From positions 1 to 64,000 of the forward strand of contig NZ_RHFH01000009.1 of assembly GCF_004745075.1 (NCBI RefSeq): 64,000 nt of DNA, written 5' to 3'. This DNA comes from Brevibacterium sp. S111 (GTDB lineage Bacteria > Actinomycetota > Actinomycetes > Actinomycetales > Brevibacteriaceae). Position numbers and translations under genes: made by a program. Within the stretch, counting starts at the first letter, position 1. The number at the start of each line of letters is the position of its first letter. The notes beneath the pieces were generated by a model. The model was not told the DNA's origin, did not search any database, and saw nothing but the letters and a program-made list of their open reading frames with translations. Positions 1-64,000 of this stretch are shown here, piece by piece.

Positions 1-91
1 TACACCCCTTCCTGGTGTATGTCCACGCTCCCGGCTGTTGGCGCAGCGCGGGAGCCCTCTATTCGTCTGTTCAGCCTACCTCGGTACCAGG

Positions 92-107
92 ATCCCGGTT
101 TCGGGAT
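92..107. terminator. Small hairpin downstream of the aldehyde dehydrogenase gene
   Basis: ATCCCG and CGGGAT pair as a perfect 6-bp stem with a GTTT loop, about 60 bases past the stop of the leftward aldehyde dehydrogenase gene. It could be the 3' end of that operon. There is no U-tract on the leftward transcript, so this is a weak call. Nothing else is seen in bases 1-168. Confidence 0.3.
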
Positions 108-168
108 TTAAATGGATACCCCTTTCCCGAATACGTGAAAGATGAGACACGGAGGGACAAGTGGTGCT

Positions 169-1689
169 TCACCCCCACTGCAGCCAGGTGGTCTTGAAGT
201 CCGAGTAGTTCTCCAACGCGTGGACGGACAAGTCACGTCCGAAACCGGACTGCTTGAACCCGCCGAAGGGCGTGGTGAAGCCCAGTGCGTCGACGGTGTT
301 GACCGAGACAGTGCCGGCCACCAGGCGCGCGGACACGCGGTGGGCCCGGGCCATGCTGCCCGTCCACAGGGCTGCTGCCAGACCGTAGGGCGTTTCGTTT
401 GCTTTCGAGATCGCCTCCTCCTCGGTGTCGAAGGGGGTGACGAGGGCGACCGGTCCGAAGATCTCGTGGCTGTGCAGACGGTGATCGTCCGGCAGGTCCG
501 TGACGATCGTCGGCTCGACGAATGTGCGGCGGCCGTTGATCGCCGGGCGGTTGCCGCCCTGGACGATGGTGCCGTCCGCGCGAGCCTGTTCGATGCATTC
601 CCACACATCATCGGCGTGCTTCTCGGACACGAGGCAGCCGATCGCGCTCTCGGGATCGAGCGGATCCCCGGGCTGGAAGTCCTCGGCTGCGTCCTCGAGC
701 AGATGGACGAACTCTTCGTACACGGGGCGTTCGACGAAGATCCGGGAGGTGGCCGAGCAGACCTCGCCCTGGTTGTAGAAGATGCCGAATGCCGCCTTCC
801 GAGCCGCGGCAGCGAGGTCATCGGTGTCGGCGAAGATGACGTTCGCGCTCTTGCCCCCGGCCTCGAGTGCCAGACGCTTCATATTGGACTCCCCGGCGTA
901 GACCTGGAGCTGCTTGGCGACCTCGGTGGACCCGGTGAAGCCGAGCATGTCCACGTCCATGTGCCGGCCCAGTGCCGTACCGACGACCGAGCCGCGACCG
1001 GGTACGACGTTGAGGATGCCCGCGGGCAACCCCGCCTCGACAGCGATCTCGGCCAGCAGCAGGACCGAATGCGAGGCCTCGACCGGCGGTTTGGCGACCA
1101 GCGCATTGCCGGCCGCCAGCGCCGGAGCGATCTTCCACGTCGCGATCTCCAGCGGATAGTTCCACGGCACGATGACCCCGATGACGCCCAGCGGCTCGCG
1201 GGTGACGAGCGCCGTCGACCCCGCCGGGGTCACCGGAATCTCGTCACTGAGCTTCTCGATCGCCTCTCCGTAGAAGCGGAACAGGGCCGCGGCCCCCGGA
1301 GCGTCGATCGTCGAGGACTCACCGATCGGCTTACCCATGTCGAGCGTGTCGAGGAGGGCGAATTCGTCCGACCGCGCTTCGATGAGGTCGGCCAGGCGCA
1401 GCAGCACCTCACGCCGATGCGTCGCCGAGGCACGCGACCACTCGCCGCCATCGAACGCGGCGCGAGCGCTCGCCACCGCCGCATCGGCATCGGATCCGTC
1501 ACCGAGGTGGAGCTGCGAGATCACCTCACCGGTGGCGGGGTTCGTCTTCGGATGAGTCTGCCCCGAGCGGGCATCAACCCGTTGCCCGTTGATGACGGGG
1601 CGTCCGTCGATGCTCAGAGCCGCTGCTGCGGCCTGCCATTCGGCCAGGGTCGCCGGTCGGGTCGTGGTGTCGGTCAGAGCCGCGGTCAT
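169..1689 (-). CDS. NAD(P)-dependent aldehyde dehydrogenase
   Basis: This 506-residue protein is a full-length member of the ALDH superfamily, which oxidises aldehydes to carboxylates with NAD(P)+. Visible landmarks are PWNYP at 176-180 (the oxyanion Asn), GFTGSTEVAK at 250-259 in the Rossmann nucleotide site, the general base Glu276 in LALEAGGKS, and the catalytic Cys311 in YNQGEVCSA. The overall look is close to gamma-glutamyl-aminobutyraldehyde, betaine-aldehyde and aminoaldehyde dehydrogenases, but the substrate cannot be read from sequence. It is the last gene of a leftward run (ridA, DUF1028, M20 hydrolase, MHS transporter, this gene) and starts 51 bases after the transporter stop. It probably oxidises an aldehyde released from the compound that operon degrades. 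Confidence 0.93.
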   Translation of the reverse strand: MTAALTDTTTRPATLAEWQAAAAALSIDGRPVINGQRVDARSGQTHPKTNPATGEVISQLHLGDGSDADAAVASARAAFDGGEWSRASATHRREVLLRLADLIEARSDEFALLDTLDMGKPIGESSTIDAPGAAALFRFYGEAIEKLSDEIPVTPAGSTALVTREPLGVIGVIVPWNYPLEIATWKIAPALAAGNALVAKPPVEASHSVLLLAEIAVEAGLPAGILNVVPGRGSVVGTALGRHMDVDMLGFTGSTEVAKQLQVYAGESNMKRLALEAGGKSANVIFADTDDLAAAARKAAFGIFYNQGEVCSATSRIFVERPVYEEFVHLLEDAAEDFQPGDPLDPESAIGCLVSEKHADDVWECIEQARADGTIVQGGNRPAINGRRTFVEPTIVTDLPDDHRLHSHEIFGPVALVTPFDTEEEAISKANETPYGLAAALWTGSMARAHRVSARLVAGTVSVNTVDALGFTTPFGGFKQSGFGRDLSVHALENYSDFKTTWLQWG

Positions 1690-1740
1690 GGAAGGTCTCC
1701 TTCGAAAGTGGTGCGGAAAGCGAGTGGGCAGTGACAGCGG

Positions 1741-3144
1741 TCAGCGGTCGCTGGAGGGTTCGACGGGCGAGGGACTGGGGCACTCGGCGGGCGCTGCCGG
1801 CTCGGCGACGGGGGAGGCCGGTGCCTCCTCGATGTCATCGGAGTGCAGCAGGTTGATGCCGCGGGTCTCCGGCAGCGAGGCGACGGTGACGATGCCGATG
1901 ACGCCGACGACGGCGAGGAACCAACCGGGGCTCAGGGTGCTGCCGGTGGTATCGATGAGCCAGGTGAGGATGTACGGCGCAGTACCGGCGAAGAGTGCGG
2001 CGGTCAGTGCGTAGGCGATGGACAGTCCCGTCTGCCTCGTCCGGGTCGGGAAGAGCTCGACGACGGTGGCAGCGTGCGTGCCGAGGATGATCGCGAGGAT
2101 GAAGGCCAGTCCGAAGGTCGACACGAACGACGCCCACGGGTAGTCCGCGCCCATGAGGAGGAACAGCGGCACGGAGAGGACGGTGAGTGCGATCGCCGCG
2201 GTCATGAGCACGGGCTTGCGTCCGAACCGGTCAGAAGCGATTCCCGCCAGCGGGACGATGACGAGTCCGAGCGCCGAAGCCAGGGTCGACAGCAGCGCCG
2301 CCCGCCCGGGTTCGATGCCCATAGCGGTCTCCTGATAGGTGAGCAGGTAGACGAGGACGACGTAGAACGTGACGTTCATGAACGTCTCCATCCCGCAGGT
2401 CTGGAGGAACTGTTTGGGATTGCGTTTGAACACCTCGCGCAGGGGCGCCTCGGCGACGGTCTCCATCTTCTGCAGCGCCTCGAATTCCGGGGTGTCCTCG
2501 ATCTTCCGACGGATGTAGAGGCCGATGAACCCCAAGGGCACGGTGATGAGGAACGGGATCCTCCAGCCCCAGGCGCTCACCTGGTCGGGCGTCAGCGCCT
2601 GGTTGAGGAGGAAGACGACGAAGGAGGCCAAGAGGAATCCGGCCAGGGAGCCCACCTCGAGCCAGCTGCAACCGAAGCCGCGACGCTTCGGCGGAGAGAA
2701 CTCTCCGAGGAACGCTGCGGCGCTGCCGAATTCGCCGCCGGCGGCCAGTCCCTGGACGATGCGGGTGACGATGAGGAGGATCGGGGCGAGCACTCCGATG
2801 GTTCCGTAGGTCGGCAGCACACCGAGTGCGAGTGTCGACAGGGCCATGGCGAGGATGACCAGCGACAGTGTGTGCTTGCGGCCGAGTTTGTCGCCGAGGC
2901 GGCCGAAGATGACCGCTCCAATCGGGCGGACGAGGAAGGAGACCGCGAAGACGGCGAAAGTGGCGAGCAAACCTGCGGTGCTGTCCTCTTCGGGGAAGAA
3001 GATCGCTGCGATCGTCGTGGCCATATAGGCGTAGACGGCCCAGTCGAACCAATGGACGAGGACGCCGATGGAGCCGGCGACTACGCTCTTCTGTAGGCCC
3101 TTCTTATAGGCCAGCCCCTCGGTGTTCTGCTTGTTACCTGACAT
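1741..3144 (-). CDS. MHS-family MFS transporter (metabolite:H+ symporter)
   Basis: This 467-residue, 12-helix major facilitator belongs to the metabolite:H+ symporter branch (ShiA/ProP/KgtP-like). The MFS motif A appears as GRLGDKLGRKH in the loop after helix 2 and again as ASDRFGRKP after helix 8. The HWFDWAVYAYMA stretch in helix 1 is typical of MHS proteins. Members import small carboxylates, betaines or amino-acid derivatives with protons. It lies between the M20 hydrolase and the aldehyde dehydrogenase in one leftward operon, so it probably imports the operon substrate. The C-terminal 30 residues are a Pro/Ser/Glu-rich tail. The substrate is unknown. Confidence 0.9.
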   Translation of the reverse strand: MSGNKQNTEGLAYKKGLQKSVVAGSIGVLVHWFDWAVYAYMATTIAAIFFPEEDSTAGLLATFAVFAVSFLVRPIGAVIFGRLGDKLGRKHTLSLVILAMALSTLALGVLPTYGTIGVLAPILLIVTRIVQGLAAGGEFGSAAAFLGEFSPPKRRGFGCSWLEVGSLAGFLLASFVVFLLNQALTPDQVSAWGWRIPFLITVPLGFIGLYIRRKIEDTPEFEALQKMETVAEAPLREVFKRNPKQFLQTCGMETFMNVTFYVVLVYLLTYQETAMGIEPGRAALLSTLASALGLVIVPLAGIASDRFGRKPVLMTAAIALTVLSVPLFLLMGADYPWASFVSTFGLAFILAIILGTHAATVVELFPTRTRQTGLSIAYALTAALFAGTAPYILTWLIDTTGSTLSPGWFLAVVGVIGIVTVASLPETRGINLLHSDDIEEAPASPVAEPAAPAECPSPSPVEPSSDR

Positions 3145-3234
3145 GTCCGAATCTTCCTTTGGATACGTGCCTGCCGGCAGAGTGCCGGTGGCTTCGGCTC
3201 GGTGAACCGACTACAGCTCAATGCATGCGGGCGG

Positions 3235-4386
3235 CTACTGCCGGATCGCCGATTTGGTGCGGCGGTCACTGACGTCTGCGGCGGTCCAGGCCAACGCGAT
3301 TGCGCCGTCGAGGAGTGTGCGTTCGGCCGGTTCGCCGACGCAGGACTCGGCGAACGCCGCCTGATGGTTGCTCGCTTCGCCGCCGACGCCGATATAGGGG
3401 TGGATGGCGTCGACGATCTGAGAGACATTGCCCATGTCCGTCGAGGCACGATTCATCGTCGCTGCGACGGGGTCGACGTCGAAGTTCCGGCCCAGGGCCT
3501 CGGCGTTGGCCCGGTATGCTTCGAGCGCGGCCTCGTCGGTGCGCATCTCCGAGTAGCGGCGGCTCTCCGGGGTGATGGTCAGTTCGGCCCCGGTGGCCAG
3601 GGCCCCGGCTTCGAAGCAGTTGACGACCTTCTTCTCGACGTCCAGCAGTTCGTCGGTCGTCTTGGCACGTACGTACCAGCGGCCCTCAGTCTTCTCGGGA
3701 ATCGCGTTGGGAGCCTCGCCACCATTCGTCATCACCCCGTGGACTCGTACGGTCTTCGGCAGCTGCTGGCGCAGCAGACCGAGGGCCATCTGGGCGATGA
3801 GGAACGCGTCGTTGGCATTGATTCCGCGTTCCGGGTATGCGGCGGCATGGGCGGCCCGCCCGGTGTATTCGACATGCCAGTGGGTGACGGCGAAGGGCTC
3901 GGCCTCGGCGACATCGACGGGTGCGGGATGGGCCATGAGCGCGAAGTCGAGTTCGGTGAAGGCACCGCGGTCGAGCAGTTCGATCTTGCCGCCTCCGCCC
4001 TCTTCTGCCGGTGTGCCGATGACCTCGACGGTGATGCCGAGCTCCGCGGCCGCCTCGGCGAGGCCGATCGCCCCACCGACGCTCATCGCGGCGATGAGGT
4101 TGTGGCCGCAGGCGTGACCGAGGCCGGGCAGGGCGTCGTACTCGGCGAGGAAGCCGATGGTGAACTCACCCGTTCCGTACGTGGCGCGGAATGCGGTCTC
4201 AAGACCGAGGTAGGGGCGTTCGACGGTGAAGCCGTGCTCGGCCAGGACCTCGGCGACGGCGGCCGAGGAGCGGAACTCCTGCCAACCGAGCTCGGGGTCG
4301 TCGTGGAGGGAATTCGACAGTTCGATGAGCTTCGGTGTCGTCTCGGCGACCCGGGCGGCGATGCGGTCCTTGAGTGCGCTGGTCAT
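3235..4386 (-). CDS. M20D-family amidohydrolase (AbgB/IAA-amino-acid hydrolase type)
   Basis: This 383-residue metalloenzyme-like protein hydrolyses amide bonds of N-acylated amino acids or related compounds in its characterised relatives. The M20D signature GHACGHN lies at residues 90-96, with metal ligands Cys93 and His95. An EEGGGGK segment near 128 supplies the catalytic Glu pair. The length is normal for the family. Its ATG overlaps the TGA of the upstream DUF1028 gene by 4 bases (ATGA), which implies translational coupling. About 90 bases separate it from the transporter gene downstream. With RidA and DUF1028 in front, it probably opens an amide in a nitrogen-containing substrate. The exact substrate is not evident. 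Confidence 0.9.
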   Translation of the reverse strand: MTSALKDRIAARVAETTPKLIELSNSLHDDPELGWQEFRSSAAVAEVLAEHGFTVERPYLGLETAFRATYGTGEFTIGFLAEYDALPGLGHACGHNLIAAMSVGGAIGLAEAAAELGITVEVIGTPAEEGGGGKIELLDRGAFTELDFALMAHPAPVDVAEAEPFAVTHWHVEYTGRAAHAAAYPERGINANDAFLIAQMALGLLRQQLPKTVRVHGVMTNGGEAPNAIPEKTEGRWYVRAKTTDELLDVEKKVVNCFEAGALATGAELTITPESRRYSEMRTDEAALEAYRANAEALGRNFDVDPVAATMNRASTDMGNVSQIVDAIHPYIGVGGEASNHQAAFAESCVGEPAERTLLDGAIALAWTAADVSDRRTKSAIRQ

Positions 4387-5066
4387 CGATCGTCACCGGG
4401 CACGCCGTAGGACGGAGAGGCGGCCGGATCGAGGCCGCGCGTGATGTAGTCGTCCCGCTGGGGCATCCAGATCTCGAGGAGGCGGCCGAGCTGCCCGATC
4501 GGATCCTCATCGGCCCAATCGACGCGCAGATCGGTGACCCTCCAGCCGGAGCCGTTGACCACGGATAGGCCGGCGGAGTGGACGGGTCCGGCTTCGCCGC
4601 CGGCGGCCATCGCTGCCTCGAAGGCTGCGAAGAGGCGTTCTTCGAGACGACCGGTCGCAGACAGCGCGGTCTCGACGAAGGCGTCGAGGACTGTCAGGTC
4701 TGCGAGCATATTTCCTCCGGCCACGGCGTTGTTCTCGGTGCGGGCACCGAAGATGCCGAGCGCCTGCGCGCCCGAGTGTGCGGCGGTGTTCCCGGCGGCG
4801 TCGATGACGAGCAGCTGCCGAAAGTCGATCGCGGTGGGAACGGCAGCGGCGACGACCGCATCGAGTGCCGACTGCGCGTCCTTGCCGGAGCTCATCTCGT
4901 CGATGATGGCCGGGCCGAGCCGTGGGTCGGTGATGTTCTGGGAGTTCACCCCGCCGACCCCGTCGGTCAGACTGATGCAGCGTGCGGCGACGGCCGGCGA
5001 GGATGAAGAGATCGCGGAGCCGAACTCCCCGGTCTCGGGATCGTGGAGGAGGAGCGAGAAGGTCAC
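4383..5066 (-). CDS. DUF1028 family protein
   Basis: I place the start at a GTG whose bases overlap the RidA stop (GTGA, 4-base overlap). This gives 227 residues beginning VTFSLLLHDPETGEFG, the usual DUF1028 N-terminus. The longer in-frame reading upstream is arginine-rich and lies over ridA, so I discard it. DUF1028 proteins are uncharacterised. From memory the family is grouped with Ntn-hydrolase folds, which would suit an amide-cleaving role. The tight coupling to ridA on one side and the M20 hydrolase on the other says that the three act on one pathway. No transmembrane segment or signal peptide is visible. Confidence 0.85.
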   Translation of the reverse strand: MTFSLLLHDPETGEFGSAISSSSPAVAARCISLTDGVGGVNSQNITDPRLGPAIIDEMSSGKDAQSALDAVVAAAVPTAIDFRQLLVIDAAGNTAAHSGAQALGIFGARTENNAVAGGNMLADLTVLDAFVETALSATGRLEERLFAAFEAAMAAGGEAGPVHSAGLSVVNGSGWRVTDLRVDWADEDPIGQLGRLLEIWMPQRDDYITRGLDPAASPSYGVPGDDR

Positions 5067-5533
5067 TGGGCCACCTCGGTCCGTCCCGCCTCGGTGCCGT
5101 TGTTCGCAGCGGAGTTCTCGCTGATCACGGCGGTGGCGTCGATTTCGACGAGCCACTCGGGACGCGCCAGTGCCTGGACGACGATGCCGGTCGAAACGGG
5201 GAAGACGCCTTTCAGCCACTTGCCCATCGTGCGGTAGACGTCCTCACGGTAGCGGGGGTCGATGATGTAAACGGTGACCTTGACGATGTCTTCCATCCGG
5301 CTGCCTGCTTCATTGAGCAGCATGTCGATATTGGACATGGCCTTCTCGGTCTGGGCAATGACATCACCGATGCCGACAGATTCTCTGGTGTCCAGATCTT
5401 GGCCGATCTGCCCGCGCAGATAGACGACACCATTGGCGACGACGGCCTGGCAGAGGTCATTGTCGAGATTCTGCTCCGGGTAGGTGTCCTTGGTGTTGAA
5501 CATCCTCAGGCGCGTATGTGTTGGATCTGCCAT
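5063..5533 (-). CDS. RidA/YjgF family protein (enamine/imine deaminase-like)
   Basis: This gene encodes 156 residues from an ATG preceded by AGGAGACCC. Upstream in-frame starts would add about 20 residues and lack a ribosome binding site. The body shows the RidA pattern, with VVYLRGQIGQD, a helix around KAMSNIDMLLNEAG, KVTVYI, and RPEWLVEIDATAV. The C-terminal extension SENSAANNGTEAGRTEVAQ is not part of the fold. RidA proteins hydrolyse reactive enamines and imines, or act in specific catabolic pathways when encoded in operons. It is the first gene of a coupled operon with DUF1028 and an M20 hydrolase, and is divergent from a LysR gene that probably controls it. Confidence 0.9.
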   Translation of the reverse strand: MADPTHTRLRMFNTKDTYPEQNLDNDLCQAVVANGVVYLRGQIGQDLDTRESVGIGDVIAQTEKAMSNIDMLLNEAGSRMEDIVKVTVYIIDPRYREDVYRTMGKWLKGVFPVSTGIVVQALARPEWLVEIDATAVISENSAANNGTEAGRTEVAQ

Positions 5534-5665
5534 GGGTCTCCTCGTCGTGTGAACTGGGTCATAGGAACGTGAACCCATTCTCGAAGAGATCAACCCATCT
5601 GGGAAATAGTTATAATTTAGTCAGAGTATCTGCAAAATAGATTTTGAGGTCACGGGAGGCGAGTT
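5534..5665. promoter_or_regulatory. Divergent promoter region between ridA operon and LysR gene
   Basis: This 132-base intergenic stretch is distinctly AT-rich in its right half (about 5600-5650). A TATAAT at 5611-5616 could be a -10 box for the rightward lysR gene. Divergent placement of a LysR gene and its target operon is the classic arrangement, so the regulator probably binds here. I could not settle on a single convincing T-N11-A palindrome. Confidence 0.4.
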
Positions 5666-6589
5666 ATGGTCCAGAGGTTCTCAATCACGCTGACTCAGCT
5701 CTCCTATTTCGCTGAGTGCGCCAAGACGTTGAATATGACCGAAGCCAGCCAGGAGCTTCACATCGCTCAGTCTGCGGTGTCGACCGCGATCAATCAGCTC
5801 GAGAAGGCGCTCGGCGCTCCGCTCTTCGTTCGCCAGCACTCGAAGGGGCTGGTGCTCACCCCCGCAGGAGAGAGCCTGCTGCAGGAGACGAGGGAGATCT
5901 TCGGTCGGATCTCGAATGCCGTGGAATCCATTCAGGCCGGGCAGAACGAAGTGCGCGGGACGATCGTCGTAGCTTGCTTTCAGACCATTGCTCCGTTCCT
6001 GCTTCCACAGCTCCTCGAAAAGCTCGAAGCGAACCATCCCGAACTCAATGTCGAGATCATCGAAGGTGATCACGATGAATGCATGGCCGCTCTCAAGAGC
6101 GGAAGGGCCGAACTCGCCATCAACTACGACTTGTCCGAAGCCGATGGAGTTCGATTTCAGATCGTCGGCGAGGCTCGTCCTCATGTCATCGTCGGTACAG
6201 GTCATCGGCTGGCGAAGCGGAAAAGGATCTCCTTGTCCGAGCTTGCAGACGACGACTTCGTAGTGCTGAATCTGCCCGGAAGCCGCGAATACTTCATCAG
6301 CCTGCTGAGGCTGATGGGGGTCACTGCGAACGTTCGCTATCGAACTTCAAGCTATGAGACCGTCCGGTCGATGGTGGCGATGGGGCTAGGGTTTTCGATA
6401 CTCAATCAGCGACCTCGGATTCGCGAAACCTACACGGGCGAACAGACAGCGATTCTCGAGATTTCCGACCAGGTGCCGACCCTCCATATATCCATGTCGA
6501 CGCTCGCGCGATCGCGACCGACAGCCAAGGCCGCTGCAGTGATGGAGGCCGTCAAAATGCTCCTCGCCGAGTCGGAGCAGACAGGCTGA
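5666..6589 (+). CDS. LysR-family transcriptional regulator of the divergent ridA operon
   Basis: This 307-residue LTTR has an N-terminal winged helix-turn-helix (about 10-60, MTEASQELHIAQSAVSTAIN) and a periplasmic-binding-protein-like effector domain from about 92 onward. It starts 132 bases from ridA on the opposite strand, so the RidA / DUF1028 / M20 / MHS / ALDH operon is the likely target, with a pathway metabolite as co-inducer. It resembles the LysR protein at 36.9 kb (shared features such as SYETVRS-VAMG-G-S near residue 230), which also neighbours an MHS transporter and an M20 hydrolase. The two may be paralogues. The ATG follows a GGGAGG ribosome binding site. Confidence 0.92.
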   Translation: MVQRFSITLTQLSYFAECAKTLNMTEASQELHIAQSAVSTAINQLEKALGAPLFVRQHSKGLVLTPAGESLLQETREIFGRISNAVESIQAGQNEVRGTIVVACFQTIAPFLLPQLLEKLEANHPELNVEIIEGDHDECMAALKSGRAELAINYDLSEADGVRFQIVGEARPHVIVGTGHRLAKRKRISLSELADDDFVVLNLPGSREYFISLLRLMGVTANVRYRTSSYETVRSMVAMGLGFSILNQRPRIRETYTGEQTAILEISDQVPTLHISMSTLARSRPTAKAAAVMEAVKMLLAESEQTG

Positions 6590-6615
6590 ATCTCAGCATT
6601 TCCATCCGTCAGGAA

Positions 6616-6655
6616 GATTGCAAAGACTGACTGCATCTATTCTATTGATGCAATC
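6616..6655. promoter_or_regulatory. Nested inverted repeats between lysR and the flavoprotein gene
   Basis: GATTGCA (6616-6622) is mirrored by TGCAATC (6649-6655), and TGCATC (6632-6637) is mirrored by GATGCA (6647-6652). The stretch is AT-rich against a GC-rich background and lies 27-66 bases past the LysR stop, about 130 bases before the next start. It could be a regulatory site for the flavoprotein gene or part of a terminator. The function is not established. Confidence 0.35.
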
Positions 6656-6787
6656 GACCGAGAAGAACTATTGGCATTGCCGATCTGACCTGCGGTTTGC
6701 TGGACATGACTAGGGCAACGACGAAGTTGTGCCCGTCAGCACAGAAAGTTCGGTCGTGGCAGCGCGGCCCCCGACGGAAGGGCATCA

Positions 6788-8077
6788 ATGTCGAACACGC
6801 AGACAGAAACCACCGAGGTCGTCGTCATCGGCGGCGGCCAGGCCGGAATCGCGATGAGCGAGCATCTCAGCGACCGGGGAGTGGCCCACGTCGTCCTCGA
6901 AAAGCATCGGGTTGCCGAGGCCTGGCGAACTCGCCGCTGGGACTCCCTCGTCGCCAACGGTCCGGCTTGGCACGATCGCTTCCCCACACAGGAATTCGAG
7001 GAGACCGATCCTGACGGATTCGCCACCAAGGCAGAGGTTGCCGACTACTTTCAGAAGCTCGTCGATCGCAAAGAGCTGCCGGTGCGTACCGGTGTGACAG
7101 TCACTTCGGTCGAGGAGAACGGCGGCGGCCGCGGCTGCCGCGTGACCACCGACTCCGGTGTCATCGATGCCGATTACGTGGTGTCGGCAACCGGCCCATT
7201 CCAGACCCCGCGGATTCCCGGACTCATTCCGGACGAGGCAGGTTTCACCCAGCTGCATTCGAGCTCGTACAAGAACCCTGACCAACTCGAAGACGGTGGA
7301 GTCCTCGTGGTCGGAGCCGGGTCTTCGGGTGTTCAGATCGCCGCCGAGATTCAGGACTCCGGCCGGCCGGTTCATCTCGCCGTCGGTCCCCATGATCGTC
7401 CTCCCCGGTCCTACCGTGGACGCGATTTCTGCTGGTGGCTGGGCGTGCTCGGACTGTGGGATCTCGTTACGCCGCCTGCCGGAGCGGAACACGTCACTAT
7501 TGCTGTCAGCGGTGCCGGAGGCGGACATACCGTCGACTTCAGGGACCTGGCCGATTCGGGAATCACGCTCCTCGGGCGCGCCAACGGTTACTCGGATGGA
7601 AAGCTTGTTCTGGGGACGGATCTGCAGAAGAACATCGCCAATGGTGACCAGAACTATCTGTCGTTGCTCAACGCGGCGGATGAGTACATTGAACGGAACG
7701 GCCTTGACCTGCCGCCTGAACCCGAGGCTCATGTGCTCGGACCCGACCCGGAATGTGTCACGAATCCGATCCTCGAACTCGATCTAGCCGAGGCCGGTAT
7801 TCGCACGGTGATCTGGGCGACCGGATTCGGAGTCGACTATTCGTGGCTCAACGTCAAGGACGTGCTGGACGAGTCCGGTTACCCGGTTCATGCACGCGGA
7901 GTCTCGCCCGTCCCCGGAGTGTATTTCCTCGGTCTGCCGTGGCTGTCGCGGCGTGGATCGAGCTTCATCTGGGGAGTTTGGCACGATGCGAAATACATTG
8001 CCGATCAGATCGATATCCAGCGGATGTACCGTGACTATTCGCCTACTCGCACTGGTCTAGCTGCTGCCGCTGTTTGA
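6788..8077 (+). CDS. NAD(P)/FAD-dependent oxidoreductase, flavin monooxygenase-like (CzcO type)
   Basis: This 429-residue protein has two dinucleotide-binding motifs. VVIGGGQAGIAMSEH at 12-26 is for FAD, and VLVVGAGSSGVQIAAE near 175-190 is for NAD(P)H. The ATG linker motif VVSATGPFQTP (about 131-141) and a second VIWATGF near 340 are typical of flavin monooxygenases and related thioredoxin-reductase-fold proteins. The Trp-rich DFCWWLGVLGLW segment is typical of the CzcO-like group. It may oxygenate a small nucleophilic substrate. It follows the LysR gene by about 200 bases in the same direction and could be a further target. GGAAGGG precedes the ATG. Confidence 0.88.
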   Translation: MSNTQTETTEVVVIGGGQAGIAMSEHLSDRGVAHVVLEKHRVAEAWRTRRWDSLVANGPAWHDRFPTQEFEETDPDGFATKAEVADYFQKLVDRKELPVRTGVTVTSVEENGGGRGCRVTTDSGVIDADYVVSATGPFQTPRIPGLIPDEAGFTQLHSSSYKNPDQLEDGGVLVVGAGSSGVQIAAEIQDSGRPVHLAVGPHDRPPRSYRGRDFCWWLGVLGLWDLVTPPAGAEHVTIAVSGAGGGHTVDFRDLADSGITLLGRANGYSDGKLVLGTDLQKNIANGDQNYLSLLNAADEYIERNGLDLPPEPEAHVLGPDPECVTNPILELDLAEAGIRTVIWATGFGVDYSWLNVKDVLDESGYPVHARGVSPVPGVYFLGLPWLSRRGSSFIWGVWHDAKYIADQIDIQRMYRDYSPTRTGLAAAAV

Positions 8078-8233
8078 ATGAGCGACTTCTGCAGGGGCGG
8101 GCGGACAGTTGTGTCGGAAACGTCAGTCTGCTGCACACCAGTCGTCTGATTTCTCCGAGGAAGTCCTCCGCCTGTCCGCTGCCGCCGAAAACCCCTTCGG
8201 TTGGCTCTAAAGATATGAGATTCTGAAGCCACT

Positions 8234-9811
8234 ATGACTGAGCCAAACGCCTCCGCATCACCCAACACCGCCTCTCTTCCCCTCGCCTCGTCGACGACGA
8301 GCCAGATCCCCACCAGCCAGAACTTCCCTACCCGCACCGAGTCCGACTCGATCGGCAGCCTCGAGATCCCCGACACCGCCTATTGGGGCGTGCACACGGC
8401 CCGGGCGAACGAGAACTTCCCCATCGCGCGCCGTCCTGTCTCCGTCTACCCGGACTTCGTCCGCGCCTTCGCCTGCGTCAAGCAGGCCGCGGCCCGTGCC
8501 AATGCCGAGATCGGAGCGCTGGACGATCAGCGGGCGAACCTCATCGATGCCGCCTGTGAGGAGATCAAGTCAGGCAGACTCCACGACCAGTTCGCCGTCG
8601 GTGTCATCCAGGGCGGAGCCGGCACGTCGACGAACATGAACGCCAACGAGGTCATCACGAACCGCGCCCTGGAGATCGCGGGCCGGTCCAAGGGCGACTA
8701 CGCGTTCATCCACCCGAACGATCACACGAACCACAGCCAGTCGACGAACGACACCTACCCGACGGCGATCAAGATCGCGCTCGCCTTCTCACTGCAGAAC
8801 CTGCTGAGCGAACTCACCCTCCTCGCCGATGCCTTCGCCGCGAAGGGCCGCGAGTTCTCCCATATCGTCAAGGTCGGCCGCACCCAGCTCCAGGATGCGG
8901 TGCCGATGACGCTCGGCCAGGAATTCAACGCCTTCGCCACGACCCTGCGCGAAGACGTCCAGCGACTCGAGGAAGCCGTCGCCCTCCTCGGCGAGGTGAA
9001 CATGGGCGCCACCGCGATCGGCACCTCGATCAACGCTCCCGTCGGGTACAAGGAAGCGGTCATCAAACACCTGCGTGAGATCACCGAGCTCGACCTGGTC
9101 ACGGCCGGTGACCTCGTCGAATCGACCTCCGACACCGGCGTGTTCATCACCTTCTCCGGTGCGCTCAAGCGCAGCGCACTGAAGATGTCGAAGATCGCCA
9201 ATGACCTGCGGCTGCTGTCCTCGGGGCCGCAGGCCGGCATCGGCGAGATCAACCTGCCGGCCCGGCAGGCCGGGTCGTCGATCATGCCCGGCAAGGTCAA
9301 TCCCGTCATCCCCGAGGCGGTCTCCCAGGTCGCGTACTCCGTGGCCGGCGCCGATGTCACCGTGTCCATGGCCGTCGAAGCCGGTCAGCTGCAGCTCAAC
9401 GCCTTCGAACCGATCATCGCCCACTCCCTGTTCCAGTCGATTACGTGGCTCGAGCGCGCCTGCCAGACCTTCCGCACCAACTGCGTCAACGGCATCACCG
9501 CCAACGAGGCGGAGCTCGAGGACACCGTCGACCGGTCGGTCACCGTCATCACCGCACTCGCACCCGTCCTCGGCTACACTCAGGCCGCCCAGCTGGCGAA
9601 GCAGGCGTTGGCGACGAATGAGCCGATCTCCGACCTCGTCGTCGAGCGCGGACTGCTCGACCGGTCTCAGCTCGGCGAGATCCTCCAGCCCGAACGGCTG
9701 ACGGGGCTGAGCACCGATCACAACGTGACCACGGACCCCGACTCCGCCGAGGCGGTCCCGCGCGACGAGATGACCGGAGAGCTTCCGACGGTGGCCGACC
9801 CCGAGGGGTGA
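8234..9811 (+). CDS. aspA: Aspartate ammonia-lyase
   Basis: This cytosolic enzyme interconverts L-aspartate with fumarate and ammonia. The 525 residues include the superfamily signature GSSIMPGKVNP at 347-357, in which Ser349 is the catalytic base. TSTNMN and HPNDHTNHSQSTND match the aspartase substrate loops better than fumarase ones. The N-terminal ~35 residues are a Ser/Thr/Pro-rich extension beyond the usual start (the core begins SDSIGSLEIP), and the C-terminus carries about 30 extra acidic residues. It converges on aconitase, separated by 27 bases with a small hairpin, so it feeds fumarate into the TCA cycle next to another TCA gene. Fumarase class II is the alternative, but less likely. 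Confidence 0.9.
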   Translation: MTEPNASASPNTASLPLASSTTSQIPTSQNFPTRTESDSIGSLEIPDTAYWGVHTARANENFPIARRPVSVYPDFVRAFACVKQAAARANAEIGALDDQRANLIDAACEEIKSGRLHDQFAVGVIQGGAGTSTNMNANEVITNRALEIAGRSKGDYAFIHPNDHTNHSQSTNDTYPTAIKIALAFSLQNLLSELTLLADAFAAKGREFSHIVKVGRTQLQDAVPMTLGQEFNAFATTLREDVQRLEEAVALLGEVNMGATAIGTSINAPVGYKEAVIKHLREITELDLVTAGDLVESTSDTGVFITFSGALKRSALKMSKIANDLRLLSSGPQAGIGEINLPARQAGSSIMPGKVNPVIPEAVSQVAYSVAGADVTVSMAVEAGQLQLNAFEPIIAHSLFQSITWLERACQTFRTNCVNGITANEAELEDTVDRSVTVITALAPVLGYTQAAQLAKQALATNEPISDLVVERGLLDRSQLGEILQPERLTGLSTDHNVTTDPDSAEAVPRDEMTGELPTVADPEG

Positions 9812-9829
9812 GCAGGGCCAGAGCCCTGC
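9812..9829. terminator. Hairpin between convergent aspA and acnA
   Basis: GCAGGGC and GCCCTGC form a perfect 7-bp stem with a CAGA loop in the 27-base gap between two converging genes. It is probably a shared bidirectional terminator, although there is no T-tract. Confidence 0.5.
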
Positions 9830-9838
9830 CGTATCTGT

Positions 9839-12454
<2,616 letters not shown>

Positions 12455-12654
12455 GATCGGCCTTTCCGAATGGACGCACAGCGAATGAGTCGCGGGGTCA
12501 TCCGAACAGATGCCGATCGGAATGGTGCCGACGTTGCGCACCAGTGCGGCCTCCATGCAGGCGGCCCGTTATCGACAGCATAGGCACGGGTGTGCCCAGA
12601 ACTCCAGAGGTGATGGAGAAAGCCGTCGGCTCATCTGCGCCGAGGCGACCGCCC

Positions 12655-13863
12655 TCACGCCTTGCGGCTCCGCTGGCTCGCTTCGGTCAACTCGACATAC
12701 GCCAGGTGCTGGTCTGCCGAATAGCAGATGATCTTGCCCTTGTGGTTCTTGGTTCGTCGGAGAATCTTCGCCTCGGCGAGTTCGACGAGGGCGCGGTGCG
12801 CAGCCGCCCGAGTCACTCCGTGCTCGACCGAGACCGACTCGATGGTGATCACGGGTTCTCGTGCCAAGCTGTCGAGGATTTTCAGGATGACGGAACCGGT
12901 CCTCGGCCGAGCCGGTGACTTGCCGATCGCTCGGCGATGCTCGATGAGGTCCGTGCGAACCGTCTGCTCGAGTGTCTCGATGTCCTCGGCGAGGAGGACG
13001 GCGCTTGCGGCGGCGGCTTCGACCGCCTCGGCGAAGGAGATGACCCAGTGGTCGAGATCGGCTGGGGCCTGACGATAGGTCGTGAGCCCACCGATATAGG
13101 TAGTCGTGTCAGAAGCGAAGACAGTGCTGATCGGCACGAGCACAGTGCGGAGGGCATCGGCGCGTTTGAGGACGGTGTGGACGAGCGCTCGCCCGGTTCG
13201 ACCGTTTCCGTCGATGAACGGATGGATCGTCTCGAACTGAGCATGGGCGATGGCCGCACGAGTGACGGGGTTTCCCTCGGTGGCTGAGACGAATTCGGCG
13301 AGGTTCGCAACGAGCCGTTTCACCTCGGCGGCCGGAGGCGGGACGAAATCGGCGCGCAGAGGACTGTTTCCGGGGCCGCCGACCCAATTCTGGGTCGTCC
13401 GCAGTCCGGGCTCGAGCCGGGGCTCGATCGAGTGCTGCAGCTCTTCGATGTCACGGACCGTGATCGCTCGTGAGGGGTCAGCGATCTCATCGATCGCGTT
13501 CTCAGTGGCTCTCACATTGGCGATGACATCGAGTGCGACCCGGTCGCCGTGTTGGAAGCGTTCGGCGATCGCCAGCTTCTTCGGACTGAGGCGGTTGCCT
13601 TCGATCCACGATGAGGAGATGCTCTCGGACCGGATGAGCAGATGGTTGAGATAGCTGCTGCCCGAGGACCTGATCCGTTCATCGAGGCGGGCCAGCACGA
13701 CGACTGCTTCCTCGGCTGCGCGCTGTGCTTCGGCACCGAGTGTGGGGAGAGCGGAGGAGAGCTCATCGGGCACATAGGCGTGGAATGTGCCTGAGGCTCT
13801 GTCCTTTCTGCTCAGCCCCGCGGGGTTCGGAGGACTCCAGTGGCATTCGACGCTGTAGGGCAT
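12655..13863 (-). CDS. Fic-domain protein with C-terminal winged helix
   Basis: This 402-residue protein carries the Fic motif HPFIDGNGRTGR at 214-225, complete with His214 for AMP (or other nucleotide) transfer and the Gly-rich anion hole. An upstream inhibitory helix matches the [S/T]xxxE[G/N] rule at 84-89 (SSWIEG), making it a self-inhibited class II Fic protein. After the Fic core, residues 310-400 form a winged-helix-like domain (SVEHGVTRAAAHRALVELAE). Proteins of this build are usually cytosolic AMPylators, some acting as toxin-like or self-regulating factors. A perfect AT-rich palindrome lies 48 bases upstream of its start and may be the site its winged helix reads. There is no separate antitoxin gene. 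Confidence 0.93.
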   Translation of the reverse strand: MPYSVECHWSPPNPAGLSRKDRASGTFHAYVPDELSSALPTLGAEAQRAAEEAVVVLARLDERIRSSGSSYLNHLLIRSESISSSWIEGNRLSPKKLAIAERFQHGDRVALDVIANVRATENAIDEIADPSRAITVRDIEELQHSIEPRLEPGLRTTQNWVGGPGNSPLRADFVPPPAAEVKRLVANLAEFVSATEGNPVTRAAIAHAQFETIHPFIDGNGRTGRALVHTVLKRADALRTVLVPISTVFASDTTTYIGGLTTYRQAPADLDHWVISFAEAVEAAAASAVLLAEDIETLEQTVRTDLIEHRRAIGKSPARPRTGSVILKILDSLAREPVITIESVSVEHGVTRAAAHRALVELAEAKILRRTKNHKGKIICYSADQHLAYVELTEASQRSRKA

Positions 13864-13910
13864 GGGCGGGCCTTCTGTCGGGTGGGCCCCACGGTGAGAA
13901 ATGGGCTCGT

Positions 13911-13941
13911 ATATTTACTTTAGTCCATCTAAAGTAAATAT
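13911..13941. promoter_or_regulatory. Perfect 13-bp inverted repeat upstream of fic (candidate operator)
   Basis: ATATTTACTTTAG (13911-13923) and CTAAAGTAAATAT (13929-13941) are exact reverse complements around a 5-base TCCAT spacer. The element is almost pure A/T in a ~65% GC region. It abuts the stop codon of the SNF2 gene and sits 48 bases before the fic start, both genes reading leftward. Symmetry of this size suits a dimeric DNA-binding protein; the Fic winged helix is the nearest candidate. It might also end SNF2 transcription, but an A/T stem is a poor terminator. Confidence 0.65.
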
Positions 13942-16900
13942 TCACCCGTCCAGCAGCCCCCGGATGTCCTCGGCCGTGACGGTCTGGCTGAACGCCTGCC
14001 CACTGGGCCCGCGGCCCTCGAAGGTGCCGGAATCGGACATGAGGGAGTCGAAGAGTTCGGCCTTGCGTTTCTGCAGGGCCAGCACCTTCTCTTCGATCGT
14101 GCCCTCGGCAACGTAGCGGTAGACCATGACGGACTTCGTCTGCCCGATCCGGTGGGCTCGGTCGATCGCCTGGTTCTCGGTCGCGGGGTTCCACCACGGA
14201 TCCATGAGGAAGACGTAGTCCGCCTCGGTGAGGTTGAGCCCGAAGCCGCCTGCCTTGAGGCTGATGAGGAAGACGGGGGCCTCACCGGACCGGAACGACT
14301 CGACCACGGCCCCTCGATTCCGGGTCGACCCGTCGAGGACGACATGGGGCACACCGCGGCGCTCGAGGACCGCGGCGACCTGGTCGAGGAACGAGGTGAA
14401 CTGGCTGAACACGATCGACCGGTGCCCCTCGGCGATGACATCATCGAGCCGGTCCATCAGCGCCGTCAGCTTGCTCGAGGGCACCTCGGCGTGTTCGGCG
14501 TCGACGATGCTCGGGTCCAGGGCGAGCATCCGCAGCAGGGTGAGCGAACGGAAGACGATGAACCGCTGCTTGTCGTAGTCGCTGTCGATGAAGCCGAGGA
14601 TCTTCTTCCGCTCCTTCTGCAGGATCCGGTCGTAGAGCTTCCGGTGCGCGGAATTGAGCTCGACGGTGATGACCTGCTCCTGCTTCTCCGGCAGATCCGC
14701 GGCCACGAGGTCCTTCGTCCGGCGCATCATGAACGGTCGGATGCGTCGCTGCAACCGCTGCATCCGTCCCGGGTTCTCGCCGCTTTCGATGGGGCGGACG
14801 TATTCCTCGTCGAACCGGTGCGGGCTCGGGAACAGTCCGGGCGCGGTGATGGAAAACAGCGACCACACATCGCGCAGCGAGTTCTCCATGGGGGTGCCGG
14901 TCAGGGCCAGACGGAACGGTGTCCGCACGGACTTCGCCGCCTGATGGGTCAGGGCCGTGCTGTTCTTGACGAACTGGGCCTCATCGAGGACGAGCCCGGC
15001 CCACTCGAGGCGAGAGATCGGGTCCTCGTCGAGGCGCAGCATCGCATAGGACATGACGACGATATCGGCACCGTCGACGACCTCGTCCAGCGGTGTCCGT
15101 CTCTTCTTCGTCGACTCCGCGATGACGCGAACATCGAGGTCAGGGGTGAAGGCGGCAGCCTCCTTGACCCAGTTGTCGACCACCGAGGTGGGGGCGACGA
15201 CAAGGAACGGTGCCCTCGCCTGACCGGTGCCGGCCACGGTATCGCTGGCGGCCACGGTATCGCCCGCGGCCGCAGTTTCGCGGGCAGCCGCGCGGCCGGC
15301 CTTCACATGGGCGATGAGAGCCAGCGTCTGCAGCGTTTTGCCCAGCCCCATATCGTCGGCGAGGATCCCGCCGAGGCGGCACCGGTAGAGCAGCGCCAAC
15401 CACCGGAATCCCTGCACCTGATAGGGACGCAGCCTCGCCCCGCCCAGTTCGGGCACCTCGGTGGCCGGCAGGTGGTCGAGATCGGCCAATGCCTGTGCGG
15501 ATTCCCGCCAGGTCAGAGCCGGCTCGGACTCGTCGGCGACGTCCTCGAAGTCCGACCACAGGCCCACGTGCATCCGTGAGATCTTCGGTGTCTCGGGTTC
15601 CCATTCGGGGATGAGGTCCGCCTCGGCGAGGAGGGCCTTGAGTTTGTCGAAGACCGGTTTGCTCAGCGACAGGAAGGTGTCATCGGGGAGTTTGAGCTTC
15701 TTCGCGCCCCTGGCCAGTGCCTTGTACAGCTTGACGAAGGGGACCGGGTGCCCGTCGACGCTGATCTGGAAGCCGAGGTCGAACCAGTCGTTCTTTTCCG
15801 ACTCCACCGAGGTGATTGTGACGTTCGGCTCCCCGCCGAGTTCCCGGTAGGGCTGCTTCTTCCCGCGGGTGATGACCTTGAGATGCTCGATCTCCTCGAG
15901 CCCGGGCAGCACGTTGACGACGAAGTCGGCGGTATCGGCATCGTCGAGCGCGGTGTCGACGACCTCCGTCAGCCGGGATCCTTCCTCATGGGTGTCGGCC
16001 AGGACCCGTGCGACCGCGGAGAGCACTTCGGCTTCGTGCTCGAGGTCGCGCCGGTCGTCCCGCTCCCACGCAGAGGCTGTTCGCGCCGGTGTCGTCTTTG
16101 TCGAGGTCGCCCCCACCGAGGCGGCCGGTGCCGAGTGCGGCGGTGAAATGGTCGGCAGCTTCGCGCGGGAAATGACCGGCAGGGTGCGTCGGGGTCCCGA
16201 GTACTCCCAGTACCAGCGCAGGTCGAGCCTGTCGCCGGCGCCGAAGGTGAGGAAGAGGACGAGGCGGGGCTGCCGGTAGGCCGGGAAAGTCACGGTGTCG
16301 TCGGTGCTGACCACCTCGGCGCTGGTGCGCAGCTGCGGATAGTACTCTTCGAAGAACTCCTCGGCCTCGGAATCGGGAATGGTGATCGGACCGGCGGCTT
16401 TGAACACCGGCAAGGCCGACTCCCTGGTCGGCTTCTCCGCCGGAGCGAGAGTCACGGTGAAACCCGAGGCCACATCGATGCCGAAGAAGCCATGCGTCCA
16501 GATCGGCTTGATCAGACCCGGAGTGAACTCGCGTTCGTCGATCGTCGCCCGCGGCTGGACGCGCAGCTGGCCCTGAGCACGCCTGATGTCGACGACGGCT
16601 TTCGCCACCCGCCCGATGCGCACGTCCATGCCCTGGTTGATGCCGACGAATTCGATGCCGAGCTGTGCACCCCGGTCGAAGTGCTCCCACAGCAGCGGGG
16701 TATGGAAATCGCCGAGGTGGTACGGCGCTCCGTCGGGCGTGAAGTCGGTCCTGTCCCGGGTGCGCAGGCCCGCAAGCTGGGTGAACCATTCCTGGTGGCG
16801 AGCGTCGATATTGTGCTGCCGGGCCATCCGATCGATGGTGCGCCAGGTCAGCGACTTCTTCACCCAGTTGCCGGATTCGCTGAGCAGCAGCGGCCGGATG

Positions 16901-17118
16901 GCCAGGGACGGGTTCGTGCCGGGGGAGACAGTGGCGCGTTCGAGCAGCACCGAGTGCTGGGGTTCGAACCAGGTGCGGGGGACGACCTCGACGAGCTCGA
17001 AGCCCAGGGACACGGGAGTATGCTCCTGCGGGGCCGCCTCGGCGAGTGGGGCGAAGGCCTCACGCCAGTCGGCGGGGGCGGCCGAGGCCGGGGGAGTGGT
17101 CTGTCGGGTTTCGGGCAC
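13942..17118 (-). CDS. SNF2/SWI2-family ATP-dependent helicase-like protein
   Basis: This 1058-residue protein has an N-terminal bacterial SNF2-associated region (about 30-480) and a C-terminal double-RecA motor. Walker A is in LADDMGLGKTLQTLALIAH (about 591), the DEAQ box in GLVLDEAQFVKN (about 714), and motif VI in QAIDRAHRIGQTKSVMVYRY (about 984). Such proteins are dsDNA translocases of poorly known bacterial function. Many relatives begin with a SWIM zinc finger; I see no CxC...CxH pattern here. The GTG start lies only 34 bases from the next gene upstream, so the finger is missing rather than mis-annotated. An Ala/Gly/Thr-rich insert (about 620-640) follows motif Ia. Confidence 0.92.
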   Translation of the reverse strand: MPETRQTTPPASAAPADWREAFAPLAEAAPQEHTPVSLGFELVEVVPRTWFEPQHSVLLERATVSPGTNPSLAIRPLLLSESGNWVKKSLTWRTIDRMARQHNIDARHQEWFTQLAGLRTRDRTDFTPDGAPYHLGDFHTPLLWEHFDRGAQLGIEFVGINQGMDVRIGRVAKAVVDIRRAQGQLRVQPRATIDEREFTPGLIKPIWTHGFFGIDVASGFTVTLAPAEKPTRESALPVFKAAGPITIPDSEAEEFFEEYYPQLRTSAEVVSTDDTVTFPAYRQPRLVLFLTFGAGDRLDLRWYWEYSGPRRTLPVISRAKLPTISPPHSAPAASVGATSTKTTPARTASAWERDDRRDLEHEAEVLSAVARVLADTHEEGSRLTEVVDTALDDADTADFVVNVLPGLEEIEHLKVITRGKKQPYRELGGEPNVTITSVESEKNDWFDLGFQISVDGHPVPFVKLYKALARGAKKLKLPDDTFLSLSKPVFDKLKALLAEADLIPEWEPETPKISRMHVGLWSDFEDVADESEPALTWRESAQALADLDHLPATEVPELGGARLRPYQVQGFRWLALLYRCRLGGILADDMGLGKTLQTLALIAHVKAGRAAARETAAAGDTVAASDTVAGTGQARAPFLVVAPTSVVDNWVKEAAAFTPDLDVRVIAESTKKRRTPLDEVVDGADIVVMSYAMLRLDEDPISRLEWAGLVLDEAQFVKNSTALTHQAAKSVRTPFRLALTGTPMENSLRDVWSLFSITAPGLFPSPHRFDEEYVRPIESGENPGRMQRLQRRIRPFMMRRTKDLVAADLPEKQEQVITVELNSAHRKLYDRILQKERKKILGFIDSDYDKQRFIVFRSLTLLRMLALDPSIVDAEHAEVPSSKLTALMDRLDDVIAEGHRSIVFSQFTSFLDQVAAVLERRGVPHVVLDGSTRNRGAVVESFRSGEAPVFLISLKAGGFGLNLTEADYVFLMDPWWNPATENQAIDRAHRIGQTKSVMVYRYVAEGTIEEKVLALQKRKAELFDSLMSDSGTFEGRGPSGQAFSQTVTAEDIRGLLDG

Positions 17119-17152
17119 GAGGCCATCTTCTCACTCGAGGCTGACTTGGGAG

Positions 17153-18202
17153 CTAAGGAACGAGAACGCCGCGGCCCTGGATCCGCCCCTGCCTGAGGTC
17201 ATCGAAGGCGGTGAGTGCGTCGTCGAGCGAATAGCGTGTGACCTCGAGTGCGATCTTGTCCTGTTGGGCGAGAGCGATCGCCTCGCGTGCTTCGGAGCGG
17301 GTGCCGCCGTAGGCTCGTTCGATGTTCACACACCAGGGCAGGTCAGCGCCGTTGGAGGCCTCGTAGTCGAAGGAGCCTCCGCCGAGGCCGACGAAGCGGA
17401 TTGCGCCCCCTCCGCGCACAACGCCGATGGCGATGTCCACGGTCGGTTGGACGCCGACGAAGTCGAGGACGACATCGGCGCCGATTCCATCTGTGAGCTC
17501 CAGGATCTTATCGGCTGCCTCGGCGTCGGACCTGATCGCGGTGGCACCGTGCTCGGCGGCGAAGGAGAGCTTCTCGTCATCGGTGTCGAGAGCGATGATG
17601 CGGGATCCGGTGATCGCCATGAGGATCTGCAGACCCACATGGCCCAGGCCGCCGAGACCGAGGATGACGGCGGTCGCGTCGCCGGTGAGGCGGTCGCGGA
17701 CGGAGTTGATCGCATGCAGCGGAGTCAGGGCCGCATCGGCCAGCGGTGCAGCATCGACGGGGTCGAGATCGCCGAGGGGGCCGATGTGGTGAGAGCTGAC
17801 GGCGATGTAGTCGGCCATGCCGCCGTCGACACCGATTCCCGGTGAGATCGGGCCCGTAGGGCTGCGACCGGTGATGACCTCGCATTGGTTGTCTCTGCCG
17901 GCGAGGCACTCGCGACATTTCCCGCACGAACGCATGAGTGAAACGAGCACAGGGTCTCCGAGGCTCCACCCGGTGACGTTCTCACCGATTTCAGCGATCG
18001 TTCCGGAGACCTCATGGCCGAGTGTGAAACCGATCAACGGACTGTCGTCTCCGGTTCCGATGATGGAGATGTCGGAATGGCAGAGGCCAGCCCCTGAGAC
18101 TTTGAGGAGGACCTCGTCCGAAGCGATCTGCGGGACCGGCTTCTCCTGAAGTTCGACGGTGTCGTTCCTGACAAACGTCACTGCGCGCATTGTCGTGGCC
18201 AT
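17153..18202 (-). CDS. Zinc-dependent alcohol dehydrogenase (AdhP-like)
   Basis: This 349-residue medium-chain dehydrogenase has catalytic zinc ligands in GLCHSD (about 39-44) and GHE (about 63-65), and the four-cysteine structural zinc loop CGKCRECLAGRDNQC near 93-107. The NAD-binding glycine motif LGLGGLGHVG is near 180. It oxidises or reduces alcohols and aldehydes in the cytosol. The ATG follows AGGTGG. It sits 34 bases upstream of the SNF2 gene on the same strand, which may be coincidental, and is divergent from a butanediol-dehydrogenase-like gene 216 bases away. The substrate is not determinable. Confidence 0.92.
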   Translation of the reverse strand: MATTMRAVTFVRNDTVELQEKPVPQIASDEVLLKVSGAGLCHSDISIIGTGDDSPLIGFTLGHEVSGTIAEIGENVTGWSLGDPVLVSLMRSCGKCRECLAGRDNQCEVITGRSPTGPISPGIGVDGGMADYIAVSSHHIGPLGDLDPVDAAPLADAALTPLHAINSVRDRLTGDATAVILGLGGLGHVGLQILMAITGSRIIALDTDDEKLSFAAEHGATAIRSDAEAADKILELTDGIGADVVLDFVGVQPTVDIAIGVVRGGGAIRFVGLGGGSFDYEASNGADLPWCVNIERAYGGTRSEAREAIALAQQDKIALEVTRYSLDDALTAFDDLRQGRIQGRGVLVP

Positions 18203-18418
18203 TGCTGTCCACCTTCCTGGCGGTGTCGGATGATGGTGCCTCTTCGCAGGCTACTCCATGGAAGGAACGGGTCGGCGAGGGTGGGACAGCGGTTGCAGGG
18301 GCCGGGACCAAGGGGGAATGGAGGAATGACTCGTTGCTCACGTCTGCGGATTGTCCGTTGCCGTTGAGTTCGGTCGTCAATAGGGTGGCCGCGAGAGCAC
18401 AGAGAAGGAGCGAAAGCG

Positions 18419-19480
18419 ATGAAGGCAGTTCGGTACTACGGCAAGGAAGACATCCGCATCGACGAGGTCGAGGAGCCGAAGACCCGACCGGGAACCGTGA
18501 AGATCGCGCCGGCCTTCAACGGCATCTGCGGAAGCGATCTCCACCTCTACCAGGACGGTCCGATCCGTCCTGCTCCGAGTGGTGAGGAAGCGCATCCCCT
18601 CTCCGGTGAGACCCTGCCAGTGGTCTTCGGACACGAATTCTCCGGAGTGATCGAAGACATCGGAGATGGAGTCGAAGGACTGGAGATCGGTGACTCCGTC
18701 GTCGTTGAGCCGCTCATGGTTGACGGCACATGCCCGGCATGTCGCCGTGGTGCCTACAATCTGTGCGAACAGATGGGATTCATCGGCATCTCCGGACGGG
18801 GCGGGGGCCTGAGCGAACACATCGTCGTCGAATCGCAGTGGGTCCACCCCGTCGGTGATATGCCGCTGGACCAGGCGGCGCTGATCGAACCACTGGCCGT
18901 GTCCCTGCACGGGGTCAAGCAGACTGCTGCTGCCGAGGGGCAGATTGCCGTTGTCGGCGGAGCCGGCCCCATCGGGCTCCTCGTCTCCGCCGTTCTCAAG
19001 GCCAAGGGGCTGACCACCATCGTCAGTGAAGTATCACAGGCTCGCCGTGCCAAGGCTCTGGAGTCGGGGGCAGCGGACGTCGTGATCGATCCGACGACCG
19101 AGAACCTCGGCGAGGTCGTGTCGGAACAGACTTCCGGTGCAATGGCTGATCTGGCTTTCGACGCGGCCGGCGCGCCGGCCGTGGTCGGCCAGCTGCTCGA
19201 CGTGCTTGGCGCCACCGGCCGTCTTCAGGTCCTCGCCATCCACGGTGCGCCCGTCGAAGTGGACATCACTGATCAGCTGATGATGCAGGACCGCACGCTC
19301 GGCGCGAGTGTCGGTTACGCTCATGACCACGCCGAGGCGATCGACCTCGTTCGCTCCGGCAAGATCGACCTCGCCCCGTTCGTCACCTCGAAGATCCTTG
19401 CCGAGGACATCATCAGCGACGGGTTCGACCGGCTCACGAACAGCCAGGACGAGGTGAAGATTCTCGTCTCGATGAGCTGA
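18419..19480 (+). CDS. 2,3-butanediol dehydrogenase-like zinc dehydrogenase
   Basis: This 353-residue medium-chain dehydrogenase is of the (R,R)-butanediol dehydrogenase / sorbitol dehydrogenase group. Catalytic zinc ligands are in ICGSDLHLYQ (about 36-45) and FGHEFSG (about 70-76). The structural cysteines CPACRRGAYNLC are near 105-116, and the cofactor motif GGAGPIGLL is near 180. The long loop DGPIRPAPSGEEAHPLSGE is characteristic of butanediol dehydrogenases. The likely reaction is NAD-linked interconversion of butanediol and acetoin, though related polyols are possible. GAAGGAG precedes the ATG. It ends at a large inverted repeat and converges on an SRPBCC gene. Confidence 0.88.
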   Translation: MKAVRYYGKEDIRIDEVEEPKTRPGTVKIAPAFNGICGSDLHLYQDGPIRPAPSGEEAHPLSGETLPVVFGHEFSGVIEDIGDGVEGLEIGDSVVVEPLMVDGTCPACRRGAYNLCEQMGFIGISGRGGGLSEHIVVESQWVHPVGDMPLDQAALIEPLAVSLHGVKQTAAAEGQIAVVGGAGPIGLLVSAVLKAKGLTTIVSEVSQARRAKALESGAADVVIDPTTENLGEVVSEQTSGAMADLAFDAAGAPAVVGQLLDVLGATGRLQVLAIHGAPVEVDITDQLMMQDRTLGASVGYAHDHAEAIDLVRSGKIDLAPFVTSKILAEDIISDGFDRLTNSQDEVKILVSMS

Positions 19481-19528
19481 ATCTGGCTGTCTCCGGGCGA
19501 TCGCGGCTCATTGAACGGTGCCCGCGTC

Positions 19529-19576
19529 TGGTCGATCCAAGTCGCTGGACTCGTCAGAATCGACTTGGATCGACCA
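19529..19576. terminator. 16-bp perfect inverted repeat between convergent genes
   Basis: TGGTCGATCCAAGTCG (19529-19544) is mirrored exactly by CGACTTGGATCGACCA (19561-19576) with a 16-base loop. It lies between the ends of two converging genes, so a bidirectional terminator is the simplest reading. There is no T-run, and the long loop leaves open a protein-binding role. Confidence 0.55.
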
Positions 19577-19593
19577 CCGCCTACGGCTGAGAC

Positions 19594-20058
19594 TCAGTCC
19601 TCGGAGACCGCGGCAGCCAGATTGCCCAGTGAGGTTTCGAGGTCGTCCTCGCCGACGAGAGGGAAGCTGACCTGCTTCAGTACGTGCTTGTCGGTGACCG
19701 AGCTCCAGTCGTAGGTGACGGAGACGTCCGTCGAGTGACGGCCCTGCGGAATGAGCTCCCAGACCCACTCCCAGCCGGGTGGTTCCTCACCGGCCGGAGC
19801 GGTCTTCCAGGCCAGGAGTTTGTTCTCTTCGTAGCCGACGACGTGGTTCTCGGTCTTGTAGTCCCCACCCATCGGTTCGGAGTGCATGTTCATGGTGAAC
19901 ACTTGGCCGACGGCTGTGATGCGATCGGTCTTGTCATCGGAGACCACCATGTTCGAACCGTCGATGGCCGCGTGGCGCTCCGGGTTCGAGAGCACGTTGA
20001 AGATGTCCTCCGGCGCAGCATCGATCGTTCTGGAAGCGCTGACGTTCATCTCTGCCAT
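19594..20058 (-). CDS. SRPBCC (START/Bet v1-like) family protein
   Basis: This gene gives 154 residues from the ATG of MAEMNVSASRTIDAAPEDIF, which follows AAAGG. A GTG 9 bases further upstream is the alternative. The N-terminal pattern (ASRTIDAAPEDIFNVLSNPERH) and the later WEWVWELIPQGRHSTDVSVTYDW segment are the usual strands of the SRPBCC fold, a hydrophobic-ligand pocket. Function in this family ranges from polyketide aromatase to lipid or stress proteins, and nothing here decides. It is a single gene, converging on the butanediol-dehydrogenase-like gene. Confidence 0.82.
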   Translation of the reverse strand: MAEMNVSASRTIDAAPEDIFNVLSNPERHAAIDGSNMVVSDDKTDRITAVGQVFTMNMHSEPMGGDYKTENHVVGYEENKLLAWKTAPAGEEPPGWEWVWELIPQGRHSTDVSVTYDWSSVTDKHVLKQVSFPLVGEDDLETSLGNLAAAVSED

Positions 20059-20212
20059 GATCTTCACCTTTCATCAGGTGGTCGCGTGTGTGCCAGGGCG
20101 AATCGGCCGACCCGCCCTGTCGGGCCACGCTATACCCTCAGCCGGAATGCAGACAGGGGGTGCGGAATCGACAGCCAGCCGTGATCACCGAGCCGCCGAG
20201 TTACAGTGAAGG

Positions 20213-20521
20213 ATGCCCGAATCTCCCGAGCTGTCGCCCACGGGTGACGAACGATGGCTGATCGTCAACGGCCGCCGGTGGCGCAGAACCGATCCCGAGC
20301 TGGATCAGAACGTGGTCGATGAGCTCAAGAGCCACCTCGGCGCGGCAAGGAATGCGGTGCGGACCGCGAAGAAGTCAGGCTCGGAGGGCGATCTCGCCGA
20401 TGCCCGGCAGCGCGTGAACGTGGCCAAACACGGTCTGGGTGAACGTGGTGACTACTGGTGGCAGATGAGCCTCGCCGACAGACGCCAACGCGCAGAAGCG
20501 GCACTCGAGGAGCTGCGCTGA
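20213..20521 (+). CDS. Small conserved hydrophilic protein, function unknown
   Basis: This 102-residue, charged, probably helical protein has no membrane segment. The N-terminal part (DERWLIVNGRRWRRTDPELD) and C-terminal part (YWWQMSLADRRQRAEAALEELR) have the feel of a conserved actinobacterial family, sometimes mislabelled as a biopolymer transporter. I do not assign a function. It is transcribed away from the SRPBCC gene and ends 39 bases from the convergent HAD gene. Confidence 0.7.
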   Translation: MPESPELSPTGDERWLIVNGRRWRRTDPELDQNVVDELKSHLGAARNAVRTAKKSGSEGDLADARQRVNVAKHGLGERGDYWWQMSLADRRQRAEAALEELR

Positions 20522-20559
20522 CCAACACCGCTGACTAGCACCATCAGGTCATCTGAGCA

Positions 20560-21285
20560 CTATCGGGTCAGCTGATCAGCGAGGTCTTCGAAGTCCTCGG
20601 CGACGACGTCCCATGGTCCCTCCGGAACGAGGTCGACTGTCTGCCCAGGTCCGTGCTCGGTCGGACGGCGAACGAAAGCCGTGCGCAGACCGACCCGTGC
20701 CGCGGCGGCGAGGTCACTGTTGTGGGCGGCGACCATCATCACCTGTTCGGGGTCGAGTCCGAGGATCTCTGCCGTGCGCAGATAGGCGGCCGGGTCGGGT
20801 TTGTAGGCGGCGGCCACCTCGGCGCCGAGGATGGCGTCCCATGGCAGCCCTGCGCGTTTGGCGACGTCGAGGGCCAGTCGCACATTAGCGTTCGACAGCG
20901 GTGCGATGATGTGGCGTTGCTTGAGGCGAGCCAACCCGGCGACCGCATCGGGCCAGGGATCGAGGCGATGCCAGCAGAGATTCACCTTGTCGAGGACGTC
21001 TTCGGGAATCTCACGCGGATCGATTCCGAATCGTTCGATGACAGTCTCGAGGTTCTCCCGATGGAGGACATCCAAGCGCACGAAGGGCCGACTGCCGCTG
21101 CGGACCCGCTCCATCGACGGCTGGTATTCAGCACGCCAGAGGTCCGCGAATTCATGCGGATCTGCTTCGGGCAGATACTCATCGAGGAGCGATTCGACGC
21201 CGCTCGCCACGCTGGTTCGCCAGTCGACGACCGTGCCGAACATATCGAAGACCAGCGCCTCGACTGCGCCCAGATCAGCAACCAT
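20560..21285 (-). CDS. HAD-superfamily hydrolase, haloacid dehalogenase type II-like
   Basis: This 241-residue protein has nucleophile motif I VFDMFGTVVDWR at 13-24 (Asp15), the motif II Ser in APLSNAN (about 128-134), Lys in AAAYKPDP (about 159-166), and motif IV around AAHNSDLAAA. The helical cap between motifs I and II and the DxFGT variant match L-2-haloacid dehalogenases. However, most such proteins in soil actinobacteria have unproven substrates, and a phosphatase-like role is possible. It is cytosolic and monocistronic. Confidence 0.87.
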   Translation of the reverse strand: MVADLGAVEALVFDMFGTVVDWRTSVASGVESLLDEYLPEADPHEFADLWRAEYQPSMERVRSGSRPFVRLDVLHRENLETVIERFGIDPREIPEDVLDKVNLCWHRLDPWPDAVAGLARLKQRHIIAPLSNANVRLALDVAKRAGLPWDAILGAEVAAAYKPDPAAYLRTAEILGLDPEQVMMVAAHNSDLAAAARVGLRTAFVRRPTEHGPGQTVDLVPEGPWDVVAEDFEDLADQLTR

Positions 21286-21385
21286 GCCTTCACACTATTC
21301 CGCTGACCACCGATCGCCAATACATCACACGTCGGTGCACGGGTGCAGATTCGGCAGCGACGACGTCATCGGTCGGACGGCGAAC

Positions 21386-21640
21386 TCATCGGAACGTGAC
21401 TTCACCCATGTACTTCTCACCCGGGCGAACCGTCCAGCACTGCGTCTTCACGATCACTTTCCCCCAGCTTTTGTAGAACAGCGCCCTCAAAGCCGAGCCC
21501 TGCTCGCATTTGGCCAGGGTCGGATAATAGCTGTAGGTCGCCTTGTTGCCCTCGGCATGAGCGGCGGTTGCCCCGAACACACTCATCGTTGCCAGCATCA
21601 GCGAAGCCGCTCCTATACCGATCACTCTCTTTGCGCGCAT
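21386..21640 (-). CDS. Small secreted protein with a cysteine pair
   Basis: This 84-residue protein has a classical Sec signal peptide: MRAKR, a hydrophobic core, and a likely cut after AHA at residue 28. The mature ~56 residues are basic and aromatic (SYYPTLAKCEQ...KTQCWTVRPG) with two Cys that could form one disulfide. It looks like an exported small cell-envelope or extracellular factor of unknown role. It has no neighbour that explains it. Confidence 0.75.
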   Translation of the reverse strand: MRAKRVIGIGAASLMLATMSVFGATAAHAEGNKATYSYYPTLAKCEQGSALRALFYKSWGKVIVKTQCWTVRPGEKYMGEVTFR

Positions 21641-21783
21641 CCGTCCTCCTCATGCAGTAACCGAGTTCCGGTCGTTCACCGGCGTCGGTTCTCACTCTAG
21701 AATCGCGGACCACCCAGGTGAGTCGGCCCGTGTTTCAGCTTGGCTACGGGCTGTGTCGAAGCCGCCACGTACAATGAGCGGTG

Positions 21784-22443
21784 ATGGATGACACCGGATC
21801 GACGAAATCGCATACTCCCTCTCCGGCCGTGCTGGCAGCGCTGCTCTATCTTGCCGACCGAGCAGTGCCGACCGGCTCCGACGCAGCCGGGTCGAGTGCT
21901 GTTGCGTCGACTCAGGACATCACAGACCGTGACAGGGAGATGCTCGATGCGGTCGAGGGGGCTCTGGAGTCCCAGCTGCCCGACGCACCGCAGCTCGTGA
22001 GGTCAGCCCTCGCCGAGGTGGACGCTGCAATCCGATCCGTCCGCGCCCGGGCTGAGGCCCCGAGCCTGTCAGCGTCGAAATATGATGCTCTGCGCTCCGA
22101 GGTGCTCGACCAACTCAGAGCGCGTTCGAGCAAGGGCGCGGCCGTGTGGCCGCCGACGAGCCAGACGGCCGTGCAGCGGTTCGGTTCTTGGAACGAAGCT
22201 CTCAAGGCTGCGGGCCTGGCGACGAACCGACTCGGCCGAGCGAAGGGCCAGCTGCGCTTCGACGCGGAGGCCTATGACAAGGCGATGTCCGTCTTCGTCG
22301 CCGACTGCGAATCCCGCGGAATCACGGCCACCTACAAGGCTTACACCGAGTACGCCGCCGAGCATAAGGGTGAAGTTCCTTCCGCCGCCGCTGTGCGCAA
22401 GTTCTACGGCTCCTGGAACACCGCGCTCGCCGCGGTCGGGTGA
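21784..22443 (+). CDS. Protein with homing-endonuclease-associated (HNH_repeat) motifs
   Basis: This 219-residue protein has a C-terminal half holding two copies of the short repeat ending RFGSWNEALKAAGL (about 137-150) and KFYGSWNTALAAVG (206-219). It is the motif found beside HNH endonucleases and in some DNA-binding proteins. No HNH or other nuclease core is present. The N-terminal 80 residues are low-complexity Ala/Ser with a helix. It may bind DNA. I start at the ATG after a leading GTG; the ribosome binding site is poor for both. It converges on the amidohydrolase gene. Confidence 0.72.
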   Translation: MDDTGSTKSHTPSPAVLAALLYLADRAVPTGSDAAGSSAVASTQDITDRDREMLDAVEGALESQLPDAPQLVRSALAEVDAAIRSVRARAEAPSLSASKYDALRSEVLDQLRARSSKGAAVWPPTSQTAVQRFGSWNEALKAAGLATNRLGRAKGQLRFDAEAYDKAMSVFVADCESRGITATYKAYTEYAAEHKGEVPSAAAVRKFYGSWNTALAAVG

Positions 22444-22447
22444 GACT

Positions 22448-22468
22448 GAGCGGCCAGGTGGGCCGCTC
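22448..22468. terminator. Hairpin after the HNH_repeat gene
   Basis: GAGCGGCC and GGCCGCTC form a perfect 8-bp stem with an AGGTG loop, beginning five bases past the stop. It lies in the gap to a convergent gene and is probably the terminator for one or both. Confidence 0.5.
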
Positions 22469-22541
22469 CGATCCGTCTCATTTCAGCCCGGGCACGGTCT
22501 GCCTTCAAACGTCGCGCCAGCAGGGGCTGACGCCTCTCATA

Positions 22542-23768
22542 TCACCGAAGAAGACGTCCTCCCTTGATGACGCTGTGGATGGCGTTGCCAGGATCGCCCA
22601 AGGCAGTGACGTCGTCCAAGGGGTTCGCGTTGAGTATCAAGAGGTCCGCGAACGCCCCCGGAGCCACAACTCCCAGCTCTCCCTTCCGCATGAGCAGTTC
22701 TGCTGCCGTCGTCGTTGCTGACCGCAGCACCTGCTGTGAAGTTTGGACTTTCGCCCGAATGGCGAACTCCTGACTCTGATGAGGCTGCATTCCGCCCAGC
22801 AGATCGGAGCCGTACGCGATCTTGACATTGTGCTCAGTCGCCAGTTTCAACGCATCGAGGCCCGCGTACAGCACGTCGTCGATCTTCGCTTGGCTTGCCT
22901 CTGGCAGACCGAATTGAGCTCCGTCCTGCTTCAGACGCTCATATGTCACGAGTGTCGGAACGAGGAACGCACTCTTCTCGAGGAGGAGCTGGACGCTTCG
23001 CTGGTCGATCAGATTCCCGTGCTCGATGGACCGCACTCCCAGTTCGAGGCCGCGGTTGACCGACCTGGCGGTGTAGGCATGACCGAGAACATAGCGATTC
23101 GCTGCGGAGGCCTCTTCCACCGCCGCTCGAATCTCCTCATCTGAGAACTGAGTTGAGTCGACGCGGTCAGTCGGAGAAGCCACTCCGCCGGAGAGCATGA
23201 TTTTGACGTGGTCGGCACCGGTGCGCAGGTTCTCCCGGGCGGCTTTCCTCACCGCGTCGGCTCCATCGCAGACGATGCCGATATTCGGGCAGCACATGTG
23301 CGTGTCCATGACGTGCGTGCCGGGACCCCGCATGTCTGCGTGGCCTCCGGTCTGGGACAGAGCCTTGCCGCCGAAGAAGAGACGTGGTGCGGGGAAGAGG
23401 TTTTCCTGTGCCGCTGCTGAAAGCCCGTAGTCGGCTCCGCCTGCGTCTCGGACGGTCGTGAAACCGCGGCTGAGCATATCGCCCATCAGACGCGCAGCCT
23501 GAGCACCCAGGTAGTACGGTGACTGATCACCTAGATTGCCCAAATTCGCTGTTGCAGCGAGGACATGGACGTGTGCGTCGATCAGCCCGGGGGACACGAT
23601 TCTGCCTTCTGCATCGAAGCTCTGCGATCCGGCTGACACATTGTGGTCTCCGACCTCACTGACTCTCTCGCCGTTGATCGTCACCGTCGTCGGCTCGGAA
23701 ACAGTGGCCGTCTCCACGTCGAGGACCCGTGCGTTGGTGACCGTATTGATTCCGACATCGAGCTGCAT
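22542..23768 (-). CDS. Metal-dependent amidohydrolase (imidazolonepropionase/Xaa-Pro dipeptidase-like)
   Basis: This 408-residue member of the amidohydrolase superfamily (COG1228 type) has metal ligands in DAHVHV (about 64-69), a bridging Lys candidate in HVKIMLSGG, His in VLGHAYT and SIEHGNL, and the catalytic Asp in AYGSDLLGG near the C-terminus. Relatives include carboxypeptidases acting on Xaa-Arg/Lys dipeptides and ochratoxinase-type amidases; the substrate here is unknown. It is divergent from an RpiR-type regulator and grouped with a sodium symporter. A TGCAA-N6-TTGCA site lies 55 bases upstream of its start, so all three probably form one regulon. The ATG follows GAAGGAG. Confidence 0.9.
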   Translation of the reverse strand: MQLDVGINTVTNARVLDVETATVSEPTTVTINGERVSEVGDHNVSAGSQSFDAEGRIVSPGLIDAHVHVLAATANLGNLGDQSPYYLGAQAARLMGDMLSRGFTTVRDAGGADYGLSAAAQENLFPAPRLFFGGKALSQTGGHADMRGPGTHVMDTHMCCPNIGIVCDGADAVRKAARENLRTGADHVKIMLSGGVASPTDRVDSTQFSDEEIRAAVEEASAANRYVLGHAYTARSVNRGLELGVRSIEHGNLIDQRSVQLLLEKSAFLVPTLVTYERLKQDGAQFGLPEASQAKIDDVLYAGLDALKLATEHNVKIAYGSDLLGGMQPHQSQEFAIRAKVQTSQQVLRSATTTAAELLMRKGELGVVAPGAFADLLILNANPLDDVTALGDPGNAIHSVIKGGRLLR

Positions 23769-23822
23769 ACCGTGTCTCCTTCATTGGATCCGCTTAGGAT
23801 GATGGGCCTAGGCTAGACGCAA

Positions 23823-23838
23823 TGCAACGTTCTTTGCA
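23823..23838. promoter_or_regulatory. Candidate RpiR operator (copy 1)
   Basis: TGCAA-CGTTCT-TTGCA is a perfect 5+5 inverted repeat with a 6-base spacer, in the divergent gap between the amidohydrolase and rpiR genes. The same arms and spacing recur at 24703-24718 before the symporter. On the reverse strand the two share TTGCAAA-N5-TTGCATT. Being palindromic and in front of every transcription unit of the group, it is the best candidate for the RpiR protein's site. Confidence 0.65.
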
Positions 23839-23853
23839 AAGGGAGTTCAGACT

Positions 23854-24696
23854 GTGACCAGCTTCTCCGAGTGGATCGCCGCCCTTCGATCGAATGCGCG
23901 ACTGACGCCGTCGACGCAGGCGGTGCTCGCTGTCATCGACTCAGCGCCGGACGAAGCCGCGTACAGTTCCGCCCAAGCCATCGCGGACATGGCGCAGGTG
24001 AATGTCGCGACCGTCGTTCGCGCTGCCCAGTCGCTGGGCTATTCCGGGTGGCCAACGTTCTCTGCGGATATCCGCACCCGGTATCTGGCATCGCTGAGTT
24101 CACGCAATCTCTATCTGCACAACAAGGGGCAGGGTCTTCTCGCCACGTCTCTCGACAAAGACATCGAGATGCTCGAGCGGATGCGTGGGGAATTGGACGA
24201 AGACGCTTTGGCGCGGATGGCTGAGCGCATCATCGCGTCGGAGAATACCGGGGTGTTTGCGACCGGATCCTATGCCGCTCCGGGTCTGCAGCTGTCGCAT
24301 GTGGCGCAGATGCTCGGCTTCCGAGTGCGGTTGCATTCAGGGTCAGTGACGGCGATGGTCAATGAAGCCAGCCTGCTGACCTCTGCTGACTGCTTCCTCG
24401 CGATCACGGTGTGGAAGTCCTCCCGGGCGGTCGTCCAGCTGGCGGAGGCTGCCCGTGAGCAGGGCGCGAAAGTGCTTGTCATCGCTGATCGTCGAACTGC
24501 CCTGACCGATATGTGTGATGAGTATGTTCTGGTGCCCGCCGAATCATCGGAGCTGATATCGTCCTTGGTCTGCGTCACAAGTGCAGTCCAATACCTGCTG
24601 GCGTGCCTTGCGCGACACGATGAGCAGCGAACTCAGGCCAAGCTGGGGCGAATCGATGACCTGTGGGGAGCAACCGGCGCAATCGCCGACGATTGA
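23854..24696 (+). CDS. MurR/RpiR-family transcriptional regulator
   Basis: This 280-residue protein has an N-terminal helix-turn-helix (about 40-66, AQAIADMAQVNVATVVRAAQ) and a SIS domain (about 125-255) beginning GVFATGSYAAPG. RpiR proteins sense sugar phosphates or other small metabolites through the SIS fold. The GTG start follows GGGAG. It lies between a divergent amidohydrolase gene and a downstream sodium symporter gene, and two matching palindromes flank it, so it likely controls both and itself. The effector is unknown. Since its partners act on amide or peptide-like compounds, a non-sugar ligand is plausible. Confidence 0.92.
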   Translation: MTSFSEWIAALRSNARLTPSTQAVLAVIDSAPDEAAYSSAQAIADMAQVNVATVVRAAQSLGYSGWPTFSADIRTRYLASLSSRNLYLHNKGQGLLATSLDKDIEMLERMRGELDEDALARMAERIIASENTGVFATGSYAAPGLQLSHVAQMLGFRVRLHSGSVTAMVNEASLLTSADCFLAITVWKSSRAVVQLAEAAREQGAKVLVIADRRTALTDMCDEYVLVPAESSELISSLVCVTSAVQYLLACLARHDEQRTQAKLGRIDDLWGATGAIADD

Positions 24697-24702
24697 GTCG
24701 GT

Positions 24703-24718
24703 TGCAAAATTTATTGCA
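24703..24718. promoter_or_regulatory. Candidate RpiR operator (copy 2)
   Basis: TGCAA-AATTTA-TTGCA has the same arms and 6-base spacer as the site at 23823, located 7 bases past the regulator stop and 67 bases before the symporter start. This suggests that the symporter has its own regulated promoter rather than only read-through from rpiR. Confidence 0.65.
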
Positions 24719-24784
24719 TTCCGGGTGGGGTATCGGCGAGAATCGTGCTCAGCGCATTTGTGCTCCACGACACAAGGGATACCT

Positions 24785-26212
24785 ATGAACCTCACATTCG
24801 TCATCGTCCTCGTCGCCTATGTGGCGCTGATGGTAGGCATCGCCGCCTGGTTCGGGCGAGCATCGGCCATGAAGGACGGGGAAGACTTCGTTCTCGCGGG
24901 GAAGTCTCTGCCGACATGGGTGCTTGCCGGGACTCTATTGGCGACCTTCGTCGGATCCGGCTCCATCATCGGGGGAGCGAACTTCATCTTCAGCAACGGC
25001 CCATTGGCGGGCATTCTGTTCTTCGCAGGTACGTTCTGCGGGATCATCGTTCTGTACTTCATCGCCCCACAGGTGCGGAAGAACGGCTTCCGCACCGTCC
25101 CCGAGCTGTTCGAGTCCAAGTTCGGGCGACCCGTTCGGGTGGCGGGTACAGTCATCATCCTCGTGGCCTTCGTCGGAATCACCGCGTACCAGTTCACCGG
25201 TGCCGGCTATATTCTCACTCTGATCACTCCCCTCAGCACGACACAGGCGACCGTTGTCGCGACAGTCCTCATCACCTTCCTGTCCCTGTCTGGTGGGCTG
25301 AAGTCCGTGGCCTGGACTGACTTCCTCTCGGCAGTCCTCATTGTGATCTCGCTGCTCGGAGCACTCATCTGGGTCTTCACGCAAGACCTGGGCGGCATCG
25401 GCAGCTACGTCGACCGCCTGGATCCAGCGTTCAAATCATTCACCGGAGTTCTCACTCCATGGCAGATTCTGGGCTACTTCCTCCCGCTCTTCCTCCTGAT
25501 CCTCGGCGATCAGAATATGCACCAGCGCCTTGCGGCAGCCCGGTCGCCCAAAGTCGCTCGCAATGCCACCATTCTGTTCTTCATCGGAGCTGCACTGATC
25601 GTTGCTCCGATCATCTTCCTGGCTTCCGGATCCTCCATCCTCATGCCGGAGATCAACCCGGACATGGCCATCCTCGCACTGGCAGAAGGCGAGTTCACGC
25701 CGGCCGGGATCGGAGCTGTGCTGCTTGTTGCGGCACTGGCACTCATCGTGACCACCGGTTCGTCTTATCTGCTCACCTGCTCTGGAAACGTCGTCTATGA
25801 TCTCGTGTTCATCAAGAACAAGGCTCGTGGAGATTCGAGGACCGGGGTTCTAGTCGGGCGGGTCTCGGTACTCGCTATCGCTGTCTTGGGATTCATCATG
25901 GTCCAGTTCTTCGAATCGGTGCTCGAGCTCCAGATGTATGCCTACACGATGTACGGCGCTGCCATCACTCCAGCGGTTCTGGCCGCTCTGTTCTGGAAGC
26001 GAGTGACCGCCGCCGGTGCTCTTTCGTCGATGATCGCAGGTGGAGTGGTGACAGTTCTCTGGGAAGTCAGTGGCAGATCCGCCGACATCAACTCCGTCAT
26101 CCCGGCGCTGCCTGCGGCTGTGTTGGTGCTCATCGTCGTCAGCCTGGTGACCAAGCCGTTCTCGGGCAAGCCCGCGGACTCCGCTGACAGCGTGTCCGCT
26201 GGCGGTGCCTGA
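24785..26212 (+). CDS. Sodium:solute symporter (SSS family)
   Basis: This gene gives 475 residues from the ATG of MNLTFVIVLVAYVALMVG. The 68 codons upstream in frame overlap the regulator and operator and are dismissed. There are about 13 hydrophobic helices. The family features include a Gly/Ser-rich stretch FVGSGSIIGGANF in helix 2 and GGLKSVAWTDFLSAVL near 180. Members import proline, pantothenate, sugars or other solutes with Na+. In this context it probably brings in the substrate of the divergent amidohydrolase under RpiR control. The C-terminal tail is short and hydrophilic. Confidence 0.92.
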   Translation: MNLTFVIVLVAYVALMVGIAAWFGRASAMKDGEDFVLAGKSLPTWVLAGTLLATFVGSGSIIGGANFIFSNGPLAGILFFAGTFCGIIVLYFIAPQVRKNGFRTVPELFESKFGRPVRVAGTVIILVAFVGITAYQFTGAGYILTLITPLSTTQATVVATVLITFLSLSGGLKSVAWTDFLSAVLIVISLLGALIWVFTQDLGGIGSYVDRLDPAFKSFTGVLTPWQILGYFLPLFLLILGDQNMHQRLAAARSPKVARNATILFFIGAALIVAPIIFLASGSSILMPEINPDMAILALAEGEFTPAGIGAVLLVAALALIVTTGSSYLLTCSGNVVYDLVFIKNKARGDSRTGVLVGRVSVLAIAVLGFIMVQFFESVLELQMYAYTMYGAAITPAVLAALFWKRVTAAGALSSMIAGGVVTVLWEVSGRSADINSVIPALPAAVLVLIVVSLVTKPFSGKPADSADSVSAGGA

Positions 26213-26451
26213 ACACAACTTCACACCGACTCAATGCAGGAGATCGAGAGTCTCTGCCTGCTCGCAGCTTGTGGGCAACAGCGGAATATCGAGCCGGGGT
26301 CCGGAGGCACCGCGCTCGCCGCGGTGAAATGAGCGATTTTCGTCAAGTCCATCGGCACCGACTGCATCCGTGCTAGCGTAAATTCTCGAGAATGACGGAG
26401 CCGTCGGGATCGGCGACTGCGCCGGATACCGACGAGGGAAAGTCTTCCATT

Positions 26452-27027
26452 GTGATTTCGCGCAAGCTCAGCAAGGCCATCGCCGGTGCGGCTCTCTGCG
26501 TTCTGGCTGTGACGGGATGTTCCTCGTCGCCGGGCGACGGGTCGAAGGACAAGGACTCCTCTGCTCAGGGCAGTGGCAAGGACGCCGCGAAGGCCGGCGT
26601 CGAGAAGGTCGACCCCAACGATGTCATCGTCAAGCAGGACGTCAAGGTTCCCGGGTCGAACGAAGACAAGGTGACGGTCGCCTTCCACTCGCTCGAAGTC
26701 GAGGGGAAGACACAGACCCTGACCTTGGTCGTCACACCGCACTTCCAGAGTGTGGAAGACGATGCTGCGATCGGCATCTATGACGCATGGGGTGAGAACG
26801 GGTTCGCCCCGCAGCTCATCGATACGGACAATCTCAAGGTCTATTCGCCAATCTCCGACACCTACGATGAGTGGACCTCGGATTCGGTCTTCACCGAGAC
26901 GACGAACAATCAGCCGGTGACCGCGTGGGCCGTCTTCAAAGCTCCGGAGAACGACATCGACTCCGTCGACATCCGGCTGCAGGAATCATGGCCCAAGTTC
27001 ACCGACGTTCCGATCACGGAGTCGTGA
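26452..27027 (+). CDS. Predicted lipoprotein paired with OmpA-domain protein
   Basis: I prefer the GTG at 26452 (after GAGGGAAAG), which gives 191 residues with a basic n-region, a hydrophobic core and the lipobox LAVTGC. Lipidation would fall on Cys 22, followed by a Ser/Gly/Lys-rich linker. An ATG at 26392 would put 20 acidic residues before the signal and is unlikely. The mature domain (about 55-190) has predicted beta strands and no family I recognise. Its stop overlaps the start of an OmpA-domain gene by one base, so the two are translationally coupled and probably work together at the cell surface. Confidence 0.8.
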   Translation: MISRKLSKAIAGAALCVLAVTGCSSSPGDGSKDKDSSAQGSGKDAAKAGVEKVDPNDVIVKQDVKVPGSNEDKVTVAFHSLEVEGKTQTLTLVVTPHFQSVEDDAAIGIYDAWGENGFAPQLIDTDNLKVYSPISDTYDEWTSDSVFTETTNNQPVTAWAVFKAPENDIDSVDIRLQESWPKFTDVPITES

Positions 27028-27644
27028 TGAGGCTGGTCAGGCGAGGGCGTTGGACGTCCGCCCTCGGCGTGGTCACGGTCGGTGTCATGCTCGGCTCCGG
27101 TGTCGCAATCACGGCCGGCCCCGGTGCCGGAACGGCTTCCGAGGCGGAGGTGACCTCGCCTGCGGATCTGCCCGAGCCGAAAAAGGAGCAGCTGGATAAG
27201 TCTGTCCAGCGATGGGAGCCGGGCAGCGTCAAGGAGTGGAGCAGCGCCGAATCCGTGACCCCGCTGGTGACGAACAAGAAGGAAGGTGAGGACGCGGTCA
27301 TCACTCTGGCCAGCGACATCCTCTTCGACTTCAACAGCGCCGAGATCTCCGACAAAGCCAAGAAGGCGATCACGCAGACCGTCGAGGGCGTGCCCGACGG
27401 TGCGAAGGTCACCGTAGCCGGTTATACGGACTCGGTCGGCGACGGGGCTGCGAACAAAAAGCTGTCGAAGAAGCGGGCGCAGGCCGTAGCCGATGTCATC
27501 AAGGACGGGTCCGCGGACCTCGAGCTCACGGTCGAAGGCCATGGTGAAGAAGACCCGGTGGCAAAGAACTCGACGAAGGACGGCGACAACCCGAAGGGTC
27601 GGGCGAAGAACCGACGCGTCGAGATCAGCTACGACGACAGCTGA
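27027..27644 (+). CDS. Secreted OmpA-family (peptidoglycan-binding) protein
   Basis: This gene gives 205 residues from the ATG overlapping the lipoprotein stop (TGATG). The longer in-frame reading from 26871 lies over the lipoprotein and is dismissed. There is an N-terminal signal or anchor segment (about 10-33). The C-terminal OmpA domain (about 95-205) starts at ILFDFNSAEIS, has the peptidoglycan-contact region VTVAGYTDSVGDGAANKKLSKKRA, and ends GRAKNRRVEISY. In Gram-positives such proteins sit on the outer side of the membrane and hold peptidoglycan. With its lipoprotein partner it may form a wall-linked unit of unknown task. Confidence 0.88.
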   Translation: MRLVRRGRWTSALGVVTVGVMLGSGVAITAGPGAGTASEAEVTSPADLPEPKKEQLDKSVQRWEPGSVKEWSSAESVTPLVTNKKEGEDAVITLASDILFDFNSAEISDKAKKAITQTVEGVPDGAKVTVAGYTDSVGDGAANKKLSKKRAQAVADVIKDGSADLELTVEGHGEEDPVAKNSTKDGDNPKGRAKNRRVEISYDDS

Positions 27645-27683
27645 CCGGCACGGCCGAAGCCTTACCGAAATCGGCAAGGACCC

Positions 27684-28853
27684 TCACCGCCCGGCGGCGA
27701 AGGCCTCCAGCCGGTCGCATGCCGTGTTGATGTCGTCATCGGAGACCGAGAACGTCAGCCGCAGGTAGCCCTCGCCGGCCGGGCCGAACGCAGATCCGGG
27801 AATGGTGGCGAGCTTGTGGTCTTCGAGCAGTCTCGTCGCCAGTTCCCAGGAGCCCAGGCCCCAGTCGCGGACACTGACGAAGGCGTAGAACGTGGCTTCC
27901 GGGCGGATCATGCTCAGCCCGTCGATGCCGTTGATGCGTCTGCTCATCAGATCCCGGCGGCGGGCGTAGGAAGCCACCATCCTCTCGACATCGGTCTGCG
28001 GTCCCTCGAGAGCGGCGACCGCAGCCTCCTGGACGAAGCCGGGCAGGCTCGAAGTCAGACCCTCCTGCAGCAGTGCCATGGGGGCAATGTAGTCGGTTGC
28101 GCCGATGACGAAACCGCACCGCCAGCCGGTCATCGCATAGGTCTTCGAGAAACTGCCGATGGCGAGGAACCGATCGAACCCGGGACGCACCTCGGCGATG
28201 GAGGTGAACTTCGCGTCGTCGAAGACCATCTCGTCGTACACCTCATCGGAGATCACCGTGAATCCGTGCTCATCGGCGAGGTCGGCGATCTGCTCGATGT
28301 CGCAGCGGTCCATGACCGACCCCAGCGGGTTCGAGGGGCTGTTGATGATCACGGCCGCGGTCTTGTCGCTGATGGCCGCGCGAACATCCTCGGCGCGCAG
28401 CTTGAATCCTTCGGATTCGCGGACGGGAACGGACACGGCCACCCCGCCGAGGCGGTGCACCTGACCCATGTAGTTCGGGAAGCTGGGGTCGGGGATGATC
28501 ACCTCCTGACCTGGGGAGACAGTGACGTCGAGGGCGAAGGTCAGGGCTTCCATCGCGCCGAAGGAGACCATGACGTTCTCGGGTTCGACGGTGCGAGACC
28601 AGCGAGTCGAATACTTGCGAGCCAGGGCGCGACGCAGTTCGGGGATGCCGGCATTGGCGACGTAGCGGGTGTTGTCGTTCTCGATGGCCCTGATCCCCGC
28701 GGCCTTGATGTGCTCGGGCGTGTTGAAGTCCGGTTCTCCGACGGTGAGCTTGAGGGCGTCGGGATGGTCGAGGGCGAGGTTGAACATCTTGCGGATGCTC
28801 GAGGCCGGGTAGCTCGCGGCCATCGGGGAGATGCGGGAGGAGGTGTCGGTCAT
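27684..28853 (-). CDS. PLP-dependent aminotransferase, class I/II
   Basis: This gene gives 389 residues from the ATG of MTDTSSRISPMAAS. The 53 codons further upstream in frame are arginine-rich and unsupported. The Schiff-base Lys237 lies in SFSKTYAMTG, the PLP-phosphate Asn is in INSPSNPLGSV, and Asp and Tyr are in ISDEVYDEM. It resembles aspartate- or aromatic-type transaminases, and the amino donor is not predictable. It lies 76 bases downstream of a PuuB-like FAD oxidoreductase on the same strand, so the two could be one operon handling an amine or amino acid. Confidence 0.92.
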   Translation of the reverse strand: MTDTSSRISPMAASYPASSIRKMFNLALDHPDALKLTVGEPDFNTPEHIKAAGIRAIENDNTRYVANAGIPELRRALARKYSTRWSRTVEPENVMVSFGAMEALTFALDVTVSPGQEVIIPDPSFPNYMGQVHRLGGVAVSVPVRESEGFKLRAEDVRAAISDKTAAVIINSPSNPLGSVMDRCDIEQIADLADEHGFTVISDEVYDEMVFDDAKFTSIAEVRPGFDRFLAIGSFSKTYAMTGWRCGFVIGATDYIAPMALLQEGLTSSLPGFVQEAAVAALEGPQTDVERMVASYARRRDLMSRRINGIDGLSMIRPEATFYAFVSVRDWGLGSWELATRLLEDHKLATIPGSAFGPAGEGYLRLTFSVSDDDINTACDRLEAFAAGR

Positions 28854-28929
28854 GGAGTGGTCCCTTCTACGTCGACTCTCATGCGTCGACGCGGCCGGCG
28901 GCGTCCTGTTCGTGCGGTTGTTCGGACAG

Positions 28930-30384
28930 CTACTCGTGCAACCCGGCAAGCCGCGAGCCGAACTGGGCGAGCAGGCTCGTCTTCTTCGCGCTCGTCGCGG
29001 TTTCCCACGCATCGGCGATGCCGAAGAGCTTGTACATCGAGCGTATCCCCAGCCAGCGGATCGGTTCGGGCTCCCACTGTCCGGAGAAATGATCGTTCCA
29101 CGGCAGCCCGGTCAGCGGAGTCGCAGCACCGGACGCCCGGTCGAGCAGCGTCTTCGCGGCCAGATGCGTGGCCGTCACCCCGTGCCCGGCATAACCGCGC
29201 GCCACCCCGATGCGCTGGGCGGGATCGAAGAAGATCCCGGCACACCAGTCCCGAGTCACCCCGAGCGCCCCGCGCCAGGCGTGGGCGATGTCGAACTCGA
29301 GGTCCGGGAAGAGCGAGGACAGGCGCCCGGCCAGCAGGTCGACCACCTCGGCGGGGACTTCGCCGTCGCCGGGCAGCCCGGAACCGAAGGCATAGGGTGC
29401 CCCGCGCCCGCCGAGCGCGATCCGACCATCGGCGGTGCGTTGGGCGTAGATGAAGGTGTGCGCGGTGTCGCCGAGGCATTCCCGGCCCTGCCAGCCGATC
29501 GACTCCCACGCCTTCGCCGGCAGCGGTTCGGTCGCGATCATCGAGGAGAAGACCGGGATCACCTGCCGTCCCTGCAGGCCGGGCAGGTCCCCGGTGACGG
29601 TGTCCGAGTAGCCCTCGAGACAGACGAAGATCGTCTCCCCGCGCACCGGCCCCCGGTTGGTCGCCACCGTTCCCTTCCCGATATGACTCGCCGAGGTGGC
29701 TTCACAGATGGTCACGCCCTGCTGCCGAAGGGTGTGGGCGAGTCCGCGGGTGAGCAGTGCCGGGTCGATGGCCGCGGTGCCGGGGAAGAAGATGCTGCCC
29801 TGGGCGCCGTCGACGTTGATGCGATTCCGGGTCGCTTCGGCGTCGAGGAACTGCATGTCCTCGGGCCCGTAGCCGAACTGCGCATTGCCCTCGAAGAGTG
29901 CGTGCAGGCGCGACATCCCGGCCTCGGACTGGGCGATGTCGATATGTCCTCCGTGGACCTGGTGGGCGTCGATGCCCTCGGTCTCGCAGACGGCGAGGAC
30001 CTCATCGACGGAGTCGAAGAGTGCGGACTGGAAGGACCGGACGCTCGAGACTCCGTCGAGTCCGGCCGAACCGACCGGGCCGGTGGGGTCGTTCCGCAGG
30101 GCGCGATCAACCGCCTCGGCGTACTTGGCCCGGTTGCCGGGGAGCAGGGTGGACAGCCAGCCGCCGTTGCGGCCCGAGGCGCCGTAGCCGATGTGCTTGG
30201 CCTCGAGGATCGTGATCGACCAGTCCGGGTGAGTCTGCCGGGCATAGTAGGCCGACCACAGGCCGGTCAGGCCGCCGCCGACGATGACGAGATCCTGTTT
30301 CTCGCTCGGCAGCGGGGTGGGGTCGATGGGAGCGGCGGGGGACTGGGCCAGCCAGTGCGATGCTTCACCATTGAAGTAGGACAT
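28930..30384 (-). CDS. FAD-dependent oxidoreductase of the DAO fold (PuuB-like)
   Basis: This 484-residue protein has the FAD motif DLVIVGGGLTGLWSAYYA at 31-48 and the following GASGRNGGW signature near 67-75, typical of gamma-glutamylputrescine oxidase and sarcosine or glycine oxidase relatives. The C-terminal GVARGYAGHGVTATHLAA segment is the second FAD contact. It would oxidise an amine to an aldehyde or imine with O2. Sitting in front of an aminotransferase, and with a cupin gene divergent from it (as PuuR/cupin genes often are near puuB), a polyamine or amino-acid amine route is plausible. Confidence 0.9.
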   Translation of the reverse strand: MSYFNGEASHWLAQSPAAPIDPTPLPSEKQDLVIVGGGLTGLWSAYYARQTHPDWSITILEAKHIGYGASGRNGGWLSTLLPGNRAKYAEAVDRALRNDPTGPVGSAGLDGVSSVRSFQSALFDSVDEVLAVCETEGIDAHQVHGGHIDIAQSEAGMSRLHALFEGNAQFGYGPEDMQFLDAEATRNRINVDGAQGSIFFPGTAAIDPALLTRGLAHTLRQQGVTICEATSASHIGKGTVATNRGPVRGETIFVCLEGYSDTVTGDLPGLQGRQVIPVFSSMIATEPLPAKAWESIGWQGRECLGDTAHTFIYAQRTADGRIALGGRGAPYAFGSGLPGDGEVPAEVVDLLAGRLSSLFPDLEFDIAHAWRGALGVTRDWCAGIFFDPAQRIGVARGYAGHGVTATHLAAKTLLDRASGAATPLTGLPWNDHFSGQWEPEPIRWLGIRSMYKLFGIADAWETATSAKKTSLLAQFGSRLAGLHE

Positions 30385-30563
30385 GGATCAACTCCTGAAG
30401 ACGAGACGCGCATGAGGCGGGTCTACGGAAACAGTTCTATCCCACGTCGGCCACGAAGTAAACAGTTGTCAGCGAATGTATCGTCTGCTGAAACCGGCGA
30501 GGTTCGGTGCTGATTGCGCGGAATGGTTCGCTTCCTCGGGCGGAGTCTGGCTACACTGATCGC

Positions 30564-30956
30564 ATGAGTGCAATGGAGCCGATCGACACCCATGATCTTC
30601 CCCTCAGCCACGAACCCATCGAGACCTGGCAGGACCTGCCAGCGGCCGCCTCGGCGGGGCCTCGCGACGATGAGGGCGGGAGGACTGCGACGACGGGATT
30701 CGCCGAACTCGGCACCATCGGCGGGGCGGACTTCGGACTGTGGGAGATGAGCGCCGGGGCCATGCGCGATGTCGAAGGCGATGAGGTCTTCCTCGTCATC
30801 TCCGGCACCGGGCGCATCGAATTCGATGAACCACGGCGCGAACCGATCCATTTGGCGCCGGGTTCGCTGGTCCGCCTCGACGAGGGGATGACCACCCGCT
30901 GGTACGTCGACGAAGCGCCCTTGCGGAAGCTGTTCATCGCTCCGCACGAAGACTGA
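30564..30956 (+). CDS. Cupin-domain protein
   Basis: This gene gives 130 residues from the ATG of MSAMEPIDTHDL. In-frame codons upstream overlap the divergent promoter. A single small beta-barrel cupin is evident: GGADFGLWEMSAG, DEVFLVISGTGRIEF, IHLAPGSLVRLDEG and TTRWYVDE. The first motif lacks the usual His-x-His, so metal binding is uncertain; it belongs to the EutQ/DUF861-like group. It is divergent from the PuuB-like gene and could serve the same amine pathway or sense its product. Confidence 0.82.
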   Translation: MSAMEPIDTHDLPLSHEPIETWQDLPAAASAGPRDDEGGRTATTGFAELGTIGGADFGLWEMSAGAMRDVEGDEVFLVISGTGRIEFDEPRREPIHLAPGSLVRLDEGMTTRWYVDEAPLRKLFIAPHED

Positions 30957-31027
30957 GCCAGTTACCCGAGCTTGGGTCGAAGACCGGGTTAGACTCGACA
31001 GACAGTCGGCCTTGGGTGAAGGGATCA

Positions 31028-31588
31028 ATGATGATCGACCTGTCCTTTCCGCGCGATCTCGTGATGATCGGCGCGGTGTTCGGCCTCGCCGCGTTCATCT
31101 GGTCAGGATGGGCGCAGGAGGCTCCGCCCGATCGAGTCGTCTTCCGGATCCTCCTCGGCGGACTCTCAGCAGCCGGACTCGGCCTGGCGGTGCCGAGCAT
31201 CTTCCTGGCCATCGGCCATTGGTCGGAACCGAGTGCGATCGCCACGGGCACGACTGCGTTCACGATCTATATCGTCGTGGTTTGGGCAGAGATCATCGCA
31301 GCCGCCGTCCTCAGCTTCTTCGCCGTCCGTTCCGGCCACGCCGAGGCGGTCGCCCCACTCATCCTCGCGATCGTCGGCATCCACTTCTTCGCGCTCGCCG
31401 TCGTCTTCGCCCAGCCGGTCCTCCATCTCGCGGGAGCGCTCATCACGATCATCGCAATCGCGGCGTACTTCATTCCGCGCAGCCTCGGCGCGCCGAGCTT
31501 CTGGTGCGGTGTCCTCGGTGCCCCGGTGCTGTTGGCCATCGGACTGTGGTGCCTATTGGCTGGGCGTGCAGCTCTGGCCGTGGACTGA
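31028..31588 (+). CDS. Integral membrane protein of unknown function
   Basis: This gene gives 186 residues from the ATG of MMIDLSFPRDLVM, with GAAGGGA just upstream; a GTG four codons earlier is an alternative. Six hydrophobic stretches fill nearly the whole protein, with short loops and no recognised motif. It lies alone between the cupin and the second aminotransferase. The following 287 bases are noncoding and contain degenerate CCGGGGGACT-type repeats, with no other signal. Confidence 0.75.
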   Translation: MMIDLSFPRDLVMIGAVFGLAAFIWSGWAQEAPPDRVVFRILLGGLSAAGLGLAVPSIFLAIGHWSEPSAIATGTTAFTIYIVVVWAEIIAAAVLSFFAVRSGHAEAVAPLILAIVGIHFFALAVVFAQPVLHLAGALITIIAIAAYFIPRSLGAPSFWCGVLGAPVLLAIGLWCLLAGRAALAVD

Positions 31589-31875
31589 TCGATCGGACTG
31601 GCAGCCGGGGGACTAGCTGCCGGCCGGGGGACTGGACGCCGGGCTGTCGACCCGGCTGGCTAGTGGTCTGGCCCTTCGCCGTGCGGTCGACCCGACTGCA
31701 GGCGGGCCTGGCGACCGATCGTGCCCTGCGGCTGACCACCGCTGACATTCCGGCTCGCGGTGTTCTATCGTGTGTGAAGCGAGGGATGTTCTGCGTGCTC
31801 AAGGGCGCCGGAACCTCAGCCCGCAGTCGCTGCGGTCACGCTCTCGTTCTGCCCGACCCGATGAAGGAGCCGACA

Positions 31876-33069
31876 ATGAAGACCGCTCAACGCCTGGACA
31901 ACCTCGGCACCGAGACCGCGTTCCGCGTGGCCCAAGCCGCCGCCGAGTGGAAGGCGCGCGGAAACGAGGTCTTTCCGTTCCACCTCGGCGATCTCAATTT
32001 CCCCCTGGCCGGGCATATCGTCGAGGCGCTCGAGCAGGCCATCCGGGACGGCAAGACCGGCTACTGCCCCGGACCGGGCATTCCCGAGCTGAGAGAGGCG
32101 CTCGCCGATGACATCGGTGCTCGGCGCGGCATGAACATCGACCCCGCCGAGGTGGTTGTCACCACCGGAGGCAAGCCCGTGATCACGAAATTCCTCCAGG
32201 CCGTGATGGACCCTGGCGAGAGCGTGCTCTATCCGAACCCCGGATTCCCGATCTACGAATCCCAGATCAACTACCTCGGCGGCACCGCCTTGCCGTATCG
32301 GTATGTGCCCACCGAGACCGGGTTCGCCATCGACCTCGACCATCTGCGGGCATCGATCGACGAGACCACCACGGCCATCATCTACAACGACCTGCAGAAT
32401 CCGATCTCAGCCGAATCGACGGCAGAAGAACGAGAGGCCGTGGCTGCGATCGCGCAGGAATTCGACCTGTGGGTGCTCTCCGATGAGGCCTATTTCGAGA
32501 TGCGCTATCGGGGCAAGTCCCAGTCGATTGCGGCTCTGCCGGGGATGGCCGAGCGCACCGTCATCCTCTACACCTTCTCGAAGAAATACGCGATGACGGG
32601 ATCGCGACTCGGCTGTGCGGTGGCTCCGAAGACCGTCGCCGAGGCGATCTCGACGATGAACACGAACGACGAATCCTGCACGAACCAGTATGTGCAGTGG
32701 GCGGGCATCGCCGCTCTGCGCGGACCGCAGGCTCCGGTGGGGCAGATGCTGGAGGTGCTGCGCAAGCGTCGGGACGCCACCTGTCGCATCATCAATGAGA
32801 TCCCCGGCATGAGCACGGCGACGCCCGGCTCGACGTTCTACGTCTTCCCCGACGTCACCGAGGCGATGGCGGCCAAGGGGATCGCCACCCTGGCCGACTT
32901 CTCCACCGAGGCGCTGCACAACACGGGAGTCTCGTTCTGCACTCGCGAGCATTTCGGCGCACCGCAGCCGGGCGAGGACCGATCCTATATCCGGCTGGCC
33001 TACTCGGGCATCGACGAAGCCGCGATCATCACCGGCCTCGGTCGCCTCAAGGAGTGGATCGAGGCCTGA
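31876..33069 (+). CDS. PLP-dependent aminotransferase, class I (aspartate-type)
   Basis: This gene gives 397 residues from the ATG that follows AAGGAGCCGACA; the in-frame reading that starts far upstream is noncoding. Schiff-base Lys236 lies in TFSKKYAMTG and a SDEAYFEM motif precedes it. The usual NPxNPTG turn is replaced by YNDLQNPISAES, keeping the Asn-Pro but not the Gly. It is an unusual branch of the aspartate aminotransferase group and the substrate is unknown. It converges on lgt with 34 bases between. Confidence 0.9.
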   Translation: MKTAQRLDNLGTETAFRVAQAAAEWKARGNEVFPFHLGDLNFPLAGHIVEALEQAIRDGKTGYCPGPGIPELREALADDIGARRGMNIDPAEVVVTTGGKPVITKFLQAVMDPGESVLYPNPGFPIYESQINYLGGTALPYRYVPTETGFAIDLDHLRASIDETTTAIIYNDLQNPISAESTAEEREAVAAIAQEFDLWVLSDEAYFEMRYRGKSQSIAALPGMAERTVILYTFSKKYAMTGSRLGCAVAPKTVAEAISTMNTNDESCTNQYVQWAGIAALRGPQAPVGQMLEVLRKRRDATCRIINEIPGMSTATPGSTFYVFPDVTEAMAAKGIATLADFSTEALHNTGVSFCTREHFGAPQPGEDRSYIRLAYSGIDEAAIITGLGRLKEWIEA

Positions 33070-33103
33070 GCCGGGCGGGGAGCCGCCTCGGCGAGGGCGT
33101 GGG

Positions 33104-34024
33104 TCAGTCCTCGGCCGGCTGCGGTTCGCGTCCTTCGATGTACGGCGACTTCTCGGGTTCGGGGTGGCGCTTCCACTGGATGAGCATGATCACCAAGCCC
33201 AGGGCCACAGCACCGATCGCGCCCCACACGTTCGTGCGCAGGCCGAGGATGACGAAGCTCGGGTCGAGGCGGATGGACTCCCAGACGATGCGGCCGGCGC
33301 CGTACCACATGAGGTAGACGGCGAACAGGCGTCCCCATTGGAAGAAGAGATGCCGGCTGAGGTAGAGCAGGGCGAGCGCGCCGAGGCTGTTCCAGATGAC
33401 CTCGTAGAGGAACGTTGGGTGGAAGAGCGTGTCGGCAGGGGTGCCCGGTGGGATGGCCGGGTTGCCTGGGGCGATCTCGAGGCCCCAGGGCAGGGTGGTC
33501 GGCAGGCCGAAGAGCTCCTGGTTGAACCAGTTGCCGAACCGCCCGCAGGCCTGAGCGAGGATGAGACCCGGTGCCAGCGCATCGAGCAATGTGGTGAGTC
33601 TGAGGCCGAGCCTGCGGCACATGATCCATGCGCCGAGGGTGCCGCCGATGAGGGAGCCGAAGATCGCGATTCCGCCCTCCCAGATCGCCCACACGGACCC
33701 GGGTTCGAAGGGGTTCCACGGGTTGCGGCCGGGACCGAAATAGTCCGTGTAGTGCGTGATCACGTGGTAGATGCGGGCGAAGACGATGGCCATGGGCACG
33801 GCCAGGGTCGCGATATCGAGCACCTGCCAGTCCTCGACTCCGCGCTTGGTCAGCCGACGGTTTGTCAGCACGATTGCGATGATGATGCCGACGAGGATGC
33901 ACAGCGCGTAGAAGTGGATCGTCAGCGGGCCCAGTTGGAAGCTCGAGATGCTCGGGCTCGGGATCGCCGCCGAGATGTCGTGCGGAAGCGAGGCCACGCC
34001 GGAAGTGAGTGGGGCAGAGTGCAT
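33104..34024 (-). CDS. lgt: Phosphatidylglycerol:prolipoprotein diacylglyceryl transferase
   Basis: This inner-membrane enzyme adds diacylglycerol to the lipobox cysteine of prolipoproteins, the first step of lipoprotein maturation. The 306 residues include about seven helices and the Lgt signatures GGIAIFGSLIGG (about 117-128) and the conserved block CGRFGNWFNQELFG (about 158-171). The N-terminal 25 residues are a hydrophilic extension. The C-terminus ends in a charged tail (KRHPEPEKSPYIEG). It would process lipoproteins such as the one encoded at 26.4 kb. It reads leftward as a single gene, with repeat DNA upstream. Confidence 0.96.
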   Translation of the reverse strand: MHSAPLTSGVASLPHDISAAIPSPSISSFQLGPLTIHFYALCILVGIIIAIVLTNRRLTKRGVEDWQVLDIATLAVPMAIVFARIYHVITHYTDYFGPGRNPWNPFEPGSVWAIWEGGIAIFGSLIGGTLGAWIMCRRLGLRLTTLLDALAPGLILAQACGRFGNWFNQELFGLPTTLPWGLEIAPGNPAIPPGTPADTLFHPTFLYEVIWNSLGALALLYLSRHLFFQWGRLFAVYLMWYGAGRIVWESIRLDPSFVILGLRTNVWGAIGAVALGLVIMLIQWKRHPEPEKSPYIEGREPQPAED

Positions 34025-34091
34025 GGGGCCAGTCTATTTGCGGTGGCTGAGAATCCGGTATTCGTCGCGCTCATCGGCGTACGGGTCTGGC

Positions 34092-34194
34092 CTATGGGGC
34101 TGCATACCTCGGTCCGGGCACGGGCATGGGCACGGACACGGGCACGGACACGGGCACGGGCACGGGCATGAGTCGGCATAAGTCTATGGGGCTG
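34092..34194. repeat. Hexamer tandem array flanked by an imperfect direct repeat
   Basis: Nine contiguous 6-bp units (GGGCAC with GGACAC and GGGCAT variants) run from 34116 to 34169. On each side lies a copy of CTATGGGGCTG-NNN-ACCTCG (34092 and 34184), followed by a GGGCAC-like start. The whole lies between the divergent 5' end of lgt and the 3' end of the HNH gene. It looks like a minisatellite that grew by slippage between duplicated ends. Confidence 0.8.
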
Positions 34195-34241
34195 AAAACC
34201 TCGACCTGGGCACAGCTGTGCCCTCTGTACCCAGGAGCCAG

Positions 34242-36527
34242 CTAATCGTCGAAGAGGCCTTCGATGATCTCGTCGGTGATGAAGCGCGAGTGCAGGACCA
34301 GTGCTCGAGAGGGATCGACGCTTTCCGGAGGCTGCCAGGCAGGGCGTCCATCGGTGAGCATGACCATCTGCCAATCAGAGCGGTCCATGAGGTGGTGGTG
34401 GAACGAGCAGAGAAGGCACAGGTTGTTGATGTCGGTGCGGCCACCGTCGCTGTGGGGAACCACATGATTCACGTCGCACCATCCGGCTGGTGCGTCGCAG
34501 CCGGGGAAGACACAGCCACGGTCTCGAGCGGTGATGATCGCCGTCTGCTTCTTGTTGGCGAAACGGTTCTCCGTGCGAACTTCCACGCTTTTGGCAGTTT
34601 CATCCATCAGGTGGAAGAAGACTGTGCCGTTGAGGCCGCGCCGGACGAGATCGTTCATGGGGAAACGTGCGCCCGAGCCTGTGGTGGCTTCGCCGATCTT
34701 GTTTGCGACGTCGGATGCCTTGGCTGTGACGACCAGCGCGTAGGGCGAGCCCTTCTGGGCCTCCTTCATGCTGATACGACCGATGAGCGTGGCGAAACGC
34801 TCATAGATCCAGTTCCTCGCGGTCGGCTGCTCGCTGACGAGATTGACTGTCGAACCGTCCTGACGGACGCCATAGCCACCTGGGAGTGACGTCGCTCCTG
34901 CCGCGGGATTCTGCTCGGGCCCGTCTCCGCGGTAGGCCTCGAACACGGCCCACGGCGGAGCATCGAAGCGATCGCCGGTGAGCACGGCGTCGACCGGTTC
35001 GAATCGTTCCTCTCCGGGAGCTTGGCCGAGCCCGCCGTTCGGAATGAACGGGACATCGGCAGCGACGTCGGTTTCGGCGCCGGCCTCCTCGGTCTCGGGA
35101 GTGGTGTTCATGTTCGTGTTTGTCGAGTCCGCGCCGGTGTGGCGCGCGGACTCGATGCGAGAGGTCAAGAGTCCGTGGAGTTCGGACCCGGCCACCGGGT
35201 CGAGCACACCCTCGAGCTTCCAATCGCCGTTTCGTTTGGGGCGTGCGGTGACGAAGTACGCCGACCGTTCCCTGGCGTCCAAGGGCTCGGCCCCATCAGG
35301 GTCGATCCGCACCAGCATCTGCCGAAAGATTTCGCGAAGCTCATTGACTGTCACAGCCGCCGCGTACTTGACGAGGTCGGCTTCCACCTTGTCTTTCGTC
35401 GCCTGATCGACCCATGCGGGAAGTGCATTGAGGCATTCTTCGAGAGTTGTGATGTGTTCGGTCGACAGAGTCCCGCGGTGGAACTGCTCGGCCACCAAGG
35501 GATATTCGGGTTCGAGGCGCTGGCCGTCGAGAGTGACCCGACCCCCGAGCTTCTCGGCGAGCCTGGCTCGACGATTGGCTTCGCGTCCGGTCAGGTTGAG
35601 GCGGTTCTGAATGAGGTCCTTGGGCGACTTCGCGCCACTGTCCTTCGGCGTGCCGACCCGTTCATAGACCGACAGAGCCAGAGTGGACAGAGATTCACTG
35701 AGTCGACGAAGCGCCTCGGCCCCGTCGATGACATGCAGCGCCTCATCCGGGCCCATTGGGCGGTCGAAGGTGCGCAGCGCCTCGTCCAGATCGGTCAGCG
35801 AGGCGATGGCGTCCGTGATCTCGGGTGCACAATTGACCAGATCGCTCCACGTGGAATCAGGCAGCAGCGGGTGGCGTGACGCCGGCCGCTGGAGACCCAA
35901 TTTCGCTGCGAGGGCCTCCGGGCTGAGTGAAGCTGTGACTCCGTCTACAGCCGAGTCGTCCCAGACCGGCTTTTCGGCGGTCTCTGCAGCTTCGGTTTCC
36001 GACGCTTCAGCTTTCGCCTCGTCATGCTGCGTCTCTCCGAGCTTTGCATTGTCGCCCCCCGCGGGCGCGCCCCACGCGTCCCATGCATCATCCTCCCAGG
36101 CAGGAGCATCCTCGGCGAGGTCCGGGCTAGGTTCCCGAGATGGCGAAACGTCGTCGGCGGTCTCTTCCCAAGCAGGTACCTCGTCGCTCGGGTCGACAGC
36201 AGGTTGCTGGGCGGAGGCGATGCTCTCGGAGTCTTCTGTCCATGCGGGGACATCGGCGTCCTCTTCTGCAGCGACGCCAGCGTCGGTGGTGACCGGCTCA
36301 AGCGGCTCAGTGGGGACGGGGTCGAGGGCATCGAACACCTCGGCGAAAGGATGACCTGTGAGATCGAGACCGGCCGCTTTGAGCTGCTCTTTCAGGGACG
36401 AGAGGTCCTGGGTGGGGTTGCTCCGATCGGATTTCGGCCTCCTGCTCGCGCCGCCGCGCGAGTCGGAATCAGCGCGGCGGGCGCGCCGATCTGACTTACG
36501 TCGTTTGCGATCGGGAGTGTAGGTCAC
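34242..36527 (-). CDS. DUF222 / HNH endonuclease-type protein
   Basis: This 761-residue protein has the layout common in actinobacteria. There is an acidic, Trp/Ala/Glu-rich disordered N-terminal third (about 60-210), then a helical DUF222 region (about 240-460), a variable linker, and a C-terminal HNH core (about 667-712). The core is RGCVFPGCDAP...CDVNHVVPHSDGG...NNLCLLCSFHHHL, with Cys pairs for zinc and His for catalysis. The family is usually multi-copy and associated with mobile or repeated DNA, but its biological task is not known. The GTG start codes for VTYTPDRKRRK, a very basic leader. Nearby repeats may reflect recombination in this area. Confidence 0.92.
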   Translation of the reverse strand: MTYTPDRKRRKSDRRARRADSDSRGGASRRPKSDRSNPTQDLSSLKEQLKAAGLDLTGHPFAEVFDALDPVPTEPLEPVTTDAGVAAEEDADVPAWTEDSESIASAQQPAVDPSDEVPAWEETADDVSPSREPSPDLAEDAPAWEDDAWDAWGAPAGGDNAKLGETQHDEAKAEASETEAAETAEKPVWDDSAVDGVTASLSPEALAAKLGLQRPASRHPLLPDSTWSDLVNCAPEITDAIASLTDLDEALRTFDRPMGPDEALHVIDGAEALRRLSESLSTLALSVYERVGTPKDSGAKSPKDLIQNRLNLTGREANRRARLAEKLGGRVTLDGQRLEPEYPLVAEQFHRGTLSTEHITTLEECLNALPAWVDQATKDKVEADLVKYAAAVTVNELREIFRQMLVRIDPDGAEPLDARERSAYFVTARPKRNGDWKLEGVLDPVAGSELHGLLTSRIESARHTGADSTNTNMNTTPETEEAGAETDVAADVPFIPNGGLGQAPGEERFEPVDAVLTGDRFDAPPWAVFEAYRGDGPEQNPAAGATSLPGGYGVRQDGSTVNLVSEQPTARNWIYERFATLIGRISMKEAQKGSPYALVVTAKASDVANKIGEATTGSGARFPMNDLVRRGLNGTVFFHLMDETAKSVEVRTENRFANKKQTAIITARDRGCVFPGCDAPAGWCDVNHVVPHSDGGRTDINNLCLLCSFHHHLMDRSDWQMVMLTDGRPAWQPPESVDPSRALVLHSRFITDEIIEGLFDD

Positions 36528-36560
36528 TGGTCCGAGTTCCGTTCTCCATTGAAGGTCTCT

Positions 36561-36672
36561 TTCTCAAATTATAGTCATCTGTCGAGTGGAAAGCAATAGA
36601 AGATTCGAAATAGATTTGATTGCAGAGAATAGATTCGATGATGTTCGAATAAATCCGAATTGGGATAGTGGC
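36561..36672. other. AT-rich intergenic island
   Basis: This stretch between the divergent HNH and LysR genes is far richer in A/T than its surroundings. It contains AGATTCGA twice (36600 and 36631 areas) plus TTCGAATAAATCCGAA. It could be the promoter of the HNH gene or a protein-binding region. No ORF is supported here. Together with the 32-bp repeats at 36776 it accounts for the 365-base gap. Confidence 0.45.
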
Positions 36673-36775
36673 CTCGATTCTTGGGTGATGATGAGGAGCC
36701 GCTTGTCGACCGAGTAAAGGCTGACAATAGTCGCCGGCGATGACATGGCAGCGGGAAATCGGGAGCCCTGGCTCG

Positions 36776-36871
36776 TCGGCCGACGGGTCGTGTCGAAGCT
36801 CGGCGGGTCGGCCGACGGGTTGCGTCGAAGTTCGACCGGTCGGCCAGCGGGTTGCGTCGAAGTTCGGCGCA
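36776..36871. repeat. Three 32-bp tandem repeats just upstream of a LysR gene
   Basis: Units start at exactly 36776, 36808 and 36840, each opening TCGGCC(GA/AG)CGGGT and containing GTGTCGAAG or GCGTCGAAG. The third ends 21 bases before the LysR start. About three helical turns per unit would put identical faces in line, so a regulatory role is possible as well as plain slippage. Confidence 0.8.
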
Positions 36872-36892
36872 ACGGTGGGAAGATGAGGGACT

Positions 36893-37810
36893 ATGGCACT
36901 CGATTTCACGCTCGTGCAGCTGCGGTACTTCCAGGAAGTTGCACGTCGGGAGAACATGACCATGGCGGCGAAGCACCTTAACGTCACCCAATCGGCGATC
37001 TCGACGGCGATGGCTCAGCTCGAGCGGACCATCGGCCTCGACCTGTTCATCCGGCAGCGGAATCGCTCCGTCGTCCTGTCGCCGGCGGGAAAACGATTCC
37101 TCGCCGAGGTGACCGGATTCCTCGAGGCGTCCGATGCTCTCGGAGAAGCCGCGCAGGGTTTGTCCCGGTCGCTGAGCGGGCGACTGACCGTCGGGGTCTT
37201 CTCGCCGATCGCTCCGACTCGGCTGCCGCTCATCCACGACGAATTCGAGAAGCGCTACCCGGAAGTGCGGGTCAACTACCTTGAAGCCGATCTGGAAGAG
37301 CTGCAGCGGGCCGTCACCGCCGGAGACTGCGACCTCGCTCTGACCTATACGCTCGGACCGACGGATCGCTTCGACTCCTTCCTCATCAACGTCGTCGAAC
37401 CACATGCGCTCGTGTCCCGGGATCATCCCCTCGCCCGGGGCGGGAAGCCGAAGCCGGTGCACCTGCGCGAGCTGGCCGAGGAGGACTACATCCAACTCGA
37501 CCTGCCGTTCACCAGGCAGTACTACGACGAGCTGTTCCGCATCGCGGGGGTGGTGCCGAAGATCCGGCACTCGTTCTCCGGCTATGAGACGGTGCGGTCA
37601 TTCGTGGCGATGGGGCACGGGTACTCACTGCTCAGCCAGAGTGTCTCCTCCGGCACCTATATCGGGTCGAAGGCCGTCGACGTGCCGCTCCTCGACGATT
37701 TCCCGAACATCGACTCTGCACTCATCTGGCCCAAGGAGCTGCGGCTGAGCCGGCGGGCCCGTGCCTTCTGCGAGCTGGCGAAGGACATCCTCGGTCCGCC
37801 AGGGGAGTGA
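36893..37810 (+). CDS. LysR-family transcriptional regulator
   Basis: This 305-residue LTTR has an N-terminal helix-turn-helix (MTMAAKHLNVTQSAISTAMAQ, about 22-42) and an effector domain from about 90. It is similar along its length to the LysR protein at 5.7 kb, including the SGYETVRSFVAMGHGYSLL block near 228. It precedes, in the same direction, an MHS transporter, an M20 hydrolase and an amidase, which are its probable targets. Three 32-bp repeats lie directly upstream. GATGAGGG precedes the ATG. Confidence 0.92.
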   Translation: MALDFTLVQLRYFQEVARRENMTMAAKHLNVTQSAISTAMAQLERTIGLDLFIRQRNRSVVLSPAGKRFLAEVTGFLEASDALGEAAQGLSRSLSGRLTVGVFSPIAPTRLPLIHDEFEKRYPEVRVNYLEADLEELQRAVTAGDCDLALTYTLGPTDRFDSFLINVVEPHALVSRDHPLARGGKPKPVHLRELAEEDYIQLDLPFTRQYYDELFRIAGVVPKIRHSFSGYETVRSFVAMGHGYSLLSQSVSSGTYIGSKAVDVPLLDDFPNIDSALIWPKELRLSRRARAFCELAKDILGPPGE

Positions 37811-37985
37811 GCGTCGGGCACGGGCGCGAGTGAGTCTTTCATGGATTGAGTTGATGACTGCGTTCAGCATTATCTGTTGGACTGATGTGATGGGGGCCGC
37901 AACAATGGAGGCCGGGCATCACGGCGGCAGGTGGTGTCTGCGCCCACCAGCGTGACAGAGCACGTGACAGAGCAAAGGAGCTTCG

Positions 37986-39317
37986 ATGTCCATACCCACC
38001 ACAGGTGAGGAGCGTACACCCGCTGCTCGAACACGACCGACGAAGAAGTCCTCGGGCATGCAGAAGAAGGTGCTCGTCGGCGGCAGCATCGGCCAGTTCG
38101 TCGAGTTCTACGACTTCACGCTCTACGGTCTTTCGGCTGTCATCCTCTCCGAATACTTCTTCCCGCAGGGTGACCGCGTCACCGGACTGCTCGTCATCTT
38201 CGCGACTTTCGGCGTCGCCTTCGTCATGCGTCCGCTCGGCGGTCTGTTCTTCGGTGCGCTCGGCGACAAGGTCGGCCGGCGCAAGACCCTGACCATCACG
38301 ATCTTCCTCGTCGGTATCTGCACCGCCCTGATCGGCGTTCTGCCCGGCTTCGACCAGATCGGTTGGTTCGCTCCCATTCTGCTCATCCTCGCTCGTCTGG
38401 GCCAGGGTTTCTCTGCCGGCGGCGAATCCGTGGGCGGACCGTCTTTCGTCTACGAACACGCCCCTGTATCCAAGCGAGGCCTGTGGATCAACATCACTCT
38501 GGCCGCCACGGCGCTGCCTTCGGTCATGGCCGGCGGCCTTATTCTTCTGCTCTCGACCATGATGAGCGACGCCTCCTTCGACTCCTGGGGCTGGCGCCTG
38601 CCGTTCCTGCTCGCCCTGCCGCTGTCGGCAGTCGGGCTGTGGATCCGAGCGAAGACCGACGAATCCGAACTGTTCAAGAAGACGGCCGCCGAGCGACCCA
38701 AGGAATTCAGCCCGATCCGTGACTCCTTCCGCGAGAACTGGGTGGGCATGCTTCAGGTGTTCTTCGTCCTCGGCGTGACCGCACTCGGCTTCTATATGCT
38801 GTCCGCCTACTTCGTCACCTACATCCAGACCACAGGCGACCTCAGCCGAGAACAGTCGCTGCTGACGAATGCCATCGCCATGGCCAGCTACACGATCTTC
38901 CTGCCGATCGCCGGGGCCATCGGCGACCGGGTCGGCCGCAAGCCCATGCTCGTCGTCGGTTCGATCCTCCTCGCCGTGGTGTCCGTACCGGCCTTCGGTC
39001 TCGTGACCAGCGGACACATGGGCCTCGCGTTCCTCGGACAGACGATCTTCGTGCTCGCCCTGTGCTGCTACGGCGGAGGCTGCTACACGTTCTTCTGCGA
39101 GCGCTTTTCGACGAAGACGCGGTTCACCTCGGCGGCCATCAGCTACAACATCTCCTATGCCGTACTCGGCGGAACCGCCCCGTTCGTGGGCACCTGGCTC
39201 GTCGACATCACCGGCGTGAACACCGCGCCCGGCTTCTACATGGCCGCGTGCGCTGCTGTGTGCCTCGTGCTCATCGTCGTGACCCGCCTGCCCGAGACAC
39301 GAGGGCGGTTGGGATGA
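37986..39317 (+). CDS. MHS-family MFS transporter
   Basis: This 443-residue, 12-helix transporter has motif A as GALGDKVGRRK after helix 2 and IGDRVGRKP after helix 8, and an MHS-type first helix (IGQFVEFYDFTLYGL). The first ~25 residues are hydrophilic. It is the likely importer for the downstream M20 hydrolase and amidase, under the upstream LysR regulator. The same transporter/M20/LysR combination occurs at 1.7-6.6 kb. AAAGGAG precedes the ATG. The substrate is probably an N-substituted amino acid or carboxylic amide, by inference from neighbours. Confidence 0.9.
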   Translation: MSIPTTGEERTPAARTRPTKKSSGMQKKVLVGGSIGQFVEFYDFTLYGLSAVILSEYFFPQGDRVTGLLVIFATFGVAFVMRPLGGLFFGALGDKVGRRKTLTITIFLVGICTALIGVLPGFDQIGWFAPILLILARLGQGFSAGGESVGGPSFVYEHAPVSKRGLWINITLAATALPSVMAGGLILLLSTMMSDASFDSWGWRLPFLLALPLSAVGLWIRAKTDESELFKKTAAERPKEFSPIRDSFRENWVGMLQVFFVLGVTALGFYMLSAYFVTYIQTTGDLSREQSLLTNAIAMASYTIFLPIAGAIGDRVGRKPMLVVGSILLAVVSVPAFGLVTSGHMGLAFLGQTIFVLALCCYGGGCYTFFCERFSTKTRFTSAAISYNISYAVLGGTAPFVGTWLVDITGVNTAPGFYMAACAAVCLVLIVVTRLPETRGRLG

Positions 39318-39427
39318 GTGGGCGGCAAGCAGGTTGCACATCTTTGCTCATCGGAGCGGGGGCCCTCGCTGCATCCGAGCCGGTGCGTCGAGGCAGGTGC
39401 GCTGGGCCGTGAGGTTTCACCCGCCGC

Positions 39428-39493
39428 GCATCAGGTTTCGTGCACTCAGGCATCACGTTTCGTGCGCTCGGGCATCACGTTCCGTGCACGCCG
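39428..39493. repeat. Three 22-bp tandem repeats
   Basis: Units start at 39428, 39450 and 39472 and follow GCATCA(G/C)GTT(T/C)CGTGC, then four to seven variable bases. They lie in the 516-base gap between the MHS transporter and the M20 hydrolase. They are too short and without spacers, so not CRISPR. Confidence 0.75.
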
Positions 39494-39638
39494 ACCTACT
39501 TTTCGTACTGACGGTCAGTTCGCGTCATGATGAAATGAACGAAATCTGAATATGAACAGCAGGCACGACGCCTCACCTCGGGCCGCGCCCTGGCGGCGCT
39601 CGACTTCCGGGTCGCATGCTGTCGGCGCTCGGCATCCG

Positions 39639-39776
39639 GCCCACGTGCTGTCGGCGCTCGGCAGCCGGGCCTCACCCCAGCGGCGTTCGGCCCCCGCGCG
39701 GCCCACGGCCCACGTGCTGGCAACGCTCGGCAGCCGGGCCGCACCCCGGCGGCGTTCGGCCCCGCTACGCCCGCGG
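39639..39776. repeat. 69-bp direct duplication upstream of the M20 hydrolase
   Basis: Two tandem copies start at 39639 and 39708, both opening GCCCACGTGCTG and containing CTCGGCAGCCGGGCC and CGGCGTTCGGCCCC. The period of 69 is a multiple of three, so the region reads as an open frame joined to the hydrolase gene. That reading is Arg/Ala/Ser-rich and I consider it noncoding. This and the 22-bp repeats fill most of the 516-base gap. Confidence 0.75.
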
Positions 39777-39833
39777 CCCCCGGGCCCCCCGTACCCCACC
39801 GTCCACCTCTTCTCCCAGAGAAAGCGATCTGCA

Positions 39834-41264
39834 ATGAACCAACAGGCAGCCACCTCTTCCGACGCCGCCTTCCTCTCCGCCTTCCACCACGTCGCGACGA
39901 TCGGCGCCACGGACAACAGCGGCGTCGACCGGCAGGCGCTGACGCCTGAGGACAAACAGACGCGTGACTGGATGCGCGAATGGGCAGTGGCCCACGGCTT
40001 CGAGGTCCGCGTCGATGCGATCGGCAACATGTTCGCCTGTCTCCAGCTCGTCCCCGACGACGCCGCCGGGCAGAACGACGAAACCCTCGCCGAGGCGACT
40101 TCCCCCGCCACCACTGACACCACCCCCACCGGTACCCCACCCACCGGCACCAACCCCGCCAAAGCAACCCCCACCGACACCGCCCCCTACGTCCTCATCG
40201 GCTCCCATCTCGATTCGCAGCCGCTCGGCGGGCGTTTCGATGGCGCCTACGGTGTCATCGCCGGCCTCTTCGCGGCCCTGCGCGTGAAGGAGCAGTTCGC
40301 CGAATCCGGTCTCCAGCCCACGTTCAATCTCGCCGTCGTCAACTGGTTCAACGAGGAGGGCGGTCGCTTCGCCCCGTCCATCATGGGCAGCTCCGTCTAC
40401 GCCGGCCTCTTCGACCTCGACGAGATGCTCGCCGTCACCGACCTCGACGGCACCTCAGTCTCAGAGGCACTGACCGCCATCGGCTATGCCGGCACCGACA
40501 CCCCGCCCGAGGCGATCTCCTACGCCGAGATCCACATCGAACAGGGACGCATCTTGGAACGCGAGGCCACGGACATCGGCGTCGTCGAAGCCAGCTGGTA
40601 CACACAGAAACTCGACATCGATGTCCTCGGCGAACAGTCCCACACGGGAGCGACCGCCATGGCCGACCGGCACGACGCTCTCGTCGCCGCCGCGAAGGTC
40701 GTCCTCGCCGTCGCCGAAGTCGTCGACGAGTTCGAAGAAGAGGCCCTCGTGTCGTCGGTCGGCCAACACGTCGTCGAACCGAACTCGCCGATCGTCGTAC
40801 CGCGCCGTGTCCACATGGTCGCCGACCTCCGCTCCTCCGACCCGACCATCGTGCAGGCAGCCCGGGACTCACTGAAGAAGCAGATCGCCGAGATCGCCCG
40901 TGCCCACGACATCACCATCAATGTCGAGGACTTCGACATCCGCGACAAACGTCGATTCCCGACCGAAGGCGTCGAACTCGCCGAGAAGGCCGTGGCCAAC
41001 GAGGGCCTGAGCATCCGCCGCCTCGAAACCATGGCCGGCCACGACTCCGTGGCGATGAACCACCGCGTGCCCGCAGTGATGATGTTCGTGCCCAGTGTCG
41101 CCGGCGTCTCCCACTGCGAACGTGAGTTCACCACCGACGACGACATGCTCCGCGGTGTCCGCGTGCTCGCCTCCGTGGCCGGTGAGCTCGTCCACGGCGA
41201 ACTCGCCGAGGTCTGCGACGGTGCCGTTTGGGTCGGATCCTCCGTCGCCGAGGTGCGCGCATGA
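39834..41264 (+). CDS. M20-family Zn hydrolase (N-carbamoyl-amino-acid hydrolase / allantoate amidohydrolase type)
   Basis: This gene gives 476 residues from the ATG of MNQQAATSSD. Metal ligands are in GSHLDSQ (His125) and GGRFDGAYGV (Asp136), the Glu pair in NEEGGRF, and His in EIHIEQG. The dimerisation-lid features fit the hydantoinase/carbamoylase branch. A Thr/Pro/Ala-rich insert at about 82-117 (TTDTTPTGTPPTGTNP) separates the first strands from the metal site and is absent from typical members. It overlaps the amidase start by 4 bases (ATGA), so the two are coupled. It would hydrolyse an N-carbamoyl or ureido compound to an amino acid. Confidence 0.9.
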   Translation: MNQQAATSSDAAFLSAFHHVATIGATDNSGVDRQALTPEDKQTRDWMREWAVAHGFEVRVDAIGNMFACLQLVPDDAAGQNDETLAEATSPATTDTTPTGTPPTGTNPAKATPTDTAPYVLIGSHLDSQPLGGRFDGAYGVIAGLFAALRVKEQFAESGLQPTFNLAVVNWFNEEGGRFAPSIMGSSVYAGLFDLDEMLAVTDLDGTSVSEALTAIGYAGTDTPPEAISYAEIHIEQGRILEREATDIGVVEASWYTQKLDIDVLGEQSHTGATAMADRHDALVAAAKVVLAVAEVVDEFEEEALVSSVGQHVVEPNSPIVVPRRVHMVADLRSSDPTIVQAARDSLKKQIAEIARAHDITINVEDFDIRDKRRFPTEGVELAEKAVANEGLSIRRLETMAGHDSVAMNHRVPAVMMFVPSVAGVSHCEREFTTDDDMLRGVRVLASVAGELVHGELAEVCDGAVWVGSSVAEVRA

Positions 41265-42913
41265 CCCGCGACGAGATCCGCACAGATTCGGCGATGCCCA
41301 CCTCGACGTCGCCCGCCTCCACCGCGCCCTGGGCGCTCACCGCCGCCGAGGCGCTCGACCGGTTCCGCACGAAGCAGCTCTCCCCGGTCGAGTACCTCGA
41401 ATCCCTCATCGGCCGCATCACCGCGGAAGATGAGCGCATCAATGCGGTCACCGAAGTCGTCGAGGAGGCGGTCACCTCGGCGCGGGAGGCCGAGGCGTTC
41501 TATGCGAACGCCACGGCAGACGAACTCGCCGAGGCGGCCGCCGACCGTCCCCTGCTCGGACTGCCCGTGATCGCCAAGGAGAAGCACGCCCTGGCCGGGC
41601 GCGGCCTGACCCAGGGGCTCCTCCATGAACGCGAGACCATCGCCGAGGCGGACGCCGCGATCATCCGTCGCATCCGTCGAGCCGGCGGATACGTCCATGC
41701 CCGCGCGACCTCCCCGGAGTTCAGCTGCGCAACGATCACGCACTCACCGATGTGGGGTGTCACCCGCAACCCGTGGAACCCGGACCTCTCACCCGGCGGG
41801 TCCTCGGGCGGATCGGGTGCCGCGCTCGCCGCCGGGTTCGCGCCCCTGGCCACCGCCTCCGACATCGCCGGATCGACGAGGCTGCCGGCCGCCTTCACCG
41901 GCACCGTCGGGTTCAAGGCCCCGTACGGTCGGGTCCCCGGTGCCCAGCCTCTGGCTGCCGACTGGTACCGCGGGGACGGGCCGATGGCGCGCACCGTCGC
42001 GGACACCGCCCTGCTGGCTCGGGTCATGGTCGGTCTCGACGCGAGCGATCACGCGACGATCGATTCAACCGGATTCCTCGCCGACTTCGACCCCGCCGAG
42101 GCGGCCGATCGACTCCGCGGACGCAGGGTCGCGCTGTGTGTGCGTTTGGGGGACTTCCCCGTCGGGAAGGACATTGAGGCGAATACCCGCGCGGTCGCCT
42201 CGGCGCTGGAGTCCGCAGGCGCCGTCGTCGAGGAGATCGAACTGCCGTGGACGTCTGAGCGGATCTTCGAGACCGCGTTCACGCACTTCGGGAACTTGCT
42301 GGCGCCGGCCATGCGCGCGGCGACCCGCGGCCACGAGGACACCCTGGCCGACTACACGCTGCGGTTCATGGCCGACGCCGAGGCGGTCGCGGCGCGTCGC
42401 ACTCAGTATGAGGGGCTGGCGATGGAAGCGCAGATCCAGGCGGAACTGGCCTCCGCGATGGACGGATTCGATGTGCTGCTGGCTCCCACCTCGGCGGTGG
42501 CGGGATTGGCGGCCGACGGCAGCTACCTCGACGGGATCACGATCGGCGCGGACGGCGTCGGCCGGGAGGCCGCGGGGTCAGGTGAGAGCGCAACCGCCGG
42601 GAACGGTGGGGCGGCCGGTTTCGCCGGGAGCGGTGGGGCAGCCGGGAACGGAAGCGCCGCCGAAAGCGGCGGGAACGGTGGGAGGACGACGGGCGACGGT
42701 GTGCGCCTCGATCATTACTGGCAGGCGCACATGACGATGCCATTCAACATCTGCAACCGGGTGCCGATCGTAGGCGTGCCCTCGGGCATGGCCGGCTGCG
42801 GCATCCCGACCGGCGTCCAGGTCATCGCCCACCCTTTCGACGACACCCGCGCCTTCGAGGTCGCCGCCGCGATCGAACAGCTGATGCCGTGGACGGGTCT
42901 GGCGCCGGAGTGA
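41261..42913 (+). CDS. Amidase-signature family hydrolase
   Basis: This 550-residue protein has the Ser-cisSer-Lys triad: Lys in VIAKEKHAL (about 107), and the two serines in SPGGSSGGSGAALAAG and SDIAGSTRLPA (about 181-210). It hydrolyses carboxylic amides in the cytosol. A Gly/Ala/Ser-rich low-complexity insert at about 436-480 (GNGGAAG-type repeats) interrupts the C-terminal part, where relatives have a short loop. Its ATG overlaps the M20 hydrolase stop, so both act in one pathway under the upstream LysR regulator. The substrate is unknown. Confidence 0.9.
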   Translation: MTRDEIRTDSAMPTSTSPASTAPWALTAAEALDRFRTKQLSPVEYLESLIGRITAEDERINAVTEVVEEAVTSAREAEAFYANATADELAEAAADRPLLGLPVIAKEKHALAGRGLTQGLLHERETIAEADAAIIRRIRRAGGYVHARATSPEFSCATITHSPMWGVTRNPWNPDLSPGGSSGGSGAALAAGFAPLATASDIAGSTRLPAAFTGTVGFKAPYGRVPGAQPLAADWYRGDGPMARTVADTALLARVMVGLDASDHATIDSTGFLADFDPAEAADRLRGRRVALCVRLGDFPVGKDIEANTRAVASALESAGAVVEEIELPWTSERIFETAFTHFGNLLAPAMRAATRGHEDTLADYTLRFMADAEAVAARRTQYEGLAMEAQIQAELASAMDGFDVLLAPTSAVAGLAADGSYLDGITIGADGVGREAAGSGESATAGNGGAAGFAGSGGAAGNGSAAESGGNGGRTTGDGVRLDHYWQAHMTMPFNICNRVPIVGVPSGMAGCGIPTGVQVIAHPFDDTRAFEVAAAIEQLMPWTGLAPE

Positions 42914-43033
42914 CGGTGCGCGGCTGAGCTGGTGGCAGGGATCGTCAGCCTGGTCATCGTGTATGGCTTCGACCCGTTGGGGTCCGGTGCGGTGGTCGGT
43001 GATGTGAGCTCGGCGAACGTGATGTGAATGTCG

Positions 43034-43096
43034 CCGAGGCGGCCCACCCCGGTGGGATGGACCGCCTCGGTGGGTGAGCCCATCCCCGGAGGGATG
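43034..43096. terminator. Two hairpins between convergent amidase and lipase genes
   Basis: CCGAGGCGG (43034-43042) pairs with CCGCCTCGG (43062-43070), with an inner CCCACC/GGTGGG pairing. A second stem, CATCCC-CGGA-GGGATG, follows at 43081-43096. Both sit between two converging genes, so they probably end both transcripts. Confidence 0.6.
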
Positions 43097-43119
43097 AGCC
43101 GCCTCGGCGAGGTGGGAGG

Positions 43120-44562
43120 TCACAGCCTCCAGCAGCTGTCGAGGGGAGCCTTGCCCGCGAACGTGCGACTGGTGAAAGTTTCGACCCGGGGCAGCGAGGC
43201 GATGTAGCCGCCGACGTGTGTGGGGCCGAGATTGTCCTCGAACGCCACCTTGTGACCGGCGCGGCACCAGGTCGAGGCGAGCTCCTTGCCCTGTTCGAAC
43301 GGGATGACGTCATCGAGGCGGCTGTGGTTGACCAGCAGCGGGACATCGGGCACGGGGGCCTTGCCCAAGCGCTGCCTGTCGGCAATGTCCATGAATTTCT
43401 CCTCGACGATCTCCTGGAGGGACCTGCCGTCCTTCGTCAGCGACTTCGAATCCGTGAACGCCGTCGAGAGCAGCGCCTCGACGGTGCACTGATTCGATGT
43501 TTCGGCGACCGTCTCCTGTCCCTTCTCGTTGAGGAATTCAGACAGATCGATGTCGGCCTGCGCGGCGAACGTGTCGACTCCGTACAGCGCGAATGCCGTA
43601 TAGACGCTCGAGAGGCCGGACACGGTCTTGTACAGGTCCGTCGGAACTGCGCCCGCCGAGGCGGAGGCGACGTTGAGTTCGGGTGCCCATTCCTTCTGGA
43701 GTTCCAGGGCAGCAGTCGTGGCGTGACCGCCCTGCGAGTAGCCGCGCAGCTGCAGCTGGGTCTTCTCATCGATCTCGCTGCCCTCGACCTGCTGGACGGC
43801 GCGCGCCGCATCGAGGACCGAGCGACCCTCCTCGGTGCGGTTGAGGTAGTGATGGGTGCCTTCCGTGCCGAGCCCCAGATAGTCGACGACGATGACGGGA
43901 TGCTTCGCGGCCAGGGCCGAGGCGACGGAGATGCCCTCGTATTCGGTGCCCATGCCCATCTGTCGGCTGGGGGCGCACTTGTCGGCGATGCCCTGAGTGC
44001 CCGGGGAGATGACGACGGCATCGTCTGCGGGGCCGCTCGCGCCCTTCGGCGTGAGCAGGGTGGCGGTGGCGGCTCGCGCAGTGCCCTGCTCGTCGGTGGT
44101 CTTGTACATGAACGTCGTCGTCTTCGCGCTGTGCTTGATGAGTTTGACGGGGTCGAGGTAGAAGTCCGATTCGGCCTGCTTGACCACGGCGCCGTCTTCG
44201 TCCGGCAGCTCGTCCGGCGTTTCGTAGAAGTCCTCGGGGACGCCATTCGCGGGGAGATCCTCCAGCGCCGCGGCGTATTCGACGTCGGCGGTGGTGAGCG
44301 CGTCGGACTTGTCGACGGCGGCCTTGGCCTGCTGGACGCTGACGCCTTGGGGCACGTTGCTCCGGTTCAGCGAATCGGAGTCCTCGGCCTGTCGGTCTTC
44401 GACGAGGTCCTTGGCCTCCTGCTCCGTCTGCGGTGCGAGTGATTCTGCGCTGGCGGGTGCTGCTGCAGTGCCCAGGGTCAGTGCCAGACCGGTGACTGCT
44501 GCGGTGCTCAGGACGGCGAAGCGCCGTGAGTGGGTGAGCGTTCTGTGACGAGACGTGCTCAT
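43120..44562 (-). CDS. Secretory lipase (LIP family)
   Basis: This gene gives 480 residues from the ATG of MSTSRHRTLTHSRRF (after AGAGGA); upstream in-frame codons are unsupported. A Sec signal peptide ends near ASA at about 39. The alpha/beta-hydrolase nucleophile is Ser273 in GYSQGGH. The acid is probably in NHSRLDDVIP (about 414) and the His in GPTHVGGY (about 453). This matches the family of secreted fungal and actinobacterial lipases acting on triglycerides or esters outside the cell. It is a single gene. The 218 bases before the next hairpin contain its promoter region. Confidence 0.92.
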   Translation of the reverse strand: MSTSRHRTLTHSRRFAVLSTAAVTGLALTLGTAAAPASAESLAPQTEQEAKDLVEDRQAEDSDSLNRSNVPQGVSVQQAKAAVDKSDALTTADVEYAAALEDLPANGVPEDFYETPDELPDEDGAVVKQAESDFYLDPVKLIKHSAKTTTFMYKTTDEQGTARAATATLLTPKGASGPADDAVVISPGTQGIADKCAPSRQMGMGTEYEGISVASALAAKHPVIVVDYLGLGTEGTHHYLNRTEEGRSVLDAARAVQQVEGSEIDEKTQLQLRGYSQGGHATTAALELQKEWAPELNVASASAGAVPTDLYKTVSGLSSVYTAFALYGVDTFAAQADIDLSEFLNEKGQETVAETSNQCTVEALLSTAFTDSKSLTKDGRSLQEIVEEKFMDIADRQRLGKAPVPDVPLLVNHSRLDDVIPFEQGKELASTWCRAGHKVAFEDNLGPTHVGGYIASLPRVETFTSRTFAGKAPLDSCWRL

Positions 44563-44780
44563 ACGTGTAGTCCTCTTCTGTCGTTTCTCTCGGCATTGAG
44601 CGTGCGCGGACAGTGGTCGCGTCACTGACCGCAGCAACGAGGGTGACGTCGGCGCGGTCGTCAGTAGTGCGGGGCCCGCATGGTGACGGACATCACGATC
44701 CTACTCGATAGTAGAACTTACCAGTAACTTACGGATTCGAGCACTGTTGCCGCGCGTGTGGAGGATCTCGGGTGGTGAGT

Positions 44781-44821
44781 GTGAAGGCCGGGAGTGCGGA
44801 GATCGCGTTCCCGGCCTTCAC
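44781..44821. terminator. 13-bp stem-loop after the NCS1 permease gene
   Basis: GTGAAGGCCGGGA (44781-44793) pairs exactly with TCCCGGCCTTCAC (44809-44821) over a 15-base loop, downstream of the leftward permease stop. It is a probable terminator. The gap from 44563 to 44900 holds only the lipase promoter region, this stem and the short repeats that follow. Confidence 0.6.
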
Positions 44822-44823
44822 GC

Positions 44824-44890
44824 CGCTTGGCTAGGGGCCCCGCTTGACCTGGGGCTGCTTGACCCCGGGGCCGCTTGGCCCGGGACCGGG
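44824..44890. repeat. Degenerate ~16-bp repeats next to the permease stop
   Basis: CGCTTG or TGCTTG recurs at 44824, 44841, 44856 and 44872, each followed by G/C-rich ACC-GGGGC sequence. It is a short imperfect tandem array beside the terminator. Confidence 0.5.
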
Positions 44891-44900
44891 GCCCAAGTCC

Positions 44901-46337
44901 TCAGCTGAGCCTCGCCTCGGCCCCCTCGACCTCCGGGTAGATCGTCTCCTCGGGTGCGACTCCGTGGTTGCGGATGAGGACGTAGTAGAGCACGAAAGTC
45001 ACCACGATGCCCACGAGCCAGGAGATGTCCGCACCGCCGAGCTTGGCGACGAGTGGGCCGGTGTAGAAGGACTGGGCGAGGAATGGAATCTGAATGAGCA
45101 CGCCGACGCCGTAGGCCAGCAGTGCGCGCCAGTTCCATTCTCCGTAGCGGCCGCGGCGGTCGTAGAACGCCGGGATGTCGAAGCGGTCCTTCGAGATGAG
45201 GTAGTAGTCGGTGAGGTTGATGATGCTCCAGGGGGTGAAGACCATGAGCAGCGTGAGGACGAAGTTCTTGAAGTTCGCGAGGAAGTCCGCCGAGGCGAGC
45301 AGTGCCACGAGCACGGTGAGGGTGACGATGCCGACGACGAAGACCGCGCGGGTCCAGCGGCGGATTGTCGCCCGGTTGCCGAAGGAGGTGAGGATCGTCA
45401 GCGTGCACATGAACGCGCCGTAGGCGTTGAGCGTATTGACCGTGAGCTTGCCCAGCAGGATGACGATGAAGATGAGGAGTGCGAACACCCCTCCGCCGAC
45501 GATGTCGCCGACGTAGGCGACCTGGTTCTCGACGAACAGGTTGCCGGATTCCGTCATGGCGGCGGCTCCGATGAGCGCACCCAGGGTCATCGACCACTGC
45601 GAACCGATGACCGATCCGCCGAAGGTGAACCAGAAGGTCTTCGAAGCTGGGGTCGATCGTGGCAGGTATCGCGAATAGTCGGCGACATAGGGGCCGTAGG
45701 TCAGCTGCCAGCCGACGGACAGGGCGATTGCGGAGAGGAAGGCGGGGAAGGCGAACGACGAGCCCGAGATCAGACCGGGGACGTCGACCTGTGTGAGCAC
45801 GCAGTAGGTGATGAACAGGAACCCGAGTAGGCCCGTCACCGAGGAGATCCGACCGAGCACGTGGATGTACTTATACCCCAGCAGGGCCACCAGGGCGGTG
45901 AGCGCACCGAAGATGACGATGCCGACCCATGGGGTCTGGACTCCGATGATGAGGTTGACGGCCTGGCCGGACAGGACCGCACCGGTCGAGGCGAAGCCGA
46001 TGTACATGAGCACGACGAGCACGAGCGGGATGATCGCGCCGATGATGCCGAACTGAGCACGCGAGGAGATCATCTGCGGCAGGCCGAGCTGCGGTCCCTG
46101 CGCGGAGTGCAGTGCCATGACGATTCCGCCGATGATGTTGCCGATGAGCAGACCGATGATGGCCCACAGTGCATCGGCGCCGAAGACGACGGCCAGGGCC
46201 CCGTCGACGATCGCGGTGATCTGAGTGTTGGCGCCGAACCACAGGGTGAACTGGGAACGTGGCGTTCCGTGACGCTCAGCGTCAGGCACCATCTCGATGG
46301 ACCGTTTCTCGATCCCCGAATTCGACGTACCGGCCAT
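44901..46337 (-). CDS. NCS1-family permease (purine/cytosine/allantoin type)
   Basis: This 478-residue protein has about 12 helices and an NCS1 N-terminal pattern (RSIEMVPDAERHGTPRSQFTLWFGANTQI). Family members import nucleobases, hydantoins, allantoin or vitamins with H+ or Na+. An 18-bp palindrome 79 bases before its start matches those before hutU and hutI. This ties it to histidine or urocanate catabolism; urocanate or a related imidazole is a possible cargo by inference. The permease reads away from the thiolase, separated by 575 bases filled by the operator and tandem repeats. Confidence 0.92.
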   Translation of the reverse strand: MAGTSNSGIEKRSIEMVPDAERHGTPRSQFTLWFGANTQITAIVDGALAVVFGADALWAIIGLLIGNIIGGIVMALHSAQGPQLGLPQMISSRAQFGIIGAIIPLVLVVLMYIGFASTGAVLSGQAVNLIIGVQTPWVGIVIFGALTALVALLGYKYIHVLGRISSVTGLLGFLFITYCVLTQVDVPGLISGSSFAFPAFLSAIALSVGWQLTYGPYVADYSRYLPRSTPASKTFWFTFGGSVIGSQWSMTLGALIGAAAMTESGNLFVENQVAYVGDIVGGGVFALLIFIVILLGKLTVNTLNAYGAFMCTLTILTSFGNRATIRRWTRAVFVVGIVTLTVLVALLASADFLANFKNFVLTLLMVFTPWSIINLTDYYLISKDRFDIPAFYDRRGRYGEWNWRALLAYGVGVLIQIPFLAQSFYTGPLVAKLGGADISWLVGIVVTFVLYYVLIRNHGVAPEETIYPEVEGAEARLS

Positions 46338-46415
46338 GAGTTTCTCCTTTGAAAGATGAACAGAAACAGTGTGGCACCCAGGTGCGCGGTGCTACGAGGC
46401 CCGATTCACGCTTTC

Positions 46416-46433
46416 TGTCCGATATTTCGGAAA
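46416..46433. promoter_or_regulatory. hut-type operator upstream of the NCS1 permease
   Basis: TGTCCGATATTTCGGAAA here is, on the permease strand, TTTCCGA-AATA-TCGGACA. It shares the core TCCGA-AATA-TCGGA with the site before hutU, and differs at one core base from that before hutI. It lies 79-96 bases before the permease ATG, almost the same distance as the hutI site has from its start. Confidence 0.7.
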
Positions 46434-46455
46434 CACTCCGGCCGGCCGTCGAGGC

Positions 46456-46620
46456 AGACTCTGGCTGGCAAGCGGGGCGGAACCTGGCGGGCCGGCGGGG
46501 CAGAACCCGGCCGGCGGGCGAGGCAGACTCTGGCCGGCCGGCGGGGCAGAGTCTTCCTCGCCCGCCGTCGAGGCGGGCTCCGGCCAGCTGACAAGGCAGG
46601 CTCTGGCTGGCCGATGAGTC
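46456..46620. repeat. 23-bp tandem repeat array (7 units)
   Basis: Contiguous units begin at 46456, 46479, 46502, 46525, 46548 (27 bases long), 46575 and 46598. Most read AG(A/G)(C/A)(T/C)C(T/C)GGC(C/T)GGC..., ending in GGGGC or GAGGC. A partial unit precedes the array. It adjoins the hut-type operator and sits between divergent genes. It codes for nothing I can support. Confidence 0.85.
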
Positions 46621-46746
46621 AGACGACGGCTCTGCGGTGCTCTGTCAGTCCGGTCCGCCGGAGCGGACTGCCGGCGCGTGTCGCGCCGAGGCAGGTTCCA
46701 GACGATTCATCCGGAAATTCGTCACCCGCGTCAAGGTGTTGCCTGC

Positions 46747-46826
46747 GTTTCGCAGCCGAGAACTGCGCTTCACGACCGAGAGGTGTGTTTCGCAACCGAG
46801 AACTGCGCTTCACGACCGAGTGCCGC
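46747..46826. repeat. Four 20-bp repeats in alternating A-B-A-B order
   Basis: GTTTCGCAGCCGAGAACTGC, then GCTTCACGACCGAGAGGTGT, then near-copies of both. Units start at 46747, 46767, 46787 and 46807. This points to a 20-bp unit that diverged and then duplicated as a 40-bp pair. It is about 90 bases from the thiolase stop. With the 23-bp array it makes up much of the 575-base gap. Confidence 0.85.
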
Positions 46827-46912
46827 GCGCCTCGGACGGCAGTGGGGCCGGAAGCCACGCAGATGCGGTTTCCGGCCCCACTGTCCGAGGTCGTTCAGAG
46901 ACTCGGTTCGGC

Positions 46913-48139
46913 TCAGGCAGAGACGCGTTCGAAGACCGCGGCCATGCCCTGACCTCCGCCGATGCACATGGTCTCGACGCCGAAGCGCGACTCGCGGCGG
47001 TCCATCTCCCGCAGCAGGGTCGCGAGGATGCGGCCTCCGGTGGCGCCGACGGGGTGGCCGAGCGAGATGCCCGAGCCGTTGACGTTGAGGCGCTCGGCGA
47101 AATCGGGCTCCGTGAGCTTCCATTCGCTCGTGCAGGCAAGCACCTGGGCGGCAAAGGCCTCGTTGAGTTCGATGAGATCGATGTCGGCCAGGTCGAGCTC
47201 CGCGCGCTCGAGAGCCTTGGCGGTGGCCGGCACCGGGCCGATGCCCATCGTCTTCGGCGGCACTCCGGCCACGGCCCAGCTGCGCATGCGAGCGAAGACC
47301 CGCAGCCCCAGCTCGGCAGCCTTCGACGCGGTGGTGACGATGCACATCGCCGCTCCGTCGTTCTGACCCGAAGCGTTGCCTGCGGTCACCGTGGCCCCAT
47401 CGTCGAGCTTCGCGCGCAGGGGAGTGAGCTTCGCGAGCTTCTCCACCGTCGATCCGGGACGGATGTGCTCATCCGTGGTGATGACCTGTTCCGGGGTCTT
47501 GCGGGTAGCCGGCAGGGTGATCGGCACGATCTCCTCGGCGAACTTCCCCTCTTCCGTCGCCGAGGTGGCCCGACGATGCGATTCCACGGCGTAGGCGTCC
47601 TGGTCCTCCCGGGAGATGCCGTATTCACGGCGCAGATTCTCCGCGGTTTCGATCATGCCGCCGGGCACCGGGTAGTCCGTGCCGCCGGCGGTGAGGCGGC
47701 CGCGGGCGAGGCTGTCCTTGAGCTCCACGTTGCCGCCCTTGACGCCCCAGCGGATCTCCTCATTGTAGAACGGTGCACGGCTCATCGACTCGGTGCCGCC
47801 GGCGATGACGAGATCGGCGAAGCCGGCCGAGATCATCGCATGCGCATCGGCGATCGCCTGCAGGCCGGAGCCGCAGCGGCGGTCGACCTGGCGGCCGGCA
47901 ACGGTGATCGGCAGTCCGGCGTCGAGGGCGATGACGCGGCCGATCGCCGGAGTCTCCATGTGCGGGTAGCAGTTGCCGAGGACGACATCGTCGATGACCT
48001 CACCGGGCAGGGAGGTCTTCTCGAGCAGGGCGGTGAGCACCTGCCGGCCGAGTTCCTCATGCGGCACGTTCTTGAACTGTCCGCCGAAACCGCCCACGGG
48101 GGAGCGGAGGGGTTCGCAGATGACGATGTCTTCAGACAC
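46913..48139 (-). CDS. Thiolase (acetyl-CoA C-acyltransferase)
   Basis: This gene gives 408 residues from the GTG of VSEDIVICEPLRSP, preceded by GGGAGACC. A further ATG upstream adds 20 unsupported residues. It has the full thiolase set: nucleophile Cys89 in DRRCGSGLQ, His in NGSGISLGHPVGATG (about 360), and the second Cys392 in MCIGGGQGM. It cleaves 3-ketoacyl-CoA or condenses two acetyl-CoA. A LysR gene lies directly upstream on the same strand, with a palindrome in the gap. It may work in fatty or dicarboxylic acid catabolism. Confidence 0.93.
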   Translation of the reverse strand: MSEDIVICEPLRSPVGGFGGQFKNVPHEELGRQVLTALLEKTSLPGEVIDDVVLGNCYPHMETPAIGRVIALDAGLPITVAGRQVDRRCGSGLQAIADAHAMISAGFADLVIAGGTESMSRAPFYNEEIRWGVKGGNVELKDSLARGRLTAGGTDYPVPGGMIETAENLRREYGISREDQDAYAVESHRRATSATEEGKFAEEIVPITLPATRKTPEQVITTDEHIRPGSTVEKLAKLTPLRAKLDDGATVTAGNASGQNDGAAMCIVTTASKAAELGLRVFARMRSWAVAGVPPKTMGIGPVPATAKALERAELDLADIDLIELNEAFAAQVLACTSEWKLTEPDFAERLNVNGSGISLGHPVGATGGRILATLLREMDRRESRFGVETMCIGGGQGMAAVFERVSA

Positions 48140-48197
48140 TTCGGTCTCCCTTGGATTTCGATCGAGCCGTCCCGCCTGGACGGCGAGTCGTCGACAC

Positions 48198-48217
48198 ATT
48201 CGGCATCACTACCGAAT
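48198..48217. promoter_or_regulatory. Inverted repeat upstream of the thiolase gene
   Basis: ATTCGG and CCGAAT mirror each other across 8 bases, 59-78 bases before the thiolase start. GTTC-N8-GAAC follows at 48231-48246 and another CCGAAT at 48250. The area is AT-rich. It is a plausible promoter/operator, perhaps for the LysR protein encoded next to it. Confidence 0.45.
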
Positions 48218-48309
48218 CTGATATCAATACGTTCTGATTTATGAACATATCCGAATGGATTGAGACTGACAAGGGTCTGTCTCAATGAATGAGTGCGAAG
48301 CGGGCCGGC

Positions 48310-49203
48310 TCAGCGGGCGGTCGGGAGGACCGCCTCGGCGACATCGAGGACGGTATCGAGCGCGGCATCCCGGTGGTCGAGGCGGTGGGCGAGGAAGAGC
48401 TGAGTCGCTTCCTGCGGGAGGTTGAGCGGCACGGCGGAGATCCGCGAATCGTATCCTGCGGCGACGGAGTCATAGGTGATCGTGATGCCCATTCCGGCTG
48501 CGACGAGGGCGGAGATCGACTGAGAGTCCGGGGCCTCCTGGATGATGTGGGGGTTGAAGCCGGCGTCGAGGCACAGGCGCATGGCGGTCTCGCGCAGGTT
48601 CGAGTTCGGCCGGGCCGGCAGCAGGATGAAGGGCTCGTCGGCGAGTTCGTCGACGTCGATGGTCTTCCGCTTGGCCAGGCGGTGGGTGTTCGGCATAGCC
48701 ACGCAGGGGTGTTCGATCGCCACGGGGCGTCCGGCGATGAGGGGTGGGCGCTTCCGCCAGCGGACGAGCGCGAGGTCGAGGGTGCCGTCCATGATCCGCT
48801 CGAGGCCCTCGTCGGCGTAGACGGTCGACTCGAGGTGGAAGGTGATGCCCGGATTGCGTTCGTGTGAGGCCGTGACGAGGGTGGCAGCGAGGTCGCGGGA
48901 AGACGGATGGGAGTAGCCGAAGCGCACGCGGCCGACCTCGCCGCTGGAGGAGCGATGGACGGATTCGATGGCGGCCTGCTGGGTGGCGAGCATGTGCTTG
49001 GCCGGCTCGAGCAGGGCCTCGCCGGCTGGGGAGAGGCTGACCGAGCGGGTGGTGCGCTGGAACAGGGAGGCGCCGAGTTCGGTCTCGAGGGTCCGGATCG
49101 TCCGGCTCAGGGGCGGCTGGGCCATGCCGAGGCGTTCGGCGGCGCGGCCGAAGTGGAGTTCCTCGGCGACGGCGACGAAGGCGCGGATCTGCTGCAGCTC
49201 CAT
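48310..49203 (-). CDS. LysR-family transcriptional regulator
   Basis: This gene gives 297 residues from the ATG of MELQQIRAFVAVAEE, which follows GGGGAGAA. The longer in-frame reading is not supported. The helix-turn-helix lies at about 18-40 (AAERLGMAQPPLSRTIRTLE), and the effector domain follows from about 88. It is of the BenM/CatR-like group in overall pattern. It sits upstream of, and reads in the same direction as, a thiolase, which is its likely target along with itself. Confidence 0.92.
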   Translation of the reverse strand: MELQQIRAFVAVAEELHFGRAAERLGMAQPPLSRTIRTLETELGASLFQRTTRSVSLSPAGEALLEPAKHMLATQQAAIESVHRSSSGEVGRVRFGYSHPSSRDLAATLVTASHERNPGITFHLESTVYADEGLERIMDGTLDLALVRWRKRPPLIAGRPVAIEHPCVAMPNTHRLAKRKTIDVDELADEPFILLPARPNSNLRETAMRLCLDAGFNPHIIQEAPDSQSISALVAAGMGITITYDSVAAGYDSRISAVPLNLPQEATQLFLAHRLDHRDAALDTVLDVAEAVLPTAR

Positions 49204-49395
49204 GAGTTCTCCCCTATCAGGCGGCCCCGCTGTGCGAATGCCCTCATTATTGCATGAATAAGCAATAATCGAGAGGAAATTTTTAAGAAATGGTATTTGC
49301 CGCGGGTCATCGCGTGCTGCGTCGGCATCGCAGTCACGGCGACGCTCGAGGAGTTCTCCCACCCTATCCCGTCCGCCGTCGAGAGCCTGAGCGGC

Positions 49396-49959
49396 TCAGC
49401 GTCTGACGCCGTAGCGCAGGTAGACGACCTGCGAAGCGAAAATGCGTGAGTCGAGGAGTTCAAGAGGCGAGTGCCGACCGTGGTGAGCGAAGAATGGGGT
49501 GCCGCCGCCGACGAGGACCGGGTAGAGGCGGATCCGGTATTCGTCGATGAGGTCGAGATCGGCTGCCGCGGCCGCCAGCCCGGCCCCGCCGATGCCGATC
49601 TCACCGTCGGGATGCTCAGTGCGCAGGCGAGCGACCGCCTCGGCGAGTGTTTCGGTGGCGAGTTCCGTGGTGCCGACGACCTCGGCCAGTGTGGTCGAGA
49701 AGACGAGCTTCGGCAGGGCGCGCCACAGACGGCCGAACCCTGCCTCGGCGAAGTCGAGCTCGGGGTCGCGGTCCGCGGTCTCCCAATAGACCATCGTCTC
49801 GTAGAGTCGGCGGCCGAGCAGATGGACGCTCAGGCCACGGACCTCGTCCATGGCCAGCGCGAAGACCTCCTCGTCGGGCACGGACCAGTCGAACCGGTCT
49901 GCGCCATCGACGATGTATCCGTCGAGCGAGGTGGACAGGGAGTAGACGACGCGGCTCAT
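49396..49959 (-). CDS. Dihydrofolate-reductase-fold protein (RibD C-terminal-like)
   Basis: This gene gives 187 residues from the ATG of MSRVVYSLSTSLDGYI. The fold signs are YSLSTSLDGYIVD at the start, LLGRRLYETMVYWE, LPKLVFSTT, and GIGGAGLAAAAADLDLIDEYRIRLYPVLVGGG. Members bind NADPH and reduce pteridine- or pyrimidine-like substrates; most stand-alone copies are uncharacterised. It reads leftward from a 426-base gap shared with hutU, which is full of repeats. Confidence 0.87.
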   Translation of the reverse strand: MSRVVYSLSTSLDGYIVDGADRFDWSVPDEEVFALAMDEVRGLSVHLLGRRLYETMVYWETADRDPELDFAEAGFGRLWRALPKLVFSTTLAEVVGTTELATETLAEAVARLRTEHPDGEIGIGGAGLAAAAADLDLIDEYRIRLYPVLVGGGTPFFAHHGRHSPLELLDSRIFASQVVYLRYGVRR

Positions 49960-49997
49960 CGGGGACCTTCTTTCGTGGAGGTGGGCTGGAATGGCTC

Positions 49998-50117
49998 GGG
50001 TCGTGCGGGAACGACGGCTTGCCTCGGGTCGTGAAAGAACGACGGCTTGCCTTGGGTCGTGCGGGAACGACGGCTTGCCTCGGTGCGGGTGCGGGTGCGG
50101 GTGCGGGTGCGGGTGCC
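49998..50117. repeat. 28-bp (x3) plus 6-bp (x6) tandem repeats
   Basis: Three 28-bp units at 49998, 50026 and 50054 contain GGGTCGTG and AACGACGGCTTGCCT. They run straight into five GGTGCG hexamers and one variant (50082-50117). The array lies between the reductase gene and the hutU operator. The 426-base gap also contains the operator at 50215 and the hutU promoter. Confidence 0.85.
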
Positions 50118-50214
50118 GGCGCCGGAGTCGGTGCGGGCGTGGGGCCGAGGCGAGCCGCGGAGGCCGGACGCGGGTGGGTTCAGTGTGAGCCTCGGAGGTC
50201 GGATGCGCCAGAGG

Positions 50215-50232
50215 TATCCGAAATATCGGACA
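50215..50232. promoter_or_regulatory. hut-type operator upstream of hutU
   Basis: TATCCGAAATATCGGACA has arms TCCGA and TCGGA around AATA, and lies 154-171 bases before the hutU ATG. It is one of three matching sites in the window (the others are at 46416 and 59827). A perfect GGTCCGGACC palindrome follows at 50240 and may also matter. Confidence 0.7.
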
Positions 50233-50385
50233 GAACTTGGTCCGGACCACTACCGCAATCCTGTCCGGTCGTCAGAATGGATGGTGTAGTCAGAGCCGAC
50301 AGCGCAGGGGAGTCCGCACCTCGGCGCGACGGCGAAGCGGCAGCCAAGCATCCGCCTCGTCGGACACAGCGACAAGGAGAATCCC

Positions 50386-52107
50386 ATGACCACCAAGCCG
50401 TCGTTCACCCAACATGATCCGAGCCGCGTCATCCGCGCCGACCGCGGGACCGAGATCACCGCGAAGTCCTGGCAGACCGAAGCGCCCAAGCGCATGCTCA
50501 TGAACAACCTCGACCCCGAGGTCGCCGAACGTCCCGAAGACCTCGTCGTCTACGGCGGCACCGGCCGGGCGGCTCGCTCCTGGGAGGCCTACGACGCGAT
50601 CGTGCGCACCCTCGACGACCTCGAGGACGACGAGACCCTCCTCATCCAGTCCGGCAAGCCCGTCGGCGTCATGCGCACCCACGAATGGGCCCCGCGCGTG
50701 CTCATCGCCAACTCCAACCTCGTCGGCGACTGGGCGAACTGGGAACACTTCCGCGAGCTCGAAGCAGAAGGTCTGATGATGTACGGGCAGATGACCGCCG
50801 GTTCCTGGATCTACATCGCCACCCAAGGCATCCTCCAGGGCACCTACGAGACCTTCGGCGCCATCGCCCGCAAACGCTTCGACGGAACGCTGGCCGGAAC
50901 CCTGACCATCACCGCCGGCTGCGGCGGCATGGGCGGTGCCCAGCCCCTGTCCGTGACCCTCAACGGCGGTGCCTGCCTCATCATCGACGTCGACAAGACC
51001 CGCCTCGACCGCCGCCGGTCCAAGCGCTACCTTGACGAGGTCGAAACCGACCTCGACACCGCCCTGGCCAAGGTCATCGAAGCGAAGAAGAACAAGCAGG
51101 CCCTGTCCGTCGGACTCGTCGGCAACGCCGCCGAGATCCTCCCGACGATCCTCGACCGCCCCGAGGCCGCCGAAGTCGACATCGTCACCGACCAGACCTC
51201 AGCCCACGACCCCCTGTCCTACCTGCCCGTGGGCGTGAGCGTCGATGACTGGAGCGATGAGGCCGAACAGGACGCAGAGAAGTTCACCCTCCGCGCCGAG
51301 GAGTCCATGGCCAAGCACGTGCGTGCCATGGTCGAATTCCAGGACCGCGGCGCCGAGGTCTTCGACTACGGCAACTCGATCCGCGACGAGGCCCGCAAGG
51401 CCGGCTACGACCGCGCCTTCGAATTCCCCGGCTTCGTCCCGGCCTACATCCGCCCGCTCTTCTGCGAAGGGCTCGGACCCTTCCGCTGGGTGGCACTGTC
51501 CGGCGACCCGAAGGACATCGAGGTCACCGACGCCGCGCTCAAGGAGCTCTTCCCCGACAACGAACACCTCCACACCTGGCTCGATGCCGCCAACGAGTAT
51601 GTCGAGTTCGAAGGCCTGCCCGCCCGCATCTGCTGGCTCGGATACAAGGAACGCCACCAGGCCGGGCTGCTGTTCAACAAGCTCGTCGCCGAAGGCAAGA
51701 TCTCGGCCCCGATCGTCATCGGTCGTGACCACCTCGACTCCGGATCGGTCGCCAGCCCCTACCGCGAAACCGAATCCATGCTCGACGGCACCGATGCGGT
51801 TGCCGACTGGCCGCTGCTCAACGCCTTGGTCAACACCTCCTCAGGTGCCACGTGGGTGTCCATTCACCACGGCGGCGGAGTCGGCATCGGCCGCTCCATC
51901 CACGCCGGACAGGTCTCCGTGGCCGACGGCACCGAACTGGCCGCCAAGAAACTGGCGCGCCTGCTCACCAACGACCCGGGCATGGGCGTCATCCGCCACG
52001 TCGACGCCGGCTACGACCGCGCCGCCGAAGTGGCCGAAGACCGCGGTCAGCGCGTGCCGATGATCCCCGAACTGGATCAGCGCGACGAGGAATCCGCCGC
52101 GCAGTAA
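50386..52107 (+). CDS. hutU: Urocanate hydratase
   Basis: This enzyme converts urocanate to imidazolonepropionate with tightly bound NAD+, the second step of histidine degradation. The 573 residues include the NAD-loop [10 protein letters not shown] (about 180-190) and the conserved [13 protein letters not shown], in which Cys416 corresponds to the catalytic cysteine of bacterial urocanases. The ATG follows AAGGAG. It carries a hut-type operator upstream and a strong terminator-like hairpin after the stop. It is a separate transcription unit from hutI-hutH, which lie 7.8 kb away beyond an unrelated cluster. Confidence 0.97.
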
Positions 52108-52135
52108 GCAGCCCCGCCGCGCCGGACGCTGAATA

Positions 52136-52193
52136 GCCCAGAAAAAGGTGAGTAGCCCAGGTTTGAAACTGGGCTATCCACCTTTTTCTGGGC
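52136..52193. terminator. Long bidirectional stem-loop after hutU
   Basis: Arms of 25 bases (52136-52160 and 52169-52193) pair with only two adjacent mismatches around an 8-base loop. The stem contains AAAAAGGTG/CACCTTTTT, giving A- and T-runs on both strands, as in a bidirectional intrinsic terminator. It lies between the converging hutU and SDR genes. Confidence 0.8.
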
Positions 52194-52268
52194 CGAAACG
52201 GGGATCAGCGCCGCCGAGGGGCCTTTGTGAACCGGGCTCTGGACTGATGGGCGCCGGAGCCGTACCCC

Positions 52269-53174
52269 CTATTCGTCGAGGAAGAGGTCGAGTTCGAGGT
52301 CATCGGGGCCGTGACCGACAGAGCCGGGCCGCGACGGATCATGTGCATAGACGGACAGGTCCGTGATGCCCCGAGCCTGCAGCACCTCGTCGTCGATGAA
52401 GAAGTTGCCCGTGACCTCACGCGGGTCTGCGGTGAGGATCGTCCATGCGGCCTCGGCCATGATCTCGGGCTTGCGGCTGCGTGCCATGAGCTGTTCGCCG
52501 CCGAGGAGGTTGTTCACCGCCGCTGTCGCGATCGTCGTCCTCGGCCACAGACTGTTGGCCGCGACTCCCTCCTCGCGCAGCTCTTCGGCCAGCCCGAGCG
52601 TGACCATCGACATTCCGTACTTCGCCATCGTGTAGCCCAGGTGCTTGCCTGCCCATGCCGGATTGAGGTTGAGCGGCGGAGACAGCGTGAGCACATGTGC
52701 GGCATCCGAGGCCTTGAGGTGTGGGATAGCGGTCTTGGCCAGCAGGAATGAACCGCGTGAGTTGATCGAGTTCATGAGATCGAACTTCTTCATCGACAGA
52801 TCCTCGGTCGAGGACAGGTCGATGGCGCTGGCGTTGTTGACGACGATGTCGATCCCGCCGAAGGTCTCCGCGGTCTGCGCGACCGCCTCGGCGACGGATT
52901 CCTCGCTGCGGACATCGCCGACGATCGGCAGGGCACGTCCACCGGCCGCCTCGATCTCCTCTGCTGCCGTAAAGACGGTGCCCTCGAGCTTCGGATGAGG
53001 TTCCGCGGTCTTCGCCAAGAGCGCCACGTTCGCGCCGTCCCGTGCCGCGCGCAGCGCGATCGCCAGGCCGATCCCACGGCTGCCGCCGCTCATGAGGAGG
53101 GTTCTGCCTGCAAGCGTGCGTTCCGGGACGGCCGCAGATTCGCGGCCCTCGGTGAGTCTGAAGTCAGTGGTCAT
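52269..53174 (-). CDS. HSDL2-like short-chain dehydrogenase/reductase
   Basis: This gene gives 301 residues from the ATG of MTTDFRLTEGRE, which overlaps the upstream FAD gene stop by 4 bases. The cofactor motif is GGSRGIGLAIA (about 35-45), the NNASA motif is near 119, and Ser in LTLSPPLNLNP and YTMAKYG supply the catalytic residues. The LSPPLNLNP block, and the GNFFIDDEVL and VYAHDP endings, match the hydroxysteroid-dehydrogenase-like 2 branch, which in animals is peroxisomal and linked to fatty-acid metabolism. It is the last gene of a leftward operon with a CrtI-like and a DUF3556 protein. Confidence 0.9.
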   Translation of the reverse strand: MTTDFRLTEGRESAAVPERTLAGRTLLMSGGSRGIGLAIALRAARDGANVALLAKTAEPHPKLEGTVFTAAEEIEAAGGRALPIVGDVRSEESVAEAVAQTAETFGGIDIVVNNASAIDLSSTEDLSMKKFDLMNSINSRGSFLLAKTAIPHLKASDAAHVLTLSPPLNLNPAWAGKHLGYTMAKYGMSMVTLGLAEELREEGVAANSLWPRTTIATAAVNNLLGGEQLMARSRKPEIMAEAAWTILTADPREVTGNFFIDDEVLQARGITDLSVYAHDPSRPGSVGHGPDDLELDLFLDE

Positions 53175-54598
53175 TGCGTCTCCTTGAGTGATTGTTTTGC
53201 GGCCAGATAGCCGCACATTCCATGTGCGCCCGGGCCCGGAGGCACCGCGGCCGAGCACAGGTATATCCCTGACCGACCGCCGCTCGGTGCGCTGAGTCGG
53301 TAGGGGCTGAACCCAGGTGTCGGACCGAGCACCAACTGTAGAGGGTCCTTGCGGCCGGTGAGGATGTCACCGCCGACGAAGTTCGCATTGAGTGATTCGA
53401 TCGCAGTGGTCCCGCGAGGCGTCACCGCGAGGATCCGATCTCGGCATCCAGGGGCGAAGCGTTCGATCTGGGCGAGGATCGACTCGGTGGCGTCTCCTGT
53501 AAAGCCCTGTGGCACGTGCGCATAGCAGTCGATCGGAACGAGTGAACCCTTCCCACGTCCGGGGTCCGCAAGATGTTGCTGGGCGAGGAGGACGAATGGC
53601 TTCTCAGGCATCCGACCTTTGGAAGTCTCGCTCTCCGCGAACGCCGTCTCCTCGTATGACCCTGAGAGATGGACGGTTCCGGCACCCCGGGACGGTTCGT
53701 AGGTCCACGGGATCCCGCCGTCCACGGCCAGTGCGAGTTTGAACGCGGCCGGCCCGTTCTTCCACCGTTCCAAACTCCGCACCGCACGCACCGGCAGTGA
53801 GTTGCCCGCGATGCGGGCCGCCTCAGCGGGGCCGGTGTTGAGCATGAGCACATCCGGGTTGCCCAAATCCCGAACGTCCTCGACCCTTCGTCCGGTCTCA
53901 ACCCGTCCGCCAAGGGACAGAAGGAGCGACTCCATTGCCGAGGTGATCCGACCCGATCCGCCGACCGCCACCGGCCAGCCGAAGTAGTGAGCGGCCGAGG
54001 CAAGAGACGTGCCGATCGCCGAAGAGAGCGGCGCGTTGAAGGGGCCGAAGGTGTGCGCTGCGACTCCCGACCATAGGGCACGGGCCTCCTCGGTGCGGAA
54101 GTACCTCGCAACGGCGGCCGCGGGCAGTGCCGCCCGCGCGCCCAACATCGCAAGATGGAAAGGGTGCCGGGGCAGATGGATGAGGGACTGGAGGAACTCG
54201 TCGGCAACCGTCGGCATGCGCGAAGCCACGGGCGAGAAGAACGTCCGGTATCGCTGGGCATCGGCACCGAGGGTGCGTGAGGTCTCCACCACGGATCGCA
54301 CGGCGCTGGCTCCGCGACCGTCATCGAGCGGGTGCGCGAACTCGACTTCCGTGTGAGCCCAGTGAAGACCGTGCTGTTCCAGTGGGAATACGCGAGCAAA
54401 CTCCGAGGCCAGTCCGAAGGGATGGTGGCTCGAGCAGTCGTCGTGCACAAGACCAGGAAGGGTGAGTTCGGAGCTGCGAGCGCCGCCCCCCACGTGATCA
54501 TCTGCCTCGTACACAGTGACCGAGACGTCGGCAGCGGCCAGGGTGATGGCCGCCGCCAGTCCGTTCGGTCCACTGCCGATCACAGCAGCGGTCGTCAT
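53171..54598 (-). CDS. Phytoene-desaturase-like FAD oxidoreductase
   Basis: This 475-residue protein has the N-terminal FAD site AAVIGSGPNGLAAAI (4-18) and the ADDHVGGGARSSEL signature after it. The C-terminal FAD contact region (GIYLCSAAVPPGPGAHGMCGYLAA) ends the protein, as in the CrtI / amine oxidase fold. Members desaturate or isomerise carotenoids, retinoids or other lipids. It lies 15 bases downstream of the DUF3556 gene and overlaps the SDR start, so it belongs to one operon. The lipid substrate is unknown. A role in ordinary carotenoid synthesis is unlikely without crtB/crtE neighbours. Confidence 0.9.
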   Translation of the reverse strand: MTTAAVIGSGPNGLAAAITLAAADVSVTVYEADDHVGGGARSSELTLPGLVHDDCSSHHPFGLASEFARVFPLEQHGLHWAHTEVEFAHPLDDGRGASAVRSVVETSRTLGADAQRYRTFFSPVASRMPTVADEFLQSLIHLPRHPFHLAMLGARAALPAAAVARYFRTEEARALWSGVAAHTFGPFNAPLSSAIGTSLASAAHYFGWPVAVGGSGRITSAMESLLLSLGGRVETGRRVEDVRDLGNPDVLMLNTGPAEAARIAGNSLPVRAVRSLERWKNGPAAFKLALAVDGGIPWTYEPSRGAGTVHLSGSYEETAFAESETSKGRMPEKPFVLLAQQHLADPGRGKGSLVPIDCYAHVPQGFTGDATESILAQIERFAPGCRDRILAVTPRGTTAIESLNANFVGGDILTGRKDPLQLVLGPTPGFSPYRLSAPSGGRSGIYLCSAAVPPGPGAHGMCGYLAAKQSLKETQ

Positions 54599-54613
54599 TC
54601 TCGGGCTCCTCGT

Positions 54614-56527
54614 CTAGTCACGCTCGGCGGCGTCCTGCAGGGCCGACTCCGTGGTGAGGTCGTGACGCTTCGCCGCAGACTCGGGTTTCTGGGCACCCGC
54701 GGATTGCGGAGCAGATTCCATTGAAGACACCGCGGCCCGGGAGGCTGAAGTGTAGTGCGGATCCCTCCACGTCACGTTGAGCGGAATCGGTCCGTTGGGA
54801 AGCCACGGCTGCTCCTTGACGCAGTCGGCAACGTTCCAGGTACCACGTTCCACGATACCCACGGCCGCGTCAATGACCATGTAGTTCTGAGTCGACTTGT
54901 GGATCGGCTGTGACTCAACCCAGGCGACGACGAACTCGCCGGGCTCGAACTGGCAGCGACGCTGGAGTTCGGCGATGAGGTGGTGGTTATGGAGGTGACC
55001 GTCACCGAAGTTGAAGCCCAACAGCGAGTTGCAGGAGAACTCCGCCTCACGGATCGTGGCCCGATCGACGTCGTTGACGTGATGGTGCAGAAGAGAGAAC
55101 AGTCCGCGACCCTGACTGTGCATCGATCGCCAGCCCGCGGTCTGCAGCATCGTGATCTCCGCCGCCACTCGCGGGAACCCCATCTCCTGCAGCTGGTCGA
55201 CCTGGTTCTTCGTCGGACGATTCACGGCATGCAGCTTGTCCTCGGCACCGGGTTGGAAGGCCCAGAGCGCCGAGGCCCAGTTGCCCGCATACTGTCGCAT
55301 CGACGGGGTGAAGGCGACGAGGTCCGGGCGAAAATTGCCGAGCACGGGGAAGAAGAACAGACAGGCCACGGTGGCGACGATGAGCCATGGAGAGCTCGCA
55401 TCGCCCAGCCCATAGCCGTCCCCATTGGGGTGGCCGAGGAAGAGGAACCCCGCGATGTACATGAATAGCAGATTCCATTCCAGGGGCACCGCCAAAGGGA
55501 AGGTGCTCGTGATGAACCCGTGGAAGAGGATCATCAGCAGTGTCCCGGCGAGGGCCAGGGTCCAATCCGTCGAGAGGAGGAGGACAAGCGGAGTGACGAT
55601 CTCGACGAGAGTGCCGAGGATGTGCCCGATGCCGGAGGCCAGATGGGACGGCCTGACATCGTGGGGGTAGTTGCGATAGTGCAGACGCCTGATCGCCTTG
55701 CCCGGGATGATCGGCGCATTCGAGATCATCGGCGGGATCACGAAGGAGAAGTGCTTGCCGATCTTTGAGACTCCGGCCCCCACCCAGACGGAGAAGATGA
55801 GCAGCTTGAGCATGATGATCATGTCGACGAGACCGTTGCCGAGGAAGGGAACCAGCCCGAAGATGAGAACGGCGGGTCCGTACTGTTCGGCACGGGCGGC
55901 GATGAAGATCACCTTGTCGCGCAGTCCCATGATAACGAGTAGCACGAGTGGTACGAACATCAGCGGCGGGCTGATCAGGTTCCCGAGGTCCTCGGGAGAG
56001 CCGGCGGCCACGGTCGATCCGGTGGCCCCCGGCAGAATGATCGGGACGAAGAGCGCAACGAGCAGCAGCGCATAGAGGACCACATCGAATACTGTGCGGT
56101 TGAATCCGTTGGTTCCTGGAACCTTCCCGGGCCACGGAGGCATGCGGATGGTGCCGGGCCGCAGCCAGAACAGGCAACCACCCGTCATCGGCTTGAACTT
56201 CCCGGCCAAAGGCCCCCACGAACCGGCCACGCCGATGGTCTCAAGCAGGAAAGTCCAGAGCACGAGCTTCTGGAACACGATCGGCTCGTTCCACCACTGA
56301 GCCACCTGCCACGGGGCGCCGACGCCCGAGGTGAGCGTGGCCAGGGTGACGCCGATGCCGATGTAGAGAACGGCGAGCTTGAGGATGTAGATGATGTGGA
56401 ACAGTTTAGGTGAGCCGAACCCGCAGTCGACCCAGTGGAGGACGACGGCCCTGATTCTCTCCGAGAGGGGGAGGGATTCGAATGTCTCAGCATCAACCGG
56501 AGGGGCATCCGGAGTTGTGAGTCCCAT
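54614..56527 (-). CDS. DUF3556 transmembrane protein
   Basis: This gene gives 637 residues from the ATG of MGLTTPDAPPVDAE, preceded by a strong GAAAGGA site; 15 in-frame codons upstream are excluded. About ten hydrophobic helices fill residues 50-440. The family was noted in mycobacteria and has no known function. A histidine-rich part follows the helices at about 478-516 (SLLHHHVNDVD and FGDGHLHNHHLIAEL), then a soluble ~120-residue tail ending in charged Ser/Ala-rich sequence. The His clusters could hold metal; this is inference. It is the first gene of the operon with the CrtI-like and SDR genes. Confidence 0.85.
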   Translation of the reverse strand: MGLTTPDAPPVDAETFESLPLSERIRAVVLHWVDCGFGSPKLFHIIYILKLAVLYIGIGVTLATLTSGVGAPWQVAQWWNEPIVFQKLVLWTFLLETIGVAGSWGPLAGKFKPMTGGCLFWLRPGTIRMPPWPGKVPGTNGFNRTVFDVVLYALLLVALFVPIILPGATGSTVAAGSPEDLGNLISPPLMFVPLVLLVIMGLRDKVIFIAARAEQYGPAVLIFGLVPFLGNGLVDMIIMLKLLIFSVWVGAGVSKIGKHFSFVIPPMISNAPIIPGKAIRRLHYRNYPHDVRPSHLASGIGHILGTLVEIVTPLVLLLSTDWTLALAGTLLMILFHGFITSTFPLAVPLEWNLLFMYIAGFLFLGHPNGDGYGLGDASSPWLIVATVACLFFFPVLGNFRPDLVAFTPSMRQYAGNWASALWAFQPGAEDKLHAVNRPTKNQVDQLQEMGFPRVAAEITMLQTAGWRSMHSQGRGLFSLLHHHVNDVDRATIREAEFSCNSLLGFNFGDGHLHNHHLIAELQRRCQFEPGEFVVAWVESQPIHKSTQNYMVIDAAVGIVERGTWNVADCVKEQPWLPNGPIPLNVTWRDPHYTSASRAAVSSMESAPQSAGAQKPESAAKRHDLTTESALQDAAERD

Positions 56528-56790
56528 GTCGCTTCCTTTCACAGGCAGGTGCCCGACTCCGATGTCGAGCAAGTGGACCTGGAATCACCCTAGGGAGGAT
56601 GTGTCTTGGATCCCATGGATACTCAGCCGAAGCTCCGCGAAGAATTTGTACTCCCGATACAACATGGTCCTTCACCCAGAAGCTCCGTGTGGCGAATGTC
56701 CCTCGGGCGGGTATCAGCGTGGACAGGGAGCCCCTTTCGCGTGTTTCCCTCTGTGGTGCTCGGCCACAGCCCAGGTGAGGCTGCCGCCTG

Positions 56791-58086
56791 TCAGCCCTCG
56801 GTTCCATAGAGATAATGGTGAGCATGCAAAGCGGACTCGATGTTCAAGCGGTTCTCTGTCAGACTCACTCCGAGGGCCGCCTCGGCCATCTCGACCCGGT
56901 ACCGGATTGAGTTCTTGTGCATGGTCATCGAGGCCGCTGTCGCCGTGTAGCTGAGCTCATGGCGCAGAAAGGCCGAGAGAGTGTTCCGGTGGCGGGCATT
57001 CGCCTCGGTGTCATCGGCCAGCGGACCGAGCACCGATCTCACCCACACTCGAGCAGCCTCGACGTCCTGGGCCAGCAACGAGGTAACGGCCATACCCCGG
57101 TCGTCGTGTGATCTCAGCTCAGCGGGAGCGCGCCCGGCGATGCAGACGCGCTGCACGCGTTCTGCTTCCTGATGGGAGAGGCGAAAACCGGCGGACAAGG
57201 CGTGCGCGGAGCCGATCGCCAGATGGATCGAGCCCGACGGCGGCACACGCTGGCGAAGAGAGTTGTCGTAATCCCAGTCGGTCGGCACAGGGATCCACCC
57301 CCAGGCGGTGTCCTGGTCCCGGCCGATGATGAGGCAGGTACGCTGGGAGCCGAGCGCGCCAGCAAGGTCTCTGATGGCTGTGGTGAACCGATCCAGCTGA
57401 CCGTTCGCGTCGGGGGCCGAGTGGTGGGTCCATGCGATGACTGCGACATGACGACCGCCGAGGCTGTAGGCGAGGATCCGCTCGGCCGCCGCGACGTCGA
57501 TGTTCTCCCCGGCGATGATGCGTCTGACCTGGGTCTCCCTGGCCGTTGTGCGATTGGCCAGCCAGGATTCCCGTTCCTGCTCGTAGAGTTCAGCGACCTT
57601 CTGCGAAATCCAGTCGATGTACTCCGAAACCTCGTCGACGAGGTGCTGGAAAACCGCAGAGACGAGCTCCGCCGGCAGCTCCTCGTCCTCGATGACGAAA
57701 TCGTAGGCGCTCTGGAGCATTCTCTGCTGCCCCAGACGATAGGCCCTGACCAGTGCATTGACGGAGATTCCGCGTTGGGCTAGCCGTCTGGCGTATTCAA
57801 ACGCGGCGGTCGGCGGTTCCAAGTTGTCCGAGGAGATGCCGTGCTGAAGCGCGTGGAGGATCGTTTCGACATTGCCCTCGATGCTTGCACTGAGGAGATC
57901 GAGGAGAGCCGGTTCGGCACCGAGCTCGGTGATCTTCGTCGCCAGATAGTCGTAGACCCGTCGTGTGAGCTCGGGAATGTGCGGGGTCATGCCCGCAGCG
58001 ATCCGCGACGCGTGGGTCCGCACCTCCGTGGTGGAGCTGTCGGCTTTCAGCCCGTCATTGGGCGGCCAGAGCAGATGATCGACCAT
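56791..58086 (-). CDS. PucR/CdaR-type transcriptional regulator
   Basis: This 431-residue protein has an N-terminal helical sensor region (about 25-180, RRLAQRGISVNALVRAYRLGQQR typical of this family), a GGDEF-like middle part (about 205-310), and a C-terminal helix-turn-helix (about 365-425, LSYTATAASMTMHKNSIRYRVE). Such activators respond to small metabolites. It is divergent from the acyl-CoA ligase gene (147 bases) and upstream of the DUF3556 operon on the same strand, so it probably controls both. Confidence 0.9.
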   Translation of the reverse strand: MVDHLLWPPNDGLKADSSTTEVRTHASRIAAGMTPHIPELTRRVYDYLATKITELGAEPALLDLLSASIEGNVETILHALQHGISSDNLEPPTAAFEYARRLAQRGISVNALVRAYRLGQQRMLQSAYDFVIEDEELPAELVSAVFQHLVDEVSEYIDWISQKVAELYEQERESWLANRTTARETQVRRIIAGENIDVAAAERILAYSLGGRHVAVIAWTHHSAPDANGQLDRFTTAIRDLAGALGSQRTCLIIGRDQDTAWGWIPVPTDWDYDNSLRQRVPPSGSIHLAIGSAHALSAGFRLSHQEAERVQRVCIAGRAPAELRSHDDRGMAVTSLLAQDVEAARVWVRSVLGPLADDTEANARHRNTLSAFLRHELSYTATAASMTMHKNSIRYRVEMAEAALGVSLTENRLNIESALHAHHYLYGTEG

Positions 58087-58233
58087 GTCTGCACAGTACC
58101 GCCGATTGAGGCCCGTGGGGACGGCCGAGTCGACGAAAGCGCGAGCCGTGTTTGTATCTTTGACCGAAATGGCGATGGTGATTTGGTTACCGTGCCCAGT
58201 GAACGTGCGTCAACGCGTGGCTAGTGTGAGGCC

Positions 58234-59763
58234 ATGATGACTTCGAATCCTGTCCCCATCGACGCGGAATCCTCCACCTATCCCGTCGCCGAGGTGATGG
58301 GGCTGCCCCTTGCTCGTGCCCGAACCAACCCCCACGGACCATGCCTCAGCTGGCCCGGAGGCAGTTTCGACAATGCTGAGTTCGCCGCCGCTGTCGCGGC
58401 CACAACCCACATACTGCGCTCGCGGTTCGGAATCGGTCGCGGTTCGGTGGTTGGTGTGTTGCTGCGCAATGTCCCCGAAATCATCACCACGATGTTCGCC
58501 ACCTGGTCTCTCGGCGCCGGTCTCACTCCGATCAACCCTGCGCTCACTGACGACGAGGTGGTCTTCCAGCTCGACGACTCCGGCTGTGCCCTGCTCGTGG
58601 GGGACTCCCGCGCCGAGGCGCTCGCCAGAGGATGCGGGATCGGCTGCCTTCCGGTGACCGACGGCTGCTTCCGCGGTGACATGGAGCCCTGCGCTGGCGT
58701 CTCTTCGCACTGCCTCGATGACGTCCGGGATGACGACGTGGCGCTCATCGTCTACACCTCGGGGACGACGGGCAAGCCGAAGGGATGCGTTCTGGAGCAG
58801 TCGAACATCGCTGCCATGGTCTGGTCGATCTTGAATGGTCTCGACTTCGGTGAGAACGCCCGCAGCCTGCTGGTTCTCCCGCTCTTCCACTGCAACGGCC
58901 TGCTCGCGGGGACGGTCTCACCTCTCATGCTCGGCGGCAGCGTGCATATGATCCCGAAGTTCGATCCCGAGTCATTTTGGGACGTCGTGGAGGAAGAGCG
59001 CCCCACCTATTTCTCTGCTGTGCCGACGATCTTCTCGATCCTCGAGGCGACGACGACTCGGAATGTCGACTCGAGTTCTCTGCGCTTCGTCATCTGCGGT
59101 GCCGCCCCGATGTCCCCGGACGCGATCACCCGGTTCGAGACTCGTTTCGATGTCGACATGGTCGAGGGTTACGGTCTCTCGGAGTGCTCGGTGTGCGCCA
59201 CGATCAACCGAAACGATGGTACGAGCAAGCCGGGAACCGTCGGGCCAGCACTGCCAGGAGTGAGCGTGGGAATCACCGATCCTCACGATCGACTGCTCGA
59301 ACCTGGGGATGTCGGAGAGGTCGTGATCGCTGGGCGGACGGTGATGCGCGGGTACCTCGGCCGACCGGAGGCCACCGCCGAAGTGCTCAAGAACGGGTGG
59401 CTGCACACCGGGGACGTCGGATACCTCGATGAGGACGGCTTCCTCGTCCTCGTCGATCGGATCAAGGATCTCATCATTCGCGGCGGAGAGAACATCTATC
59501 CCAAGGAGATCGAGGATGCGCTCTTCGAACATCCTCAGGTTCTCGAGGCAGCGGTGGTCGGAAGCCCCGATGACACCTACGGGGAGATCCCCGTGGCTCA
59601 TGTGGCTCTGCGTGAAGGAGCCGTCAATCGTGCAGAGACCCTGCGAGCCTTCCTCGAACCGCGGCTTGCGCGCTACAAACTCCCGGCGGAGATCCATATC
59701 CACGCAGGTCTTCCGAAGAACTCCGTGGGCAAGATCGTCAAGGGTCAGCTGCGAGAGAGCTGA
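58234..59763 (+). CDS. AMP-forming acyl-CoA ligase
   Basis: This 509-residue ANL-family enzyme has the P-loop YTSGTTGKPKG (about 174-184), A5 VEGYGLSECS, A7 GWLHTGDVGYLDEDG, A8 DLIIRGGENIYPKEIE, and the adenylation Lys in NSVGKIVKG near the C-terminus. It activates a carboxylic acid to acyl-CoA. The substrate length cannot be read. It is divergent from the PucR-type regulator and across from the DUF3556/CrtI/SDR operon, so it probably primes the same lipid-like substrate. The ATG has a second ATG right after it. Confidence 0.92.
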   Translation: MMTSNPVPIDAESSTYPVAEVMGLPLARARTNPHGPCLSWPGGSFDNAEFAAAVAATTHILRSRFGIGRGSVVGVLLRNVPEIITTMFATWSLGAGLTPINPALTDDEVVFQLDDSGCALLVGDSRAEALARGCGIGCLPVTDGCFRGDMEPCAGVSSHCLDDVRDDDVALIVYTSGTTGKPKGCVLEQSNIAAMVWSILNGLDFGENARSLLVLPLFHCNGLLAGTVSPLMLGGSVHMIPKFDPESFWDVVEEERPTYFSAVPTIFSILEATTTRNVDSSSLRFVICGAAPMSPDAITRFETRFDVDMVEGYGLSECSVCATINRNDGTSKPGTVGPALPGVSVGITDPHDRLLEPGDVGEVVIAGRTVMRGYLGRPEATAEVLKNGWLHTGDVGYLDEDGFLVLVDRIKDLIIRGGENIYPKEIEDALFEHPQVLEAAVVGSPDDTYGEIPVAHVALREGAVNRAETLRAFLEPRLARYKLPAEIHIHAGLPKNSVGKIVKGQLRES

Positions 59764-59826
59764 GCGGTCGAGAACGAAGATCGTCCACGCCTGACGCCCG
59801 AGCGCTCTGAGCGCCCAATCACCATC

Positions 59827-59844
59827 TGTCCGAAATATCAGACA
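59827..59844. promoter_or_regulatory. hut-type operator upstream of hutI
   Basis: TGTCCGAAATATCAGACA reads TGTCCGA-AATA-TCAGACA, a near-perfect palindrome with one mismatch, 83-100 bases before the hutI GTG. It is the third member of the set with 46416 and 50215 and defines the 18-bp length best. It lies 63 bases past the acyl-CoA ligase stop. Confidence 0.7.
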
Positions 59845-59926
59845 AATTCTTCCTGACCCGGTTCTGCCATACGCCGCGGCAGTTCATACTGAGGATGAAC
59901 CATTCTCAACCGTTAAGGATCTTGTC

Positions 59927-61198
59927 GTGCAGCTCATCACGGGGATCAGCGAATTGGTCGTCAACGACCTCGACTCCCTCGGAGAACTCAGCGTCATCAC
60001 CGACGCCGCCCTGCTCATCGACGACGGCCGAGTCGTCTGGTCCGGACCGTCCGCTGAGGCGGACACTGCGGTGGAGAACCATTGCGGTGAAGAACCGTCA
60101 CCAGGTGTCAACGACGACGATATCGTCAACGGGGAAGTCACCTCGGCGAGTGATCTCGCGGGACTCGAGACCGTCGACCTCGGCGGTAAAGCCGTGATCC
60201 CCGGCTTCGTCGACAGCCACAACCACCTCGTCTTCGCCGGTGACCGCTCCGAGGAATTCGCCGCACGCATGGCCGGGCAGAAGTATTCGGCCGGCGGCAT
60301 CGCGACTACGGTCGCCGCGACCCGGGCCGCCAGCGACGAGGAGCTCGAGGCCAACCTCGTCCACCTGATGGAGCAGGCGACTCGGCAGGGCACGACGACG
60401 TTCGAGATCAAGTCCGGGTACGGGCTGAGCCTCGACGATGAGATCCGTGCCCTGGACATCATCAACCGGCACACCGAGGAAACCACGCTCATCGCCGCCC
60501 ATGTGGTCCCGCCGGAGTACAAGGACAACCCCGAGGGCTACGTCGACCTCGTCATCGACGAGATCATCCCGGCGGCCGCGGACAAAGCGAAATGGATCGA
60601 CGTCTTCTGCGAGAAGGGAGCCTTCACCGAGGACCAGACCCGCCGCATCATCGACGCCGGCAAGGCCGCAGGCATGAAGCCGCGGCTGCACGCCAACCAA
60701 CTCACCGAGGGCGGAGCGCTCAAACTCGGCGCCGAACTCGGCTGCGTCTCCGTCGACCATGCGACCTTCGCCTCGGACTCCGATCTCGCCGTCCTCGCCG
60801 AGGCGGGAACCGTCGTCACCCTGCTGCCGAGCATCGAATTCTCCACCCGTCAGCCATACCCCGATGCCCGCCGCTACGTCGAGGCCGGTGTGCGGCTCGC
60901 CATCGCCACCGACTGCAACCCGGGCTCAGGGTTCTCCAACAGCGTGCCCTTCGCGATCGCCATCGGTGTGCGCGATATGCACTTCACCGTCGAGCAGGCG
61001 GTGTGGGCGGCGACCGCGGGTGGGGCCCACGCTCTGCAGCGTTCCGATGTCGGCCACCTCGGCGTCGGAGCCCGCGCCGATCTGGCGATCCTCGACGCAC
61101 CCAGCTATCGGCACCTGGCCTACCGGCCGGGAGTCCAGCTCGTCGAACGCGTCTACTCCAGCGGCGAACTCGTCGTCGACAACCGACCACGGAGCTGA
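59927..61198 (+). CDS. hutI: Imidazolonepropionase
   Basis: This enzyme hydrolyses imidazolonepropionate to N-formimidoyl-L-glutamate, the third step of histidine breakdown. The 423 residues start at a GTG after AAGGAT. Metal ligands include the HxH of DSHNHLVF (His98, His100), His in AAHVVPPEY (about 190), and Asp in ATDCNPGS near 327. An acidic insert of about 30 residues (44-76, EPSPGVNDDDIVNGE) is found in the N-terminal barrel edge. It is followed 108 bases later by hutH and probably cotranscribed. A hut operator lies upstream. Confidence 0.96.
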   Translation: MQLITGISELVVNDLDSLGELSVITDAALLIDDGRVVWSGPSAEADTAVENHCGEEPSPGVNDDDIVNGEVTSASDLAGLETVDLGGKAVIPGFVDSHNHLVFAGDRSEEFAARMAGQKYSAGGIATTVAATRAASDEELEANLVHLMEQATRQGTTTFEIKSGYGLSLDDEIRALDIINRHTEETTLIAAHVVPPEYKDNPEGYVDLVIDEIIPAAADKAKWIDVFCEKGAFTEDQTRRIIDAGKAAGMKPRLHANQLTEGGALKLGAELGCVSVDHATFASDSDLAVLAEAGTVVTLLPSIEFSTRQPYPDARRYVEAGVRLAIATDCNPGSGFSNSVPFAIAIGVRDMHFTVEQAVWAATAGGAHALQRSDVGHLGVGARADLAILDAPSYRHLAYRPGVQLVERVYSSGELVVDNRPRS

Positions 61199-61306
61199 TG
61201 GGCGCGCAGAGGGCCTGAACCGGCCCGACCGTCGCCCCGGCAGCACCTCGAATACCACCGAACCTCCGGCGCCACAGCGCAGAGCAACTCAACCGAAAGG
61301 TCCGAC

Positions 61307-62983
61307 ATGTCAGACTTCATCGACCTCGATCCCGACACCCTCACCTTCGCCGAGGTGGTCGCGGTCGCCCGCCACGACGCGAAGGTGGAACTGAGCGCGG
61401 CCACGCTGGCCCGAGTGAACAAGTACCGCGAGGCCGTCGATGCCCTGGCTCAGGCCGAGAAGCCCGTCTACGGAGTCTCGACCGGATTCGGGGCGCTCGC
61501 CCAGCGCCACATCCCCGCCGAACTGCGCACCCAGCTGCAGAAGTCGCTCATCCGCTCACATGCGGCTGGAGTCGGCGAACCCGTCGAGCGAGAGGTCGTC
61601 CGCGCCCTCATGCTGCTGCGTGCCCGGACGTTGGCCACGGGCCGGGCCGGAGTCCGCGCCGAGGTGCTCCAGACCTATGTTGACCTGCTCAATGCCGGCA
61701 TCACCCCGGTCGTCCACGAATACGGGTCGCTCGGCTGTTCCGGCGACCTCGCCCCCCTGTCGGCCTGTGCGCTCGTCGTCATGGGCGAAGGCGTCGCCGT
61801 CGGCCCCGACGGTGTGGCCGGACCCGCCGATGAGATCCTCGCGAAGGCCGGCATCACCCCGGTCACCCTGGCCGAGAAGGAGGGCCTGGCGCTGGTCAAC
61901 GGCACCGACGGCATGCTCGGCATGCTCATCATGGCCCTGACCGATCTCGAGAACCTGCTCACCGCCGTCGACGTCTCTGCGGCCATGAGCATCGAGGGCC
62001 TCTTCGGCACCGACGCCGTCTTCGCCCCCGAACTCCACTACGCGCTGCGCCCCCACGATGGTCAGTCCGCCTCGGCGGCGAACATGCTCTCGGCCCTCGA
62101 GGACTCGGGCATCACCGCCAGCCACCGCGACTCGACCCACCTGGTCCAGGACGCCTACTCGATGCGCTGCGCCCCGCAGGTCAACGGCGCCGCCCGCGAT
62201 GCGGTCGCCTTTGCCACGCAGGTCGCCGAACGCGAGCTGCGGGCGGCCATCGACAACCCGGTCGTGCTCACCAACGGCATGGTGTCCTCGAACGGCAACT
62301 TCCACGGGGCACCCCTGGCCCACGCCCTGGACTTCCTCGCCATCGTCGCCGCCGACGTCGCCTCGATGTCCGAACGCCGCACCGACCGGATGATGGATGT
62401 CGCCCGCAACCAGGATCTCACCCCGTTCCTCGCCGACGACGCCGGAGTCGACTCGGGCCTGATGATCGCCCACTACACGCAGGCCGCGATGGTCTCCGAA
62501 GCCAAGCGGGGCGCGGCTCCCGCCTCGGTCGATTCGATCCCGTCCTCGGCGATGCAGGAGGACCATGTGTCCATGGGGTGGTCGGCAGCACGCAAGCTGC
62601 GCAAGGTCGTCGACAACCTCGCCAGCGTCATCGGCATCGAGTTCTACGCCGCCGCCCGCGCCTGCGATATGCGTGAAGCCGCGCCGGCGCCGGTCACCGG
62701 TGCCGTGATCTCCGCACTGCGGGAGACCGTCCCCGGGCCCGGGCCCGACCGGTTCCTGTCCCCGGAGCTCGCCGAAACCATCGCGAAGGTCAAGGACGGA
62801 ACACTCGTCACCGCCGCCGAGGCGGTCACCCCGCTGACCCACACCGTGACCAGCGACGCCGGCGCCTGGCAGCCCGTCGGCGGAGGACCAGCGGTGAACG
62901 ATCCCGAGTTCACGGCACTGGGCAACCTCGACGCTGCCGCCGAAGCCTCGGGCACCGCGGCGGCGACCACCCACCAGAAGTGA
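61307..62983 (+). CDS. hutH: Histidine ammonia-lyase
   Basis: This enzyme deaminates L-histidine to urocanate, the first step of the pathway. The 558 residues are somewhat longer than the usual ~510, the extra being C-terminal. The active-site MIO prosthetic group normally forms from Ala-Ser-Gly; here the tripeptide is Cys144-Ser145-Gly146 in GSLGCSGDLAPL. YGVSTGFGALAQR (near 50) and the NGNFHG region (near 330) complete the site. The ATG follows AAAGG. It lies between hutI and an M20 hydrolase in a rightward run. Confidence 0.95.
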   Translation: MSDFIDLDPDTLTFAEVVAVARHDAKVELSAATLARVNKYREAVDALAQAEKPVYGVSTGFGALAQRHIPAELRTQLQKSLIRSHAAGVGEPVEREVVRALMLLRARTLATGRAGVRAEVLQTYVDLLNAGITPVVHEYGSLGCSGDLAPLSACALVVMGEGVAVGPDGVAGPADEILAKAGITPVTLAEKEGLALVNGTDGMLGMLIMALTDLENLLTAVDVSAAMSIEGLFGTDAVFAPELHYALRPHDGQSASAANMLSALEDSGITASHRDSTHLVQDAYSMRCAPQVNGAARDAVAFATQVAERELRAAIDNPVVLTNGMVSSNGNFHGAPLAHALDFLAIVAADVASMSERRTDRMMDVARNQDLTPFLADDAGVDSGLMIAHYTQAAMVSEAKRGAAPASVDSIPSSAMQEDHVSMGWSAARKLRKVVDNLASVIGIEFYAAARACDMREAAPAPVTGAVISALRETVPGPGPDRFLSPELAETIAKVKDGTLVTAAEAVTPLTHTVTSDAGAWQPVGGGPAVNDPEFTALGNLDAAAEASGTAAATTHQK

Positions 62984-63067
62984 AACCGGTTCGGGGCCCG
63001 TCACTGACTGGTCCCGAACTGACGGGACCGCTGCACCACCGGTCCCACCTTGAGTGAACGGAGTGAC

Positions 63068-64000
63068 ATGACCACCAGCGATGTCGTCTCGCTGCTGAGG
63101 CAGATCGAGGACACCGGCCGCGACCCCCGTGGACCCGGCTACCAGCGTCCTGGGTTTTCCGCCACCGAACGCGAGCTGCGTGACTGGTTCCTCGCCGAGG
63201 CAGACCGCCGCGGTCTCGACACGGAGATCGACGCCAACGGCATCACCTGGGCCTGGGCCACCCCGCCCGGTGACAACGCCGTCGTCACCGGCTCCCATCT
63301 CGACTCCGTCCCCGGCGGCGGCGAGTTCGACGGGCCCCTCGGTGTCGCCTCGGCGCTGGCGGCTTTCGACGAGCTCAAGGCCACCGGCGCACTCGAACGG
63401 GCCACCCGGCCTCTGGCCCTGGCCGTGTTCCCCGAAGAGGAGGGCTCACGCTTCGGCGTCGCCTGCCTCGGCTCACGACTGCTCACCGGCGCCATCGAGG
63501 TCGACCGGGCACTCGGACTCAAGGACGCCGCAGGCGACACCTTCGCCGACGTCGCGACGAGCTATGGCCTCGACCCGGAACGGGTCGGGCGTGACCAGTC
63601 TCGGCTGGCCGGTATCGGTTCATTCATCGAACTCCATGTCGAACAGGGCCTCGGCCTGGCGGGCACCGATCAGGCCGTTGCCATCGGCTCCTCGATCATC
63701 GGCCACGGCCGCTGGCACTTCGCCTTCACCGGACAGGGCAACCACGCCGGGACGACGCCGATGAGCCACCGCGCCGACCCCGTCGTCACCGCCTCCCGGG
63801 TGATCGGGGATGTCCCGACCCTAGCGGCCGCCACTGACACGAGCGCCGTGGCCACCGTGGGACGGACCCTCATCCACCCGGGCGGGACGAACGTCATCGC
63901 CTCGGCCATGAGCTTCTGGCTCGACATCCGTCACGCCGACGACGCCGTCGTGACACAGGTGCTCGAGGCCATCAGCCGCCGCGCCCGCGAGCACGCCGCC
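63068..64000 (+). CDS. M20 Zn hydrolase, allantoate amidohydrolase-like (3' end outside the window)
   Basis: The open frame begins at an ATG after GGAG and runs off the window end at 311 residues without a stop. The metal site is intact: GSHLDSV (His77), GGEFDGPLGV (Asp88), PEEEGSRF (Glu pair near 125), ELHVEQG (His about 188) and GNHAGTTPM. A gene of this family sits in the hut cluster of many actinobacteria beside formimidoylglutamate deiminase. It probably handles an N-formyl- or N-formimino-glutamate-type intermediate, which I infer from context. It starts 84 bases after hutH and is likely cotranscribed. Confidence 0.88.
   Translation, partial: MTTSDVVSLLRQIEDTGRDPRGPGYQRPGFSATERELRDWFLAEADRRGLDTEIDANGITWAWATPPGDNAVVTGSHLDSVPGGGEFDGPLGVASALAAFDELKATGALERATRPLALAVFPEEEGSRFGVACLGSRLLTGAIEVDRALGLKDAAGDTFADVATSYGLDPERVGRDQSRLAGIGSFIELHVEQGLGLAGTDQAVAIGSSIIGHGRWHFAFTGQGNHAGTTPMSHRADPVVTASRVIGDVPTLAAATDTSAVATVGRTLIHPGGTNVIASAMSFWLDIRHADDAVVTQVLEAISRRAREHAA

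Follow-up and report, generated by a model that had tools for sequence, protein, structure and literature searches.

Amid the histidine-utilisation genes of Brevibacterium sp. S111, between hutU and hutI, the window (the whole stretch of 64,000 nucleotides analysed here) carries a gene set centred on a membrane protein of the DUF3556 family. The locus raises the question of which of these genes form a conserved unit, and what such a membrane protein might do beside an acyl-CoA ligase and a flavoprotein.

Composition and distribution of the cassette

On the minus strand, the gene for DUF3556 is closely followed by those for a CrtI-like flavoprotein and an HSDL2-like SDR (Table 1), with 15 bp between the first two and a 4-base overlap (53171-53174) between the CrtI-like and SDR genes; this packing, described earlier in the sequence-only reading, is confirmed by the coordinates and family matches. 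The same reading had set the ligase opposite the DUF3556 group, which holds, with the regulator placed between them; here the arrangement needs correcting, as PucR, lying 263 bp upstream of DUF3556, shares its strand and diverges from the ligase across 147 bp.

Table 1. Features of the DUF3556 locus and its flanks (positions in the window)
Feature	Coordinates	Strand	Remarks
hutU, left flank, outside the cassette	50386..52107	+	TIGR01228, 897 bits
HSDL2-like SDR, no SCP2 domain; optional partner	52269..53174	-	ATG at 53174; PF00106, PRK08278
CrtI-superfamily FAD oxidoreductase; core gene	53171..54598	-	structural match; in 64/64 full loci
DUF3556 membrane protein, predicted GGCX/HTTM fold; core gene	54614..56527	-	ATG at 56527; PF12077
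K255 codon, aligned with GGCX catalytic Lys218	55763..55765	-	counted from ATG at 56527
TTGT-N9-ACAA dyad, candidate PucR operator	56646..56662	.	118 bp before DUF3556 start
PucR-family regulator; core gene	56791..58086	-	PF13556, PF17853
Degenerate dyad copy between PucR and ligase	58152..58168	.	6/8 arm bases
AMP-forming acyl-CoA ligase; core gene	58234..59763	+	PF00501, PF13193
hutI, right flank, outside the cassette	59927..61198	+	TIGR01224, 371 bits

We recovered 80 related loci and took partner counts from the 64 with enough flanking sequence, omitting 16 with short flanks. CrtI accompanies DUF3556 in all 64 full loci, PucR lies near it in 60 and the ligase in 54, and a close SDR is found in only 9. 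All three partners (CrtI, PucR and ligase) stand beside DUF3556 in 54 of the 64, and in 16 of the 17 genus-level labels. On these partner counts, the conserved unit is therefore PucR-ligase-DUF3556-CrtI, with the SDR optional. Of the 74 loci with a CrtI match, 70 have this gene immediately downstream of DUF3556 and codirectional with it. The sequence-only reading had proposed a dedicated gene set and named scattering in relatives as the finding that would speak against it; the genes are not scattered, and the proposal stands with its membership narrowed to the four core genes, the SDR falling outside.

This four-gene cassette is common to many soil actinobacteria. Plasmid records from Tsukamurella and Rhodococcus hold the ligase, DUF3556, CrtI and a PucR-like gene together, and DUF3556 and CrtI are neighbours on record NC_008269.1 of Rhodococcus jostii RHA1. 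Of 396 genomes sampled in the phylum, 23 have DUF3556. In a DUF3556 tree built without L133, L137, L138, L152, L154, L155 and proteins of fewer than 480 residues, the DUF3556 and CrtI pairing appears on either side of the midpoint split; on one side, 16 of 28 rows lack any partner. Alignment A2 was replaced by A3, which drops the second copy at L061, because that row had 348 unmatched columns. Clustering of the neighbours at 121 loci (ORFs longer than 300 bases, identity at least 38%) yielded only DUF3556, CrtI, ligase, PucR and SDR in at least 10 of the loci, and no further recurring neighbour at that level. CrtI relatives also occur elsewhere with no DUF3556 annotated adjacent, and a theme common to the gene contexts of seven plasmid-borne relatives was sought and not found. 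A search of the open-access literature returned no title on a PucR-ligase-DUF3556-CrtI cassette.

In Brevibacterium, the hutU-hutI interval carries the cassette as an accessory insert. The same hut site holds it in genome G022 (locus L165), parts of it adjoin hut genes in G032, G006 and G023, and a different Brevibacterium (L160) carries it at another place. Among the 50 Brevibacterium genomes that have hutU and hutI on a single contig, the gap between them, read by hand, is at most 1.5 kb in 29, and most therefore lack the cassette there, a count read against a hut gene order that differs in G014 and may differ in distant species. The content of the 21 larger gaps was viewed in four (G000, G022, G023 and G006). 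Two of these, G006 and G023, keep CrtI without DUF3556, PucR or ligase. The CrtI dN/dS is 0.12-0.14 in all six pairs, a ratio that cannot separate the time before from the time after the deletion in these two genomes. The G023 CrtI is 96% identical to that of the window and the G023 SDR 77%, so recombination is likely and the CrtI dN/dS proves nothing.

Predicted fold and active site of DUF3556

The protein matches PF12077 with 801 bits (cut-off 28.5), and both single-sequence and profile searches with DUF3556 against solved structures found nothing. Its predicted model (pLDDT 85, pTM 0.86) was more informative: among 980 aligned solved structures, the 15 rows with Z of at least 8 were all chains of GGCX, the human vitamin-K-dependent gamma-carboxylase (Z 12.9-14.2), and the next row reached 7.2, a gap that leaves no other fold above that value yet excludes no family. 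Foldseek assigned a probability of 1.00 to 13 GGCX entries and at most 0.15 to the other 37 among the best 50 of 237 matches, with low TM-scores (0.28-0.34). The structural match starts at residue 77-80 and extends into the C-terminal domain, reaching at least residue 562 in 13 of the 15 GGCX rows; its Z of 13-14 lies close to the level that calls for caution with helical bundles, which can match by chance. We accordingly predict a GGCX/HTTM fold for DUF3556, a prediction that gives the central membrane protein known relatives.

Profile comparisons bear on remote homology. When DUF3556 profiles were aligned locally to broad HTTM sets with hhalign, the probabilities were 29-71% (E 6e-4 to 4e-5), ranges that span the sets and settings tried, against 0.2-0.8% for reversed alignments; against strict VK-type sets of 2 or 11 proteins it gave 0.1-0.9%, no better than reversed, and global hhalign was useless. 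None of 27 DUF3556 members matched the Pfam HTTM model PF05090 up to E 10, a limit at which the filters drop most matches above 0.1. A VKOR gene is present elsewhere in the genome.

When L170 is aligned to GGCX by phmmer, K255 falls on K218, an equivalence that rests on remote alignment, with its register taken from phmmer and hhalign; K255 is invariant (27/27 and 56/56). The same register places A251 on A214, F335 on F286 and H336 on H287, so that some quinone-pocket positions are kept, the Phe286 equivalent in 24 of 27 proteins. Roles for GGCX K218 (catalytic), A214 (a tunnel position) and F286 are given in PMC12589487. The Asn159/His160 glutamate pocket of GGCX is not kept in DUF3556: Asn159 falls on an alanine, and His160 on R212 or E214 (each 27/27) depending on the alignment. 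The register at this point is therefore uncertain, and DUF3556 need not have retained carboxylation. R212, E214, E350 and H511 are likewise invariant. In a broad HTTM set, the Lys218 equivalent is present in 23 of 29 proteins and His160 is lost in 13.

Hydropathy scanning gives 9 membrane segments and the model 10 helices, one of them an extra N-terminal helix relative to GGCX. Because of its loop charges, the K255 face seems to lie in the cytoplasm, a predicted orientation opposite to that of GGCX. Across 27 proteins, the loops on this face (99-145, 203-212 and 255-294) carry mean net charges of +5.2, +2.0 and +4.7, and the five loops of the opposite face, nearly devoid of K or R, carry 0.0 to -1.6; 11 bacterial VK-type proteins show the reverse bias. 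The N-terminus (-0.8) and the C-terminal domain (-5.1) on the K255 face are exceptions to the simple charge rule.

Partner enzymes and a candidate PucR operator

The CrtI-like protein matches PF13450/PF01593 and falls short of the curated CrtI, CrtD and CrtO cut-offs (35, 22-25 and 44 bits against 238, 500-580 and 1000). Its predicted model (pLDDT 91) is closest to the gamma-carotenoid desaturase 4rep (Z 33.7, rmsd 3.0 over 442 residues; next 27.6). The SDR carries YxxxK and GGSRGIG and matches PF00106 and NCBIfam PRK08278 (430 bits, cut-off 250); its closest solved chains are 3sc4, 3e03 and 3kvo (HSDL2), the last with 310 bits by phmmer, and a domain search gave no SCP2 match. The ligase matches PF00501 and PF13193, with the motifs YTSGTTGKPKG and PKNSVGKI. 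Family models indicate no substrate: for 7 ligases, the best 25 models each stayed below cut-off, and the lipid or isoprenoid acid proposed by the sequence-only reading is not supported by any result here.

The regulator matches PF13556, the PucR C-terminal HTH (44 bits, cut-off 27), and PF17853. A 17-bp dyad, TTGT-N9-ACAA, occurs in 51 of 87 loci, the other 36 having no exact copy. It was first spotted by eye in three Brevibacterium promoters; TTGT-N6-14-ACAA was then counted in 46 of 73 upstream regions, the window's among them, whereas 200 single-base shuffles gave 0.48 (maximum 3). Positions 5 and 13 of the 17-bp site can pair in 29 of 54 distinct sites, where 2000 shuffles gave a mean of 15.3 and a maximum of 25; pairing at 6-12, 7-11 and 8-10 does not exceed the shuffled maximum. 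The dyad is likely the PucR operator, and we infer that PucR binds it; the degenerate copy between PucR and the ligase is weak and may have arisen by chance.

Proposed pathway, its alternatives and known relatives

We tentatively favour, at somewhat less than even chances, a self-contained PucR-controlled acid pathway in which a CoA ester is formed and then modified by a menaquinol-dependent DUF3556 and a CrtI-type flavoenzyme. We infer the substrate class, the quinol use, the chemistry (any carboxylation included) and the order of steps as follows. The ligase would convert a carboxylic acid into its CoA thioester. DUF3556, with its active site facing the cytoplasm, where CoA esters are, would deprotonate menaquinol through K255 and, with O2, most likely generate a strong base that would remove a hydrogen from a carbon of the activated acid, with carboxylation, isomerisation or oxidation as the outcome. 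The CrtI-like flavoprotein would desaturate or isomerise the same molecule, and its electrons may pass to menaquinone, supplying quinol for DUF3556; the SDR, where present, would oxidise or reduce a hydroxy or keto intermediate, and PucR would act at the dyad. The more specific proposal that DUF3556 is a cytoplasm-facing, menaquinol- and O2-dependent acyl-CoA enzyme, such as a biotin-free CoA-ester carboxylase drawing quinol from CrtI-type desaturation, we rate as unlikely; if true, it would place vitamin-K carboxylase chemistry on a small molecule rather than a protein.

The constancy of CrtI, in every full locus and on both sides of the tree, could reflect a role for DUF3556 as a GGCX-fold quinone-binding redox component or scaffold that passes electrons between CrtI and the menaquinone pool with no base chemistry, acid activation being followed simply by flavin desaturation. 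CrtI relatives use quinones or O2, and the loss of the GGCX His160 is in keeping with such a role; the invariance of the Lys218 equivalent, needless for a mere quinone site, and of R212, E214, E350 and H511 speaks against it, and we consider it somewhat unlikely. The adjacent ligase and the 9 or 10 predicted helices would also suit a role for DUF3556 in delivering a hydrophobic acid to the ligase, as transporter or as membrane anchor, the GGCX likeness then being a common helical arrangement, as Z values near the level of chance helical-bundle matches would allow. This is improbable, given that the top 15 rows belong to one enzyme family and the next row has Z 7.2, that an independent profile method places the lysine and the FH motif in register, and that the aligned range extends into the C-terminal domain.

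As to what the set acts on, making or degrading an isoprenoid, steroid or branched lipid acid is suggested by the carotenoid desaturase as nearest fold of the flavoprotein and by a DUF3556 relative in Rhodococcus opacus R7 that is up on polyethylene (LogFC 5.5, PMC8556283); the lack of any other recurring neighbour and the uninformative ligase models weigh against it. It fits the favoured pathway, and its substrate part is unsupported, which leaves it doubtful. A role in histidine use is hinted at by the insertion site, shared with G022, and by the hut-adjacent parts in the three other genomes. Against it stand the short hut gaps in 29 of the 50 Brevibacterium genomes, the cassette's own regulator and dyad, and the hut queries, which match only 2 of 86 loci searched, both from Brevibacterium; we regard it as hardly credible.

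The analysis provides the DUF3556 family with a predicted fold and membrane orientation, a candidate for its catalytic lysine, and a set of partners together with their regulator, and the dyad and ligase offer direct handles on inducer and substrate. The organisms concerned use vitamin K2 as their own quinone; should the proposed quinol chemistry prove correct, the fold of vitamin-K carboxylase would have a second life in bacterial small-molecule metabolism.

Compared with known systems, DUF3556 resembles GGCX/HTTM (PF05090) in predicted fold and, by the inferred register, in Lys218, Phe286, His287 and the Ala214 tunnel position, but differs in lacking a Pfam HTTM match and His160, in its additional N-terminal helix and in its orientation, the active face being luminal or outer in GGCX and, by loop-charge prediction, inside in DUF3556. 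GGCX acts on protein substrates, whereas DUF3556 has an acyl-CoA ligase and a flavoenzyme as partners. The flavoprotein shares the full-length fold and N-terminal FAD motif of CrtI/CrtD desaturases (4rep and the CrtI 4dgk) at 17% identity, with a score far below the CrtI family cut-off. The SDR has the SDR domain of HSDL2/PRK08278, well above the subfamily cut-off, without the C-terminal SCP2 domain of HSDL2. The regulator has the PucR HTH and GGDEF-like domain of PucR/CdaR-type regulators, stands apart from the Rv1453 equivalog model (109 bits, cut-off 600), and has TTGT-N9-ACAA as its candidate site.

Conservation and distribution of the DUF3556 cassette

The sequence-only reading had described a five-gene set (DUF3556 membrane protein, CrtI-like flavoprotein, HSDL2-like SDR, acyl-CoA ligase and PucR regulator), and its gene content held, with the layout amended in that PucR lies on the same strand as DUF3556 and the whole set sits between hutU and hutI. 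The window is the initial 64 kb of contig C70 in a 4.04 Mb genome of 70 contigs with one DUF3556 gene; among the matches listed, the closest named DUF3556-bearing relatives are Brevibacterium. An alignment scan confirmed at least 580 DUF3556 stretches, and the best 80 of these, being nearest relatives and hence biased toward the window's branch, were kept. Within 6 kb at the 64 loci with enough flank, CrtI was found in all 64, PucR in 60, the ligase in 54 and all three in 54; nine loci, from nine genera, carried a close HSDL2-like SDR (identity of 45% or more). In 70 of the 74 loci having a CrtI match, CrtI lies immediately 3' of DUF3556 and is read from the same strand. Most Nocardia, Streptomyces and mycobacterial loci place PucR divergent from ligase-DUF3556-CrtI; Gordonia, most Microbacterium and several Rhodococcus loci read ligase-DUF3556-CrtI-PucR, and two Nocardioides loci (L093, L099) read DUF3556-ligase-PucR-CrtI. 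This shuffling of order while content stays argues for function, and we consider the gene set almost certainly real and conserved. A less biased sample of the phylum yielded DUF3556 in 23 of 396 genomes.

In a tree of 119 DUF3556 proteins, midpoint-rooted for drawing purposes only, one side (91 rows, some with partner counts interrupted by contig ends) comprised 69 rows with the complete set, 11 having CrtI plus one further partner, five having CrtI and six having no partner. The other side (28 rows) held 16 with none, eight with CrtI only, two with CrtI and one other and two with the full set; three of these last four are second copies adjoining a cassette. Since CrtI accompanies DUF3556 on both sides, the two are probably an ancient pair. 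One branch, chiefly of the mycobacterial family, carries DUF3556 by itself. In the Tsukamurella tyrosinosolvens strain, the 'plasmid' records resemble pieces of a larger replicon, and one carries ilv and serA genes.

Coordinates of features in the window and at compared loci
Location	Coordinates	Feature
Window	52108-59926	hutU-hutI interval
Window	56646-56662	Candidate operator dyad
Window	59827-59844	TGTCCGAAATATCAGACA, imperfect palindrome 5' of hutI
L131, partner-free branch	9001-11958	DUF3556 with a thiolase (by Pfam) directly 3', same strand
L129, partner-free branch	8923-11992	Same arrangement and strand; thiolase assigned by clustering
L130, another partner-free-branch genome	8368-8943	DoxX gene immediately 5' of DUF3556
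L040, Rhodococcus ruber plasmid pmega_1	12019-12843	DUF3556 without N-terminal half; CrtI and PucR-like gene still downstream
L152 (genome G342)	9001-9369	DUF3556 fragment (model positions 1-123) between ligase and PucR gene
L036, T. tyrosinosolvens	1-6138	Mycofactocin cluster, ending about 3 kb from cassette regulator gene
L157 (Brevibacterium G031)	10777-11982	54% CrtI relative adjoining true HTTM (PF05090) protein, convergent
L177 (window's genome, contig C7)	39777-40607	HTTM protein
L169 (window's genome, contig C46)	80160-80555	VKOR gene

The hutU-hutI site and a candidate PucR operator

The window's DUF3556 clusters with sequences from Brevibacterium, Rhodococcus ruber IEGM 1391, Nocardioides zeae and genome G042, a grouping not by species. 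Matches to hutU and to hutI were each present in 51 of 57 Brevibacterium genomes. In the 50 with both on one contig, their distance ranged from 2 bp to 17 kb, the gap being at most 1.5 kb in 29 and larger in 21 (read by hand); the gap, its contents viewed in four genomes, may be an insertion hotspot. It holds the cassette in the window's genome and in G022, and G032 (L043) has PucR, DUF3556 and a partial CrtI next to hutI where the contig stops, the ligase giving no match there. G023 (L155) and G006 (L154) share a DUF3556 remnant of 32-33 residues between hutI and a retained CrtI, which marks the loss of the ligase, PucR and most of DUF3556 while CrtI stays open; G023 retains the SDR too. G023 and the window share 96% identity in CrtI against 77% in the SDR, which makes recombination likely. 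In G453 (L160), ligase-DUF3556-CrtI-PucR-SDR occurs at another place. Words similar to the palindrome 5' of hutI, possibly a hut regulator site, were seen by eye in G023 and G006.

Compared with single-base shuffles, which ignore kinship so that the dyad figures overstate independence, TTGT-N6-14-ACAA occurred in 46 of 73 upstream regions (shuffle mean 0.48). The exact 17-bp dyad TTGT-N9-ACAA was found 59 times, across 51 of 87 loci, in cassettes and margins of 300 bp around them, some sites (L107, L121) not being upstream of any called start, versus 13 times outside cassettes in almost double the sequence. It was absent from 36 of 87 loci, including L043, L045, L038, L039, L093 and L099, and from upstream of all 16 partner-free DUF3556 genes examined (L122-L132, L136, L140, L148, L150, L156). 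Among the 54 distinct sites, the inner bases vary with symmetry kept at positions 5 and 13, which pair in 29 of them (shuffles: mean 15.3, at most 25). Pairing at 6-12 (30 of 54; mean 21.1, maximum 31) and 8-10 (32 of 54; mean 23.8, maximum 34) is raised within the range of shuffles, and that at 7-11 is not raised (20 of 54; mean 18.6, maximum 30). Given its co-occurrence with the cassette in Brevibacterium, Rhodococcus, Nocardia, Streptomyces, Gordonia and Mycobacterium, the dyad is likely to be a PucR operator.

Predicted fold and orientation of DUF3556, and its possible chemistry

Sequence searches with DUF3556 reached no known structure. A model from 56 sequences (pLDDT 85, pTM 0.86) gave vitamin-K-dependent gamma-carboxylase (GGCX) as the sole clear structural match, starting at model residue 77-80 in 15 of 15 GGCX rows, so the first DUF3556 helix (41-65) is without a GGCX counterpart. 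Bacterial HTTM proteins were gathered as an independent check by profile comparison. One of these, L170, sets the residue register against GGCX (phmmer E 1.6e-48; K191 = Lys218, H133 = His160, F259-H260 = Phe286-His287); N159, H160, K218, F286 and H287 are kept in 11 of 11 strict GGCX-like (VK-type) proteins, and the broad set keeps Lys218 in 23 of 29 and His160 in 16 of 29. In hhalign, DUF3556 matched broad HTTM sets at probabilities of 56%, 29-49% (local settings) and 33-71%, against 0.2-0.8% for reversed-alignment controls; with strict VK-type sets it scored 0.1-0.9%, not above reversed controls. DUF3556 very probably has the GGCX fold.

Profile alignments place K255 on the catalytic Lys218 and H336 on His287, and A251 (27/27) aligns with Ala214, a menaquinone-tunnel residue in the part seen of a cryo-EM paper (PMC12589487). 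F260 (27/27) would meet Trp223 if the register ran gapless beyond the lysine, an extension that hhalign does not make. The position of His160, which with Asn159 holds the glutamate substrate in GGCX, falls on R212 in one alignment and E214 in another, both invariant, and the window's protein has no histidine within the aligned stretch. With K255, H336 and A251 in register but His160 replaced, the quinone end looks kept and the glutamate end altered. Quinol-dependent chemistry would stand at about even chances; action on the ligase's CoA ester is a more tentative proposal, and carboxylation as such is unlikely, an estimate lowered because His160 is lost. The sole expression hint, from the part seen of PMC8556283, is a DUF3556 relative in Rhodococcus opacus R7 rising by LogFC 5.5 on polyethylene, which names no substrate. 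The window's genome also encodes a single HTTM protein and a single VKOR, the latter a possible recycler of quinone epoxide.

On the K255 face, with loop limits taken from a single model, net charges across 27 proteins were +5.2 (99-145), +2.0 (203-212) and +4.7 (255-294); also on this face, the N-terminus (-0.8) and the C-terminal domain (-5.1) were net negative and loop 343-348 had no net charge. The five loops of the opposite face carried 0.0 to -1.6 (K+R at most 0.4 each), and the 56-protein set agreed (K+R at most 0.6). Because the K255-face loops are positive, the positive-inside rule predicts a cytoplasmic K255. In the 11 VK-type proteins (limits for L170 read by hand), net charge is +0.3 to -1.0 for the Lys218 face and +1.3 to +2.7 for the opposite one; the additional first helix would produce the K255-in orientation of DUF3556. 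A hydropathy scan gave nine membrane segments versus ten helices in the model, making the side of the C-terminal domain less certain.

The CrtI-like flavoprotein

A second flavoprotein relative (38-44% identity) in most Brevibacterium genomes indicates that this branch extends beyond the cassette. The arrangement in G031 is a hint of more than one pairing between CrtI-like enzymes and proteins of the HTTM fold; the neighbours scanned in G455 (L158) and G002 (L159) were not HTTM. The flavoprotein model (pLDDT 91) lies nearest the gamma-carotenoid desaturase 4rep (Z 33.7), followed by an archaeal oxidoreductase (Z 27.6) and renalase (Z 26.5). Compared with CrtI-type enzymes, it is alike in fold but scores under the curated CrtI-type cut-offs among the models shown.
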